DNA from: an uncultured Lactobacillus sp.
Lineage (GTDB): Bacteria > Bacillota > Bacilli > Lactobacillales > Lactobacillaceae
Assembly: GCA_946477855.1 (NCBI GenBank)
Contig: CAMKZU010000014.1
Coordinates: 1-44,432, forward strand
Length of the DNA: 44,432 nt
Reading direction: 5' to 3'
In this document: positions 1 to 44,432 of the stretch, one piece after another
Layout of the letters: every line of letters starts with the position of its first letter
Position numbering within the stretch: position 1 is the stretch's first letter
Program-made: the position numbers and the translations under genes
The notes under the pieces: model-generated
What the model saw: only the letters and a program-made list of their open reading frames with translations
What the model was told of the DNA's origin: nothing
Databases searched by the model: none

Positions 1-988
1 GACCATCATCAAGTCCAAAACGTAAGCGAAGAACATTTTCTTCTCTGTCTGTTAAGGTATCAAGCACTTCTTCTAATTGCTCTTTCAGCATTTCATAAGA
101 AGCATGTTGTTCAGGACTAGTTGCATCTTTATCCTTAATGAAATCTCCAAGATGAGAATCGTCCTCTTCCCCAATTGGAGTTTCTAAGGATACCGGCTCT
201 TGAGCTATCTTTAAAATGTCACGAACTTTAGAAGTAGGCATGTCCATTTCTGCCCCGATTTCTTCTGGAGTCGGTTCACGACCTAAGTCTTGCAGTAATT
301 GTCTTTGGATTCTGATTAACTTATTAATAGTTTCGACCATGTGAACTGGAATTCTGATAGTTCTAGCTTGGTCGGCGATCGCACGAGTTATTGCCTGCCT
401 GATCCACCAAGTTGCATAAGTTGAGAACTTGAAACCTAGGCTGTAATCAAATTTGTCTACGGCCTTCATCAGACCCATATTTCCTTCTTGAATCAAATCA
501 AGAAACGACATACCACGACCTACATAACGCTTAGCAATAGAAACCACTAAACGAAGATTGGCCTCAGCCAATTCTTGTTTAGCTTCTTCATCACCTTTTT
601 CAATCCTTTTTGCCAAAGAAATTTCTTGATCAGCATTCAGTAAGGGTACCCGACCGATTTCTTTCAGATACATTCTGACCGGATCATTCATCCTTACGCT
701 TGAAGGTGCTGACATATCTTTTAATTCAGCTTTTTCAACATCTTTTTGCTTTTTCAAGGCTAACCTCGATGGGTTACCTTTTTCATCAACAATACTGATG
801 CCGTTATCTTCAAATTCCTGAACTAATTGATCGACTGCTTTTCCCTGTAGTTTATAGGGCTTAATCAATTGAGCAACAAATTCCTTTTCCGTAATAGATT
901 TATCTTTTTTAACATCTTTAACAACCTTTTTAACCATCTTGTCTAAAGATAATTTTTCGTTGTTAGCTGCTTGTTCCTTATCTGCCAC
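1..988 (-). CDS. rpoD: RNA polymerase primary sigma factor (partial, C-terminus off window)
   Basis: Housekeeping sigma-70 factor, which directs RNA polymerase to -35/-10 promoters. I translated it from a GTG at 986-988 (complement of CAC), preceded by a GGGGGG Shine-Dalgarno that overlaps the dnaG stop. The protein starts [14 protein letters not shown], continues through a lysine-rich region 1.1, and includes the region 2 stretch around 340-560. The window begins inside region 4.2, where [19 protein letters not shown] is readable at 1-60. About 329 codons are present, and roughly 40 residues should lie outside. It follows dnaG with a 13 bp gap, the classical macromolecular-synthesis arrangement. 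The identification is secure; only the 3' end is missing. Confidence 0.96.
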
Positions 989-1001
989 AATAAGCCCCCC
1001 T

Positions 1002-2807
1002 TTAACCCTGAATTCTTTTTAACTGCAAAATTTTGCGAGTAATATCTAATATTTCGTCTGTGTCAGTTTTGCGTTTTGCGTCTTGTAAATCATTCATTAA
1101 ATGTTGCAGTTTAATATTAATTTTGCGCATATTTAATGCGTTTATTTGCTCATCAATTTCGCGGTCTGAAAAATCCTGGGGCATGTTTGTCATTTCAGCA
1201 TTAACTATTATACCTTGAAGTTCGCTGGGAATAAAATCTAAAAAACTATTAACTGTTGGATTTTCTTGATTTTCACTAAAATTTAACCATAATTCCGCTA
1301 ATCTTTGATATTTTGAATCTGGAAATAAAAATTGATGGGCTAGTAAATATTCTTGTGCATGCTTTGAATGAATAAATAAATATAATAATCGTGTTTGAAT
1401 AGGATCATTGACTTCCTGCTTTTGAGCGTTATCTATTGGTGGATCTGAATAATTATAGGACTGACCTTGTTCTTGTTCAGGATAACCTTGGTGTCTCTTT
1501 GCTTGATTTTGCTGCCTGCGGTATTTTGTCAAGTTCACTTTAAGTGAATCTTGTGCCACACCTTGTTCCTTGGCGATTTTGTTTAAATATAAATCTTGTT
1601 CAACTGGATTAGATAATTGAGCTATTTCCTTCATGGCCTCATCTAAGTATGCTAATTTTTCCCTATCATTTGCCAGATTGTATTTCTGCTTTAGCCTTTT
1701 AAGGAAAAAATCCGTCGGTGTCAACGCACCTTTGACTTCGTCTTGGTATTTTTCAGCACCATATTTTTTGACATATTCATCAGGATCAAGTTTTTCAGGT
1801 AAGACAACAATTCCTAAGTTAAAGCCTCCGACTTGATTAAACATTCTAGTTGCTCGTTCTTCAGCATGTATCCCAGGATCATCACCATCATAATTTATGA
1901 TAATATTATTAGTAATTCTACGTAACATATATACTTGCTGATCTGTCAAGCTGGTACCCATCGACGCGATACCAGATTTTATTCCAGCTTTATATGCTGC
2001 AATTACATCCATATAGCCTTCATACAAAATCAAGTGTTTTTCGCTGCGAGCTGCTTTTTTTGCTTCTGCAAAATGGAATAGAGTCTTTGATTTGGTAAAT
2101 ATTTCGGTTTCTGGACTATTAATATATTTAGCTTCTGTTTTGTCTTTTGCAAGTCTTCTACCAGAAAAACCAACGACATAGTCTCCTTCGTTACTAAGCG
2201 GAAACATTAACCTTTCCCTAAAACGATCGAATAATTCTCCATTTTGCGATTGAACAAACAAACCACTTTTTATCAGGTCTTCATCTTTAAAATTTTGTCC
2301 CCTAAGATAAGTTAGTAGTAAATTATTTTGTTTAGGAGCATAACCGATCCGGAAATGACTAATTATTTCTTGATTAAGGCCACGTTTTTCAGCATAATTA
2401 TACCCTGGCTTTCCTGCATTAGTAGAAATTAATACTCTGTGATAAAAGTCGGCTGCTTCTTCATTTATTTTGATGAGTATATTAGAAAATTTTGGTTTTT
2501 GACTGGAATATTCACCAATATCAATATGAGCAAAATCAGCTACTTTTTGAACACTTTCCGGAAAAGTTAAATTTTCCTTATACATTAGAAATGAAAAAAC
2601 GTTGCCACCTTTACCGCAACCAAAGCACTTAAAAAATTGTTTTCCCTCGCTAACAGTAAATGAAGGCGTTTTTTCTTCATGAAAAGGACAGAGACCGACA
2701 AAATCCTTGCCCTTCTTTTCAAGTGAAACATACTGACTTATGACATTGACAATATTGACATTATTACGAACTTTAGCAATTGTTTCTTCAGGTATAAGAC
2801 CAGCCAT
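1002..2807 (-). CDS. dnaG: DNA primase
   Basis: Synthesises RNA primers for lagging-strand replication together with the DnaB-type helicase. The 601 residues match the family length. The N-terminal CHC2-type zinc finger has C40, H43, C61 and C64. A Toprim domain follows in the middle, with the acidic motif EGYMDV near residue 265 and DGDDPG near 305, which bind the catalytic metals. The C-terminal third (about 440-601) is the poorly conserved helicase-interaction region and includes a Q-rich linker. ATG start at 2807 with a GGTG-type ribosome site. It sits 14 bp after glyS and just before rpoD. Confidence 0.97.
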
Positions 2808-2821
2808 CTTTTCACCTACTT

Positions 2822-4888
2822 TTATTTAATAACTAATTTGCTTAGATCACCGAGCCGCTTTGCAAGTTGTGCTATCCCATTAAGCTGTGCTAAACGGTTA
2901 TTTTTAATAGCTTCATTCTTATCCATAATCATATTTGTCTCAAAGTAAAGATCAATGACAGGCTGTAGTTTTACAAAGCCATCATAAAGTTTTGAGAGAT
3001 CATTAACCTTGCTCAAGCTGCTAACTCCATCAGCAAGTTCAGTTTCAGTATTATTTTCAAACATTTCTCGTTTTACAACATTTTGCCCCTTGTACTTAGC
3101 TTTTTGCAAAATATTGTTTATTCTGATTAAACTTTCAACAACTGGCTTGAATTTATCATCATCATGATGTAATTGCAAAACTTTTGCTGCAGCCAAAATT
3201 TGAATCGGATCCTGTTGACTGGAAGCCAAAACTGCATCTATTATGTCATATTTATAGTTGTTTTTCTGTAAGTACTGCTTAATGCGATCACGAATAAAGG
3301 ATGAAATTTCCTCCTCTTGCTCAGCTTTTTTAGGTAGTTTAGCAGGCGTCTTATTTTCAAGAGCTGAAACAATTTCCGGTAAAAATTCGTTAAATGGTAA
3401 TGACCATTTTTGATTTAATAAAATTCGGACAATGCCGTAGGCATAGCGACGAAGTGCGTATGGATCATTTGAAGAACTAGGGATCATACCAGCGGCGAAG
3501 AAAGTAATAATAGTATCTAATTTATCAGCAACAGATAATAATGAACCAACCGTTGTTTTAGGTAATTCTCCTTCAGAGGTAGTTGGCATGTAATGCTCTT
3601 CAATGGCATCAGCTACATCATCGTTTTCTCCAGCTAATTTGGCATAGTGCCTTCCCATTACTCCTTGAAGTTCAGCAAATTCACCTACCATTTGGGTAAC
3701 TAAATCAAATTTATAAAGCTGACTGGCCCGATCAAAATCTTTGACCACTTGATCATTTAGTTGCCATTTGTTAGCCAAGAAGTCACCTATGATCCGAACG
3801 CGCTTCATCTTTTCGGACATTGATCCAATTTTATCGTGAAATGAAACATTATCAAGTTTTTGTACAAAATGACTGAGAGGGTATTTACGGTCTTCATCAT
3901 AAAAGAATTGCGCGTCATCAAGCCGTGCTACTAGCACTTTTTCATTACCTAAAACAACATTTTCTAAGTAATCTTTATTACCGTTACGTACAGCTATGAA
4001 ATGATTGATTAATTTATCATTTTGATCATAAACTTCAAAGTAACGTTGATTATCCTTCATGGAAGTTATTAAAACTTCCTTAGGCATTTCCAAATACTTT
4101 TTGTCAAAAGAGCCGGTGAAAACTGTAGGAAATTCAACCAAATTTGTAACTTCTTCAAGTAAACTTTTATCTGGCTTAATTTGCCAATTATTCTTTTTAA
4201 CCAATTTGTTCATTTGATCAACTATCATTGTGCGACGTTTGGTTGAGTCAACAATTACAAACTGATCTTTTAAGGCATCTTCATAGTCACTACTATTAGC
4301 TAGTACAACACTGTCGCCTAAAAAGCGATGACCTTCAGTTTTTCGGCCAGCTGTGATGTCTAAAATTTTGACTGGTATTACTTCATTACCATAAAGTGAG
4401 ACTAGCCAATGAATAGGACGAACAAATTCAAAATCATGAGAATCCCACCGCATTTTAGTTGGAAAAGTCATAGCTTTGACAATGTCGCTCATACCTAAAA
4501 GGATATCAGTGGTTTTTTTACCTTCTTTTTGAACATGAACATAAGCATATTCGGTACCTTTTAATTCCTCAAAATAAATATCATCAGTAGTCATTCCTTG
4601 ACCACGAGCAAATCCTTGAGCAGCTCTAGTCCAATTCTTATCCTGATCCAGTGCAATTTTTTTGGCAGGACCCTTTTTTATTTCGTCAATATCGGCCTGT
4701 TTTTCAGAAAGCTGCTCTACTAAAATAGTCAACCTTCGGGGTGTGGAAAATGTTTTAATGCTTTTAAATTTAAGCCCGTTCTCTCTAAGAAACTTGCTGG
4801 TCTTTTCAGCTAACTGCTTAACACTCCTTTCAACGACATGGGCTGGCATTTCTTCAGTACCAATTTCAAATAAATAATCTTTAGCCAT
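2822..4888 (-). CDS. glyS: Glycine--tRNA ligase beta subunit
   Basis: Beta subunit of the bacterial (alpha2 beta2) glycyl-tRNA synthetase; it recognises tRNA-Gly while the alpha subunit activates glycine. At 688 residues it is normal length. It starts [20 protein letters not shown], typical of the family, and carries the internal HD-like domain and a C-terminal helical anticodon-binding region. Its ATG overlaps the end of glyQ by 8 bp, implying translational coupling and a balanced subunit ratio. Expression should be governed by the glycine T-box upstream of glyQ. Confidence 0.97.
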
Positions 4889-5798
4889 TTTCTAGTCCTG
4901 CCTTCTTATCTTCTGCATTTTTTAACAAAGGAAAACCTCTTTTTTCACGTTCTCTTACAAAACATACAGCTACTTCATGTGCCATGTTTCTAATTCTGGC
5001 CAAATATCCTGCTCTTTCAGTAACCGATACGGCTCCACGAGCATCGAGCAAATTGAAAGTATGTGAGCATTTCAAAATATAGTCATAAGCAGGCTGAACT
5101 AAATTAAGTCCAATTAATTCCTGGGCCGTTCTTTCATAAACATCAAAAAACTTTAATAGATCTTCCTGGTTTGATTCTTCAAAAGCATATTTAGAATTCT
5201 CATACTCAGCTTCTTTAAATATGTCGCGATAAAGAACCCCATCTCCCCATTCGAGGTCAAAAACGGAATTAACATCTTGTATATAAGAAGCCAGTCGTTC
5301 AACACCATAAGTTATTTCACTCATTGTTGGCTTAACATCAAGTTCGCCGACGGTTTGAAAGTATGTGAATTGACTTACTTCCATGCCGTCAAGCCAAACT
5401 TCCCAACCAACACCAGCGCAGCCCATTGAAGGATTTTCCCAGTTGTCTTCGACAAAGCGAATATCATGTTCCAAAGGATTAATACCAAGTTCCTTCAAAC
5501 TATCGAGATAATATTGCTGAATATTTTCTGGTGCCGGCTTAATTACTACTTGAAATTGATGATGTTGAAACAAACGATTAGGATTTTCACCATATCTCCC
5601 GTCAGCTGGACGTCTTGAGGGCTCAACATAACAAGCCGCCCAGGGCTCAGGACCGACAGCTCGCAAAAAAGTATAAGGACTCATAGTTCCTGCGCCCTTT
5701 TCAACATCATAAGAAGGCATTACCATGCATCCCTTTGAGGACCAAAACTTTTCTAATTTAAAAATCATATCTTGAATAGTTAATTTTTTCTTTGCCAT
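4881..5798 (-). CDS. glyQ: Glycine--tRNA ligase alpha subunit
   Basis: Catalytic subunit that forms glycyl-adenylate and charges tRNA-Gly with GlyS. The protein has 305 residues and the class II synthetase core; the segment [20 protein letters not shown] near residues 125-145 is characteristic of GlyQ. ATG at 5798 follows AGGAAGG. It is the first gene of glyQ-glyS-dnaG-rpoD and lies directly behind a T-box leader, so transcription should rise when uncharged tRNA-Gly accumulates. Because dnaG and rpoD follow without an evident terminator, glycine starvation could also raise their read-through. Confidence 0.97.
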
Positions 5799-5825
5799 TT
5801 ATATTTCCTTCCTGCATAAGACCAT

Positions 5826-5991
5826 AAAAAAAGCCTATGCAAAACATGCATAGGGACGAGATTTAGTCGCGGTTCCACCCTAATTCAGGAAATAGTTCCT
5901 GCTCTTAATTAATTTAGCTAGAGGTGCCTTTTCCCAGGTGCTCTTTCACCCTCAACACTCGCTTAACTGGTACTTTTTTATCCTCATTATA
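5826..5991 (-). promoter_or_regulatory. T-box riboswitch upstream of glyQS, with promoter and terminator
   Basis: The leader reads on the minus strand. The T-box core AGGGTGGAACCGCG is at 5868-5881. The competing terminator is a stem of CCTATGCA with TGCATAGG at about 5832-5853, followed by a run of T residues. A -10 hexamer TATAAT lies at 5986-5991, with no good -35. A GGC triplet at 5926-5928, in the 3' side of a compact stem I, is a plausible glycine specifier. The short leader (about 150 nt) fits known glyQS T-boxes, which lack stem II. Uncharged tRNA-Gly should stabilise the antiterminator. Confidence 0.93.
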
Positions 5992-6039
5992 GCCAATACA
6001 TATTATTATTTTATCATAAAAAGTATTCAATCAGAAGGG

Positions 6040-6795
6040 CTAGTCAGTTAATTTCAATTCATCCAAAAACTTTTTAGTTTTGAGATTGAGATCAATGGTT
6101 TCCTGATAAATACGATCAATAGCTCTGCGTGTCGCTTTTTTGGTAGCAGAATTAATTTTAATATCACCTAATCTGTTAAAAGGAAGTAAAAAGATAGTTC
6201 TCAAAACAGCTGTTTCCTTTGGTTTTAAATGCAAACGAGATGGATCAGCATAAAAATGCTTACTACACAAAATACCACCTTTTCTGATTGAATAGTCAAA
6301 CTCTCCCTGCTTTTCTCCACAGATCACACAGCTTCTCAGCTCTGGCTCTACTCCGTAAGCTGCTAACAATTGCATTTGTACTATCTGAGTTATCATTTCA
6401 GGATCAGTACCTGAATTAATCTTTTGTAAAGCAAAATTTGCCAAATTGTAATACTTACCAAGGTTTTGGTATTCAATAAATGCATGATCTATCAAGTCAA
6501 GAACAAAAGAAGCATAAGCGTTTTTAATTAAATCGTCATATATTCCATCAAATTGCTTCACATTTTTGAATGTCCTCAAAGTACTCAAACCATGTCCAGA
6601 CGAATAAATGACATAAGTTCCATAAGAAAAATTAAGCAATGATGCACCTAATTTAGACTTTGCTTTTAGTGCACCACGAACAAGCAATGTGATTATGCCA
6701 TTTTTTTCTGTCATTATTTTGGCCAGTAAATCAGCCTCATGATACTTTTGCCTTTTAAAAACTATGCCATTAACTTCCTTGAGCTCACGAACCAT
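6040..6795 (-). CDS. recO: DNA repair protein RecO
   Basis: Recombination mediator of the RecFOR pathway; it helps RecA load on SSB-coated single-stranded DNA. The 251 residues start with the OB-fold (VNGIVFKRQKYHEADLL) and end in a helical domain. A cysteine cluster near residues 150-176 (CVIC, then ILCSKHF) resembles the zinc-binding site seen in several RecO proteins. ATG at 6795 abuts the era stop, consistent with coupled translation in the phoH-ybeY-era-recO operon. Confidence 0.95.
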   Translation of the reverse strand: MVRELKEVNGIVFKRQKYHEADLLAKIMTEKNGIITLLVRGALKAKSKLGASLLNFSYGTYVIYSSGHGLSTLRTFKNVKQFDGIYDDLIKNAYASFVLDLIDHAFIEYQNLGKYYNLANFALQKINSGTDPEMITQIVQMQLLAAYGVEPELRSCVICGEKQGEFDYSIRKGGILCSKHFYADPSRLHLKPKETAVLRTIFLLPFNRLGDIKINSATKKATRRAIDRIYQETIDLNLKTKKFLDELKLTD

Positions 6796-7704
6796 TTAGG
6801 CCAGATCCTTTGGATTATAACCTATTTTTCTTAAAAATTGCGGGTCAGAACGCCAATTGTGCTGGACTTTTACCCAAAGATGCAAATTAACTTTTTCACC
6901 TAGCAAATCCTCAACTTGGCGTCTGGAATTGATCCCAATTTGCTTGAGCATCTTACCGCCTTTGCCAATAATAATGCCTTTTTGCCCATTTTTTTCAACA
7001 TAAATTGTAGCTTCAATCTGCAACTTATTGTTTTCATGCTTATTCATTTGTTCCACCCAAACAGCGGCAGCATGTGGCACTTCTTCAGAGGTATACTTTA
7101 AAATCTGTTCACGAATTAATTCTGCAACCATAAAATATTCTGGTCGATCAGTAATTTGATCTGTGCCATAATACTTAGGCCCTTCAGGCAAATACTGGTG
7201 TAAAACCTGAATTAAATCACTAATTCCAATTCCCTGTGTTGCCGAGACTGGTAAAAACTCCTTAAAAATGTTGAGTTTACGATATTGATCAATTATTGGT
7301 AAAAGTTCGTTGGGATTAACTGTATCTACCTTATTGATTAAAAGTAAAACTGGAACAGTCGCTTTTTGCAATAACTCTACTATATAAGCATCACCCTTGC
7401 CCATTTTTTCTGGTTCAACCATAAACAAAATAAGATCAACATCGTTCAAGCTAGACAAGCTCGCTTTATCCATGTAATCATCTAAATCTAAGTGTGGCTT
7501 AAATATGCCGGGAGTATCAATAAAAATTGCCTGCATATCATCAGTTGTTAAAATTCCAGAGATTTTATTACGGGTAGTTTGCGGTTTGCTAGAAGTAATA
7601 GCTACCTTTTGACCCACTAAAAAATTCATAAAGGTCGACTTACCAACATTTGGTCTTCCTAGTAAAGCAACAAAGCCAGACTGATTTTTCTTCTCTTCTA
7701 CCAT
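6796..7704 (-). CDS. era: GTPase Era
   Basis: Ribosome-associated GTPase needed for 30S maturation; it binds the 3' end of 16S rRNA. The 302 residues show G1 GRPNVGKST (16-24), G3 DTPG (about 62), G4 NKVD (about 125) and a C-terminal KH domain with [13 protein letters not shown]. The start ATG overlaps the ybeY stop by one base (TAATG type). Clustering with ybeY, another 16S processing factor, is conserved in Firmicutes. Confidence 0.98.
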
Positions 7705-8225
7705 TATTTACCTCTGCCTTCATCTAACTGATCGGGATACAATGGCAAGCCATATTCTTCCAATATCTTTCCTTGTATTTTAAACATGGTTTTTGCTTCG
7801 CTTGGTTCAATATGATCATATCCGCTAAGATGCAAAAAGCCATGGACTAGAGTATAGCCAAATTCGCGGTCCCAACCGGTACTATATTCCTTGCTGTGTC
7901 GCATAATAACGCTGGGACACATAAATAAGTCACCAATATCTTCAATGAATTCAGGATCATCAAATGTGCTAAAATCAATTTGATCATCTCCATCTTCAAT
8001 AGCAAAAGAGATTACATCAGTTGGTCTATCTTTACCGCGATATTTTTTATTAATTTCGTTACTGCGTTTTTCATTAATAAAGTTAATACTCATTTCCAAG
8101 TTGTTTGTTTTATTTATCTCATTTTTAGCAAGCAAGAGAAGTTGCAGAATCCATTTTTGCCAATCACGTCTTTTATCGTCCAGAAAACCAACTTCATCAT
8201 TAAAAGTAATATCTATTGAATCCAT
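7704..8225 (-). CDS. ybeY: Endoribonuclease YbeY (16S rRNA maturation)
   Basis: Zinc-dependent single-strand endoribonuclease involved in 16S 3' end processing and ribosome quality control. At 173 residues it is slightly longer than the E. coli protein. The metal-binding motif [11 protein letters not shown] (H-x3-H-x5-H) is intact near residues 129-139. Its ATG at 8225 overlaps the phoH stop by one base, and its stop overlaps the era start, so the three genes are translationally linked. Confidence 0.96.
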
Positions 8226-9181
8226 TAAAACTTTTTTTCTTCCTTTTCATAGGCGTTAATAATTTTAGCAACTACAGGATGACGGACAACATCGTTAGCT
8301 GAAAACCAAATAAATTTTATTTGCTCAATTTTTTTCAAAATACGTTCAGCATCTATCAGCCCACTCCGTTGCTTACCAGGAAGATCAACTTGTGTCATGT
8401 CACCATTGACGATCATTTTCGAATTAAAGCCTAGCCTGGTTAAAAACATTTTCATCTGAGCGTCAGTAGTATTTTGTGCTTCATCAAGGATAACAAACGC
8501 ATCATCCAGTGTACGTCCACGCATGTACGCTAATGGAGCGACCTCAATAACTCCGCGTTCCATTAAATGATCGGTAGTATTGGTGCCTAAAATTGCATAA
8601 AGCGAATCATAAATGGGCCTTAAGTAAGGATCAACTTTTTCTTTTAGATCACCAGGTAAAAATCCTAGCGACTCCCCCGCTTCAACTGCAGGCCTAGTCA
8701 AAATAATCCTTGAAACTTCGCCCTTTTTAAAAGCAGCAACAGCACAAACAACTGCAATAAATGTCTTACCGGTACCGGCAGGACCGATCCCAAATACAAC
8801 ATCATTTTTTTCAATGGCTTCGACATATTTTTTCTGTCCCATGTTTTTGACCCTAATCGGCTTGCCTTTAGCATCCCGAATTAAAATCTTTTTATATAGA
8901 TCAGGAAAATATTCTGTTGTTCCTTTATCTGCCATTTTCATCGCACTGACAACGTCAGCTGGACCAATATTAATATTGGCATTAATAACGTTGTCTAAAG
9001 CTTTCAGGACAGCTGCAACTTTTTTAATGTCATTGTCATTACCTTGAATAGCTATACTATTGCCAGTATCAACTACACTAGCATTATACCCGGTAGATAA
9101 AAGGCTTAAATTGTTATCATTAATACCAACTAATTTTTGGATATTCTCAGGATTTTTAGGAATAAAATTGGTTTGGGCCAA
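8225..9181 (-). CDS. phoH: PhoH family ATPase
   Basis: Cytoplasmic P-loop ATPase of the PhoH/YbeZ family, thought to act in RNA metabolism with YbeY. The 318 residues contain Walker A GPAGTGKT near 135-142 and Walker B-like VILDEAQN near 230, after an N-terminal KH-like region. The start is TTG at 9181, with AAGGAG nine bases upstream; no better start is visible. It directly precedes ybeY with a one-base overlap. Confidence 0.95.
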   Translation of the reverse strand: MAQTNFIPKNPENIQKLVGINDNNLSLLSTGYNASVVDTGNSIAIQGNDNDIKKVAAVLKALDNVINANINIGPADVVSAMKMADKGTTEYFPDLYKKILIRDAKGKPIRVKNMGQKKYVEAIEKNDVVFGIGPAGTGKTFIAVVCAVAAFKKGEVSRIILTRPAVEAGESLGFLPGDLKEKVDPYLRPIYDSLYAILGTNTTDHLMERGVIEVAPLAYMRGRTLDDAFVILDEAQNTTDAQMKMFLTRLGFNSKMIVNGDMTQVDLPGKQRSGLIDAERILKKIEQIKFIWFSANDVVRHPVVAKIINAYEKEEKKF

Positions 9182-9205
9182 ATAACTCTGCTCCTTTTCT
9201 TGTGC

Positions 9206-9649
9206 TTATTTCAGCTGTTTACGCACCACATCAGAAGCTGCTTTACCATCAGCTTTACCTTTGATTTTAGGCATTAAAACTTTCATTACTTTACCAAAAT
9301 CTGATTTACCTTGAGCATTAACTTCTGCAATTGCCGATGAGACTGCTTGGTTTAGTTCCTCTTGCGTCATTTGCTTAGGCAGATAGCTTTCAACAATAGC
9401 TAATTCCTGCTTGGTTTCATCTGCCAAGTCTTTACGATTAGCTTTGGTAAATTCCTCAATTGATTCTTCACGCTGCTTTTTTTCTCGGCTAAGGACCGTC
9501 AGTTCTTCTTCAGCGGTTAAATCGTGACCAGCTTTAATTTTTTCATTCATCAGTGCGGATTTAATCATGCGCACGGTGTTCAGTCTAACTTTGTCACGCG
9601 CTTTCATCGCTTCTTTCATATCTGACATTATTTGCTCAGATAAACTCAA
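9206..9649 (-). CDS. yqeY: GatB/YqeY domain protein
   Basis: YqeY-family protein resembling the C-terminal tRNA-binding tail of GatB; its exact role in Firmicutes is not settled. I prefer the TTG at 9649 as start (MSLSEQIMSDMKEAMKARDK, 147 aa). GAGGGAG sits five bases upstream, and the usual family N-terminus begins here. An in-frame GTG at 9670 would add seven residues and place the ribosome site inside the gene. It lies 24 bp before phoH and probably heads the phoH-ybeY-era-recO operon. Confidence 0.92.
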   Translation of the reverse strand: MSLSEQIMSDMKEAMKARDKVRLNTVRMIKSALMNEKIKAGHDLTAEEELTVLSREKKQREESIEEFTKANRKDLADETKQELAIVESYLPKQMTQEELNQAVSSAIAEVNAQGKSDFGKVMKVLMPKIKGKADGKAASDVVRKQLK

Positions 9650-9683
9650 ATGAACTCCCTCTTTCTTCACAAAATCTAGCTAA

Positions 9684-9689
9684 ATTATA
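9684..9689 (-). promoter_or_regulatory. -10 element upstream of yqeY
   Basis: TATAAT on the minus strand, about 35 bp before the TTG start of yqeY. A -35 of TTAAAC at a 16 bp spacing is weak. It probably drives yqeY-phoH-ybeY-era-recO. Confidence 0.6.
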
Positions 9690-9746
9690 ACAAATTTACA
9701 CCCTAGTTTAAATTAAATAAAACATTAAACTTTAATTCTTGTTAAT

Positions 9747-9784
9747 AAAAAACGACTTCTATCTGCTTGATAAAAGTCGTTTTT
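9747..9784 (-). terminator. Rho-independent terminator after rpsU
   Basis: An inverted repeat (AAACGACTT with AAGTCGTTT) flanked by A and T runs lies just after the rpsU stop at 9788. The T run follows on the minus strand, so it ends rpsU transcription before yqeY. Confidence 0.88.
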
Positions 9785-9787
9785 AGA

Positions 9788-9964
9788 TTAATAATGTCTG
9801 CGTTTCCGAGCAGCTTCGGATTTCAATTTCCTACGAACGCTAGGTTTTTCATAAAACTCGCGCTTGCGGTATTCTTGTAAAGTACCACTTCTAGAAACGG
9901 AACGTTTAAAACGACGAAGAGCATCATCAATAGACTCGTTTTCGTGAACGACTGTCTTGGCCAT
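9788..9964 (-). CDS. rpsU: Small ribosomal subunit protein bS21
   Basis: S21 is a small basic protein of the 30S subunit near the anti-Shine-Dalgarno region. The mature reading frame is 58 residues, starting [19 protein letters not shown] and ending [15 protein letters not shown], exactly the family length. The in-frame upstream extension to 10006 is rejected because a perfect GGAGGGA sits seven bases before the ATG at 9964. It is monocistronic, with its own promoter and terminator. Confidence 0.98.
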
Positions 9965-10014
9965 ATGTGATCCCTCCTTCCATTTCTTGACGTTACCGTC
10001 ATACATTTAACTAA

Positions 10015-10042
10015 ATTATATCAAACATCACCGGCGGGTCAA
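10015..10042 (-). promoter_or_regulatory. Promoter of rpsU
   Basis: Minus-strand -35 TTGACC (10037-10042), 16 bp spacer, and -10 TATAAT (10015-10020). This is near consensus, as expected for a ribosomal protein gene. A short GACG/CGTC hairpin lies in the leader before the ribosome site. Confidence 0.88.
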
Positions 10043-10112
10043 TACAAACGAACAATATTTTTCAAATTTTTCACAGGAAAAACTTAATCTGTTAATGATT
10101 TTGGTTAAATTG

Positions 10113-10118
10113 TATAAT
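10113..10118 (+). promoter_or_regulatory. -10 element upstream of the PSRP gene
   Basis: TATAAT 22 bp before the ATG at 10141. The -35 (TGTTAA, 17 bp spacing) is poor. It is divergent from the rpsU promoter, about 100 bp away. Confidence 0.6.
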
Positions 10119-10140
10119 TAGAGAAAAAAAGGAGTAAATA

Positions 10141-10968
10141 ATGGCTGAAGAAACACCCAAAAAAGAAGTTAACATGATAATAATTTCAGATTCTGCTGGT
10201 GATACTGCTTTTAACAATGCTGTTGCCGCAGCCGCCCAGTTTCCTGATGCACAGATTAATTACAGGAGATATCCATTCATAATTAATAAGGAAAAATTAG
10301 AAGATACTTTTGAAGAAATAGTTCAATATCCAAATTTACTGCTTATTTATAGCTTGGTAAAAGATGAAATGCAGATTCCAGTTATTCGTTTTGTTAGAGA
10401 GCATCAAATACAAAGCGTTGATATTTTATCACCAGCAATCGAATCAATTCAAAAATTAACTGGTCTTAAGCCACAACAAAGAATTGGTGCCCAGCATAAA
10501 ATGAATCAAAAATATTTCGACCGCATTTCCGCAATGGAGTTTGCGGTCATGTATGATGACGGTAAAGATCCCAAGGGCTTTTTAGAAGCCGACGTTGTTC
10601 TTTTAGGAGTTTCAAGAACTTCCAAAACCCCCTTGTCGCTTTTTTTAGCAAACAAAAATTTAAAAGTGGCTAATTTACCTCTGGTACCCGATACCCATAT
10701 TCCTAAAGAAATATATCAAATTGATCCTAAAAAAATCATTGGCCTGACAAATGACATCTCGGTCTTAAATGAAATCAGACGTGAAAGAATGATTTCTTAT
10801 GGTCTAAATCCCGATACATCCTATTCCAATGTTGATGCGATTAAAAAAGAATTGGATTCTGCCCAAAAACTTTATGATCAGCTTGGATGTTTTGTCATAA
10901 ATGTTGCTCACCGCTCGATTGAGGAAACAGCAGCAATTATTATGAATCACTTAGGAGTTCAAAAATAA
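10141..10968 (+). CDS. Pyruvate, phosphate dikinase / PEP synthase regulatory protein (PSRP family)
   Basis: Bifunctional serine/threonine kinase and pyrophosphorylase (DUF299) that switches PPDK or PEP synthase off and on through an active-site threonine. The 275 residues match the family, and the P-loop GVSRTSKT is at 156-163. GGAG lies seven bases before the ATG. Family members in Firmicutes usually act on PPDK; no PPDK gene is in this window. It may help set pyruvate-to-PEP flux when organic acids are used, but that link is inference. Transcription probably continues toward msrA, since no clear terminator is seen between them. Confidence 0.92.
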   Translation: MAEETPKKEVNMIIISDSAGDTAFNNAVAAAAQFPDAQINYRRYPFIINKEKLEDTFEEIVQYPNLLLIYSLVKDEMQIPVIRFVREHQIQSVDILSPAIESIQKLTGLKPQQRIGAQHKMNQKYFDRISAMEFAVMYDDGKDPKGFLEADVVLLGVSRTSKTPLSLFLANKNLKVANLPLVPDTHIPKEIYQIDPKKIIGLTNDISVLNEIRRERMISYGLNPDTSYSNVDAIKKELDSAQKLYDQLGCFVINVAHRSIEETAAIIMNHLGVQK

Positions 10969-11031
10969 AAGCAAAAAAGGGCATCTAGTTAAGCTATTTA
11001 TGTTTAAATAAAAATTAAAGAGGTGTAAAAA

Positions 11032-11574
11032 ATGAGTAAAAATGAGCAAATGGCTAATTTGGATACAGCAATATTTGCTGGGGGTTGTTTCTGGTGTATG
11101 GTAAGCCCCTTTGATTCTTTGCCTGGAATTAAAAAAGTAATTTCGGGTTATACCGGTGGACATGTGCCGAACCCAACCTATGAACAAGTATGCAAGGGAA
11201 TGACGGGTCATACTGAAGCAGTAGAAATCACTTACAATCCTGAAGTTATGCCTTATGAAAAGTTGCTTGACTATTATTGGCAAGTAACTGATCCGACTGA
11301 CGCATCTGGACAATTTCAAGATCGTGGTGATAATTATCGTCCCGTAATTTTTTATAATTCAGATGCGCAAAAAGAAGCAGCAGAAAAGTCCAGAGCAGCT
11401 TTGCAAAATAGTGGCAGATTTGATAAGCCAATAGTTACAAAAATTGAACCAGCTAAGCCATTTTATCCTGCTGAAGATTATCATCAGGATTTTTACAAAA
11501 AAAATCCACTACGTTATAGTCTTGAAGAATCTGGTGGCAGAGAAGAATTCATCAAAAAACATTGGCAAAAGTAA
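11032..11574 (+). CDS. msrA: Peptide methionine-S-oxide reductase MsrA
   Basis: Repairs the S-epimer of methionine sulfoxide in proteins using thioredoxin. The catalytic motif GGCFWC has C19 as nucleophile and a second Cys at 22. The protein has 180 residues, normal for the family. GAGGTG lies seven bases before the ATG. msrB, for the R-epimer, is encoded 1.1 kb away on the opposite strand, so both halves of the repair system are in this neighbourhood but not in one operon. Confidence 0.97.
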
Positions 11575-11620
11575 TCAAAAATAGATTAAAAACTCTTTAA
11601 ATTTCACGAAAATGTGTTAG

Positions 11621-11682
11621 TATACTTAAGAAAAATACTAGTTTTTATTTTTATATAGAAACTAGTATTTATTATTTTTAAT
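11621..11682 (+). promoter_or_regulatory. Leader with putative -10 and hairpin upstream of the YitT-family gene
   Basis: A TATACT at 11621-11626 is followed at once by an 11-bp perfect inverted repeat (AATACTAGTTT with AAACTAGTATT, about 11635-11669) and a T-rich tract (11668-11679). It can be read as the msrA terminator or as a 5' leader hairpin or attenuator for the next gene. The -35 is not convincing. Confidence 0.5.
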
Positions 11683-11712
11683 TAGCATTTTTCACAAAGG
11701 AATAATTGAACA

Positions 11713-12591
11713 ATGGACCAGCTTGACGCATTCAACCGACGGTATAATCTACTCTCTAAAATCTCTGCCTCATTTTTCTATTCGCTAGCCGTAGCTGTGG
11801 CTCTAAATTTCTTTTGGACTCCAGGACACATGTATTCCTCAGGAATAACTGGTTTTGCCCAATTAATTAATACCATGAGTGAGCGGTTTTTACCCGTTAC
11901 CTTATCAACTTCTGCTCTGTATTTTGTATTGAACTTGCCTCTGCTTTTACTTGCCTGGATAAAGATCGGACATAAATTTACTTTTTTTACAATCATCACT
12001 GTTATACTTGGATCAATTATGATGCGGCTAGTTCAACCCCTAAACATGCATATTGATCCACTTGTCTGTGCGATTTTTGGTGGCATGATTAATGGCCTGG
12101 GTACAGGTTTTGCGCTTAAAAACGGTATATCTACAGGTGGACTTGATATTATAGGTATTGTCATTCAAAGAAAAACCGGGACGAGCTACGGTAAAATCAG
12201 TATTTTAATAAATTTAATAATTATAGCTGCTGCTGGATTTGCTTTCGGTTGGACGCGAGCTTTGTATTCAGCTTTAACCATCTTTATTAACGGCCGCGTA
12301 ATCGATGCTGTTTATACTCAGCACCAGAAACTGCAGGTAACCATTGTGACAGAGCAGCCTCACGCTATTATTGATGGCATTCAGGAAAAAATGCATCGTG
12401 GCATTACGATTTTTCATGATGTAGAAGGAGCATACAGCCATAACGAGAAAAAAGTATTGATTACTGTGATTGACCGCTATGATATGTATGACATATTACA
12501 TATTGTCAAAAAAAGTGACCCCTACGCTTTTATGAGTGTAACAGAAGTAGAACGGGTTTACGGCAGTTTTAAGGAACAAGAAATAGTTTAA
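11713..12591 (+). CDS. YitT family membrane protein (DUF161/DUF2179)
   Basis: Integral membrane protein of unknown function, common in several copies in Firmicutes. The 292 residues show five or six hydrophobic segments between about 18 and 190, including the glycine-rich stretch GLGTGFALKNGISTGGLDII typical of the family. A soluble C-terminal DUF2179 domain (about 200-285) contains VTIVTEQPHAIIDGIQ. AAAGGAA precedes the ATG at 11713. It is convergent with msrB and shares a bidirectional terminator. A transport or signalling role is possible but not shown by the sequence. Confidence 0.85.
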   Translation: MDQLDAFNRRYNLLSKISASFFYSLAVAVALNFFWTPGHMYSSGITGFAQLINTMSERFLPVTLSTSALYFVLNLPLLLLAWIKIGHKFTFFTIITVILGSIMMRLVQPLNMHIDPLVCAIFGGMINGLGTGFALKNGISTGGLDIIGIVIQRKTGTSYGKISILINLIIIAAAGFAFGWTRALYSALTIFINGRVIDAVYTQHQKLQVTIVTEQPHAIIDGIQEKMHRGITIFHDVEGAYSHNEKKVLITVIDRYDMYDILHIVKKSDPYAFMSVTEVERVYGSFKEQEIV

Positions 12592-12600
12592 TAGTACTCA

Positions 12601-12636
12601 AAAAGAACATGACTAATAATCGCCATGTTCTTTTTT
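12601..12636. terminator. Bidirectional terminator between the yitT-like gene and msrB
   Basis: Stem AAAAGAACATG (12601-12611) pairs with CATGTTCTTTT (12624-12634). A T run follows on the plus strand and the flanking A residues give a T run on the minus strand. Confidence 0.9.
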
Positions 12637-12648
12637 ACATAATTTAGA

Positions 12649-13080
12649 TTATTTAAAGAGCTTTTTATATTCTCCGTAACCTTTTTGTTCTAATTGCTCA
12701 TAAGGGATGAAAGCTAAAGCTGAAGAATTGATACAATATCTCAAGCCACCTTTATCAGACGGCCCATCGTCAAATACATGTCCTAAATGCGAATCTGCGT
12801 CTGGACTCTTAACTTCTGTTCTTTCCATATTATGAGACTGATCACGGTGGTAGACTAATTTTTTAATTGGTCGGGTAAAACTAGGCCAGCCACAACCCGC
12901 ATCATATTTGTCTTCACTCGAAAATAGTGGTTCACCTGATACAATATCAACATAAATTCCTTTTTGATAAAAATCATCGTATTTGCCTTTGAATGGGTAA
13001 TCAGTTGCAGCTTGCTGAGTCACTTGGTACTGATCGGGAGTTAACTGCTTCAATCTCTTATTTTTCTCATTTTGATCCAT
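12649..13080 (-). CDS. msrB: Peptide methionine-R-sulfoxide reductase MsrB
   Basis: Reduces the R-epimer of methionine sulfoxide. The 143 residues include CGWPSF (C63) and the catalytic motif RYCINSSAL with C116. The two CxxC zinc sites of other MsrB proteins are absent: [10 protein letters not shown] stands where a CxxC would be. This is the usual zinc-free Firmicute form. The ATG at 13080 follows AAGGAG. Confidence 0.97.
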
Positions 13081-13196
13081 AAATCACACACTCCTTACGT
13101 GTATACACCCAATATAACAAAAATAACTAGCATACACTAACTATAAACTCACTAAAATAATACTTTTTCTTAATTTTATTTAAGTTCATGCTGGGT

Positions 13197-13202
13197 TATA
13201 AT
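13197..13202 (+). promoter_or_regulatory. -10 element of the aminotransferase gene
   Basis: TATAAT about 38 bp before the ATG at 13240, followed by AGGAAGGA. The -35 region is AT-rich without a clear TTGACA. Confidence 0.6.
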
Positions 13203-13239
13203 ATGGTTTCAAGAAAAATAGGAAGGATCTTATTGTGTT

Positions 13240-14424
13240 ATGCCACATTTAGCAAAAAACTTATCTGCAAAAATAAATTCTAGAATTAGAAACTTACCTA
13301 ATTCTGAAATCAGATCTTTTAGTCAAAAAATTTCTCAAATTCCTGGGATAATAAAATTAACCATTGGTGAGCCTGATTTAAATACTCCTGAACATATAAA
13401 ACGAGCGGCCATTAATGATATTAATAGCAATGACTCCCATTATGCGCCAGAAGCTGGTAAAGAAAAATACTTAAGTTCCGTCAGCAAATATTTAAAAAAG
13501 AGTTTGGGTGTAAGCTACGATCCTAAAAGTGAAATTTGCGCTATTGTAGGTGTCTCAGAAGGACTGAACATTGCTGCCATGGCCTTGCTAAATCCGGGAG
13601 AAAAAATTATTGTCCCTACTCCGGTTTGGGAAGTTTATTTTGGTATTATAAAAATGGCGGGTGGTATACCTGTACAAGTTGATACTTCTGCTGATAATTT
13701 TCTTTTAACAGCCAAAAAGCTGACTGAAACGCTTGAAAATGAAGGAAAAGGTGCAAAAGCCGTTATTATTACTGACCCGTCTAACCCAACAGGTCGAGTA
13801 TACTCAGAGCAAAACTTGCAAGAGTTAGCAGACGTTATCACTAAATACGATATATTTGCTGTCAGTGATGAAATTTATGCAGAATTAATTTACGGTGATA
13901 GGAAACATTATTCTCTGACACAGATTATTCCGGAAAGAACTGTTTTGTTATCGGGGCTGTCGAAAAGCGTCGCAATGACTGGTTGGAGAATTGGTTATAT
14001 AGCGGGACCTGCCGAGCTAATGAAATCAATGATCAAAATACATTCATTTTTGATTTCTTCTGTAACTGATAATGTTCAGATTGCGGCATCAGAGGCATTA
14101 GATCATGGCGATCAAGACTATATCGATGCTAGAGAAAAATACCAAAAGCGTTTACATCTTCTTGAAGATGGTCTAAAAAAGAATGGCTATACTATGGCTA
14201 CACCAGAAGGAGCTTTTTATATTTTTGCTAAAATACCAACTAAATTTGGCTGTGATGATGTCGCCTTTGCCAAAGATTTAGCTGAAAAAGCCAAAGTTGG
14301 GGTAACTCCTGGCAGCTTTTTTGGTGCAGGTGGTCATGGGTATGTTCGCTTTTCATATGCATCTTCTGAAGAGAAGCTCAAAGAGGCTATTAAGCGCATA
14401 ACTGATTACACTAATAATAACTAA
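13240..14424 (+). CDS. Class I/II PLP-dependent aminotransferase
   Basis: Fold-type I aminotransferase in the group containing lactococcal AraT and B. subtilis PatA. The 394 residues show SNPTG (181-185), D210 and Y213 near the cofactor, the Schiff-base lysine K242 in SKSVAMTGWR, and a late substrate-carboxylate arginine (VRFSYA). Likely substrates are aromatic amino acids or the N-acetyl-diaminopimelate precursor; sequence alone does not decide. It has its own promoter and is followed 89 bp later by tpx on the same strand. Confidence 0.9.
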   Translation: MPHLAKNLSAKINSRIRNLPNSEIRSFSQKISQIPGIIKLTIGEPDLNTPEHIKRAAINDINSNDSHYAPEAGKEKYLSSVSKYLKKSLGVSYDPKSEICAIVGVSEGLNIAAMALLNPGEKIIVPTPVWEVYFGIIKMAGGIPVQVDTSADNFLLTAKKLTETLENEGKGAKAVIITDPSNPTGRVYSEQNLQELADVITKYDIFAVSDEIYAELIYGDRKHYSLTQIIPERTVLLSGLSKSVAMTGWRIGYIAGPAELMKSMIKIHSFLISSVTDNVQIAASEALDHGDQDYIDAREKYQKRLHLLEDGLKKNGYTMATPEGAFYIFAKIPTKFGCDDVAFAKDLAEKAKVGVTPGSFFGAGGHGYVRFSYASSEEKLKEAIKRITDYTNNN

Positions 14425-14513
14425 AAAGCTAATTTCTTGGGGTTTTCAACTTTAGTAGTTTAAAATTTAAAGAGTAGTCGTTTATATTTATAACAAGAGA
14501 AAGGGTTAAGATT

Positions 14514-15008
14514 ATGCAAGTAACAATGAAGAATGAACCTCTGTCAACCAATGGTGAACCACCAAAGGTGGGCGAACAATTACCAGACTTTAAAGTAAAA
14601 CAGGCAGACGGTTCTGTTGTTTCAGTAACAGAATTAGTTGACAAGCCAACTTTAATCAGTGTGGTACCTAATATTAATACCAGCGTCTGCAGTATTTCTA
14701 CTAAAAAGTTTAACGATGAAGTTGATAAGTTTGACGGTATCAATTTCTATACTATTTCTACCAATACTCCAGAAGAACAAAAAAACTGGTGTGCAGCTGA
14801 AGGCGTTTCTAAAATGAAGCTTTTGTCAGATGATTCTTTTGATTTTGGTAAAAGTATGGGTCTATTTATTGAGGCTAATAAATTGGATTCCAGAAGTGTT
14901 TGGATCGTTGATGCAGATAAAAAAGTTTTGTACCAAGAACTCATTCAGGAATTAACTAACGAGCCCAATTATGATAAGGCTTTAGATTTTTTACAAAGTT
15001 TAAAATAA
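14514..15008 (+). CDS. tpx: Thiol peroxidase (Tpx)
   Basis: Atypical 2-Cys peroxiredoxin that reduces hydrogen peroxide and organic peroxides with thioredoxin. The 164 residues carry the peroxidatic C59 in NTSVCS, with the activating T56, and the resolving C93 in NWCAAEG, the spacing expected for Tpx. The ribosome site is AAAGGG. With msrA and msrB nearby, this stretch is rich in oxidative-damage functions. Confidence 0.96.
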   Translation: MQVTMKNEPLSTNGEPPKVGEQLPDFKVKQADGSVVSVTELVDKPTLISVVPNINTSVCSISTKKFNDEVDKFDGINFYTISTNTPEEQKNWCAAEGVSKMKLLSDDSFDFGKSMGLFIEANKLDSRSVWIVDADKKVLYQELIQELTNEPNYDKALDFLQSLK

Positions 15009-15018
15009 ACTAGTTAAA

Positions 15019-15054
15019 AGCGGTTAAGGATGTTATTTCCTTAACCGCTTTTTT
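15019..15054. terminator. Terminator between tpx and the Nudix gene
   Basis: A strong 12-bp hairpin, AGCGGTTAAGGA with TCCTTAACCGCT, is followed by seven T residues on the plus strand. It also lies directly after the Nudix stop on the minus strand, so it can serve both genes. Confidence 0.92.
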
Positions 15055-15058
15055 TACT

Positions 15059-15559
15059 TTAAAAAACAGGTTTATCAAGTACAGTCCACTTATCAAATGT
15101 TTGATCTGCTAAATCAAATTTGTCTGGGTTTAATAAAAATTCCTTGGCTTTAACTACTAAAGGCGAAGAGTTTGCAATACTTATTTTTGCTAATGGTATC
15201 GTGACTGCTCCTAATGAGTCTTGACCAGTAAATTGTTTAACTTCTCCTTGAACTTTACCAATAGTTTTCTTTATTTCATAAAAAACACAAATATGTTGAT
15301 TCAAATGCCATTGTTTGTAATCCCAAGGGTATTTAAATGAAGTAACACCAATTTGCCTGTAATCTTGAACTATTAGACCTGTTTCTTCATTCACTTCACC
15401 CATAACTGTATGGTTTAATGATTCCCCGTCTTCTAAACTACCTCCTGGTAAGTCGTAGCGATTAATATAAGGACCACCATGTTTTTTTATTACAACTAGA
15501 TTTTGCTGATCACCAATAATACCATAACAGCCAAAAGCTCGATGAAACTTATCAGTCAT
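15059..15559 (-). CDS. Nudix hydrolase
   Basis: Hydrolase of nucleoside diphosphates linked to a moiety X; substrate unknown. The 166 residues contain a Nudix box with GGSLEDGE and GEVNEETGL. The box Arg of the REUxEE consensus is Gly here (VMGEVNEETG), while the metal-binding glutamates are present. The N-terminus HRAFGCYGIIGDQQNLVVIK is typical of small firmicute Nudix proteins. AGGAG precedes the ATG. It is monocistronic between tpx and aspS. Confidence 0.88.
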   Translation of the reverse strand: MTDKFHRAFGCYGIIGDQQNLVVIKKHGGPYINRYDLPGGSLEDGESLNHTVMGEVNEETGLIVQDYRQIGVTSFKYPWDYKQWHLNQHICVFYEIKKTIGKVQGEVKQFTGQDSLGAVTIPLAKISIANSSPLVVKAKEFLLNPDKFDLADQTFDKWTVLDKPVF

Positions 15560-15606
15560 ATGATTTTCTCCTAACTCAGGTTAATTTTATTAACAATAAG
15601 AGAACA

Positions 15607-15642
15607 AAATAGCATGAAGAGCATAATTCTTCATGCTATTTT
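15607..15642 (-). terminator. Terminator after aspS
   Basis: A 14-bp inverted repeat (AAAATAGCATGAAG with CTTCATGCTATTTT) lies 17 bp beyond the aspS stop. The T-tract on the minus strand is short, but the stem is strong. Confidence 0.78.
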
Positions 15643-15658
15643 GATATTTATCTTCTTT

Positions 15659-17509
15659 TTAATCCCAACTAGTATTATGTGCCGCAACTTTTTCCGCTTG
15701 TGCTTTCAATTTTGCTTCAATTTTAGCTACATCGTCTTGATACTTATCTTCGACCTCAATACCCAAATCAGTTAATTGTTGTTCAGATACAGGAGCAGGT
15801 GCGTGCATCATTGGTTCTGAAGCATTGGCATTTTTCGGGAATGCCAATACATCACGGATATTATCTTTTTCAGCAAGCAACATTGCAAAACGGTCAAGCC
15901 CGATGGCAAGTCCAGCATGTGGCGGAAAGCCCATATCCAAAGCTTCAAGGAGGTAGCCAAATTGTTCATAAGCACGTTTTTTAGTAAAACCAAGGGCCTT
16001 AAACATTTTTTCCTGAATTGAACGCTTGTGAATACGGATTGATCCACCACCTAGTTCATCACCGTTCATAACTATATCATAGCTGCGCGCGTGAGCTTTA
16101 TGCGGTTCAGTATCCAATAATTTAATACCTTCATCATCAGGCATAGTGAATGGATGGTGAGCAGCAATCCACCTGCCAAAACCTTCATCATATTCAAATA
16201 AGGGCCAATCAACCACCCAGACAAAGTCAAAGACATGTTTCGGAATAATATTTGTTTCTTTAGCAAATTCACGACGTAAATGGTCAAGTGAATCGCAGCA
16301 GACTTTCCATTTATCAGCAATAAATACGACTAGTTCCCCGCCTTGCAAGTTAAATTCACTGATTAGAGCAGCTTTATTTTCATCAGTTAAAAAGCGAGAA
16401 ATAGGACCGGAGAATTCGCCATCTTCAAATTTGACCCAAGCCAAACCTTTTGCGTGATAACGCTTAATATAGTCCTGCTTTTTCTCAATTTGTTTGCGAG
16501 AGTATTTTTGAGCACCATCTTTAACTGCAATCCCTTTAACAAAGCCACCATCGGCAATAGCACCAGAGAAGACTTTAAAAGCACTATCCTTAAAGATTGG
16601 ACTCAAGTCGTGAATCAACATGCCAAAACGAGTGTCTGGTTTATCTGTGCCGTAATTATTCATTGAATCTGTCCAAGAAATGCGGTCAATTGGAGTTTTC
16701 AGATCAATTCCCATTACGTCTTTCATGATTTTCTTGAGCAAGCCTTCAGTGTAGTCTTGTACCTGCTGCTCATCGGTAAAAGAAGTTTCCATATCAATCT
16801 GAGTGAATTCAGGTTGCCTGTCACCCCGCAAATCTTCATCTCTAAAGCATCTAGCTAACTGGTAATATTTATCAAAGCCGGCCCCCATTAATAATTGCTT
16901 GAATAATTGGGGAGATTGCGGCAAAGCATAAAAACTGCCCGGATAGATTCTGGACGGTACCAAATAGTCACGTGCACCCTCAGGTGAAGATTTTCCTAAA
17001 ATTGGTGTTTCAATGTCAATAAATCCGTTTTGATCAAAAAATTCATGTGTAGCTCGTAAGATTTTTGACCGTAAAATGATCGCATTTTGCAAGCTTGGTC
17101 TACGCAAATCCAAATAGCGATACTTTAGTCTGGTCTGTTCGGCAACCTCAACATCATCTTTAATTTCAAAAGGTGGGTTCTTAGACTCATTTAAAATGAT
17201 TATTTCCTTAGCCTCAACTTCAACCTCTCCCGTTTTCATGTCAGGATTAATACTTGAACGTTTGACCACTTTTCCTTTAACTTGAATTACATATTCATTT
17301 CCCAATGAGTCAGCAATAGCCATTAATTCTTTACCTGAATCATGATTAACTACTACTTGGACTAGTCCCTCACGATCGCGTAAATCTATAAATACCAAAT
17401 TACCCAGATTGCGCACACGTTGCACCCAGCCATATAAATTTACATCCTGATCAAGGTAGTCTTGAGTAATATTGCCACAATAGTCAGTTCTTTTTTCCAT
17501 TTTTTTCAT
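15659..17509 (-). CDS. aspS: Aspartate--tRNA ligase
   Basis: Bacterial-type class IIb AspRS with 616 residues: an N-terminal OB fold ([19 protein letters not shown]), a catalytic core with the GAD insertion, and the C-terminal motif 3 region [14 protein letters not shown]. The first ATG at 17509 has AAGGA at good spacing, giving [12 protein letters not shown]; the second ATG would be too far from it. It lies two bases after the hisS stop, forming the hisS-aspS operon under one T-box. Confidence 0.97.
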
Positions 17510-17511
17510 TT

Positions 17512-18798
17512 TTATTCCTTTAATTGTTTCATTACCGCATTTATATTTTCTAGATCATTAAAAGCAAACTTAAATGTTTTAGCATCAGAAAGTCTCTTAA
17601 CATTTAAAACTTTGGCAGTCAATTCTTTATCGCCAAGAGTAATAACATATTTTGCTTTAGCTCTATCTGCTTTTTTAAATTGGGCTTTTAACTTCTTTTG
17701 CTCGACATCATATTGAACTGTTAAACCTTGCTTACGCAACAAACGAGCAATTTCGACAGTTTTTACTTCGGTTCCTTGACCAATATTGGCAATAAAGAAA
17801 TCAATACCCTGATCTGCAAAAAGTTTTGGATTTTGTTTTTGCAATACCAGCATCAAACGTTCTTCGCCAATGCCAAAACCGACTGCTGGAGTACTTGGTC
17901 CGTCAAATTCCTCTACTAAGTTATCATAACGGCCACCGCCAAGAATTGTTGAAGCAGATTCCCAAATGCTTTTATCTTCGACCATGAATTCAAAAATTAC
18001 ACCAGTGTAGTAGTCCAGTCCCCGAACTAAATCATTATCAATCACATAATTAATTTTTAATTGATCCAGCATCTTTAAAATTTGGTCAAAGTTTTCCTTT
18101 GATTCTTGATCCAAATAATCAACTATTTTAGGTGCATCTGGTAAAAATTTCTTATCCTGTTCATCTTTGGAATCTAAAATGCGCAAAGGGTTTTTTTCTA
18201 ACCGTCTTTTTGAATCATCAGAAAGCTGGTCTCTAACTGGTTTAAAATAATTAACCAACGCATCATGATAACCTTGCCGTACTTGTGAATTTCCTAGTGT
18301 ATTGATATGCAATTCATAATTCTTCACACCAAGCTTGGCCAACAAATCATGAGCTAGAACAATTGTTTCTACGTCAGCCAAAGGATTTGCGGAACCAAAA
18401 CTCTCAATGCCAATTTGGTGAAATTCACGTTGACGACCTGCTTGAGGTCTTTCATAGCGAAATGTCGATTCAATATAATAAACATTTAAAGGCTTGGCAA
18501 TTTCTGGTGCATAAAGTTTATCCTCAACATAAGCTCGCACTACTCCAGCTGTTCCTTCTGGCCTTAAGGCAATGTGTCTGCCACCTTTATCATTAAAATC
18601 GTACATTTCTTTTTCAACAACATCAGAAGTTTCACCACTCGAGCGTGAAAAAACATTGTAGTTTTCAAAACTAGGTGTCCGAATCTCGCGGTAATTTGCT
18701 TGTTTAAAAAAGTCACGTAATATTTGTTCGACTTTTTCCCATGATCCAGATTCATCTGGCAAAATATCAACTGTTCCTTTAGGTCTTTGAACTCTCAT
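17512..18798 (-). CDS. hisS: Histidine--tRNA ligase
   Basis: Class II HisRS, 428 residues, starting [14 protein letters not shown]. Motif 2 is [16 protein letters not shown] near 110-127 and the histidine-specific loop is GLDYYTG near 260. The C-terminal HGTP anticodon domain lies from about 330 to the end. AAAGGATG precedes the ATG. It is the first gene after a T-box leader and is cotranscribed with aspS. Confidence 0.97.
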
Positions 18799-18814
18799 TT
18801 AATCATCCTTTTAA

Positions 18815-19008
18815 TAAAAAAACGTCCTTGAATAAATCAAGGGCGCTCTGATTTAGCACGGTACCACCTTTTACCTGCTGCGAATAACGCTCGCGATGCG
18901 CTCATTATCTGGTAAAGGGGTCACAGTTAGTTTTTTCCCACCTTTTCACCAAAAACAGGCGGTCTCTGAATAAAAATACTAAACTTCAGTCTTTGTCATT
19001 GATAATTC
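18815..19008 (-). promoter_or_regulatory. T-box riboswitch of hisS-aspS
   Basis: The T-box core AAGGTGGTACCGTGC lies at 18856-18870. The terminator stem (CGCCCTTGA with TCAAGGACG, then a T run) is at about 18815-18847. Stem I occupies the segment nearest the promoter. No CAC (His) triplet occurs anywhere in the leader. A GAC (Asp) triplet at 18920-18922, followed by CCC, sits at the expected specifier position. The leader may therefore sense tRNA-Asp, although hisS comes first. Confidence 0.9.
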
Positions 19009-19014
19009 TTTTTT

Positions 19015-19043
19015 AGAATATAGTTTTCACAGTTAAAAGTCAA
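19015..19043 (-). promoter_or_regulatory. Promoter of hisS-aspS
   Basis: Minus-strand -35 TTGACT (19038-19043), 17 bp spacer, -10 TATTCT (19015-19020). It lies just after the dtd stop. Confidence 0.85.
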
Positions 19044-19069
19044 CCTGTAGTACTATTCATGCACGATAT

Positions 19070-19507
19070 TTACAGATCCAACACGATTGTGAAAGGTCCA
19101 TCATTTTCTAAATCAACCTGCATGTCTGCACCAAATTCACCTCTTGCTACGATTAATCCTAAATTTTCCAAATCTTTATTAAACTGTTCCCATAACTCTT
19201 TTGATTTTGGTGGTCTCATAGCTTTGATAAAACTTGGTCGATTACCCTTTTTGGTATCTGCTAGTAAAGTAAACTGACTAACACTTAATATTTGTCCGCC
19301 AACATCTTTAATTGCTAAATTGGTTTTACCATTTTCATCTTCAAAGATACGCATTTTGGCAATTTTAGCAGCGGCCTTTTTAACAATATCGGCTTCATCG
19401 CCTTCTTTTAACCCGACCAGCAATAATAAACCCTTAGAGATCTGTCCTACTGTATTTCCCGCAATTTTAACACTAGCTCGGTTTACTCTTTGGATCACAA
19501 TCCGCAT
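19070..19507 (-). CDS. dtd: D-aminoacyl-tRNA deacylase
   Basis: Removes D-amino acids and mis-charged glycine from tRNAs. The 145 residues contain the active-site motif [10 protein letters not shown] near 80 and the C-terminal GPFT motif with its cis-proline. The ATG at 19507 overlaps the relA stop by one base. The relA-dtd pairing is widely conserved in Firmicutes. Confidence 0.97.
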
Positions 19508-21747
19508 TAATTATCAGCCCTCCTCGTCTGGTATACATCTGGTATATCTCTTAACTTAGTCAAAATGTCTTCTAGTTGTGCTGAATTGTTCACCGCCACT
19601 GTAGCATATATATGAGCAATATTATCTTCATTAACTTTGCCTGAGATATTGTTAATGTTTGGGGTTAGTGTGTTCAACTTTGTAATGACATCAGTAAGTA
19701 ATTTACCACGATTGTAGCCGAAGACTTCAATATTAGCATTAAATGATTGAGCACTGTTTTCTGCAACATTCTCCCATTGAACTTCAATCAGTCTGCCCTT
19801 ACTTTCGTCATTATTTACTATATTGCGACAGTCTGTTCGATGAATTGTCACGCCCCGACCTTTAGTAACATAGCCGACAATGTCGTCTCCTGGAACTGGG
19901 TTGCAACACTTGGCCAAATGAAGCATCAAGTCACTTATGCCTTGAATCATAACACCATTTTTGTGCTTGATCTTCATTGCCTTAGAATCTTTTTTACTTG
20001 GTGGATTTTCCGTAACTGCTTTTTGTCCTGAATTCAGAATTTCTTCTTCAAGCTGCTTTTGTTTCTTCTTTTCATTTTCGCGGCGTATATCCGCAGTTAA
20101 TCTGTTAACCACACCAATTGCGGAAAGATCACCAAAACCGATTGAAGCATACATTTCATCAGCAGTATGGTAATTTATTTGTTCTAATAGTGGTTCAATA
20201 TGTTCTTTAGACATAAATACTTTAGGTGAAAGTCCTTGCTCACGCAACTTGTCCGCCACCATTTGCTCGCCCTGCTCAATACTACGGTCACGATCAAGAT
20301 TTCTAAAGTACCGGCGAATTTTATTGCGTGCACGTGAGGTCTTAACCAAATCTACCCAATCTCTTGATGGGGTAGCATTAGATTGAGTCATGATTTCAAT
20401 GACATCACCATTTTTTAACTTATAATCTAACGGTACTAGTTTGCCATTGACTTTAGCTCCGACTGCATGACTACCGACTTGAGTATGAATCTCATAAGCA
20501 AAATCTAAGGTAACTGACCCTTTTGGCAGTTCATAAACTTCACCTTTAGGAGTGAAAACATAAACGCGATCAGAGAAGATTTCGCTTTTAACGCTTTTCA
20601 TGAATTCATCAGCATCTGAAGTTTCATCTTTTAATTCTAAAATTTCACGGACCATATCCAACTTTTCATTTGAACTGGTTTGTTCTACACCTTTAAAGTT
20701 CCCCCTCTTATATGCCCAGTGAGCAGCCACACCGTATTCAGCAACTTCATGCATTTGTTCGGTTCTGATTTGTATCTCAAGAGGTCTGCCACCAGGGCCA
20801 ATAATCGTAGTATGAAGTGATTGATAACCGTTAACTTTAGGCACAGCAATATAATCTTTAAAGCGACCTGGCATTGGTTTCCATTTAGTATGAACAGCAC
20901 CCAAAACCGCATAACAGTCTTTAACCGTTTTAACAATCACACGTACTGCTAACAAGTCATAAATTTCATTAAAATCTTTATGCTTGTTGACCATTTTCTT
21001 ATAAATAGAATAGATGTGCTTTGGACGACCATATATTTCATACTTGATTCCCAGACTATCCAAGCTTTCTTTAAGTGTCTTGATCGCATCTTGAATATAT
21101 TTTTCTCTTTGACTACGTTTAAGACTCATTAAATTAACAATACGGTAATATGCTTTTGGGTTCAAATAATGAAAACTCATATCTTCGAGTTCCCATTTAA
21201 CTGTTCCAATACCCAAACGATCGGCTAAAGGCGCATATATATCCATTGTCTCCGATGCAATTCGGCGCTGTTTATCAGGGCGCAAATGCTCTAAAGTATG
21301 CATATTATGCAGTCTGTCAGCTAATTTAACCATAATCACTCGAATATCTTTTGCCATTGCAATTAACATTTTTCTGTGATTTTCAGCCAAAAATTCTTGG
21401 TGCGATTTATACTGGTATTTATTTAATTTAGTAACGCCATCAACTATAAAAGCAACATCTTTGCCAAACTTTTCCTTGATATCATCATTGGTAACTGGCG
21501 TATCTTCTACTGTATCATGTAAGAATCCTGCTGCAATTGTATCGGGGTCAAGACTCAATTTTGCAAGAGTACCGGCAACTTGGGTAGGATGAACGATATA
21601 TGGCTGTCCGGAGGCTCTTTTTTGATCTTTATGAGCATTTGCAGCAAATTTATATGCTTTTTCAACAAATGCAATTTGATCATCATTCATATATTTTTTA
21701 CAGGTATCTATCACCTGTTCATGTGTCATTTCGATGTACTTTGACAT
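19507..21747 (-). CDS. relA: Bifunctional (p)ppGpp synthetase/hydrolase RelA/SpoT
   Basis: Long RSH protein, 746 residues, that makes and degrades (p)ppGpp in the stringent response. Domain order is HD hydrolase with HD at 77-78 followed by TVEDT, synthetase domain (about 230-350, [13 protein letters not shown]), TGS (about 395-455), helical and zinc-finger-like region, and C-terminal ACT (about 670-745). Because the HD motif is intact, both activities are expected. The start ATG has GGGGCGAT upstream. It lies 21 bp after the small membrane-protein gene. Confidence 0.97.
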
Positions 21748-21768
21748 AAAATATCGCCCCTTCTAGCG

Positions 21769-22122
21769 CTAACCGTAAATTTTATTATCCATTAGACCAA
21801 ATATTTCCAAAATGAGATAAATCAATGCAAACAAAAAGTTATAATTAGCATATTTCAATAAAACAATTAAGCAAAAGCAGCCTGGCATAAACAAGAGCCA
21901 ATAGTGCCTTAATTTAAGTGCTTTAATCAATTTGCCAATGTGATAGCTAATTATGCTGTTGAGTATTATAAATAACAGTCCCACGCGATAAATAGTTCCT
22001 ATAGAAAACAGGCTAAATATGAGTGGCAAAATCATGACTATCATACTCCAGCAAATTACTGGTGTAATTTTATAGCTATTTAACTTTTTAAAAAAAGGAA
22101 TATTTTTTAGTTTATCAATCAA
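21769..22122 (-). CDS. Small integral membrane protein, unknown function
   Basis: I do not recognise a named family. The 117 residues start at TTG (22122), with AAGGA nine bases upstream. They show three or four hydrophobic segments (about 19-39, 42-62 and 75-110), separated by short basic loops such as KALKLRH, and a KL-rich N-terminus. There is no signal-peptidase site and no catalytic motif. It sits 43 bp after prmA and 21 bp before relA on the same strand, so it is probably cotranscribed with them. Confidence 0.72.
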   Translation of the reverse strand: MIDKLKNIPFFKKLNSYKITPVICWSMIVMILPLIFSLFSIGTIYRVGLLFIILNSIISYHIGKLIKALKLRHYWLLFMPGCFCLIVLLKYANYNFLFALIYLILEIFGLMDNKIYG

Positions 22123-22165
22123 CTTGTTAGTTCCTTACTAATTTAATTATCTATTATAACTCTAT

Positions 22166-23110
22166 TCAGTTATCTTTTCTTTCAATAATTAACCCAATCC
22201 AACGTCCTTGTTGCATTGATAATATAATTTGGAATCCATTTGCAGTTAAAGCTGTCTTGATTTTTTCAATCTGGTCACAATCTATCCCAGAAAAAATCAC
22301 TTTTCCATTTGAATTCAAGTGCTCATTCAACTCCGGAATTAAATCAAGTAAAATTTCAGCCAAAATATTTGCTACAATAATATCATACTTAGCTGTAACT
22401 TTATTTAATAAGTTCGTTTTCTGCACTTTTATATTAGTTAAATTATTTAAAGATATATTCTCGTTAGCAGCAGTTATTGCCTCATCAGATATATCTGTCG
22501 CTAAAACTGAACTTGCACCTATGACAGATGAAGCAATAGCTAAGATTCCAGAACCTGTGCCAACATCACAAACAGTCTCTGGTTTGACTAAAATCTGTTC
22601 CAGTCCTAACAGTGCTAATTGAGTAGTTTTATGTGAACCAGTGCCAAATGCCAAACCTGGATCAAGTTTAATAATGTTTTGGTCTTTAAAAGCCGGCTTA
22701 TATTTTTCCCATTCAGGAACTATTGCCAGGTGTCTGGAAAAATCAATTGGATGATAAAATTTTTGCCACACTGTATTCCAGTCTTCATCTTTGATATAGG
22801 AAGCACTTACTTTAGCCTGACCTATTTTTAAACCGTAACCCTCTAATTCAGCCAACTTTTTTTGGTACTTTTTAACTAATTCTGCCTGGTCTTGTTCCAT
22901 ATCAAAATATGCTAAAAATTCCAAATCTTTAGGTAAGTCTTTTATTTCGTCTAATTTAACAATAGTTGAATCAGATTCCCAACCTGCTTGTTCAAAGTCC
23001 GAACGCTTTCGTGTTTCAGTGCCCAAACAGTGCAGTACATCATGACTATATATATTTAGTGCATCTTCAACTTCATGACTAGTTTCTATTTTAATAATTA
23101 ATAATTTCAT
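22166..23110 (-). CDS. prmA: Ribosomal protein L11 methyltransferase
   Basis: SAM-dependent methyltransferase that trimethylates L11. The 314 residues have an N-terminal substrate-recognition domain and a Rossmann methyltransferase domain with DPGLAFGTGSHKTT near 150-163 and the SAM motif DVGTGSGILAIA near 180. AAGGGAG precedes the ATG at 23110. It heads the prmA-membrane protein-relA-dtd unit and is divergent from the YbaK-type gene. Confidence 0.96.
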   Translation of the reverse strand: MKLLIIKIETSHEVEDALNIYSHDVLHCLGTETRKRSDFEQAGWESDSTIVKLDEIKDLPKDLEFLAYFDMEQDQAELVKKYQKKLAELEGYGLKIGQAKVSASYIKDEDWNTVWQKFYHPIDFSRHLAIVPEWEKYKPAFKDQNIIKLDPGLAFGTGSHKTTQLALLGLEQILVKPETVCDVGTGSGILAIASSVIGASSVLATDISDEAITAANENISLNNLTNIKVQKTNLLNKVTAKYDIIVANILAEILLDLIPELNEHLNSNGKVIFSGIDCDQIEKIKTALTANGFQIILSMQQGRWIGLIIERKDN

Positions 23111-23173
23111 TATTTTTTTAACTCCCTTTTTATTTTTCCTTTTATCAATGCTATCATTATAAAGGTGATCATT

Positions 23174-23674
23174 ATGTCAAAAAAGAAAAACAAGATTGAA
23201 AAAACACTTGTTGAAAAAATATTGGATAGAAATAAGATCTCTTATCGACAAGCAGAATTTGCTACACATAAAGATTCAGGTGGTGTAGCAAAAATGGATA
23301 CATCTATTCTAAACGAGAATGAGCACTTGGTCTATAAAACTCTCGTTTGTTTGGGAAATAAAACGCCCACTTTAGTAGCTGTAGTACCAGTAACCGAACA
23401 TTTAAGCATGAAAAAACTAGCCAAAAATTCAGGTAATAAAAAATGTGAAATGTTACCTTTGAAAGATTTAGAAAAAACCACCGGTTATCTACATGGTGCA
23501 AATACACCCATTGGCATCTATTTTAAACATCATTTTCCCATTTTTCTTGATAATAGCATGATTAAAGAAAATGAAATTGCTGTTTCCAGTGGCAAAATCG
23601 GACGGAGTGTCTTTCTAAATCCTCAAGATTTGCAAAAAATTACACATGCAAAGTTTTGTGATTTACTGGAATAA
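23174..23674 (+). CDS. YbaK/EbsC-family Cys-tRNA(Pro)/aminoacyl-tRNA deacylase
   Basis: Single-domain editing deacylase of the YbaK/ProX superfamily, which hydrolyses mischarged tRNA-Pro in relatives. I set the start at the ATG at 23174 (MSKKKNKIEKTLVEKI, 166 aa). The in-frame GTG at 23165 is part of the AAAGGTGATC ribosome site. Conserved patches are LVCLGNKTPTLVAVVPV (about 55-72) and GYLHGANTPIGI (about 110-121). Function within the superfamily (Cys-tRNA-Pro versus other substrates) is not resolved. It is divergent from prmA. Confidence 0.87.
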   Translation: MSKKKNKIEKTLVEKILDRNKISYRQAEFATHKDSGGVAKMDTSILNENEHLVYKTLVCLGNKTPTLVAVVPVTEHLSMKKLAKNSGNKKCEMLPLKDLEKTTGYLHGANTPIGIYFKHHFPIFLDNSMIKENEIAVSSGKIGRSVFLNPQDLQKITHAKFCDLLE

Positions 23675-23735
23675 AAATAAAATTTTTCCTCTAAAAGTTG
23701 CTTAAGTTATAGTAGTATTAAAAAGTTTTTTCTAA

Positions 23736-23741
23736 TATAAT
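23736..23741 (+). promoter_or_regulatory. -10 element upstream of the citR-like gene
   Basis: TATAAT about 39 bp before the ATG at 23780, in a very AT-rich 105-bp intergenic stretch. The -35 is weak, as for a regulated promoter. Confidence 0.5.
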
Positions 23742-23779
23742 TAAAACAAATAAAAAGTATAAAGAATAGGAAAAAATAA

Positions 23780-24724
23780 ATGACATTGTTAACAGATGAA
23801 CAACTTGCGAATATTGCACACGACTATTTTTTGAGCAAGCTAAACATTGCAGAAATCTCGAAAAAGTATAATCTTTCCCGTTATCTTATAGCTAAGGCAA
23901 TAGAAGAAGCCGAAGATAAGGGAATAGTAAAAATTAGTATTTATCAAAGCCCTAAAAGAGCACAAAAACTAGAACGCGAATTCCAAAGGCTTTTCGGTTT
24001 AAAAGAGGTTTATATTTTAGAAGATAAAGAAACCAAAAACCAAGATAATGAAATGATTGTTAACTATGCAGCTAAACAAATACAGAATTATATTAATTCA
24101 GCTCATGTTGTCGGCTTAACTTGGGGAACTCTCATAAGAGATATTATTGATAATTTTTCAGCAGAAACACGTGATGATTTGACTTTTATACAATTGTTAG
24201 GCCAAGTGGTAAACGCAAGTAAACGTAAACAACCTCTAATTCAACATGCAGCTAATAAGTTCAGCGCAAAATGTCTCACTTTTCCTGCTCCTCTTTATGC
24301 GATTGATCCCACTTTAGTAAAAAAAGTTCATCAAGAACCATATTATGAATACATAGAAAAATATTTTTCACAGCTGGATCTGGTATTTGCAAGTATCGGA
24401 ACAGTGCAATCATTAGAATCCGGCCAGTTCTTTATGGATTATTATGCAGATAAACTATTTACTGGTCTTGAGAAAAACCAGTTAGCAGGAATTATTTTTG
24501 GTAGGCCTTATGATATTAAGGGACGCTTTTATAGTCCCATTGAGCCCCATATTTCTGGAATCAGTCTTTCCAATATTTTTGCAATTCCTAATCGCTTTGT
24601 AATTGTTAGGAACCGCTTTAAAGAAGACGCTCTTTTAGGAGCCTTAAGAACAGGAGTAATTACTCACTTGATCACTACTAGTGGAATAGCAGAAAGAGTT
24701 TTACATAAGAATGACACTCTTTAG
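23780..24724 (+). CDS. citR: SorC/DeoR-type transcriptional regulator of citrate genes (CitR/CitI-like)
   Basis: Sugar-binding-type (SorC family) regulator, 314 residues. An N-terminal helix-turn-helix covers about 20-48 (NIAEISKKYNLSRYLIAKAI), and a C-terminal effector domain of the NagB-like fold includes VVGLTWGTLIRDII near 112-125. CitI of Weissella/Leuconostoc, an activator of citrate genes, belongs to this family. The gene converges on citX with only two bases between stop codons. The assignment to citrate control rests on family plus position; the ligand is inferred to be citrate. Confidence 0.85.
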   Translation: MTLLTDEQLANIAHDYFLSKLNIAEISKKYNLSRYLIAKAIEEAEDKGIVKISIYQSPKRAQKLEREFQRLFGLKEVYILEDKETKNQDNEMIVNYAAKQIQNYINSAHVVGLTWGTLIRDIIDNFSAETRDDLTFIQLLGQVVNASKRKQPLIQHAANKFSAKCLTFPAPLYAIDPTLVKKVHQEPYYEYIEKYFSQLDLVFASIGTVQSLESGQFFMDYYADKLFTGLEKNQLAGIIFGRPYDIKGRFYSPIEPHISGISLSNIFAIPNRFVIVRNRFKEDALLGALRTGVITHLITTSGIAERVLHKNDTL

Positions 24725-24726
24725 TT

Positions 24727-25275
24727 TTAATCAGAGGATATCTCCTGCCTATACAAATTAGTGATATAATCTTGTAAATCTGTAACCGAATGTCTTCTTG
24801 AACGAGCACATTCTTTAGCAGGTCTTGAACATAAAAAACATCTGCGAACAGGCAAATCCAATTCTTTGCGGGATATAGCCTGTTTTTGTTTATCAATTAA
24901 AACATCAGCATCAAAAAGTCGATTTAATTTTTGATGCTCCTCAAATTCAACTGCTTTTTCCTTAACAACTCTGTAGTTACAATTGACAAGGTAAAAATTT
25001 TCGGGACCTGTTACTTTTTCCCAATGTTCATAAAGAATAAAAGGCAAATTACTGCTTTGAAAAATTTTTTCTAAATCAAAAATACCTTCGGCAAATATTT
25101 TTTCTAAATAACGATTGTTTTTAATAGGGCCTGGAATGTTCAATTTAACATCTAATAATGTAGTTTCTGGAAACTTTTGCAAGATTTCTTGTTGAAGTTT
25201 GACGCGTTCATCTTTATTTTGCAGTACCTCAGTTATACTCTGAGGCTGGCCTTCATTAAAAATTGATTTTATCAT
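24727..25275 (-). CDS. citX: Apo-citrate lyase phosphoribosyl-dephospho-CoA transferase
   Basis: Attaches the triphosphoribosyl-dephospho-CoA-derived arm to the citrate lyase carrier protein CitD. The 182 residues (start at ATG 25275; the GTG at 25287 is part of AGAGGTG) show the family motif PVRRCFLCSRPAKECARS near 145-163. It is a stand-alone CitX, not fused to CitG. The citG gene, needed to make the prosthetic group precursor, is not in this window and must be elsewhere. A hairpin separates it from citF, so its level may be lower. Confidence 0.93.
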   Translation of the reverse strand: MIKSIFNEGQPQSITEVLQNKDERVKLQQEILQKFPETTLLDVKLNIPGPIKNNRYLEKIFAEGIFDLEKIFQSSNLPFILYEHWEKVTGPENFYLVNCNYRVVKEKAVEFEEHQKLNRLFDADVLIDKQKQAISRKELDLPVRRCFLCSRPAKECARSRRHSVTDLQDYITNLYRQEISSD

Positions 25276-25296
25276 TCTGGTATTCACCTCTTTTTA

Positions 25297-25347
25297 TATT
25301 ATAACTAAAAAATGTGAGAACAAGTTCCAGCTCATTCTCACACTTTT
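25297..25347 (-). terminator. Terminator/attenuator between citF and citX, followed by a -10
   Basis: On the minus strand an 8-bp stem (TGTGAGAA with TTCTCACA, 14-nt loop) at 25312-25341 is followed by T residues (25306-25311). TATAAT at 25297-25302 then lies 22 bp before the citX ATG. The arrangement suggests partial termination after citF and possibly a separate weak citX promoter. Confidence 0.75.
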
Positions 25348-25362
25348 TTTAAAAATAATTAA

Positions 25363-26901
25363 TTAGTCTTTTACCTGCTTAATAGTATCAATAATTGTGC
25401 CATCTCGATACTGAATTAAAGCGACAGTGCGCTCAGTATATGCCAGTGGTTTTGGTATTCCAACTTGCTTTTGAGCCATTTCTTGAAGTTCCTTAATATC
25501 AACCACATTGAGTTCAGGAACTTTGGCAAAAGCATCTATGAGATCTTTACGGCGTGGATTAACTGCAATTCCTCTTTCAGTTACCAAAACATCTATTGAA
25601 TCGCCTGGAGTTACAACAGTTTCAACTGCCGGAACAACAGTAGCATTTCTTCCGCGTACTAATGGAGCAGTAATAATAGTCATTTTGGCTGCAGCCGCAT
25701 CTTGATGACCACCAATAGCGCCACGAATAACACCATCAGAACCAGTCATTACATTAACATTAAAGTCTGTGTCAATTTGTAAAGCCGAAAGAATAGCAAC
25801 ATCTAAATTATTAACTACTGCACCTTTATTGTGAGGATCGGCATACCATGAAGCATCAATCTCTTGCTGATTTTTATTCTTAGCCATTGAGGCCGCAGCA
25901 CCTTTATCAAAATCCTGCACATCCATAATTTTTTTGACCAAACCTTCTTCAAGTAGGTCGGTTGTAGGCTTGGTAATGCCACCAAGAGCAAATGAAGCTG
26001 TAATGCCATCTTTTAACATTGATTCTCTTAAATACCTGGTTACAGCAAGAGCAGCGCCACCAGATCCTGTCTGAAAAGAAAATCCTTGTTTATAATAAGG
26101 CGAATTAGTAATTACCTGATTAACGGTTTGCGCAATCTTCAGCTCTTTTGGATCTTTAGTAAAGCGAGTCGCTCCTGAACCAATTTTATCTGCATCACCT
26201 ATTTGATCAACCTTAACAACATAATCGACCTGAGTTTGTTTAATAGAAGCTGGAGTATTTGGGTAATCAACAATATTGTCTGTCAGCAAAACTACTTTAT
26301 CTGCATATTGAGAGTCAATTAATGCGTAACCTAAAGAACCGAATACAGCATCCCCTTCTTGACCATTAGCATTTCCTGCGGGATCAGAGTTAGGGACACC
26401 TAAAAAGGCAACATCAATCTTGATTTCTCCTTCTTCAATTGAGCGAGCCCGATTGCCGTGAGAACGGAAAATTACTGGATTCTTCAGTCCACCATGGGAA
26501 ACGAAATCGCCTAAGCTGCCTCTCATTCCAGATGAAGTAATATTGGTAATGACACCTTTTTTAATTGCTTCAATTACTGTGTCATTCATAACACCAGTCA
26601 AAGAAGAAGGAGCTAAAGTCAGGTTTTGGTAACCCATTTTAATAATTAAATCCATTACTTTGTTAAAAGCAAAATCGCCATTTCTAAAATGATGGTGAAA
26701 TGAAATAGTCATACCGTCTTTTAGTGTCTTTTTGATAACTTCCTCTAAAGAATCGACCACTTTTGATTCACCGGTGGTAACTTGCACCTTGGGTGCAACT
26801 CTCTTTACTTCAGGATTACCAACTACAACTGACTTAAATGGTTTTAGATTCATTTTAGTTATCAAATCATCCGGCAAATTGCGCTTTACTTTATTCTCCA
26901 A
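25363..26901 (-). CDS. citF: Citrate lyase alpha subunit (citrate:acetyl-ACP transferase)
   Basis: Exchanges acetyl-ACP for citryl-ACP, releasing acetate. I choose the TTG at 26901 as start ([20 protein letters not shown], 512 aa): AGGAGGG lies eight bases upstream, whereas an upstream ATG at about 26919 falls in front of that ribosome site. The gene overlaps citE by 11 bp. The protein has the CoA-transferase fold with [16 protein letters not shown] and [13 protein letters not shown]. Its length matches CitF of other bacteria. Confidence 0.96.
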
Positions 26902-27805
26902 TGTAATTACCCTCCTCATCAATTAAATTAGAAGCTTTTGCTGTTTCAATAACGCGATCAGCTTTTTCAACTACAGGTTTGTCAACCATCTTGCCGTTCA
27001 TCGAAATTACTCCAGACCCCTTTGCCTTTGCTTCTTGAATTGCATTTTGCACAGCAAGTGCATTTTCAATTTCGTCTTTAGTAGGGTTGAATACTTTATT
27101 AACCATTGGAATTTGCCGTGGATTGACCAAAGACTTGCCATCATATCCCAGTTCATAAATATATTTTGTTTCGCGGTAAAACCCTTCGGTGTCATTCATA
27201 TTAGAAAAAACAGTATCAAAGGCATAAACGTCTGCAGCTCTAGCAGCTTGTAAAACCATGTTGCGAGCAAATTCAAGTTCACGTCCATCTGGGTAACGAT
27301 GGGTGTGCATATCAGCAGTATAATCTTCACCTGAAACTGCCAAGCCCATCATCAAAGGCGTTGCAGTAGCAATTTCCGGTGCATTAAGAACGCCTTTAGC
27401 ACTTTCAATCGCAGCCATTACGCCAATAGAGCCTTTTTCAACGCCATATTCTTCTTCTGCCTTTTCCATATCTGCTACTAATTTTTTAATCATTGCAGCT
27501 GATTCAGTTTTTGGCAGACGAATAACATCGACTCCTGCTCGCACCATTGCTTTTACATCTTCGTCATAAAAAGGCGTATCTTGACCATTAATTCTGACAA
27601 CTACTTCTGCACCACCGAAATCAACTGTTTTAATAGCATTAAATACTAACATTCTTGCTGCATCTTTTTCAGTTAGAGATACTGCATCTTCCAAATCCAA
27701 CATAATAGAGTCGGCACCATAGATACCGGCATCCTTAACCATAGCTGGATTATTTCCCGGCACAAACATCATAGTTCGACGCAAACGATTTTTTACGTAA
27801 GTCAT
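26891..27805 (-). CDS. citE: Citrate lyase beta subunit (citryl-ACP lyase)
   Basis: Cleaves citryl-ACP to oxaloacetate and acetyl-ACP. The 304 residues form the CitE TIM barrel with [14 protein letters not shown] at the N-terminus, the Mg-site motif LDLEDAVS near 36-43 and [10 protein letters not shown] near 128. GGAGG precedes the ATG. It directly follows citD with no gap and overlaps citF. The short form without an N-terminal extension is usual for the citrate lyase complex. Confidence 0.97.
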
Positions 27806-28102
27806 TTATTGTAGTACCTCCAATCTTGGTTTATCTGTGGTTTCGGTTGCTCTTTGAGCCGCAGCTAATGTACGTGCAGCAATCACACAGTCAAGGGCAC
27901 CTTTATCAGTAGCCTTAACTTTCGCATTTTCAATTCCGAATTTTTTAAGAGTATCAGTTATTACTTTTTTGATCTGATCTCCGTAAGATTTGGCTACTTC
28001 GGATTCCAAGTCAATTTCAATACCATTTTGACCAGCCGATACCATTATTTGAATATCTGAAGATTCTAAAGTTCCTGCCACTCCAACAGTCTTAATTTCC
28101 AT
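27806..28102 (-). CDS. citD: Citrate lyase gamma subunit (acyl carrier protein)
   Basis: Small carrier (98 aa) that holds the acetyl/citryl thioester on a phosphoribosyl-dephospho-CoA arm. The attachment serine is S14 in GTLESSDIQ (10-18), matching the known Ser14 of Klebsiella CitD. The start overlaps the citC stop by 11 bp and its stop touches citE, so citC-D-E-F are translationally coupled. Confidence 0.97.
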   Translation of the reverse strand: MEIKTVGVAGTLESSDIQIMVSAGQNGIEIDLESEVAKSYGDQIKKVITDTLKKFGIENAKVKATDKGALDCVIAARTLAAAQRATETTDKPRLEVLQ

Positions 28103-29147
28103 TGATGTTCATTCCTTTCTTTATTCTTTCTTGTAAAATTTGATAGTTTTTATTAATAAAATCAAAAGTAGTTGTCGGGACTAAATTTGAAATGTCTTTT
28201 AAATTATTACTTTTAATCAATTGACGGACACGTGTAGCTGTAATTATTTGATCGTTATTGCAAAAGCGCTTAACAATTTCAACGTCAATTTTGGGACTAA
28301 GTGTGTTTTTTAAGCTTTGATTATAGAAATTAGTTGTTCTTGAAAATGGTTCAGTACCCAAATAACGTTTTTTTATTGCCAGTTTCGGTGCAATAGTATT
28401 TTTAAAAATTAACGCATCAATCTCCGTTTGCGTGGCGATCAGTTCATCAGGTGATTTTAAAAAGTATGCCGGAAAAGTTGATTGAGAAACTAGATAATCC
28501 CCACCGCTAATTACTAACACGTTTGGGTATTCAGAAGTTCCTTTTTTTACCAGTTCCATTCTTTCACTCGTTTTAAATAATGAAGCATCCGTAGCAACAA
28601 CAAACACATATACCAGATCATTCTCGCTACTAGCAAGTTTTACCAAGGCCTGATGACCTAAAGTAAACGGATTAGCATTCATGACAATTGCAGCAACTTT
28701 TTTATGATTTTGGTCTTCTATTCTGGGAATTTTGGCTAAAAAGTCTTGAATATTTGGTGTACCACTCTCTAAAAAAGCAGCCTCATCAGTATGAGCCAGT
28801 TCCTTAAAATTTAAATGAGAAAAACTGGCAGAATATTTTGCTTTAGTAAATACAAATGAATGATAAATTTTTTGACTAAAAAGGTATTCCTCTAGAGCTG
28901 AAACTATCTGATTAAATCTTGCTCCCTGAACAGATGCATCATTTGAAACAGCGATATATTTGAGAACATTTCCAGCAATGCTACCTGTGCCAACTAATTG
29001 ACCATCTTCATCAATTAGACCCACAGTATGATCAATCACAGCAACTTCACGAGAGCTAAAATTGTTAATTCCTTGGCTGATTAGAAATTTTTGCCACCTT
29101 TTTTTGGTTTCCGGCAATGTTAAAAAAAGTTCTACGGTTTTATCCAT
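28092..29147 (-). CDS. citC: [Citrate (pro-3S)-lyase] ligase
   Basis: Activates citrate lyase by acetylating the carrier thiol with acetate and ATP. The 351 residues have an N-terminal GNAT-like domain (VAVIDHTVGLIDEDGQLVG) and a nucleotidyltransferase domain with NANPFTLGH near 159-167 and a C-terminal signature ITATRVRQLIKS. AAAGGTGAG precedes the ATG. It lies 21 bp after the alpha/beta hydrolase gene. Confidence 0.95.
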   Translation of the reverse strand: MDKTVELFLTLPETKKRWQKFLISQGINNFSSREVAVIDHTVGLIDEDGQLVGTGSIAGNVLKYIAVSNDASVQGARFNQIVSALEEYLFSQKIYHSFVFTKAKYSASFSHLNFKELAHTDEAAFLESGTPNIQDFLAKIPRIEDQNHKKVAAIVMNANPFTLGHQALVKLASSENDLVYVFVVATDASLFKTSERMELVKKGTSEYPNVLVISGGDYLVSQSTFPAYFLKSPDELIATQTEIDALIFKNTIAPKLAIKKRYLGTEPFSRTTNFYNQSLKNTLSPKIDVEIVKRFCNNDQIITATRVRQLIKSNNLKDISNLVPTTTFDFINKNYQILQERIKKGMNINGN

Positions 29148-29168
29148 TTATCCGATTCTCACCTTTTG

Positions 29169-29963
29169 TTAAATCCTTTTTAAAAAGTTCATAACTTCTT
29201 TATACATGCTTAAAGGCTGCTCAGCCTGAATTAAGTGTCCACAATTTTTAATAATTTTTGCGCTAATCATTTGATTCAACTTTTCCATGGCAAAGGCAAA
29301 ATGATAATCAAAAAAAGGAGAATTCTGTCCTGCTAAAACCAGCATTGGAACTTTTAAATCAATTAAAACATCTCGCCAATCTTGCATTGCGTGTTCAATG
29401 CGACAAAGATAATTTTCTTCAGCAAAATAGCGAAATTTTTCAGACTCTGCTTTTGCCTTTTTAAACATCTCATCATTAATATGAGCATAAATGCCATTGC
29501 CAAGATCCGCCTTTAAATAATCCGGGTAATTCTGCCAAGTTAAATCTTTAAAACCATACTCCCAAGAGCTATCTCGAATCATCTTGGGAGGCTGATCCAA
29601 ATCGATAATTGCCTGTAGTCTGTTATAGCCAAACAATGAAACATAAGCCCAAATATTTGCAGCACCCATTGAATTTCCGATAGCAATAATATTTTTCAAG
29701 TTTAACTTGGTAATCAGTTCTTCTAAATCAGCCGCATGACGACTGATACGCTGTCCTTTAAATGTTCTCTGTGAGCGACCCTGATTACGCGGATCTATTA
29801 CAATAAAACGATAATCAGATGCAAAAAGTTTGGCAACTTCTTCCCATAATATTGCGGTGCTTCCTATACCGGGAACTGCCAATATAGGTTGTTTGCTTTC
29901 TTCAGTATCATAATATGCTATTCGTATCCCATCATTAGTGATTAAATTTTTCTCTTCAAGCAT
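29169..29963 (-). CDS. Alpha/beta hydrolase embedded in the citrate operon
   Basis: Alpha/beta-hydrolase fold protein, 264 residues, with no signal peptide. The nucleophile elbow is GNSMGA near 96-101, the oxyanion region contains PGIGSTA, a likely acid is in LAGQNSPFFD near 225, and the catalytic His lies in NCGHLIQAEQP near 250. Its start codon touches the transporter stop (TAAATG), so it is an integral operon member. It is not a standard citrate lyase component; it could act on a citrate ester or thioester or detoxify a by-product. The substrate is unknown. Confidence 0.82.
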   Translation of the reverse strand: MLEEKNLITNDGIRIAYYDTEESKQPILAVPGIGSTAILWEEVAKLFASDYRFIVIDPRNQGRSQRTFKGQRISRHAADLEELITKLNLKNIIAIGNSMGAANIWAYVSLFGYNRLQAIIDLDQPPKMIRDSSWEYGFKDLTWQNYPDYLKADLGNGIYAHINDEMFKKAKAESEKFRYFAEENYLCRIEHAMQDWRDVLIDLKVPMLVLAGQNSPFFDYHFAFAMEKLNQMISAKIIKNCGHLIQAEQPLSMYKEVMNFLKRI

Positions 29964-31430
29964 TTACCAGATTCCAATAATTTTCATCCAGAAAGTTCCA
30001 ATTACACCAAAAATCAGTAAATAGATAATTCCTAAGATAAAGTTGTATTTCCACCATTCACCTTGTTTAATGTAACCTGTCGTAGCTAAAATTGAAGCTG
30101 GTCCATTGGCATAGTGAGTAGTTGAAGCATTGAAAGCTCCTGTAAATGCAAGCAGCATTGCTGAAAGTCCCAAAGGAGCACCAGTAGCTACTGCCACTGA
30201 CAAGAATGGCAAATATAAGGCAGTCATATGAGCGGTTCCACTAGCAAAGAAGTAATGAGTATAAAACATTAATATTACCAAAACCACTAATACTATTTGC
30301 CAGCTGATACCGTGAAGACTTGTTTGAATGGTCTTTGAGAACCAGTCAATAAAGCCAAATGAAATAAGTTTACTTGCCATAAAAATTAAAATCGACAGCC
30401 AAATCAAAATATTCCAGGCACCAGTTTGGTTCAAGGCATCTTTCATGGTTAAAACACCAGTTAACAGCAACAAGCCAACTGCTAGAAAGGCAACAAAAGT
30501 TGAATCTAATTGAGGAATCTCAAAAACGCCAGATAAAACCCATAAAATTATCGCTAGCAAAAATACCATTGACATAATTTTTTCAGGTTTTGTAACTGGT
30601 CCCATCTCCTTTAAATGATCAGTGGCCCATTTTTCAGCATTAGGTGTTTCTTTTATCTCTGGTGGAAAAATTTTATAAATTACAAGAGGAATTACAATAG
30701 TTGCAACAAGAACAGGAACGACTGCGGCTGAAAACCAACTAATCCAGGTCATGTTATAATTCTTCTGTGCTGCCATTTGTGAAGCAACCATGTTAGGTGC
30801 TGCGCCAGTAATAAAGAGGGCAGTTGAAAGAATATTGGCATGAAAAGCCATAAAGCTGAGATAGGCACCAATTTTCTTTCTGGAAGGGTCATTAGGGTAT
30901 GAATCATAATCTTTAGATATTGATTCGGTTACGGGCCAAACGACTCCTCCAGTTCTGGCACTGTTTGAAGGAATTAGAGCTCCTAGAACTAATTCCAATC
31001 CAGTAATGGCATAACCAATACCAATGGATTTCTTGCCGAAACGTTTAATCATCCAATAAGCTATACGATTGCCCAGTCCCGTTTTACTAATACCATAGGC
31101 CATGATGAAAGCCATAGCAATCAGCCAAGAAGCTGAATTGCTAAAGGCACTAAGAATTCCAGTTGTTACTTTCCCTGTTTTAGGATCAACAATGTCCTTG
31201 ATTGGGGCTAAGCCAACTAAAACCGTTACTATTAGTCCGATTAAAGTGGTGCCACCTATTGGCAAAGGTTTCGTGATACACCCAACAATAGTTGCTACAA
31301 AAATAGCAAACATTTCCCAGGCAGGAGCAGATAAGCCTGCAGGACGCAAAGGCGTGATGCACCAAAGTATAACACCAACAGCCAGAGGCAAAATAAATCC
31401 CTTGTAATTAACTTTCTCTAGTGTTTTCAT
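29964..31430 (-). CDS. DASS-family di/tricarboxylate transporter (CitT/TtdT-like)
   Basis: Membrane carrier, 488 residues with about 12-14 hydrophobic segments. Signature motifs are IPSNSARTGGV near 152-162 and the second-half THYANGPASILATTGY near 440-455, the latter like E. coli CitT, a citrate/succinate antiporter. Position between the RraA-like gene and citC makes citrate the likely substrate. If it exchanges citrate for succinate, it would close the pathway encoded around it without spending energy on uptake. That exchange mode is inference. Confidence 0.88.
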   Translation of the reverse strand: MKTLEKVNYKGFILPLAVGVILWCITPLRPAGLSAPAWEMFAIFVATIVGCITKPLPIGGTTLIGLIVTVLVGLAPIKDIVDPKTGKVTTGILSAFSNSASWLIAMAFIMAYGISKTGLGNRIAYWMIKRFGKKSIGIGYAITGLELVLGALIPSNSARTGGVVWPVTESISKDYDSYPNDPSRKKIGAYLSFMAFHANILSTALFITGAAPNMVASQMAAQKNYNMTWISWFSAAVVPVLVATIVIPLVIYKIFPPEIKETPNAEKWATDHLKEMGPVTKPEKIMSMVFLLAIILWVLSGVFEIPQLDSTFVAFLAVGLLLLTGVLTMKDALNQTGAWNILIWLSILIFMASKLISFGFIDWFSKTIQTSLHGISWQIVLVVLVILMFYTHYFFASGTAHMTALYLPFLSVAVATGAPLGLSAMLLAFTGAFNASTTHYANGPASILATTGYIKQGEWWKYNFILGIIYLLIFGVIGTFWMKIIGIW

Positions 31431-31435
31431 TTTAA

Positions 31436-32146
31436 TTACCTGTAATTTTCCGGGCGATAAATATCGTCGATAATTTCATAATTTTTATTCTTTAGTTCTT
31501 CATCAAGCCAATTTATATTTCCTGTGCCATCATGAAAACTGGCCGCTTTTGCATCATCTTTTTTATGAAAATCCTGAACAACTGGAAGCAATTCACTTGC
31601 TTCTTCTAAAGCAATCTTAATAACACCATCGGCATCACCTAAAATTACGTCACCAGGATTAACACTTACATTCCCACAAGAAATTGGGACATTTATTTCT
31701 CCCGGACCCTCTTTATATGGTCCGTCAGGTGTTGTACTAACTGCGTATATGGGCAAGTCCCAATTACGCAAACTATCAATGTCACGTATTGGTCCGTCAA
31801 CTACGACTCCGGCAACATGTCTTTGGTCGCGCAGCCAGGTCATCATCACTTCGCCAATAACAGCCCTGGTATTGTCATTTTCATTATCAATGACAACGAT
31901 ATCGCCTTCATGACAATATTTTAACGCTGCATAAATAGTCAAATTATCACCTGGACGGTTATGAACTGTAAAAGCTGGTCCACACATTTCCTCATGAGGC
32001 TTGGACATAAGCTTAATTCTTGGTGCCATTGCACCTGTTCTATTCATACAATCAGCCACGTTTGATGAGGGCAACTTTCTGTACGCAGCAATTACTTCTT
32101 TTTGCGGAAGGTTTCTTTTTAAAAAAATCCTTTTTCCAACCTGCAT
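31436..32146 (-). CDS. RraA-like aldolase/oxaloacetate decarboxylase family protein
   Basis: Member of the RraA/HMG-CHA aldolase fold, 236 residues. The metal and substrate motif has G98-E99, then D117-G-x-x-R121-D122 (VVVDGPIRDID), as in pyruvate-releasing class II aldolases, which also decarboxylate oxaloacetate. No biotin-dependent oxaloacetate decarboxylase or malic enzyme is present in this cluster. I therefore infer that it could convert oxaloacetate to pyruvate. Splitting a citrate-like hydroxy acid is the alternative. It is coupled to mdh (20 bp) and the transporter (5 bp). Confidence 0.8.
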   Translation of the reverse strand: MQVGKRIFLKRNLPQKEVIAAYRKLPSSNVADCMNRTGAMAPRIKLMSKPHEEMCGPAFTVHNRPGDNLTIYAALKYCHEGDIVVIDNENDNTRAVIGEVMMTWLRDQRHVAGVVVDGPIRDIDSLRNWDLPIYAVSTTPDGPYKEGPGEINVPISCGNVSVNPGDVILGDADGVIKIALEEASELLPVVQDFHKKDDAKAASFHDGTGNINWLDEELKNKNYEIIDDIYRPENYR

Positions 32147-32166
32147 TCGTCATGCCTTCTTTTTGG

Positions 32167-33096
32167 TTAATCTAAAGCAATATTATCTAGTACTTCCTGC
32201 ATTTTGGAAGCTGAGTTTAGCATCTTAGCTTTTTCAGTTTTAGAAAGCTCAGTTTCAAGCACCTGACTAATTCCCGCACCATTTACGACAGCTGGAGTTC
32301 CTAGATAAAGCTCATTTTTAATTCCATATTCACCCTTAATTGGTGCTGATAAAGGCAAGGCGATTGATCGATTAGTTAATATTGCAGTAACAATTTGAGT
32401 TAACATCATCGCAATGCCATAAAATGTAGCTCCTTTATTTTCAATTATTTTTCCTCCTTTTTTACGAACACCTGATTCTAATTGATCCAGCACAGAGTTG
32501 TCAATACCGGCAAAATCTTTAAGTGGCTTGCCACTAACTGTTGACTCATCAAAGTTTTCGAAAGAAGTATCACCATGCTCTCCTAAAACCATAGAATTAA
32601 CTTCAGCAACAGGAACATGTAATCTTCTTGCCAAATCAACTTTCAAGCGAGCTGAATCAAGAGAAGTTCCCGTTCCGATAACCTTATTTTTAGGGAAACC
32701 AGATAGTTTCTGGGTCAGCGTTGTTAAAATATCAACGGGATTAGCAGAAACGAGAAAAATACCGTTAAAGCCTGATTCAACTACAGGTTGAATTATGCTT
32801 TTTAAGATATTTACGTTTTTATTAACCAGATCCAAACGGCTTTCTCCCGGCTTACGCGGAACACCAGCGGTGATCACAACAACGTCAGCATCTTTTGCAT
32901 CAGAGTATTCTCCAGAATGAATATTACATTCTCCTGTAAATGGCAGTATGTCTTCTAAATCCATTGAATCACCCAATGGGCGCTTTTTCACCACATCGCA
33001 AATAACCAGTTCGTCAACTCTGGTATGTTGTAATAAATCATTGGCAAAAGTTGAACCTACTGCTCCATCACCAACTAGTAAAACCTTTTTATTCAT
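32167..33096 (-). CDS. mdh: NAD-dependent malate dehydrogenase (LDH/MDH superfamily)
   Basis: LDH-like fold, 309 residues from the ATG at 33096; the in-frame TTG at 33114 overlaps the AAAGGA site. The glycine-rich loop GDGAVGS (9-15) and acidic D34 at the end of strand 2 fit NAD. The specificity position is Arg: GVPRKPGESR has R81 where lactate dehydrogenases have Gln, which marks oxaloacetate/malate. R87, the SARL arginine and GEHGD with the catalytic His are present. It is the first gene of the mdh-rraA-like-transporter-hydrolase-citCDEFX operon and would reduce citrate-derived oxaloacetate. Confidence 0.88.
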   Translation of the reverse strand: MNKKVLLVGDGAVGSTFANDLLQHTRVDELVICDVVKKRPLGDSMDLEDILPFTGECNIHSGEYSDAKDADVVVITAGVPRKPGESRLDLVNKNVNILKSIIQPVVESGFNGIFLVSANPVDILTTLTQKLSGFPKNKVIGTGTSLDSARLKVDLARRLHVPVAEVNSMVLGEHGDTSFENFDESTVSGKPLKDFAGIDNSVLDQLESGVRKKGGKIIENKGATFYGIAMMLTQIVTAILTNRSIALPLSAPIKGEYGIKNELYLGTPAVVNGAGISQVLETELSKTEKAKMLNSASKMQEVLDNIALD

Positions 33097-33125
33097 AACG
33101 TCATTTCCTTTCAAATTTTTAAAAA

Positions 33126-33139
33126 TGTAATCCTTTACA
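33126..33139 (-). promoter_or_regulatory. Putative cre (CcpA) site before mdh
   Basis: TGTAATCCTTTACA is a perfect 5+5 dyad around four bases and matches the cre consensus TGWAANCGNTNWCA except for one central base. It sits just downstream of a TATAAT, 30 bp before mdh, a position where CcpA would block transcription. Confidence 0.65.
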
Positions 33140-33145
33140 TAAATA

Positions 33146-33174
33146 ATTATAAAATTTATCCTAGCATTTTTCGA
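33146..33174 (-). promoter_or_regulatory. Promoter of the mdh-cit operon
   Basis: Minus-strand -10 TATAAT at 33146-33151 and a -35-like TCGAAA at 33169-33174 with 17 bp spacing. The weak -35 and the AT-rich palindromes upstream (AATTTAAATT at 33189-33198, AAAATGATTTT at 33217-33227) fit activation by a SorC-type regulator. Confidence 0.6.
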
Positions 33175-33244
33175 TATTTAAAATAAATAATTTAAATTTT
33201 AATTTTTTAAAAATATAAAATGATTTTCATCTTTTAAATAATAC

Positions 33245-33275
33245 AAAAAATGCTTAGAATTTCTAAGCATTTTAA
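33245..33275 (-). terminator. Terminator after frdA
   Basis: A 13-bp inverted repeat AAAATGCTTAGAA/TTCTAAGCATTTT followed by T residues on the minus strand. It separates fumC-frdA from the mdh-cit operon. Confidence 0.88.
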
Positions 33276-33279
33276 ATAA

Positions 33280-34677
33280 TTATTTAAATTGTCTTGTGTA
33301 TTCTGTCATCTGTATACCGGCCTGCCTGCCAAACACCACTGTTTCAGCAATCGAGTTTCCACCAATTCTATTATTACCATGTAATCCTCCTGAAACTTCG
33401 CCAGCAGCATAGAGACCTGGAATAACGTTTCCATCAGAGTCCAAAACTTCAGTTTTTGGAGTTATATGAATTCCACCCATAGTATAATGAATTGCCGGAT
33501 TAATATGAATAGCAAAGAAAGGACCTTGCTTGATAGTGCGATCCATTCCAGTAGTCCGCTGAAATTCGCTATCATTTTTGCCTTTCACAGCTTCATTCCA
33601 TTTTGCAATTGTTTTCTTTAGATTATCACTGTTAACGCCAATATTTGCTGCTAATTCATCAATGGAAGAGCCTTGACTGACTAATCCTACATGATCATAA
33701 AATTCGACAGCAGTGAAATTATTACGGATCGTTTGATCAAACAGAAGGTAAGCACCATCCTCATTTAATTTAGTGATGGCATCGGAAACGATTTTTCGAG
33801 TATCAAGCTCGTTAACAAATCTTTGTCCAGATTTATTAACTAAAATTGCTCCTTCGCCACGTAAACCTTCACCTATTAAATAAACGTGATCAGTGTCTGT
33901 CTGTGCTGTGGGGTGAACCTGAATAAATTCCATTTGCTCTAATTGAGCATCTATCTCAGCAGCTAACATTAAACCATCACCTGTAGCTCCAGGTTGATTA
34001 GTTGTTTTATAATTCGCTAGGTCTGGACGGTATTTTTGTATTAAATCTTTTGAAGAACCAAAGCCACCTGAGGCTAGTAAAGTAGCCGTCGCTTGAACCT
34101 TTTTAGTTCCTGAATCAGTTTCAACTTCAATTCCTACAACCCTTTTATCGTTATCTTGTAATAATTTAATTACACGAGAATTATTAAAAACAGGAATATT
34201 TTTTTCCTGAATTTGCTTTAAAGCTCCTGTTACTAAATAACTGCCAACCGGTGCCATTGAGGCAGGACGGTGAGCCCTCTTCTTACTCATACCACCAGTT
34301 ATTGTCAAATTTGTTAACTCGATGCCATGATTCATTAACCAGTCAATCGCCACTGCTGAGTGGTCGACAAAATATCTCAAAAGGTCGCGGTCATTTAGTC
34401 TGCCCCCACCTTTTAAAGTTTCCTGGTAAAAATCTTCTTTGTTATCTATAATCCCTTCATTAAGCTGTACCAGGCTTTCAGAAGCATTCATCCCAGATGA
34501 GGCTCTGTTAGTATTTCCACCAAGATCAGCATTTTTTTCAAAAACGGCAACATTCAAGCCTAGTTCTTTTGCTTGAATTGCGGCCGTTAAACCGGCTCCA
34601 CCGGCTCCAACGATTACTGCATCATAATGGTCTTTAATTTCTGCACTGCCGTTAGGACTAAAAACAAATTTACCCAT
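33280..34677 (-). CDS. frdA: Soluble flavoprotein fumarate reductase (FAD_binding_2)
   Basis: Reduces fumarate to succinate. The 465 residues comprise only the FAD/capping core: FAD motif VIVGAGGAGLTAA (21-33), H255 (QVHPTA), R273 (GLRGEG), H397 (HYTMGG) and R437 (NNRIGG), the residues that bind fumarate and donate protons in this family. There is no signal peptide, heme domain or FMN_bind domain, so it is cytoplasmic and takes electrons from an unidentified donor. AGAGGAG precedes the ATG. It is 26 bp after fumC and ends at a terminator. Confidence 0.92.
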   Translation of the reverse strand: MGKFVFSPNGSAEIKDHYDAVIVGAGGAGLTAAIQAKELGLNVAVFEKNADLGGNTNRASSGMNASESLVQLNEGIIDNKEDFYQETLKGGGRLNDRDLLRYFVDHSAVAIDWLMNHGIELTNLTITGGMSKKRAHRPASMAPVGSYLVTGALKQIQEKNIPVFNNSRVIKLLQDNDKRVVGIEVETDSGTKKVQATATLLASGGFGSSKDLIQKYRPDLANYKTTNQPGATGDGLMLAAEIDAQLEQMEFIQVHPTAQTDTDHVYLIGEGLRGEGAILVNKSGQRFVNELDTRKIVSDAITKLNEDGAYLLFDQTIRNNFTAVEFYDHVGLVSQGSSIDELAANIGVNSDNLKKTIAKWNEAVKGKNDSEFQRTTGMDRTIKQGPFFAIHINPAIHYTMGGIHITPKTEVLDSDGNVIPGLYAAGEVSGGLHGNNRIGGNSIAETVVFGRQAGIQMTEYTRQFK

Positions 34678-34703
34678 TTTTTTCTCCTCTAAATTTTAAA
34701 AAA

Positions 34704-36107
34704 TTATTTTTCAGGATTAGTTTGAGATACATTGGTCATCGCCATATAATCCATCCACTTATCATATTCCTCTTCTGTTAATTTACCACTTTTAAGCGCT
34801 GCTTCCTTAAGAGTGGTTCCTTCCTTATCTGCAGTTTGGGCAATTTTTGCAGCTGCATGATAACCAATGTGTGGTGACAGAGCTGTAACAGTCATCAAAG
34901 AGCTTTCAAGCAAGTCATCCATCTTTTCCGCATTAACAGTTAAACCAGCAATCATTTTATCAGCAAACCCTGTAATAGTACCAGTTAAAATATCACAAGA
35001 ATCTAGAAAAGCTGTAATCATGACAGTTTTATAGACATTCATTTCAAAATTTCCTTGTGAACACGCAAAAGTAATAGTGGTGTCATTGCCAAAAACTTTT
35101 GCGGCTGCCATGGTTACTGCTTCAGCTTGCGTGGGGTTAACTTTACCAGGCATAATTGACGACCCGGGTTCATTAGCTGGTATATTAAGCTCGTGATAGC
35201 CCGCTCTCGGTCCAGAAGCCAAAAACCTGATGTCTTGAGCAATTTTAAACATATCAGCAGCTAAAGTTTTTAAAGCACCATGAACAACATCTAAACCGGA
35301 ATGATGAGCCAGACCCCAGAACTTATTGGTATTAACTTTAAATTCGTGTCCATATACTCGAGACAATTTACCGGCAATTTTCGCAGTCATTCCAGGTGCG
35401 GCGTTAAGTCCGGTGCCAACAGCTGTTCCTCCTATTGCTAATTCATACAATGTTGGTTTAAGTTCTTGAATATAATTTAAGTCATGTTTTAATGCAGAAA
35501 TATAACCCGAAACTTCCTGGCCAAAAGTAATAGGTGTAGCATCTTGCAAGTGAGTACGGCCTACCTTGACAGTTTTCCAATATTTATTTTGTTTGTTTTT
35601 AAGTTCATCAATAAGATGTTGGACAGCCGGTTCAAGTTTATCAAGTGCTTCTACAGCCACAATATTCATGGCAGTAGGATAAGTATCATTTGAAGACTGT
35701 CCCCGATTGACATCATCATTTGGTAAAACGTTTAAACCTGGATGAAGTTTATTAGCTAAATTAGCAACGACTTCATTGACGTTCATATTACTTTGGGTTC
35801 CTGATCCTGTTTGCAAGACATGAAGCGGAAAATCCTTACGAAGCTCGCTATCATTTAATTTTAACAACTGGTCAATAGCTTCTTCAATTGCCGCACCTTT
35901 ATCAGCTGTTTCATCCCCCACTTCGACATTTGACTCAGCAGCAGCTTTCTTCAAATGCAAAAATGCTCGGATAATTGCAAGAGGCATTAATTCGCCGCTA
36001 GGGAAATTATTGCGACTGCGTTCAGTTTGGGGTCCCCAGAGAGCTTCTTTTGGTATTTTGACAGGGCCAATAGTATCACTTTCAACACGGTATTCTTTTT
36101 TGCTCAT
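34704..36107 (-). CDS. fumC: Class II fumarate hydratase
   Basis: Interconverts malate and fumarate without an iron-sulfur cluster. The 467 residues contain the superfamily signature GSSIMPGKVNPTQ near 318-330 and TGSGTQSNMNVNEV near 98-111, typical of fumarase C rather than aspartase. AAGGAG precedes the ATG. It is the first gene of fumC-frdA. With Mdh and FrdA it completes the reductive branch oxaloacetate-malate-fumarate-succinate. Confidence 0.95.
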   Translation of the reverse strand: MSKKEYRVESDTIGPVKIPKEALWGPQTERSRNNFPSGELMPLAIIRAFLHLKKAAAESNVEVGDETADKGAAIEEAIDQLLKLNDSELRKDFPLHVLQTGSGTQSNMNVNEVVANLANKLHPGLNVLPNDDVNRGQSSNDTYPTAMNIVAVEALDKLEPAVQHLIDELKNKQNKYWKTVKVGRTHLQDATPITFGQEVSGYISALKHDLNYIQELKPTLYELAIGGTAVGTGLNAAPGMTAKIAGKLSRVYGHEFKVNTNKFWGLAHHSGLDVVHGALKTLAADMFKIAQDIRFLASGPRAGYHELNIPANEPGSSIMPGKVNPTQAEAVTMAAAKVFGNDTTITFACSQGNFEMNVYKTVMITAFLDSCDILTGTITGFADKMIAGLTVNAEKMDDLLESSLMTVTALSPHIGYHAAAKIAQTADKEGTTLKEAALKSGKLTEEEYDKWMDYMAMTNVSQTNPEK

Positions 36108-36171
36108 GTTCAGTCTCCTTATTTAATGCTGACATTTTACTAATAATAAATTTTATATTACTCTTTCACTC

Positions 36172-36200
36172 ATAATACAGGTTTTTTATGCTTTTTTCAA
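36172..36200 (-). promoter_or_regulatory. Promoter of fumC-frdA
   Basis: Minus-strand -35 TTGAAA (36195-36200), 17 bp spacer, -10 TATTAT (36172-36177). No cre-like dyad is seen here, unlike before mdh. Confidence 0.8.
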
Positions 36201-36255
36201 TATTTTTAAATAAAAGGGCTATCAATTCAAAAATTTAAAATTTGTTTAAAAATAC

Positions 36256-36281
36256 AAAAAGCACTCCTAATGAGTGCTTAG
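36256..36281 (-). terminator. Terminator after the copper ATPase gene
   Basis: Stem AAGCACTC/GAGTGCTT with a short loop (ATTAG) and a T run on the minus strand, 10 bp beyond the stop. Confidence 0.9.
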
Positions 36282-36290
36282 TCCAGACTG

Positions 36291-38330
36291 TTATATTTTT
36301 AAGGTTTCTGCATTAATTGCCACTATTACTGTTGATAAGGACATCAAAATTGCTCCAACGGCTGGGGATAACAAAATTCCCCAAGGAGCTAATACTCCAG
36401 CTGCTAACGGCAATGCAACTATATTGTAGCCGGCTCCCCACCATAAATTTTGAACGGTTTTTCTTTGAGTATGCTGGGCCAATTTTAAAAAACTAATGAT
36501 ATCTAAAGGTTCACTATTTACCAAAATAACATCAGCAGAATCTACGGCAACATCTGTTCCAGCTCCAATAGCAACTCCAATGTCGGCCTTGGCTAAACTA
36601 GGTGCATCGTTAATGCCATCGCCGACCATCATCACCTTATTACCTTGATTTTGCAAAGTAGTTACGATTTTTTGCTTATCGGCCGGCATTAGACCAGAAT
36701 GCACTTCTGTAATACCTAACTTCTGCGCAATGTTTTGCGCTACCTTTTCGTTATCACCAGTCAACATTACCGGAGTAATGTTGAGAGCCTTAATCTGCTT
36801 AATTAACGATGCCGCATTCTTTTTGATTTCATCACCAACGGCAACATAGCCCAAAAGTTCATGGCCTTTAATCAAGTAACTCGAAGTATAATTCAGGGAT
36901 TCTACCTGAGGAAAGTTTTTAACTATTTCTCTTGCAGTTTTTTCGTTTACTAATTGATATTCTTCTCCGTTTATTATTCCTGAAACGCCCTTTCCGGCCA
37001 AAGTATTACTGTCAGATAAAGCATATAAATCAATCTTCTTTTCCTTAGTAAATTGTAAAATGCTTTGTGCAATCGGATGATTGGAATCCTGTTCTAAAGA
37101 AGCAATTAGTTTAATAACTTCATCCGCATTGTAGGATTTACTTAAAGTATTATACTTGCGCACCTGAAACTTCCCTTGCGTTAAAGTTCCAGTCTTATCT
37201 AAAAGCAAATAATTGATTTTGGAACTAATGCTAATAACATTACGATTTCTAATTAGTAAGCCATTTTTGGCACCAATTGATGTGCTCTTAGCGTTCACTA
37301 AAGGAATAGCTAAACCCAGAGCATGAGGGCAAGCTATTACTAACACAGTTACCATTCGTTCGAGACCACCTGCTATACCACGTAAACTTGTCCAAATCAG
37401 AAAAGCAATAATACCAAAAATTAGCGCGGCATAAAACAACCAACTGGAAACCCGATCTGCCAAATTTTGTAGTTTAGACTTATTCATCTGAGATGACTGA
37501 ACTAGTTTATTGACACTGGCTAAAAAGCCTGAATTAGCTGAATTAGTAACCTTAACTGTTAGTGTTCCAGAGCCGTTAATTGAACCCCCTATAACCTTAT
37601 CGTTTTTTTGCCGCGTTACTTCACGCGATTCACCAGTAACCAAAGATTCATTCACCTGACTGGAACCATTTATAATGACCCCATCAAGAGGAATACTTTC
37701 TCCTGCTTTGACTAAAATTACTGCATCTTTTTGGACATCGTTTATTGCCATGTCCATAGTTTGACCATTATGTTGTACGTGGACCTTATCGGGTAAAAGT
37801 TTAGCCAAGTCATGCACTGAACTATTGGCATTCATTACTGAGTTCATCTCAATCAGATGACCTAATAACATAATTAAAATTAAAGTAGCTAATTCCCAAA
37901 AGAAATCCATGACATGAACTTTGCTGTTTAAAAAATCATTTTTAATAAAAGCATATAAACTATAAATATATGCTGTAGTAATGCCTAAAGAAATTAGTGT
38001 CATCATTTCAGGCTTTTTAGCCTTAATTTCATAATAAGCACCAGACAAAAATGGTTGGCCACCGTAAAAGTAGAGAATTGTAGCAAAAAGTGCAACTATC
38101 CATTCTGAACCGGAAAAAGAAAATTGAAATGGTAAATGTACACCCATTGCTGGTGATAAAAATATGATTGGCAAGGATAAAACGACTGATACCCAAAACT
38201 TTTTCTTCAGGTTGCCCATATGCATCATGTGACCGCCATGCATCATCATATCCTGACCACCCATATTCATTGAGTGATTCATATTTCCACTATGATTCAT
38301 GTTCATATTATCCAAATTACTCAGTCCCAT
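36291..38330 (-). CDS. copB: CopB-type copper-exporting P1B ATPase
   Basis: Metal-transporting P-type ATPase, 679 residues. The first 40 residues are a Met/His-rich tail (MNHSMNMGGQDMMMHGGHMM) instead of a CxxC domain. The membrane motif is CPH (VIACPHALGLA), diagnostic of the CopB subgroup. DKTGTLT is the phosphorylation site, with NHPIAQSI and GDGINDAPSLAKADIGVAIG in the nucleotide and hinge domains. About eight membrane segments. No CopY operator (TACAnnTGTA) is seen upstream and no copY/copZ is adjacent. The start codon has a poor ribosome site, so it may lie a few codons downstream. Confidence 0.93.
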   Translation of the reverse strand: MGLSNLDNMNMNHSGNMNHSMNMGGQDMMMHGGHMMHMGNLKKKFWVSVVLSLPIIFLSPAMGVHLPFQFSFSGSEWIVALFATILYFYGGQPFLSGAYYEIKAKKPEMMTLISLGITTAYIYSLYAFIKNDFLNSKVHVMDFFWELATLILIMLLGHLIEMNSVMNANSSVHDLAKLLPDKVHVQHNGQTMDMAINDVQKDAVILVKAGESIPLDGVIINGSSQVNESLVTGESREVTRQKNDKVIGGSINGSGTLTVKVTNSANSGFLASVNKLVQSSQMNKSKLQNLADRVSSWLFYAALIFGIIAFLIWTSLRGIAGGLERMVTVLVIACPHALGLAIPLVNAKSTSIGAKNGLLIRNRNVISISSKINYLLLDKTGTLTQGKFQVRKYNTLSKSYNADEVIKLIASLEQDSNHPIAQSILQFTKEKKIDLYALSDSNTLAGKGVSGIINGEEYQLVNEKTAREIVKNFPQVESLNYTSSYLIKGHELLGYVAVGDEIKKNAASLIKQIKALNITPVMLTGDNEKVAQNIAQKLGITEVHSGLMPADKQKIVTTLQNQGNKVMMVGDGINDAPSLAKADIGVAIGAGTDVAVDSADVILVNSEPLDIISFLKLAQHTQRKTVQNLWWGAGYNIVALPLAAGVLAPWGILLSPAVGAILMSLSTVIVAINAETLKI

Positions 38331-38363
38331 CTATTTATAATACTCACGATTAATCTTTTCTTT

Positions 38364-38392
38364 AATCTACTTTTATAAATAGAGGTTGTCAA
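38364..38392 (-). promoter_or_regulatory. Promoter of copB
   Basis: Minus-strand -35 TTGACA (38387-38392), 17 bp spacer, -10 TAGATT (38364-38369). Confidence 0.78.
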
Positions 38393-38426
38393 AAAATTTA
38401 ACTGAAACAGCTAGAATATAGTGATA

Positions 38427-39803
38427 TTAGTTTCTGATCTTTTCTTTTTTCATAAAATGAAGGATTAAACCGATAACTAAGCCGATAATCGCGGGAATGA
38501 CCCAATCCATGCCGATATCTGCAAACGGCAAAAATTTTAGTTGGAATGCTTTCAACTGTAAAGCCCAAGATTGCTGACTAACAATTGGTGGAAAAGAAGC
38601 GATCATATCAAGGATTGCCGGTATAATGGTAAAAAGTATGCCACAAAAGTAAACGATTGAGTCCCGGTCGAATAAAGAACCAGAAATTGACAAAATAATC
38701 AAAACCATGGCAATAGGATATAAAAACATGAGCATTGGAGTTGACCAGGAAATAATTGTATCCAAGCCAAAATTAGCGGTGATAAAGGAAACAATCGTCA
38801 TGATAGTCAACCAGCCATGATAACTTATTTTGTTAAAACTACGGTGAAAGTCTTGTGCAAAAGCTGCTATTAAACCAACTGCGGTTGTTAAACAAGTAAG
38901 AGTAACTAGTGTGGCAAGTAAGGCATGCCCAAGATCGCCTAAATAATAAGTAACTATTTGGTTAAAAACTGTGCCGCCCTCTTGCGAAATTTTAAAATGA
39001 TTTAAAGTTGTTGCTCCTAACCATATTAAACCAATATAAATAATTCCAATTGCACCTGTTGCCAAAACCCCAGCTCTTGCAGTAACCTTTGCATTACTTT
39101 TAGCTGAAGTTTTTCCCAGTTGCCTGACAGCTGAAACAATAGTATATCCAAACGCCAATCCAGCCAGAGCATCCATTGTGTTATAGCCCTCTATAAAGCC
39201 GTTAAAAAAGGAAGCACTTTGGTAAGCCGTAGTGACACTTTGATCTTTAGCAGCACCCATCGGTGAGATAGCTGCCAATAAAAAAACCGAAAATAGCAAT
39301 AGCAAAAACAATGGATTTAAAATTTTCCCAATACTTGTCAAAATCGTAGACTGTTTATACGAAATAATAAAAGCTAAAATAAAAAATATTGCAGAGAATA
39401 TTAAGAGTGCTGGCTTTGTGGCAGATTTCGGCAAAACTGGTTGCAAACCAACTGAAAATGAAATGCTTGCCGTACGAGGCGTGGCAAATAAGGGTCCCAG
39501 AGTTAAATGGATTAAAACCATGAAAACTAGAGCAAAAATGTTACCCAGTGGCCTGCCAATATCATAAACTCCTTTTGCATGACTTGCGCTAATAGCTAAA
39601 ACAGCCAGTAAAGGTAAAAGCACTGCCGTTACCAAAAACCCAAAAGTAGCTATTCCCCAATTTGCTCCTGAAAGCTGACCTAAATGAATCGGAAAAATCA
39701 AGTTGCCTGCACCAAAAAACAGCCCAAACAACAATGATGCTACTACCAAATATTGTTTCCATGTTAAAGGCTTTGTATTAACATCTTGCTCAATTTCTTC
39801 CAT
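38427..39803 (-). CDS. brnQ: Branched-chain amino acid transport protein BrnQ
   Basis: Sodium- or proton-coupled carrier for leucine, isoleucine and valine, LIVCS family. The 458 residues form about 12 membrane helices; the first contains LLFGLFFGAGNLIFPIHLGQ, the family signature. AGGAGG precedes the ATG at 39803. A T-box leader lies upstream, so transport should be induced when the cognate tRNA is uncharged. The gene is monocistronic in this window. Confidence 0.95.
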   Translation of the reverse strand: MEEIEQDVNTKPLTWKQYLVVASLLFGLFFGAGNLIFPIHLGQLSGANWGIATFGFLVTAVLLPLLAVLAISASHAKGVYDIGRPLGNIFALVFMVLIHLTLGPLFATPRTASISFSVGLQPVLPKSATKPALLIFSAIFFILAFIISYKQSTILTSIGKILNPLFLLLLFSVFLLAAISPMGAAKDQSVTTAYQSASFFNGFIEGYNTMDALAGLAFGYTIVSAVRQLGKTSAKSNAKVTARAGVLATGAIGIIYIGLIWLGATTLNHFKISQEGGTVFNQIVTYYLGDLGHALLATLVTLTCLTTAVGLIAAFAQDFHRSFNKISYHGWLTIMTIVSFITANFGLDTIISWSTPMLMFLYPIAMVLIILSISGSLFDRDSIVYFCGILFTIIPAILDMIASFPPIVSQQSWALQLKAFQLKFLPFADIGMDWVIPAIIGLVIGLILHFMKKEKIRN

Positions 39804-39876
39804 TACAATTCCTCCTAAACAGAATTACAGATAAATTTAATAATGATAAAGGGTTGGCTAGATTATTTTGGGGAAT

Positions 39877-40158
39877 AAAAAAGCACCCTTGATTTAAAAT
39901 CAAGGGTGCTTTAGCACGGTACCACCTATATTACTGCACTATAAATCAAAAAATGACAAATAGCATAGTCACTTCACGTACGGCAAGAATGCGATACGCT
40001 AACACGTTAATGGGTGTACCCAATAATAGCTACTAAAATTCACCATATAGCTCAAAGTTACTTTCAGCTTGCCATCACGGTCCGTTCTCAGCAATAGGAC
40101 TCTCTTAAACGCTACTTGTAAGCTTACTTATCTTTTCTTCGCTTTATCAATATTAATA
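39877..40158 (-). promoter_or_regulatory. T-box riboswitch of brnQ
   Basis: Leader of about 280 nt. The T-box core AGGTGGTACCGTGCTA is at 39912-39927. The terminator AAAGCACCCTTGATTT/AAATCAAGGGTGCTTTTTT lies at 39877-39912. An AGAGAG motif near the 5' end and a long stem I are present. I could not assign the specifier with confidence: AUU and UAC triplets occur near the expected place, and no obvious AUC, CUC or GUC. Confidence 0.9.
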
Positions 40159-40160
40159 GT

Positions 40161-40189
40161 ATTCTAATCAATGTCTTATTTTCTGTCAA
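40161..40189 (-). promoter_or_regulatory. Promoter of the brnQ leader
   Basis: Minus-strand -35 TTGACA (40184-40189), 17 bp spacer, -10 TAGAAT (40161-40166), close to consensus. Confidence 0.85.
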
Positions 40190-40194
40190 CTAAA

Positions 40195-40426
40195 ATTTTG
40201 AAAAATTAGTGAAATTGCCTGAAAAAATAATATACCAAAGGATGTTTTTGAAATCATAATAAGCTAGGTTGCATCATACATTTATTTCAGTAATCTAAAA
40301 CCGCAATCAAAAAGCAAACTAAGAATAAAGTCAGAGACGTTAGCACTGAACGGATATTAACGATTATTTTTCATATTAAACCTGATAAGATATTTCAAGA
40401 TAAAATAACTTTTAGTCCTTTTATGT
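40195..40426. other. Unexplained intergenic stretch between brnQ leader and cutC
   Basis: About 230 bp without a supported gene, and the largest unassigned stretch in the window. I find no terminator with a strong stem after cutC. On the minus strand a 19-codon hydrophobic frame begins at a GTG near 40349 (LTSLTLFLVCFLIAVLDY) but lacks a ribosome site. It may be decayed sequence, such as a transposon end, but no terminal repeats are seen. Confidence 0.4.
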
Positions 40427-41062
40427 CTAAACAATTTTCGAACCATGAAGTTCATTTAACTGCAATTTTTTGGCAATATCTTCTCTATTTTCGGTTGTGA
40501 TGCCTCCACCTGGCAAAATTTCTATACGATCATTCGCCCATTTAATTATTTCTTTTAAATGGAGTATTGTTGCCAAGATAGGTTTGTCTAATTTTCCACC
40601 ATGTGTCAAAATTCTTTTGACTCCTTGATCTGCTAACCAGTTTAATTCTGTTTTCTGTTTATCATTTGATATGTCATCAAAAGCCATGTGCATAACGACT
40701 TCAACGTTTAAGGAACGAGCTAGTGTAATTAGATGTTTCATTTGAATTCTATTTATTTGATTATTGGTGGTCAAACATCCAAAAGCCACTCCTTGAGCAC
40801 CCAGTTTGGCAGACGCTTCAATGTCATCAGCCATTATGCCGATTTCATTTTCACTATAAACAAAATCTCCACCTCTAGGTCTAATCATTATGACAACCGG
40901 TATTTTAAAATTCTCAGCGTAAGTGACAGATTTCTTTATTACGCCATAGGAGGGCGTAGTTCCACCCAACGCCAAATCATTATTCAGCTCTACTCTGTCA
41001 GCGCCAGCCTTAATTACATGAGGAATATTATAAAAATTTTCAACACACGCTTCTTTTAGCAT
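40427..41062 (-). CDS. cutC: CutC family protein
   Basis: TIM-barrel protein named for copper homeostasis, though a direct copper role is disputed. The 211 residues match the short firmicute form. Typical segments are EACVENFYNIPHVIKAGADRVELNN near the start, VVIMIRPRGGDFVYS near 55-69 and RIEILPGGGI near 180-189. It follows the asparaginase-like gene by 26 bp. The copper ATPase 2 kb away is in a separate unit. Confidence 0.92.
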   Translation of the reverse strand: MLKEACVENFYNIPHVIKAGADRVELNNDLALGGTTPSYGVIKKSVTYAENFKIPVVIMIRPRGGDFVYSENEIGIMADDIEASAKLGAQGVAFGCLTTNNQINRIQMKHLITLARSLNVEVVMHMAFDDISNDKQKTELNWLADQGVKRILTHGGKLDKPILATILHLKEIIKWANDRIEILPGGGITTENREDIAKKLQLNELHGSKIV

Positions 41063-41088
41063 TTTATTCTCTTTCTTTTAGTTAAACG

Positions 41089-42045
41089 TTACTCGACCGG
41101 AGCATTGATTTGTTTTTGATAATCATCTAACCAAGACTGTGAAATAGGCTCAATCTGAGTCTTTTGATTTTTTCCAGGGTTGGCCATTAAAATTTGAGCT
41201 TTTTGTTTTTCATTAGCAACACAAAAAGGAAATTCCACATTAGTAGCTACTCCCCACTCACCTTTTCGATTTAAAGCAATTAAAGAAATTTCCCCTACTT
41301 GACCATAGCGCTGTTTTAAATCTTCACAAAATGGGTAAAGTGCTGTGTCACAAGCATCTTGAGGAGACTGACCTTTTGCCATTCTGCGAACTATTTCATA
41401 TGAAAGACAACCTTTCATAATATCTTCTCCCAAACCTGTTGCCGTAGCTGCTCCAATATGACTGTCAGCATAAAACCCAGAACCCGATAACGGTGAATCA
41501 CCAATTCTACCATCTTTTTTCATAAATAAGCCTGAAGTTGATGTAGCTGCAGCCATCGATTCAGCTTGATCAAGTGTGACTGCTCCAACAGTGTCGTGTC
41601 CATCATAGGGATGCAGTCCAGTTTTAAACTGCTCTTTTACCTTATTTTGCCATATTGTTTTTGCTCTTTCTGTCAGCATGTTAGTCATTTCAAAGCCATT
41701 TTGCATAGCAAATTTAGTGGCGCCTTCTCCGACTAAAAAGCTGTTAGTTTTATTTAAACTCAATTTTCTGGCTACAGAAACAGCATGCTTCACATTTTCA
41801 ATAGCGGCTACTGAACCCTGTGCTAAAGTATCACCATTCATAAAGGCGGCATCCATCTGAACAACTCCATCTTCATTAGGAAGTCCGCCATAACCTACTG
41901 ATTTATAAAGAGGATAAGATTCAACTTTTTTTATTAAGTTTTCAACTGCATCCCCTGCACTCTCACCGTTTTGCAACATACTGCTTGCTTTTAACAACCC
42001 ATCGTATGACATGCTCCAAGTTGATATTACAGCCCAATTTTTCAT
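41089..42045 (-). CDS. N4-(beta-N-acetylglucosaminyl)-L-asparaginase family (Ntn hydrolase)
   Basis: Glycosylasparaginase/isoaspartyl peptidase-like precursor, 318 residues, autoprocessed before a threonine nucleophile. T152 in GHDTVGAVTLDQ is that residue, and GRIGDSPLSGSGFYAD and GAATATGLGED follow with the family substrate loops. There is no signal peptide, so it is intracellular. It may release aspartate from Asn-linked sugars or isoaspartyl peptides. AAGGAAG precedes the ATG. It is paired with cutC on the minus strand. Confidence 0.88.
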   Translation of the reverse strand: MKNWAVISTWSMSYDGLLKASSMLQNGESAGDAVENLIKKVESYPLYKSVGYGGLPNEDGVVQMDAAFMNGDTLAQGSVAAIENVKHAVSVARKLSLNKTNSFLVGEGATKFAMQNGFEMTNMLTERAKTIWQNKVKEQFKTGLHPYDGHDTVGAVTLDQAESMAAATSTSGLFMKKDGRIGDSPLSGSGFYADSHIGAATATGLGEDIMKGCLSYEIVRRMAKGQSPQDACDTALYPFCEDLKQRYGQVGEISLIALNRKGEWGVATNVEFPFCVANEKQKAQILMANPGKNQKTQIEPISQSWLDDYQKQINAPVE

Positions 42046-42141
42046 TATGATCTTCCTTTTTATTCAGTATAGTAATAATAGTAAACTAGACTCCTTAAAC
42101 TAACAAGCTACAAATTTAAAAGATAAATTTGGGTCAAAAAT

Positions 42142-42175
42142 AAAAGGCTTTGAACCAAAAATTCAAAGCCTTTTT
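42142..42175 (-). terminator. Terminator after the second DASS transporter
   Basis: A 13-bp stem AAAAGGCTTTGAA/TTCAAAGCCTTTT with a short loop. The T-rich side on the minus strand follows the stop at 42177 directly. Confidence 0.88.
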
Positions 42176-42176
42176 A

Positions 42177-43592
42177 TTACCACATGCCGATAACTTTAGT
42201 CCAAACCAGACCGCCGCCTAACCAGATAATGTTAAGTACAAGGCCAATTATGGCGCTTAGTTTCCACCAATCTTTGTTAGAAACATAGCCTGTTGAAGAA
42301 AGCAAAGCGGCAGGACCAGCCGAATAGCTTGAAGTTGACAAGTACAAAGAACCGTCCAAAGCTAACATTAAAGCAGCCATCACAGGTGGCACCCCGGCAC
42401 CGATCGCAATTGAGAGAAAGCCTGCATAAAGAGCAGAAATTTGGGTAGAAACACTTGGGAATAAATAGTGCAGGTAGAAGTAAACTAAGAATAAGATTAC
42501 CAGTACTAAAACCCAATTCATACCTTGAAGTGCACTACCTAGAGTCTTTGAGAACCAAGGGAAAAAGCCCAAAGTCATTAATTTTTGTGACATCAACATG
42601 ATAATTGAAAGCCAAGTTAAGATGTTCCAAGCAAAACTTTGACCTAAAATATCCTTAACATTGATGACGCCAAATACCAATAGTAATGCAACTGCAATAA
42701 AGCTGACTAAAGTAGCGTTAATGCCAAACTTAGAGCCTACTAACCATAATGCAACTGACAGGACAAAAACCACACCCATAATTTTTTCTGCAGCTGTCAT
42801 TTTGCCTAATTCTTGTAATTTTTTGTCTGCCCAAGCATGAGCATTAGGTGTTTCTTTGATCTTAGGCGGGTAAATTTTATATAGAATAAAAGGTACTAAT
42901 ATTAAGGAAATTATGCCCGGTACGATTGCAGCTACAAACCATTGCATCCAGGAAATAGTAACGTTTTGCGTCTTTGCTATTCCTAATGCCACCATGTTAC
43001 CGGCTAAACCAGTTAGAAACATTGTGGATGTAACGATGTTGACTTCGTATTCTGTAAAGACCAGGAATGAACCCATGTTACGCTCAGTTCCCTTTTTAGG
43101 ATCTGAACCCATTTCTCTTGATAAGTTATCAATAATGGGGTACATAATCCCGTTAACACGAGCATTGTTACTTGGGATGCCGATTGCCAAAACAGTTTCC
43201 ACTAACGATAAGGCATAAGCCAAACCTAAAGTTCTCTTGCCAAAAGTTTTGACAAAGAAGTAGGCAATTCTTTTACCAAGACCTGATTTAATAAAGCCGG
43301 CCGCCATAAACATACACATAGCGACCATCCATGCAGTGGAATTACCAAAACCGGCGGTAACTTCTTCCATCTTAAAAATACCGGTTAATGTGGCAATCAC
43401 TACCGCTATTATAGTAGTTGCCATCATTGGTAATGGTTTAGTTACACAGGCAATTATAGTTGCAATAAATATGGCGAAAAGATGCCAAGCTTGAACGTTA
43501 ATTGCCGCTGGTTTTAATGGAGTTAACAGCCATAAGCCAATGCCAATAGCTAGTGGCAAAACCCACTTTTTCCATTGAATTTTATCTAACAT
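42177..43592 (-). CDS. Second DASS-family carboxylate transporter
   Basis: Paralogue of the transporter in the citrate operon, with about 12-14 membrane segments. I set the start at the ATG at 43592 (MLDKIQWKKWVLPLAIGIG, 472 aa), preceded by AAAGGAG; the frame upstream overlaps the reductase gene. Motifs are IPSNNARVNGIMYPI and, in the second half, SSYSAGPAALLSSTGY. Both differ from the SNSARTGG and THYANGPA of the cit-linked copy, so its substrate is probably a different di- or tricarboxylate. It lies four bases after the flavoprotein reductase gene and is likely its functional partner. Confidence 0.88.
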   Translation of the reverse strand: MLDKIQWKKWVLPLAIGIGLWLLTPLKPAAINVQAWHLFAIFIATIIACVTKPLPMMATTIIAVVIATLTGIFKMEEVTAGFGNSTAWMVAMCMFMAAGFIKSGLGKRIAYFFVKTFGKRTLGLAYALSLVETVLAIGIPSNNARVNGIMYPIIDNLSREMGSDPKKGTERNMGSFLVFTEYEVNIVTSTMFLTGLAGNMVALGIAKTQNVTISWMQWFVAAIVPGIISLILVPFILYKIYPPKIKETPNAHAWADKKLQELGKMTAAEKIMGVVFVLSVALWLVGSKFGINATLVSFIAVALLLVFGVINVKDILGQSFAWNILTWLSIIMLMSQKLMTLGFFPWFSKTLGSALQGMNWVLVLVILFLVYFYLHYLFPSVSTQISALYAGFLSIAIGAGVPPVMAALMLALDGSLYLSTSSYSAGPAALLSSTGYVSNKDWWKLSAIIGLVLNIIWLGGGLVWTKVIGMW

Positions 43593-43596
43593 TTCT

Positions 43597-44432
43597 TTAT
43601 TCTCCTTTACAGCTATTTTGTGCTTTCTTAATCGCCGCATTCACGGCTTCCTTTAAAGCATTAGTAGTGGTAGACGCTCCTGAAATTGCATCAACATCGG
43701 TAGAATTATTGCTTACCATTTCTTGGGGTATACGGTCAATGGCTACAGCGCCAATTCCTTCCGTTTCATGATTTTCCAGGACTTCGATTTTTTTGATTTT
43801 ATTATCAAAATAAGTAACGCGAACCAAAATCCTGCCGCCAATACCTGCTTCAGAAGATCCTAGAAACTGATTTTGTCCCAGCTCAATTTGATCGTCCTTT
43901 TCACCAGCCAAAAGATCATTAATTCGCGGCAATTTCTCCGTTAAATTAATCGAATCTTCAATTGGCTCTAACTTGGCAGCATTTTCTCCAGCAATTTTGC
44001 CAAAAATCAAGCATTCAGCTAAGTTGCCACCGCCCTGATAACGATTGACGCACATTCCGCCAAGCTCACCAGCTGTGTATAGGCGTTTGATTGGTTGATC
44101 GTTGACATCAAGTACACGGGCAAACTCATCATGTTCTGGTCCACCTTGGGTATTAAGCACTGCGGGAGCTAACTTAACTGCGTGGACATCATCTTTTAAG
44201 TCGAAACTAGTCATTGACTCAGGTGCACGACCAAATTCCAGATCTTTGCCTTTAGTGGCAAACTCGTTAAATTGCAGAACAGTATTTTCCAGATTTGCGG
44301 TCGGTACATTCATTTTTTGAGCTAATTCAGCCAGTGAACCGGCACTAACAACCTTGTCAAAGAACTTACCGTACTTGAGCTTTCCTTGTTTCTGTTCTAA
44401 GACAAACTTTTGATATTGCTGATTATCAAAGA
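43597..44432 (-). CDS. FAD/FMN flavoprotein reductase of the fumarate-reductase superfamily (partial, N-terminus off window)
   Basis: Only the last 278 codons are present; the frame is open to the window edge, starting FDNQQYQKFVLEQKQGK. The FAD_binding_2 tail reads PAVLNTQGG, then RLYTAGELGG and VNRYQGGGNLAE. The His of the HYTMGG motif in FrdA is Leu here, although the NR arginine remains, so fumarate is unlikely. A C-terminal FMN_bind domain (last 90 residues) contains DAISGASTTT, the ApbE-type covalent flavin site. It likely reduces another unsaturated carboxylate brought in by the adjacent transporter. No ApbE gene is visible here. Confidence 0.85.
   Translation of the reverse strand, partial: FDNQQYQKFVLEQKQGKLKYGKFFDKVVSAGSLAELAQKMNVPTANLENTVLQFNEFATKGKDLEFGRAPESMTSFDLKDDVHAVKLAPAVLNTQGGPEHDEFARVLDVNDQPIKRLYTAGELGGMCVNRYQGGGNLAECLIFGKIAGENAAKLEPIEDSINLTEKLPRINDLLAGEKDDQIELGQNQFLGSSEAGIGGRILVRVTYFDNKIKKIEVLENHETEGIGAVAIDRIPQEMVSNNSTDVDAISGASTTTNALKEAVNAAIKKAQNSCKGE

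Follow-up and report, generated by a model that had tools for sequence, protein, structure and literature searches.

How does a bacterium that carries citrate lyase dispose of the oxaloacetate that the enzyme releases? This question is raised by a stretch of 44,432 nucleotides from an uncultured Lactobacillus sp. (contig CAMKZU010000014.1, positions 1–44,432, hereafter called the window), in which citrate lyase genes adjoin genes of reductive malate metabolism. Within Lactobacillus, the host falls close to the Firm-5 species of the bee gut, and Lactobacillus kimbladii is the nearest to the window. An earlier note had interpreted the locus as a citrate-to-succinate module. That interpretation is plausible with respect to the citrate lyase, the reductive malate–fumarate–succinate genes, and the C4-exchanger-type transporter, but it is incomplete, having missed a branch through an RraA-like protein. 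We favor, with somewhat better than even confidence, a citrate co-fermentation locus from which oxaloacetate would exit both to succinate and, via RraA, to pyruvate.

Gene content and organization of the locus

The nine genes originally named, citX, citF, citE, citD, citC, a transporter gene, an LDH-like mdh, frdA, and fumC, are all intact open reading frames on the minus strand between positions 24727 and 36107. Their family matches are, respectively, CitX, CitF, CitE, CitD, CitC, a DASS transporter, Ldh_1, flavocytochrome-c/FrdA, and a class II fumarase-type lyase. The citrate lyase genes comprise citX (holo-ACP synthase, 24727–25287; TIGR03124, 174 bits, cut-off 105), citF (alpha subunit, 25363–26922; TIGR01584, 783 bits, cut-off 501), citE (beta subunit, 26891–27805; PF03328, with TIGR01588 at 441.3 bits, just below its cut-off of 443.4), citD (acyl carrier protein, 27806–28102; TIGR01608, 125 bits, cut-off 63.5), and citC (citrate lyase ligase, 28092–29147; TIGR00124, 308 bits, cut-off 262). 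Together they form the single operon-like run of citD, citE, citF, citC, and citX that characterizes a citrate fermentation cluster, with CitE 2 bits short of its curated threshold. The prosthetic group gene citG is not part of the cluster but occurs as a single copy at another place in the genome (G000:C24:3638-4417). Citrate would be cleaved to acetate and oxaloacetate by CitDEF, matured by CitC, CitX, and the unlinked CitG.

The proposed arrangement in two adjacent units is supported by a terminator-like hairpin behind frdA (33273–33247, minus strand), which has a 12-pair stem and a T-rich tail. Terminator-like sites numbered 15 across positions 23600–36400, compared with 8.3 ± 2.8 in shuffled sequences. 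A promoter-like site at 33174–33146 provides no evidence by itself, as 42 such sites were found and 41.9 were expected.

Three genes had been passed over: an RraA-like gene, an alpha/beta hydrolase gene, and a regulator gene convergent with citX. The regulator (23780–24724, plus strand; PF04198, 165 bits) is of the SorC/DeoR type and appears CitI-like; the activator of other lactic acid bacterial cit clusters is the SorC-family protein CitI, according to the accessible part of a review (PMC10798043). For comparison, 120 cit loci were assembled, namely the window and 119 others; citF was found in 172 of 397 genomes, so they represent a subset only. Locus clustering was by single linkage at 30% identity, with L001–L031 (short) and L140 omitted. 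A homologue of the regulator was present in 98 of the 120 loci. The alpha/beta hydrolase (29169–29963, minus strand; PF00561) was also common (82/120), always on the same strand as citF (82/82), and its residues S98, D123, and H243 were each conserved in 82/82. One idea is that it might act as a citrate lyase deacetylase, a role on which nothing was found among the literature matches listed. Among 17 named Lactobacillus loci, 14 retained all twelve genes from fumC through the regulator.

A LaINDY-type transporter

The transporter gene (29964–31430, minus strand) encodes a DASS-E exchanger that aligns to 6wtw at 885 bits, gapless across 488 residues. It is a close full-length homologue of LaINDY of L. 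acidophilus and shares all four named exchanger-site residues, E146, R159, H392, and H401; Arg159 together with His392/His401 at the sodium sites distinguishes exchangers of this type. The protein is probably an orthologue of LaINDY, a solved succinate exchanger, and its residues predict an exchange of C4 acids. Succinate would leave through it against an incoming carboxylate. In the possible citrate/succinate exchange suggested earlier, the C4 acid is what the LaINDY-type residues lead one to expect, and citrate would be a putative substrate; the accessible part of the LaINDY literature reports no citrate transport.

The reductive branch

The LDH-like gene (32167–33099, minus strand; PF00056/PF02866; translation could also begin at a TTG at 33114) encodes the malate-type arginine already recognized in the earlier note. 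All 41 LDH-like proteins from the examined cit loci, including that of the window, have arginine at position 102 (LDH numbering). NCBIfam names the window's enzyme L-lactate dehydrogenase; we consider it a putative LDH-like malate dehydrogenase. The description "LDH-derived" was dropped: in a midpoint-rooted tree, for which two of 25 LDH places (L235 and L256) gave no row, four Q102 lactate dehydrogenases nest within the R102 rows on long branches, and the direction of change is not fixed. Ldh_2, a type-2 malate/lactate dehydrogenase, was encoded in three cit loci of the genus (L032, L035, and L037). It was ruled out as a full substitute for the LDH-like enzyme, because a separate contig of genomes G392 and G351 still encodes an R102 enzyme.

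The fumC gene (34704–36107, minus strand; PF10415) is of the class II fumarase type. Its best model is fumC_II, at 587 bits, which is below the curated cut-off of 665, with scores exceeding those of aspartase models. The frdA gene (33280–34677, minus strand) encodes a soluble fumarate-reductase-type flavoprotein (PRK06481, 613 bits, cut-off 542; 1d4c, E 2.8e-106) in which no haem or FMN domain was found, Pfam giving FAD_binding_2 and no FMN_bind. Equivalents of six of seven active-site residues (H365, E378, R381, R402, H504, and R544, in Shewanella numbering) were present in 29/29 FrdA proteins, and the T377 place held glycine in 29/29; H365 to R402 were mapped by counting on the 1d4c alignment, and H504 and R544 by motif only. 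The glycine and the missing FMN and haem domains count against the succinate route. Through these enzymes, oxaloacetate would be reduced to succinate via LDH-like malate dehydrogenase, FumC, and soluble FrdA, taking up two electron pairs; for this route we infer the direction of the dehydrogenase and the substrate and electron donor of FrdA.

It is common for cit loci to include reductive genes, which are also known from Lactiplantibacillus plantarum. frdA was found in 29 of the 120 loci, and the LDH-like mdh accompanied it in 25 of these 29 and accompanied fum in 29 of 34 fum loci; the order fumC–frdA–mdh was conserved in 14/17 named loci. The layout had been thought distinctive for carrying reductive genes where other clusters carry decarboxylases. 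This distinction did not survive comparison across loci, since malic enzyme was also present in 20/29 frdA-bearing loci. Additionally, a malolactic enzyme is encoded elsewhere in the window's genome (the sole PF03949 place; 967 bits, cut-off 850) and could divert malate to lactate, against the succinate route.

An RraA-like protein as a candidate oxaloacetate decarboxylase

Between mdh and the transporter gene lies a gene (31436–32146, minus strand; PF03737) for a protein of RraA-like fold, a predicted soluble metal-dependent oxaloacetate decarboxylase. Aldolases of the RraA/HMG-CHA-aldolase family decarboxylate oxaloacetate. The window's protein shares with the HMG/CHA aldolase of Pseudomonas putida F1 (3NOJ) the fold, the catalytic arginine, the metal-binding aspartate, and the PGDN motif, and differs in having E for D102, Y for H75, and a one-residue insertion, with 25% identity by structural alignment. 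R121 and D122, corresponding to catalytic Arg-123 and metal Asp-124 of the aldolase, did not vary among 16 sequences of the genus, nor across the 14 rows of an alignment that leaves out L228, L230, and L231. In all 14 rows the place of Asp-102 of the tested aldolase, part of the D-X20-R-D motif, held Glu, a conservative change; the extra residue in the window's protein falls ahead of the RD motif and gives a spacing of 21. The protein scored below curated aldolase cut-offs (ligK_PcmE, 115 vs 304.5 bits; PRK09262, 130 vs 179 bits) and belongs to subfamily PRK06201, labelled "hypothetical protein", for which we found no reported enzymatic activity. Judged by its residues and position, it probably decarboxylates oxaloacetate to pyruvate.

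The absence of a decarboxylating enzyme supposed in the earlier account is probably wrong. Neither a malic-enzyme (CitM/mae) nor a biotin-dependent (Oad) decarboxylase was found in the window's cluster; the RraA-like gene occupies the slot that these enzymes hold in other loci, and because it stands in their place, oxaloacetate is probably split two ways. The second exit would yield pyruvate and CO2 by the RraA-like enzyme, where other Lactobacillaceae have malic enzyme or biotin decarboxylase. Across the 120 loci, 91 carried malic enzyme (its cluster assigned from one scanned member), six carried biotin-decarboxylase genes (recognized by eye, by their sequences and gene set; oadA and oadB in 5/6), and nine carried RraA, all within the genus; the three kinds did not overlap. 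This is not a general rule, because Enterococcus faecalis has both citM and oad, as stated in the part of the review available (PMC10798043). A third type of decarboxylase in cit loci is the probable new element here.

All oxaloacetate might instead go to succinate, with RraA no decarboxylase in vivo, an explanation we regard as unlikely but the strongest of the rivals. The complete mdh, fumC, and frdA set is consistent with it, as is the self-decarboxylation of oxaloacetate with divalent metals described in the accessible part of the same review (PMC10798043). Moreover, genus loci L036 and L039 have mdh and fum with a PepC-type peptidase gene, not RraA, between mdh and the transporter gene, so that cit loci without any decarboxylase gene do exist. 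However, RraA was found in 9/12 genus cit loci and is tightly coupled to the transporter gene, lying directly upstream of it in 9/9 RraA loci (gap 6–23 bases) and immediately following mdh in 6/9. Among 61 genus genomes, it was present in 31/41 with citF (in two of which, G397 and G432, citF is seen only as fragments where contigs end) and absent from 20/20 without citF (Fisher 5e-9, uncorrected for kinship); its catalytic residues, moreover, are conserved. It is not required, because ten of the 41 citF-bearing genomes lack it. The PYC/OadA domain PF02436 of biotin decarboxylase and pyruvate carboxylase was found in 0/61 of these genomes, including the window's (67% complete). A CitM-type malic enzyme elsewhere in the 31 RraA genomes was also considered and rejected: PF03949 matches, where present, lie in frames of 541–573 aa, the malolactic length, the window genome's copy alone being classified by model. 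A 402 aa PF03949 frame occurs in G397, a genome without RraA.

A second and slightly less probable explanation, also unlikely, is that RraA acts on another 2-oxo diacid, by aldol cleavage or by decarboxylating the product of an imported hydroxy-diacid, in a cluster that handles several diacids including citrate. Eight RraA-bearing plasmid records, among 20 listed of 1032 matching, point this way: in six, RraA has a gene for a hydroxyacid or Ldh-family dehydrogenase no more than two genes away, and in three, all Pantoea, a DASS gene is its immediate neighbor. In the Pantoea stretches shown, the neighbors of RraA are DASS and hydroxyacid dehydrogenase genes and there are no cit genes, so RraA may serve the transporter's substrate instead. 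Ldh_2 in the three genus loci fits the same explanation. Against it, RraA within the genus accompanies citrate lyase, and a further genus copy (L220) lies directly ahead of citD and citE. Of 395 Lactobacillales genomes, 20 contained an RraA relative; 16 of these 20 belonged to other genera, and 11 of the 16 had citF. RraA beside cit genes was sought there and rejected, RraA and citF lying on different contigs or far apart in 10/11. The remaining case, G534, has both within 6 kb and was discounted: its RraA stands in a row of ORFs that by eye resemble amidohydrolase and TRAP-transporter genes, citC is on the opposite strand, and the E99 place is D. Weak RraA relatives were present in three non-genus genomes of the family sample, of which G003 lacks citF and G370 and G389 have it on other contigs.

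Finally, a reversed malate dehydrogenase, with malate imported by exchange and converted to oxaloacetate and then by RraA to pyruvate, and frdA and fumC as a separate fumarate-reducing unit, is very improbable. In its favor, malate binds and stabilizes LaINDY (PMC7553777, as accessible), all four Firm-5 species consume malate (PMC8456714, as accessible), and the hairpin separates frdA from mdh, but the conserved fumC–frdA–mdh order and the co-occurrence of mdh with fum and frdA argue against it, and malate oxidation is thermodynamically unfavorable at fermentative NADH levels.

Relation to known citrate clusters and to bee-gut Firm-5

Returning to two exits for oxaloacetate, the accessible part of the review (PMC10798043) describes mae/citM clusters of the Weissella, Lactococcus diacetylactis, and Oenococcus type, which share with the window citC, citD, citE, citF, citX, a SorC-type regulator, and a soluble single-gene decarboxylase; the window has an RraA-type protein in place of the malic-enzyme-family decarboxylase, and its citG is unlinked. 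The oadABDH clusters of Enterococcus faecalis and Lacticaseibacillus casei likewise combine citrate lyase with a dedicated oxaloacetate decarboxylase (PMC10798043, same part), whereas the window's cluster has no biotin-decarboxylase genes. L. plantarum has fumC and frd among its cit genes and mdh in its genome, and a reductive citrate-to-succinate route has been proposed or reported for it in the accessible parts of PMC4604094 and PMC10798043; strain 80, as far as these sources extend, has mae where the window has RraA. No link between RraA and citrate clusters was found in the open PMC literature among the matches listed, nor is "RraA" mentioned in the available part of the review. That PRK06201 RraA-like proteins form a third class of oxaloacetate decarboxylase in bacterial citrate fermentation, unrelated to the other two, and have replaced malic enzyme across much of Lactobacillus, giving bee-gut symbionts both pyruvate and succinate as outlets for oxaloacetate, is a proposal that we hold in even balance. 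It assigns an enzymatic role that can be tested to an RraA subfamily so far uncharacterized. If RraA is the decarboxylase, annotation seeking only mae or oad wrongly takes these species to be purely reductive.

The Firm-5 citrate operon of Brochet et al. 2021 (PMC8456714) is the same kind of locus, and strains of L. kullabergensis and L. helsingborgensis share the window's gene order. The words succinate, fumarate, and RraA do not occur in the main text of that paper. In its accessible part, citrate lyase genes were raised with pollen in these two species, and all four Firm-5 species consumed citrate along with malate. The locus offers a concrete genetic basis for Firm-5 citrate use and for succinate output in mono-colonized bees, among which succinate appeared exclusively with Firm-5 (PMC5726620, as accessible). 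Firm-5 is not the sole succinate source, because succinate also rises in bees with Gilliamella and S. alvi (PMC11343714, as accessible).

Gene content and conservation of the cluster

In the direction of transcription, the cluster comprises fumC, frdA, a terminator-like hairpin (33273-33247), mdh, an rraA-like gene (31436-32146, minus strand), a DASS transporter gene (29964..31430, minus strand), an alpha/beta hydrolase gene, citC, citD, citE, citF and citX. The nine genes listed in an earlier note proved to be real, intact and on one strand, with families assigned by Pfam and NCBIfam; that inventory had overlooked the RraA-like gene, the hydrolase and a SorC-type regulator gene, which lies behind citX and is convergent with the cluster. 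citG is located outside the cluster, elsewhere in the same assembly (1.34 Mb, 67% complete). Thirteen window genes used as queries showed 96–100% identity to L. kimbladii Dan47, a species that is likewise a bee isolate. Of 17 named Lactobacillus loci, 14 retain the 12 genes from fumC to the regulator in order, including those of L. kullabergensis, L. helsingborgensis, L. melliventris, L. apis, L. bombicola, L. huangpiensis, L. laiwuensis and L. acetotolerans; of the other three, L217 is truncated by its contig end, and L219 and L220 deviate. L. apis, L. helsingborgensis, L. melliventris and L. kullabergensis are the honey-bee Firm-5 species named in the available part of PMC8456714.

An RraA-type candidate oxaloacetate decarboxylase

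The cluster belongs to a known kind, and its new, testable point is a predicted RraA-type decarboxylase. Across 120 cit loci (119 fetched plus the window), malic enzyme was present in 91, biotin-dependent decarboxylase genes in 6, RraA in 9 and none of these in 14, and two kinds never occurred together (0/120); in this count, the malic-enzyme cluster was named via one scanned member and biotin-decarboxylase genes were identified by eye. All nine RraA loci fall within Lactobacillus, where they represent nine of 12 cit loci, and in all nine the RraA gene immediately precedes the transporter gene; in six it immediately follows mdh. Among 61 genus genomes, RraA was found in 31 of 41 with citF versus 0 of 20 lacking it (28/34 versus 0/15 in the 49 better genomes), although Fisher values for this association overstate the case because the species are related. 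A PYC/OadA domain was found in none of the 61. Counting against a decarboxylase role, RraA is missing from 10 of the 41 citF-positive genomes, and in Pantoea RraA is found together with a DASS gene and a hydroxyacid dehydrogenase, in a stretch that, as far as viewed, has no cit genes. Furthermore, the Lactobacillales genomes searched yielded no cit operon including RraA outside the genus, and E. faecalis combines two decarboxylase kinds (PMC10798043, available excerpt). The proposal that this layout lacks a decarboxylating enzyme, made with the RraA-like gene overlooked, is probably wrong.

Several loci vary in this region. In L220 (Lactobacillus sp. ESL0701), an extra RraA copy immediately precedes citD and citE, close to a contig end. 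Between mdh and the transporter gene, L036, L039 and L040 carry a PepC-type peptidase gene, which is in two pieces in L039; L036 and L039 have no RraA alongside it. L036 also has an IS1182-type transposase in this interval and frdA in two pieces.

The predicted reductive branch

The citrate-to-succinate pathway proposed in the earlier note captures half of the likely picture and falls short as a whole account. Arg or Gln at position 102 (LDH numbering) decides malate or lactate specificity. The window's LDH-like enzyme, labeled L-lactate dehydrogenase by NCBIfam, carries Arg where lactate dehydrogenases carry Gln, as do all 41 LDH-like enzymes from cit loci. A tree was built from 64 rows, of which 41 came from cit loci and 23 from ten genomes. 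Its four Q102 lactate dehydrogenases form a single, fully supported group, placed as drawn inside the R102 rows. In G407, G410, G098 and the window's own, incomplete genome, the Ldh_1-family places comprised the R102 enzyme plus distant relatives, and none was a Q102 lactate dehydrogenase. A type-2 (Ldh_2) malate/lactate dehydrogenase gene occurs in three genus cit loci (L032, L035 and L037).

FrdA matches fumarate reductases of the flavocytochrome c type. All 29 cit-locus copies keep six of the seven active-site residues, and the position of T377 (Shewanella numbering) is Gly in every one. A domain scan of the window FrdA found no haem or FMN domain. Six FMN_bind places are present in the genome, including one at the end of the window and a pair inside one ORF. 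Besides the one at the window's end, two FMN_bind places lie in neighbouring open reading frames, 611 and 626 aa long (G000:C2:12988-17512), which are possibly flavin-based reductases and could bear on the FrdA donor. At 42177-44432, a second DASS transporter gene follows the tail of a fumarate-reductase-like ORF that bears FMN_bind and is truncated at the contig end. The window fumarase fits fumC_II best, with a score below the model threshold. The reductive branch is not rare in cit loci: mdh occurs in 41 of the 120, fum in 34 and frdA in 29, of which 20 also contain malic enzyme. A known precedent is L. plantarum (PMC4604094, PMC10798043, in the parts available).

Transport and bee-gut physiology

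The window DASS protein matches LaINDY closely over its full length (885 bits) and has, at identical numbers, the residues that the accessible text of PMC7553777 names for the exchanger's sodium-site equivalents. That text describes LaINDY exchanging succinate for succinate or alpha-ketoglutarate and binding malate, and contains no citrate assay. Given this exchange and the matching residues, the prediction that succinate would leave through the LaINDY-like protein is well founded; we infer that citrate may be the counter-substrate.

According to the available portions of the bee-gut studies, pollen raises citrate lyase gene expression in L. kullabergensis and L. helsingborgensis, and each of the four Firm-5 species uses up both citrate and malate (PMC8456714). 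In mono-colonised bees, succinate was made only with Firm-5, and several gut community members use citrate (PMC5726620). The bee itself secretes citrate into the gut, Firm-5 is one of the groups with which TCA-linked acids are depleted, and a rise in succinate is also seen with Gilliamella plus S. alvi (PMC11343714). These portions hold no tie between bee-gut succinate and the window's locus.

Homologues of the alpha/beta hydrolase (29169-29963) occur in 82 of the 120 cit loci; their genes share the strand of citF in every case, and Ser98, Asp123 and His243 are invariant. One idea is that the hydrolase acts as a thioesterase deacetylating citrate lyase.
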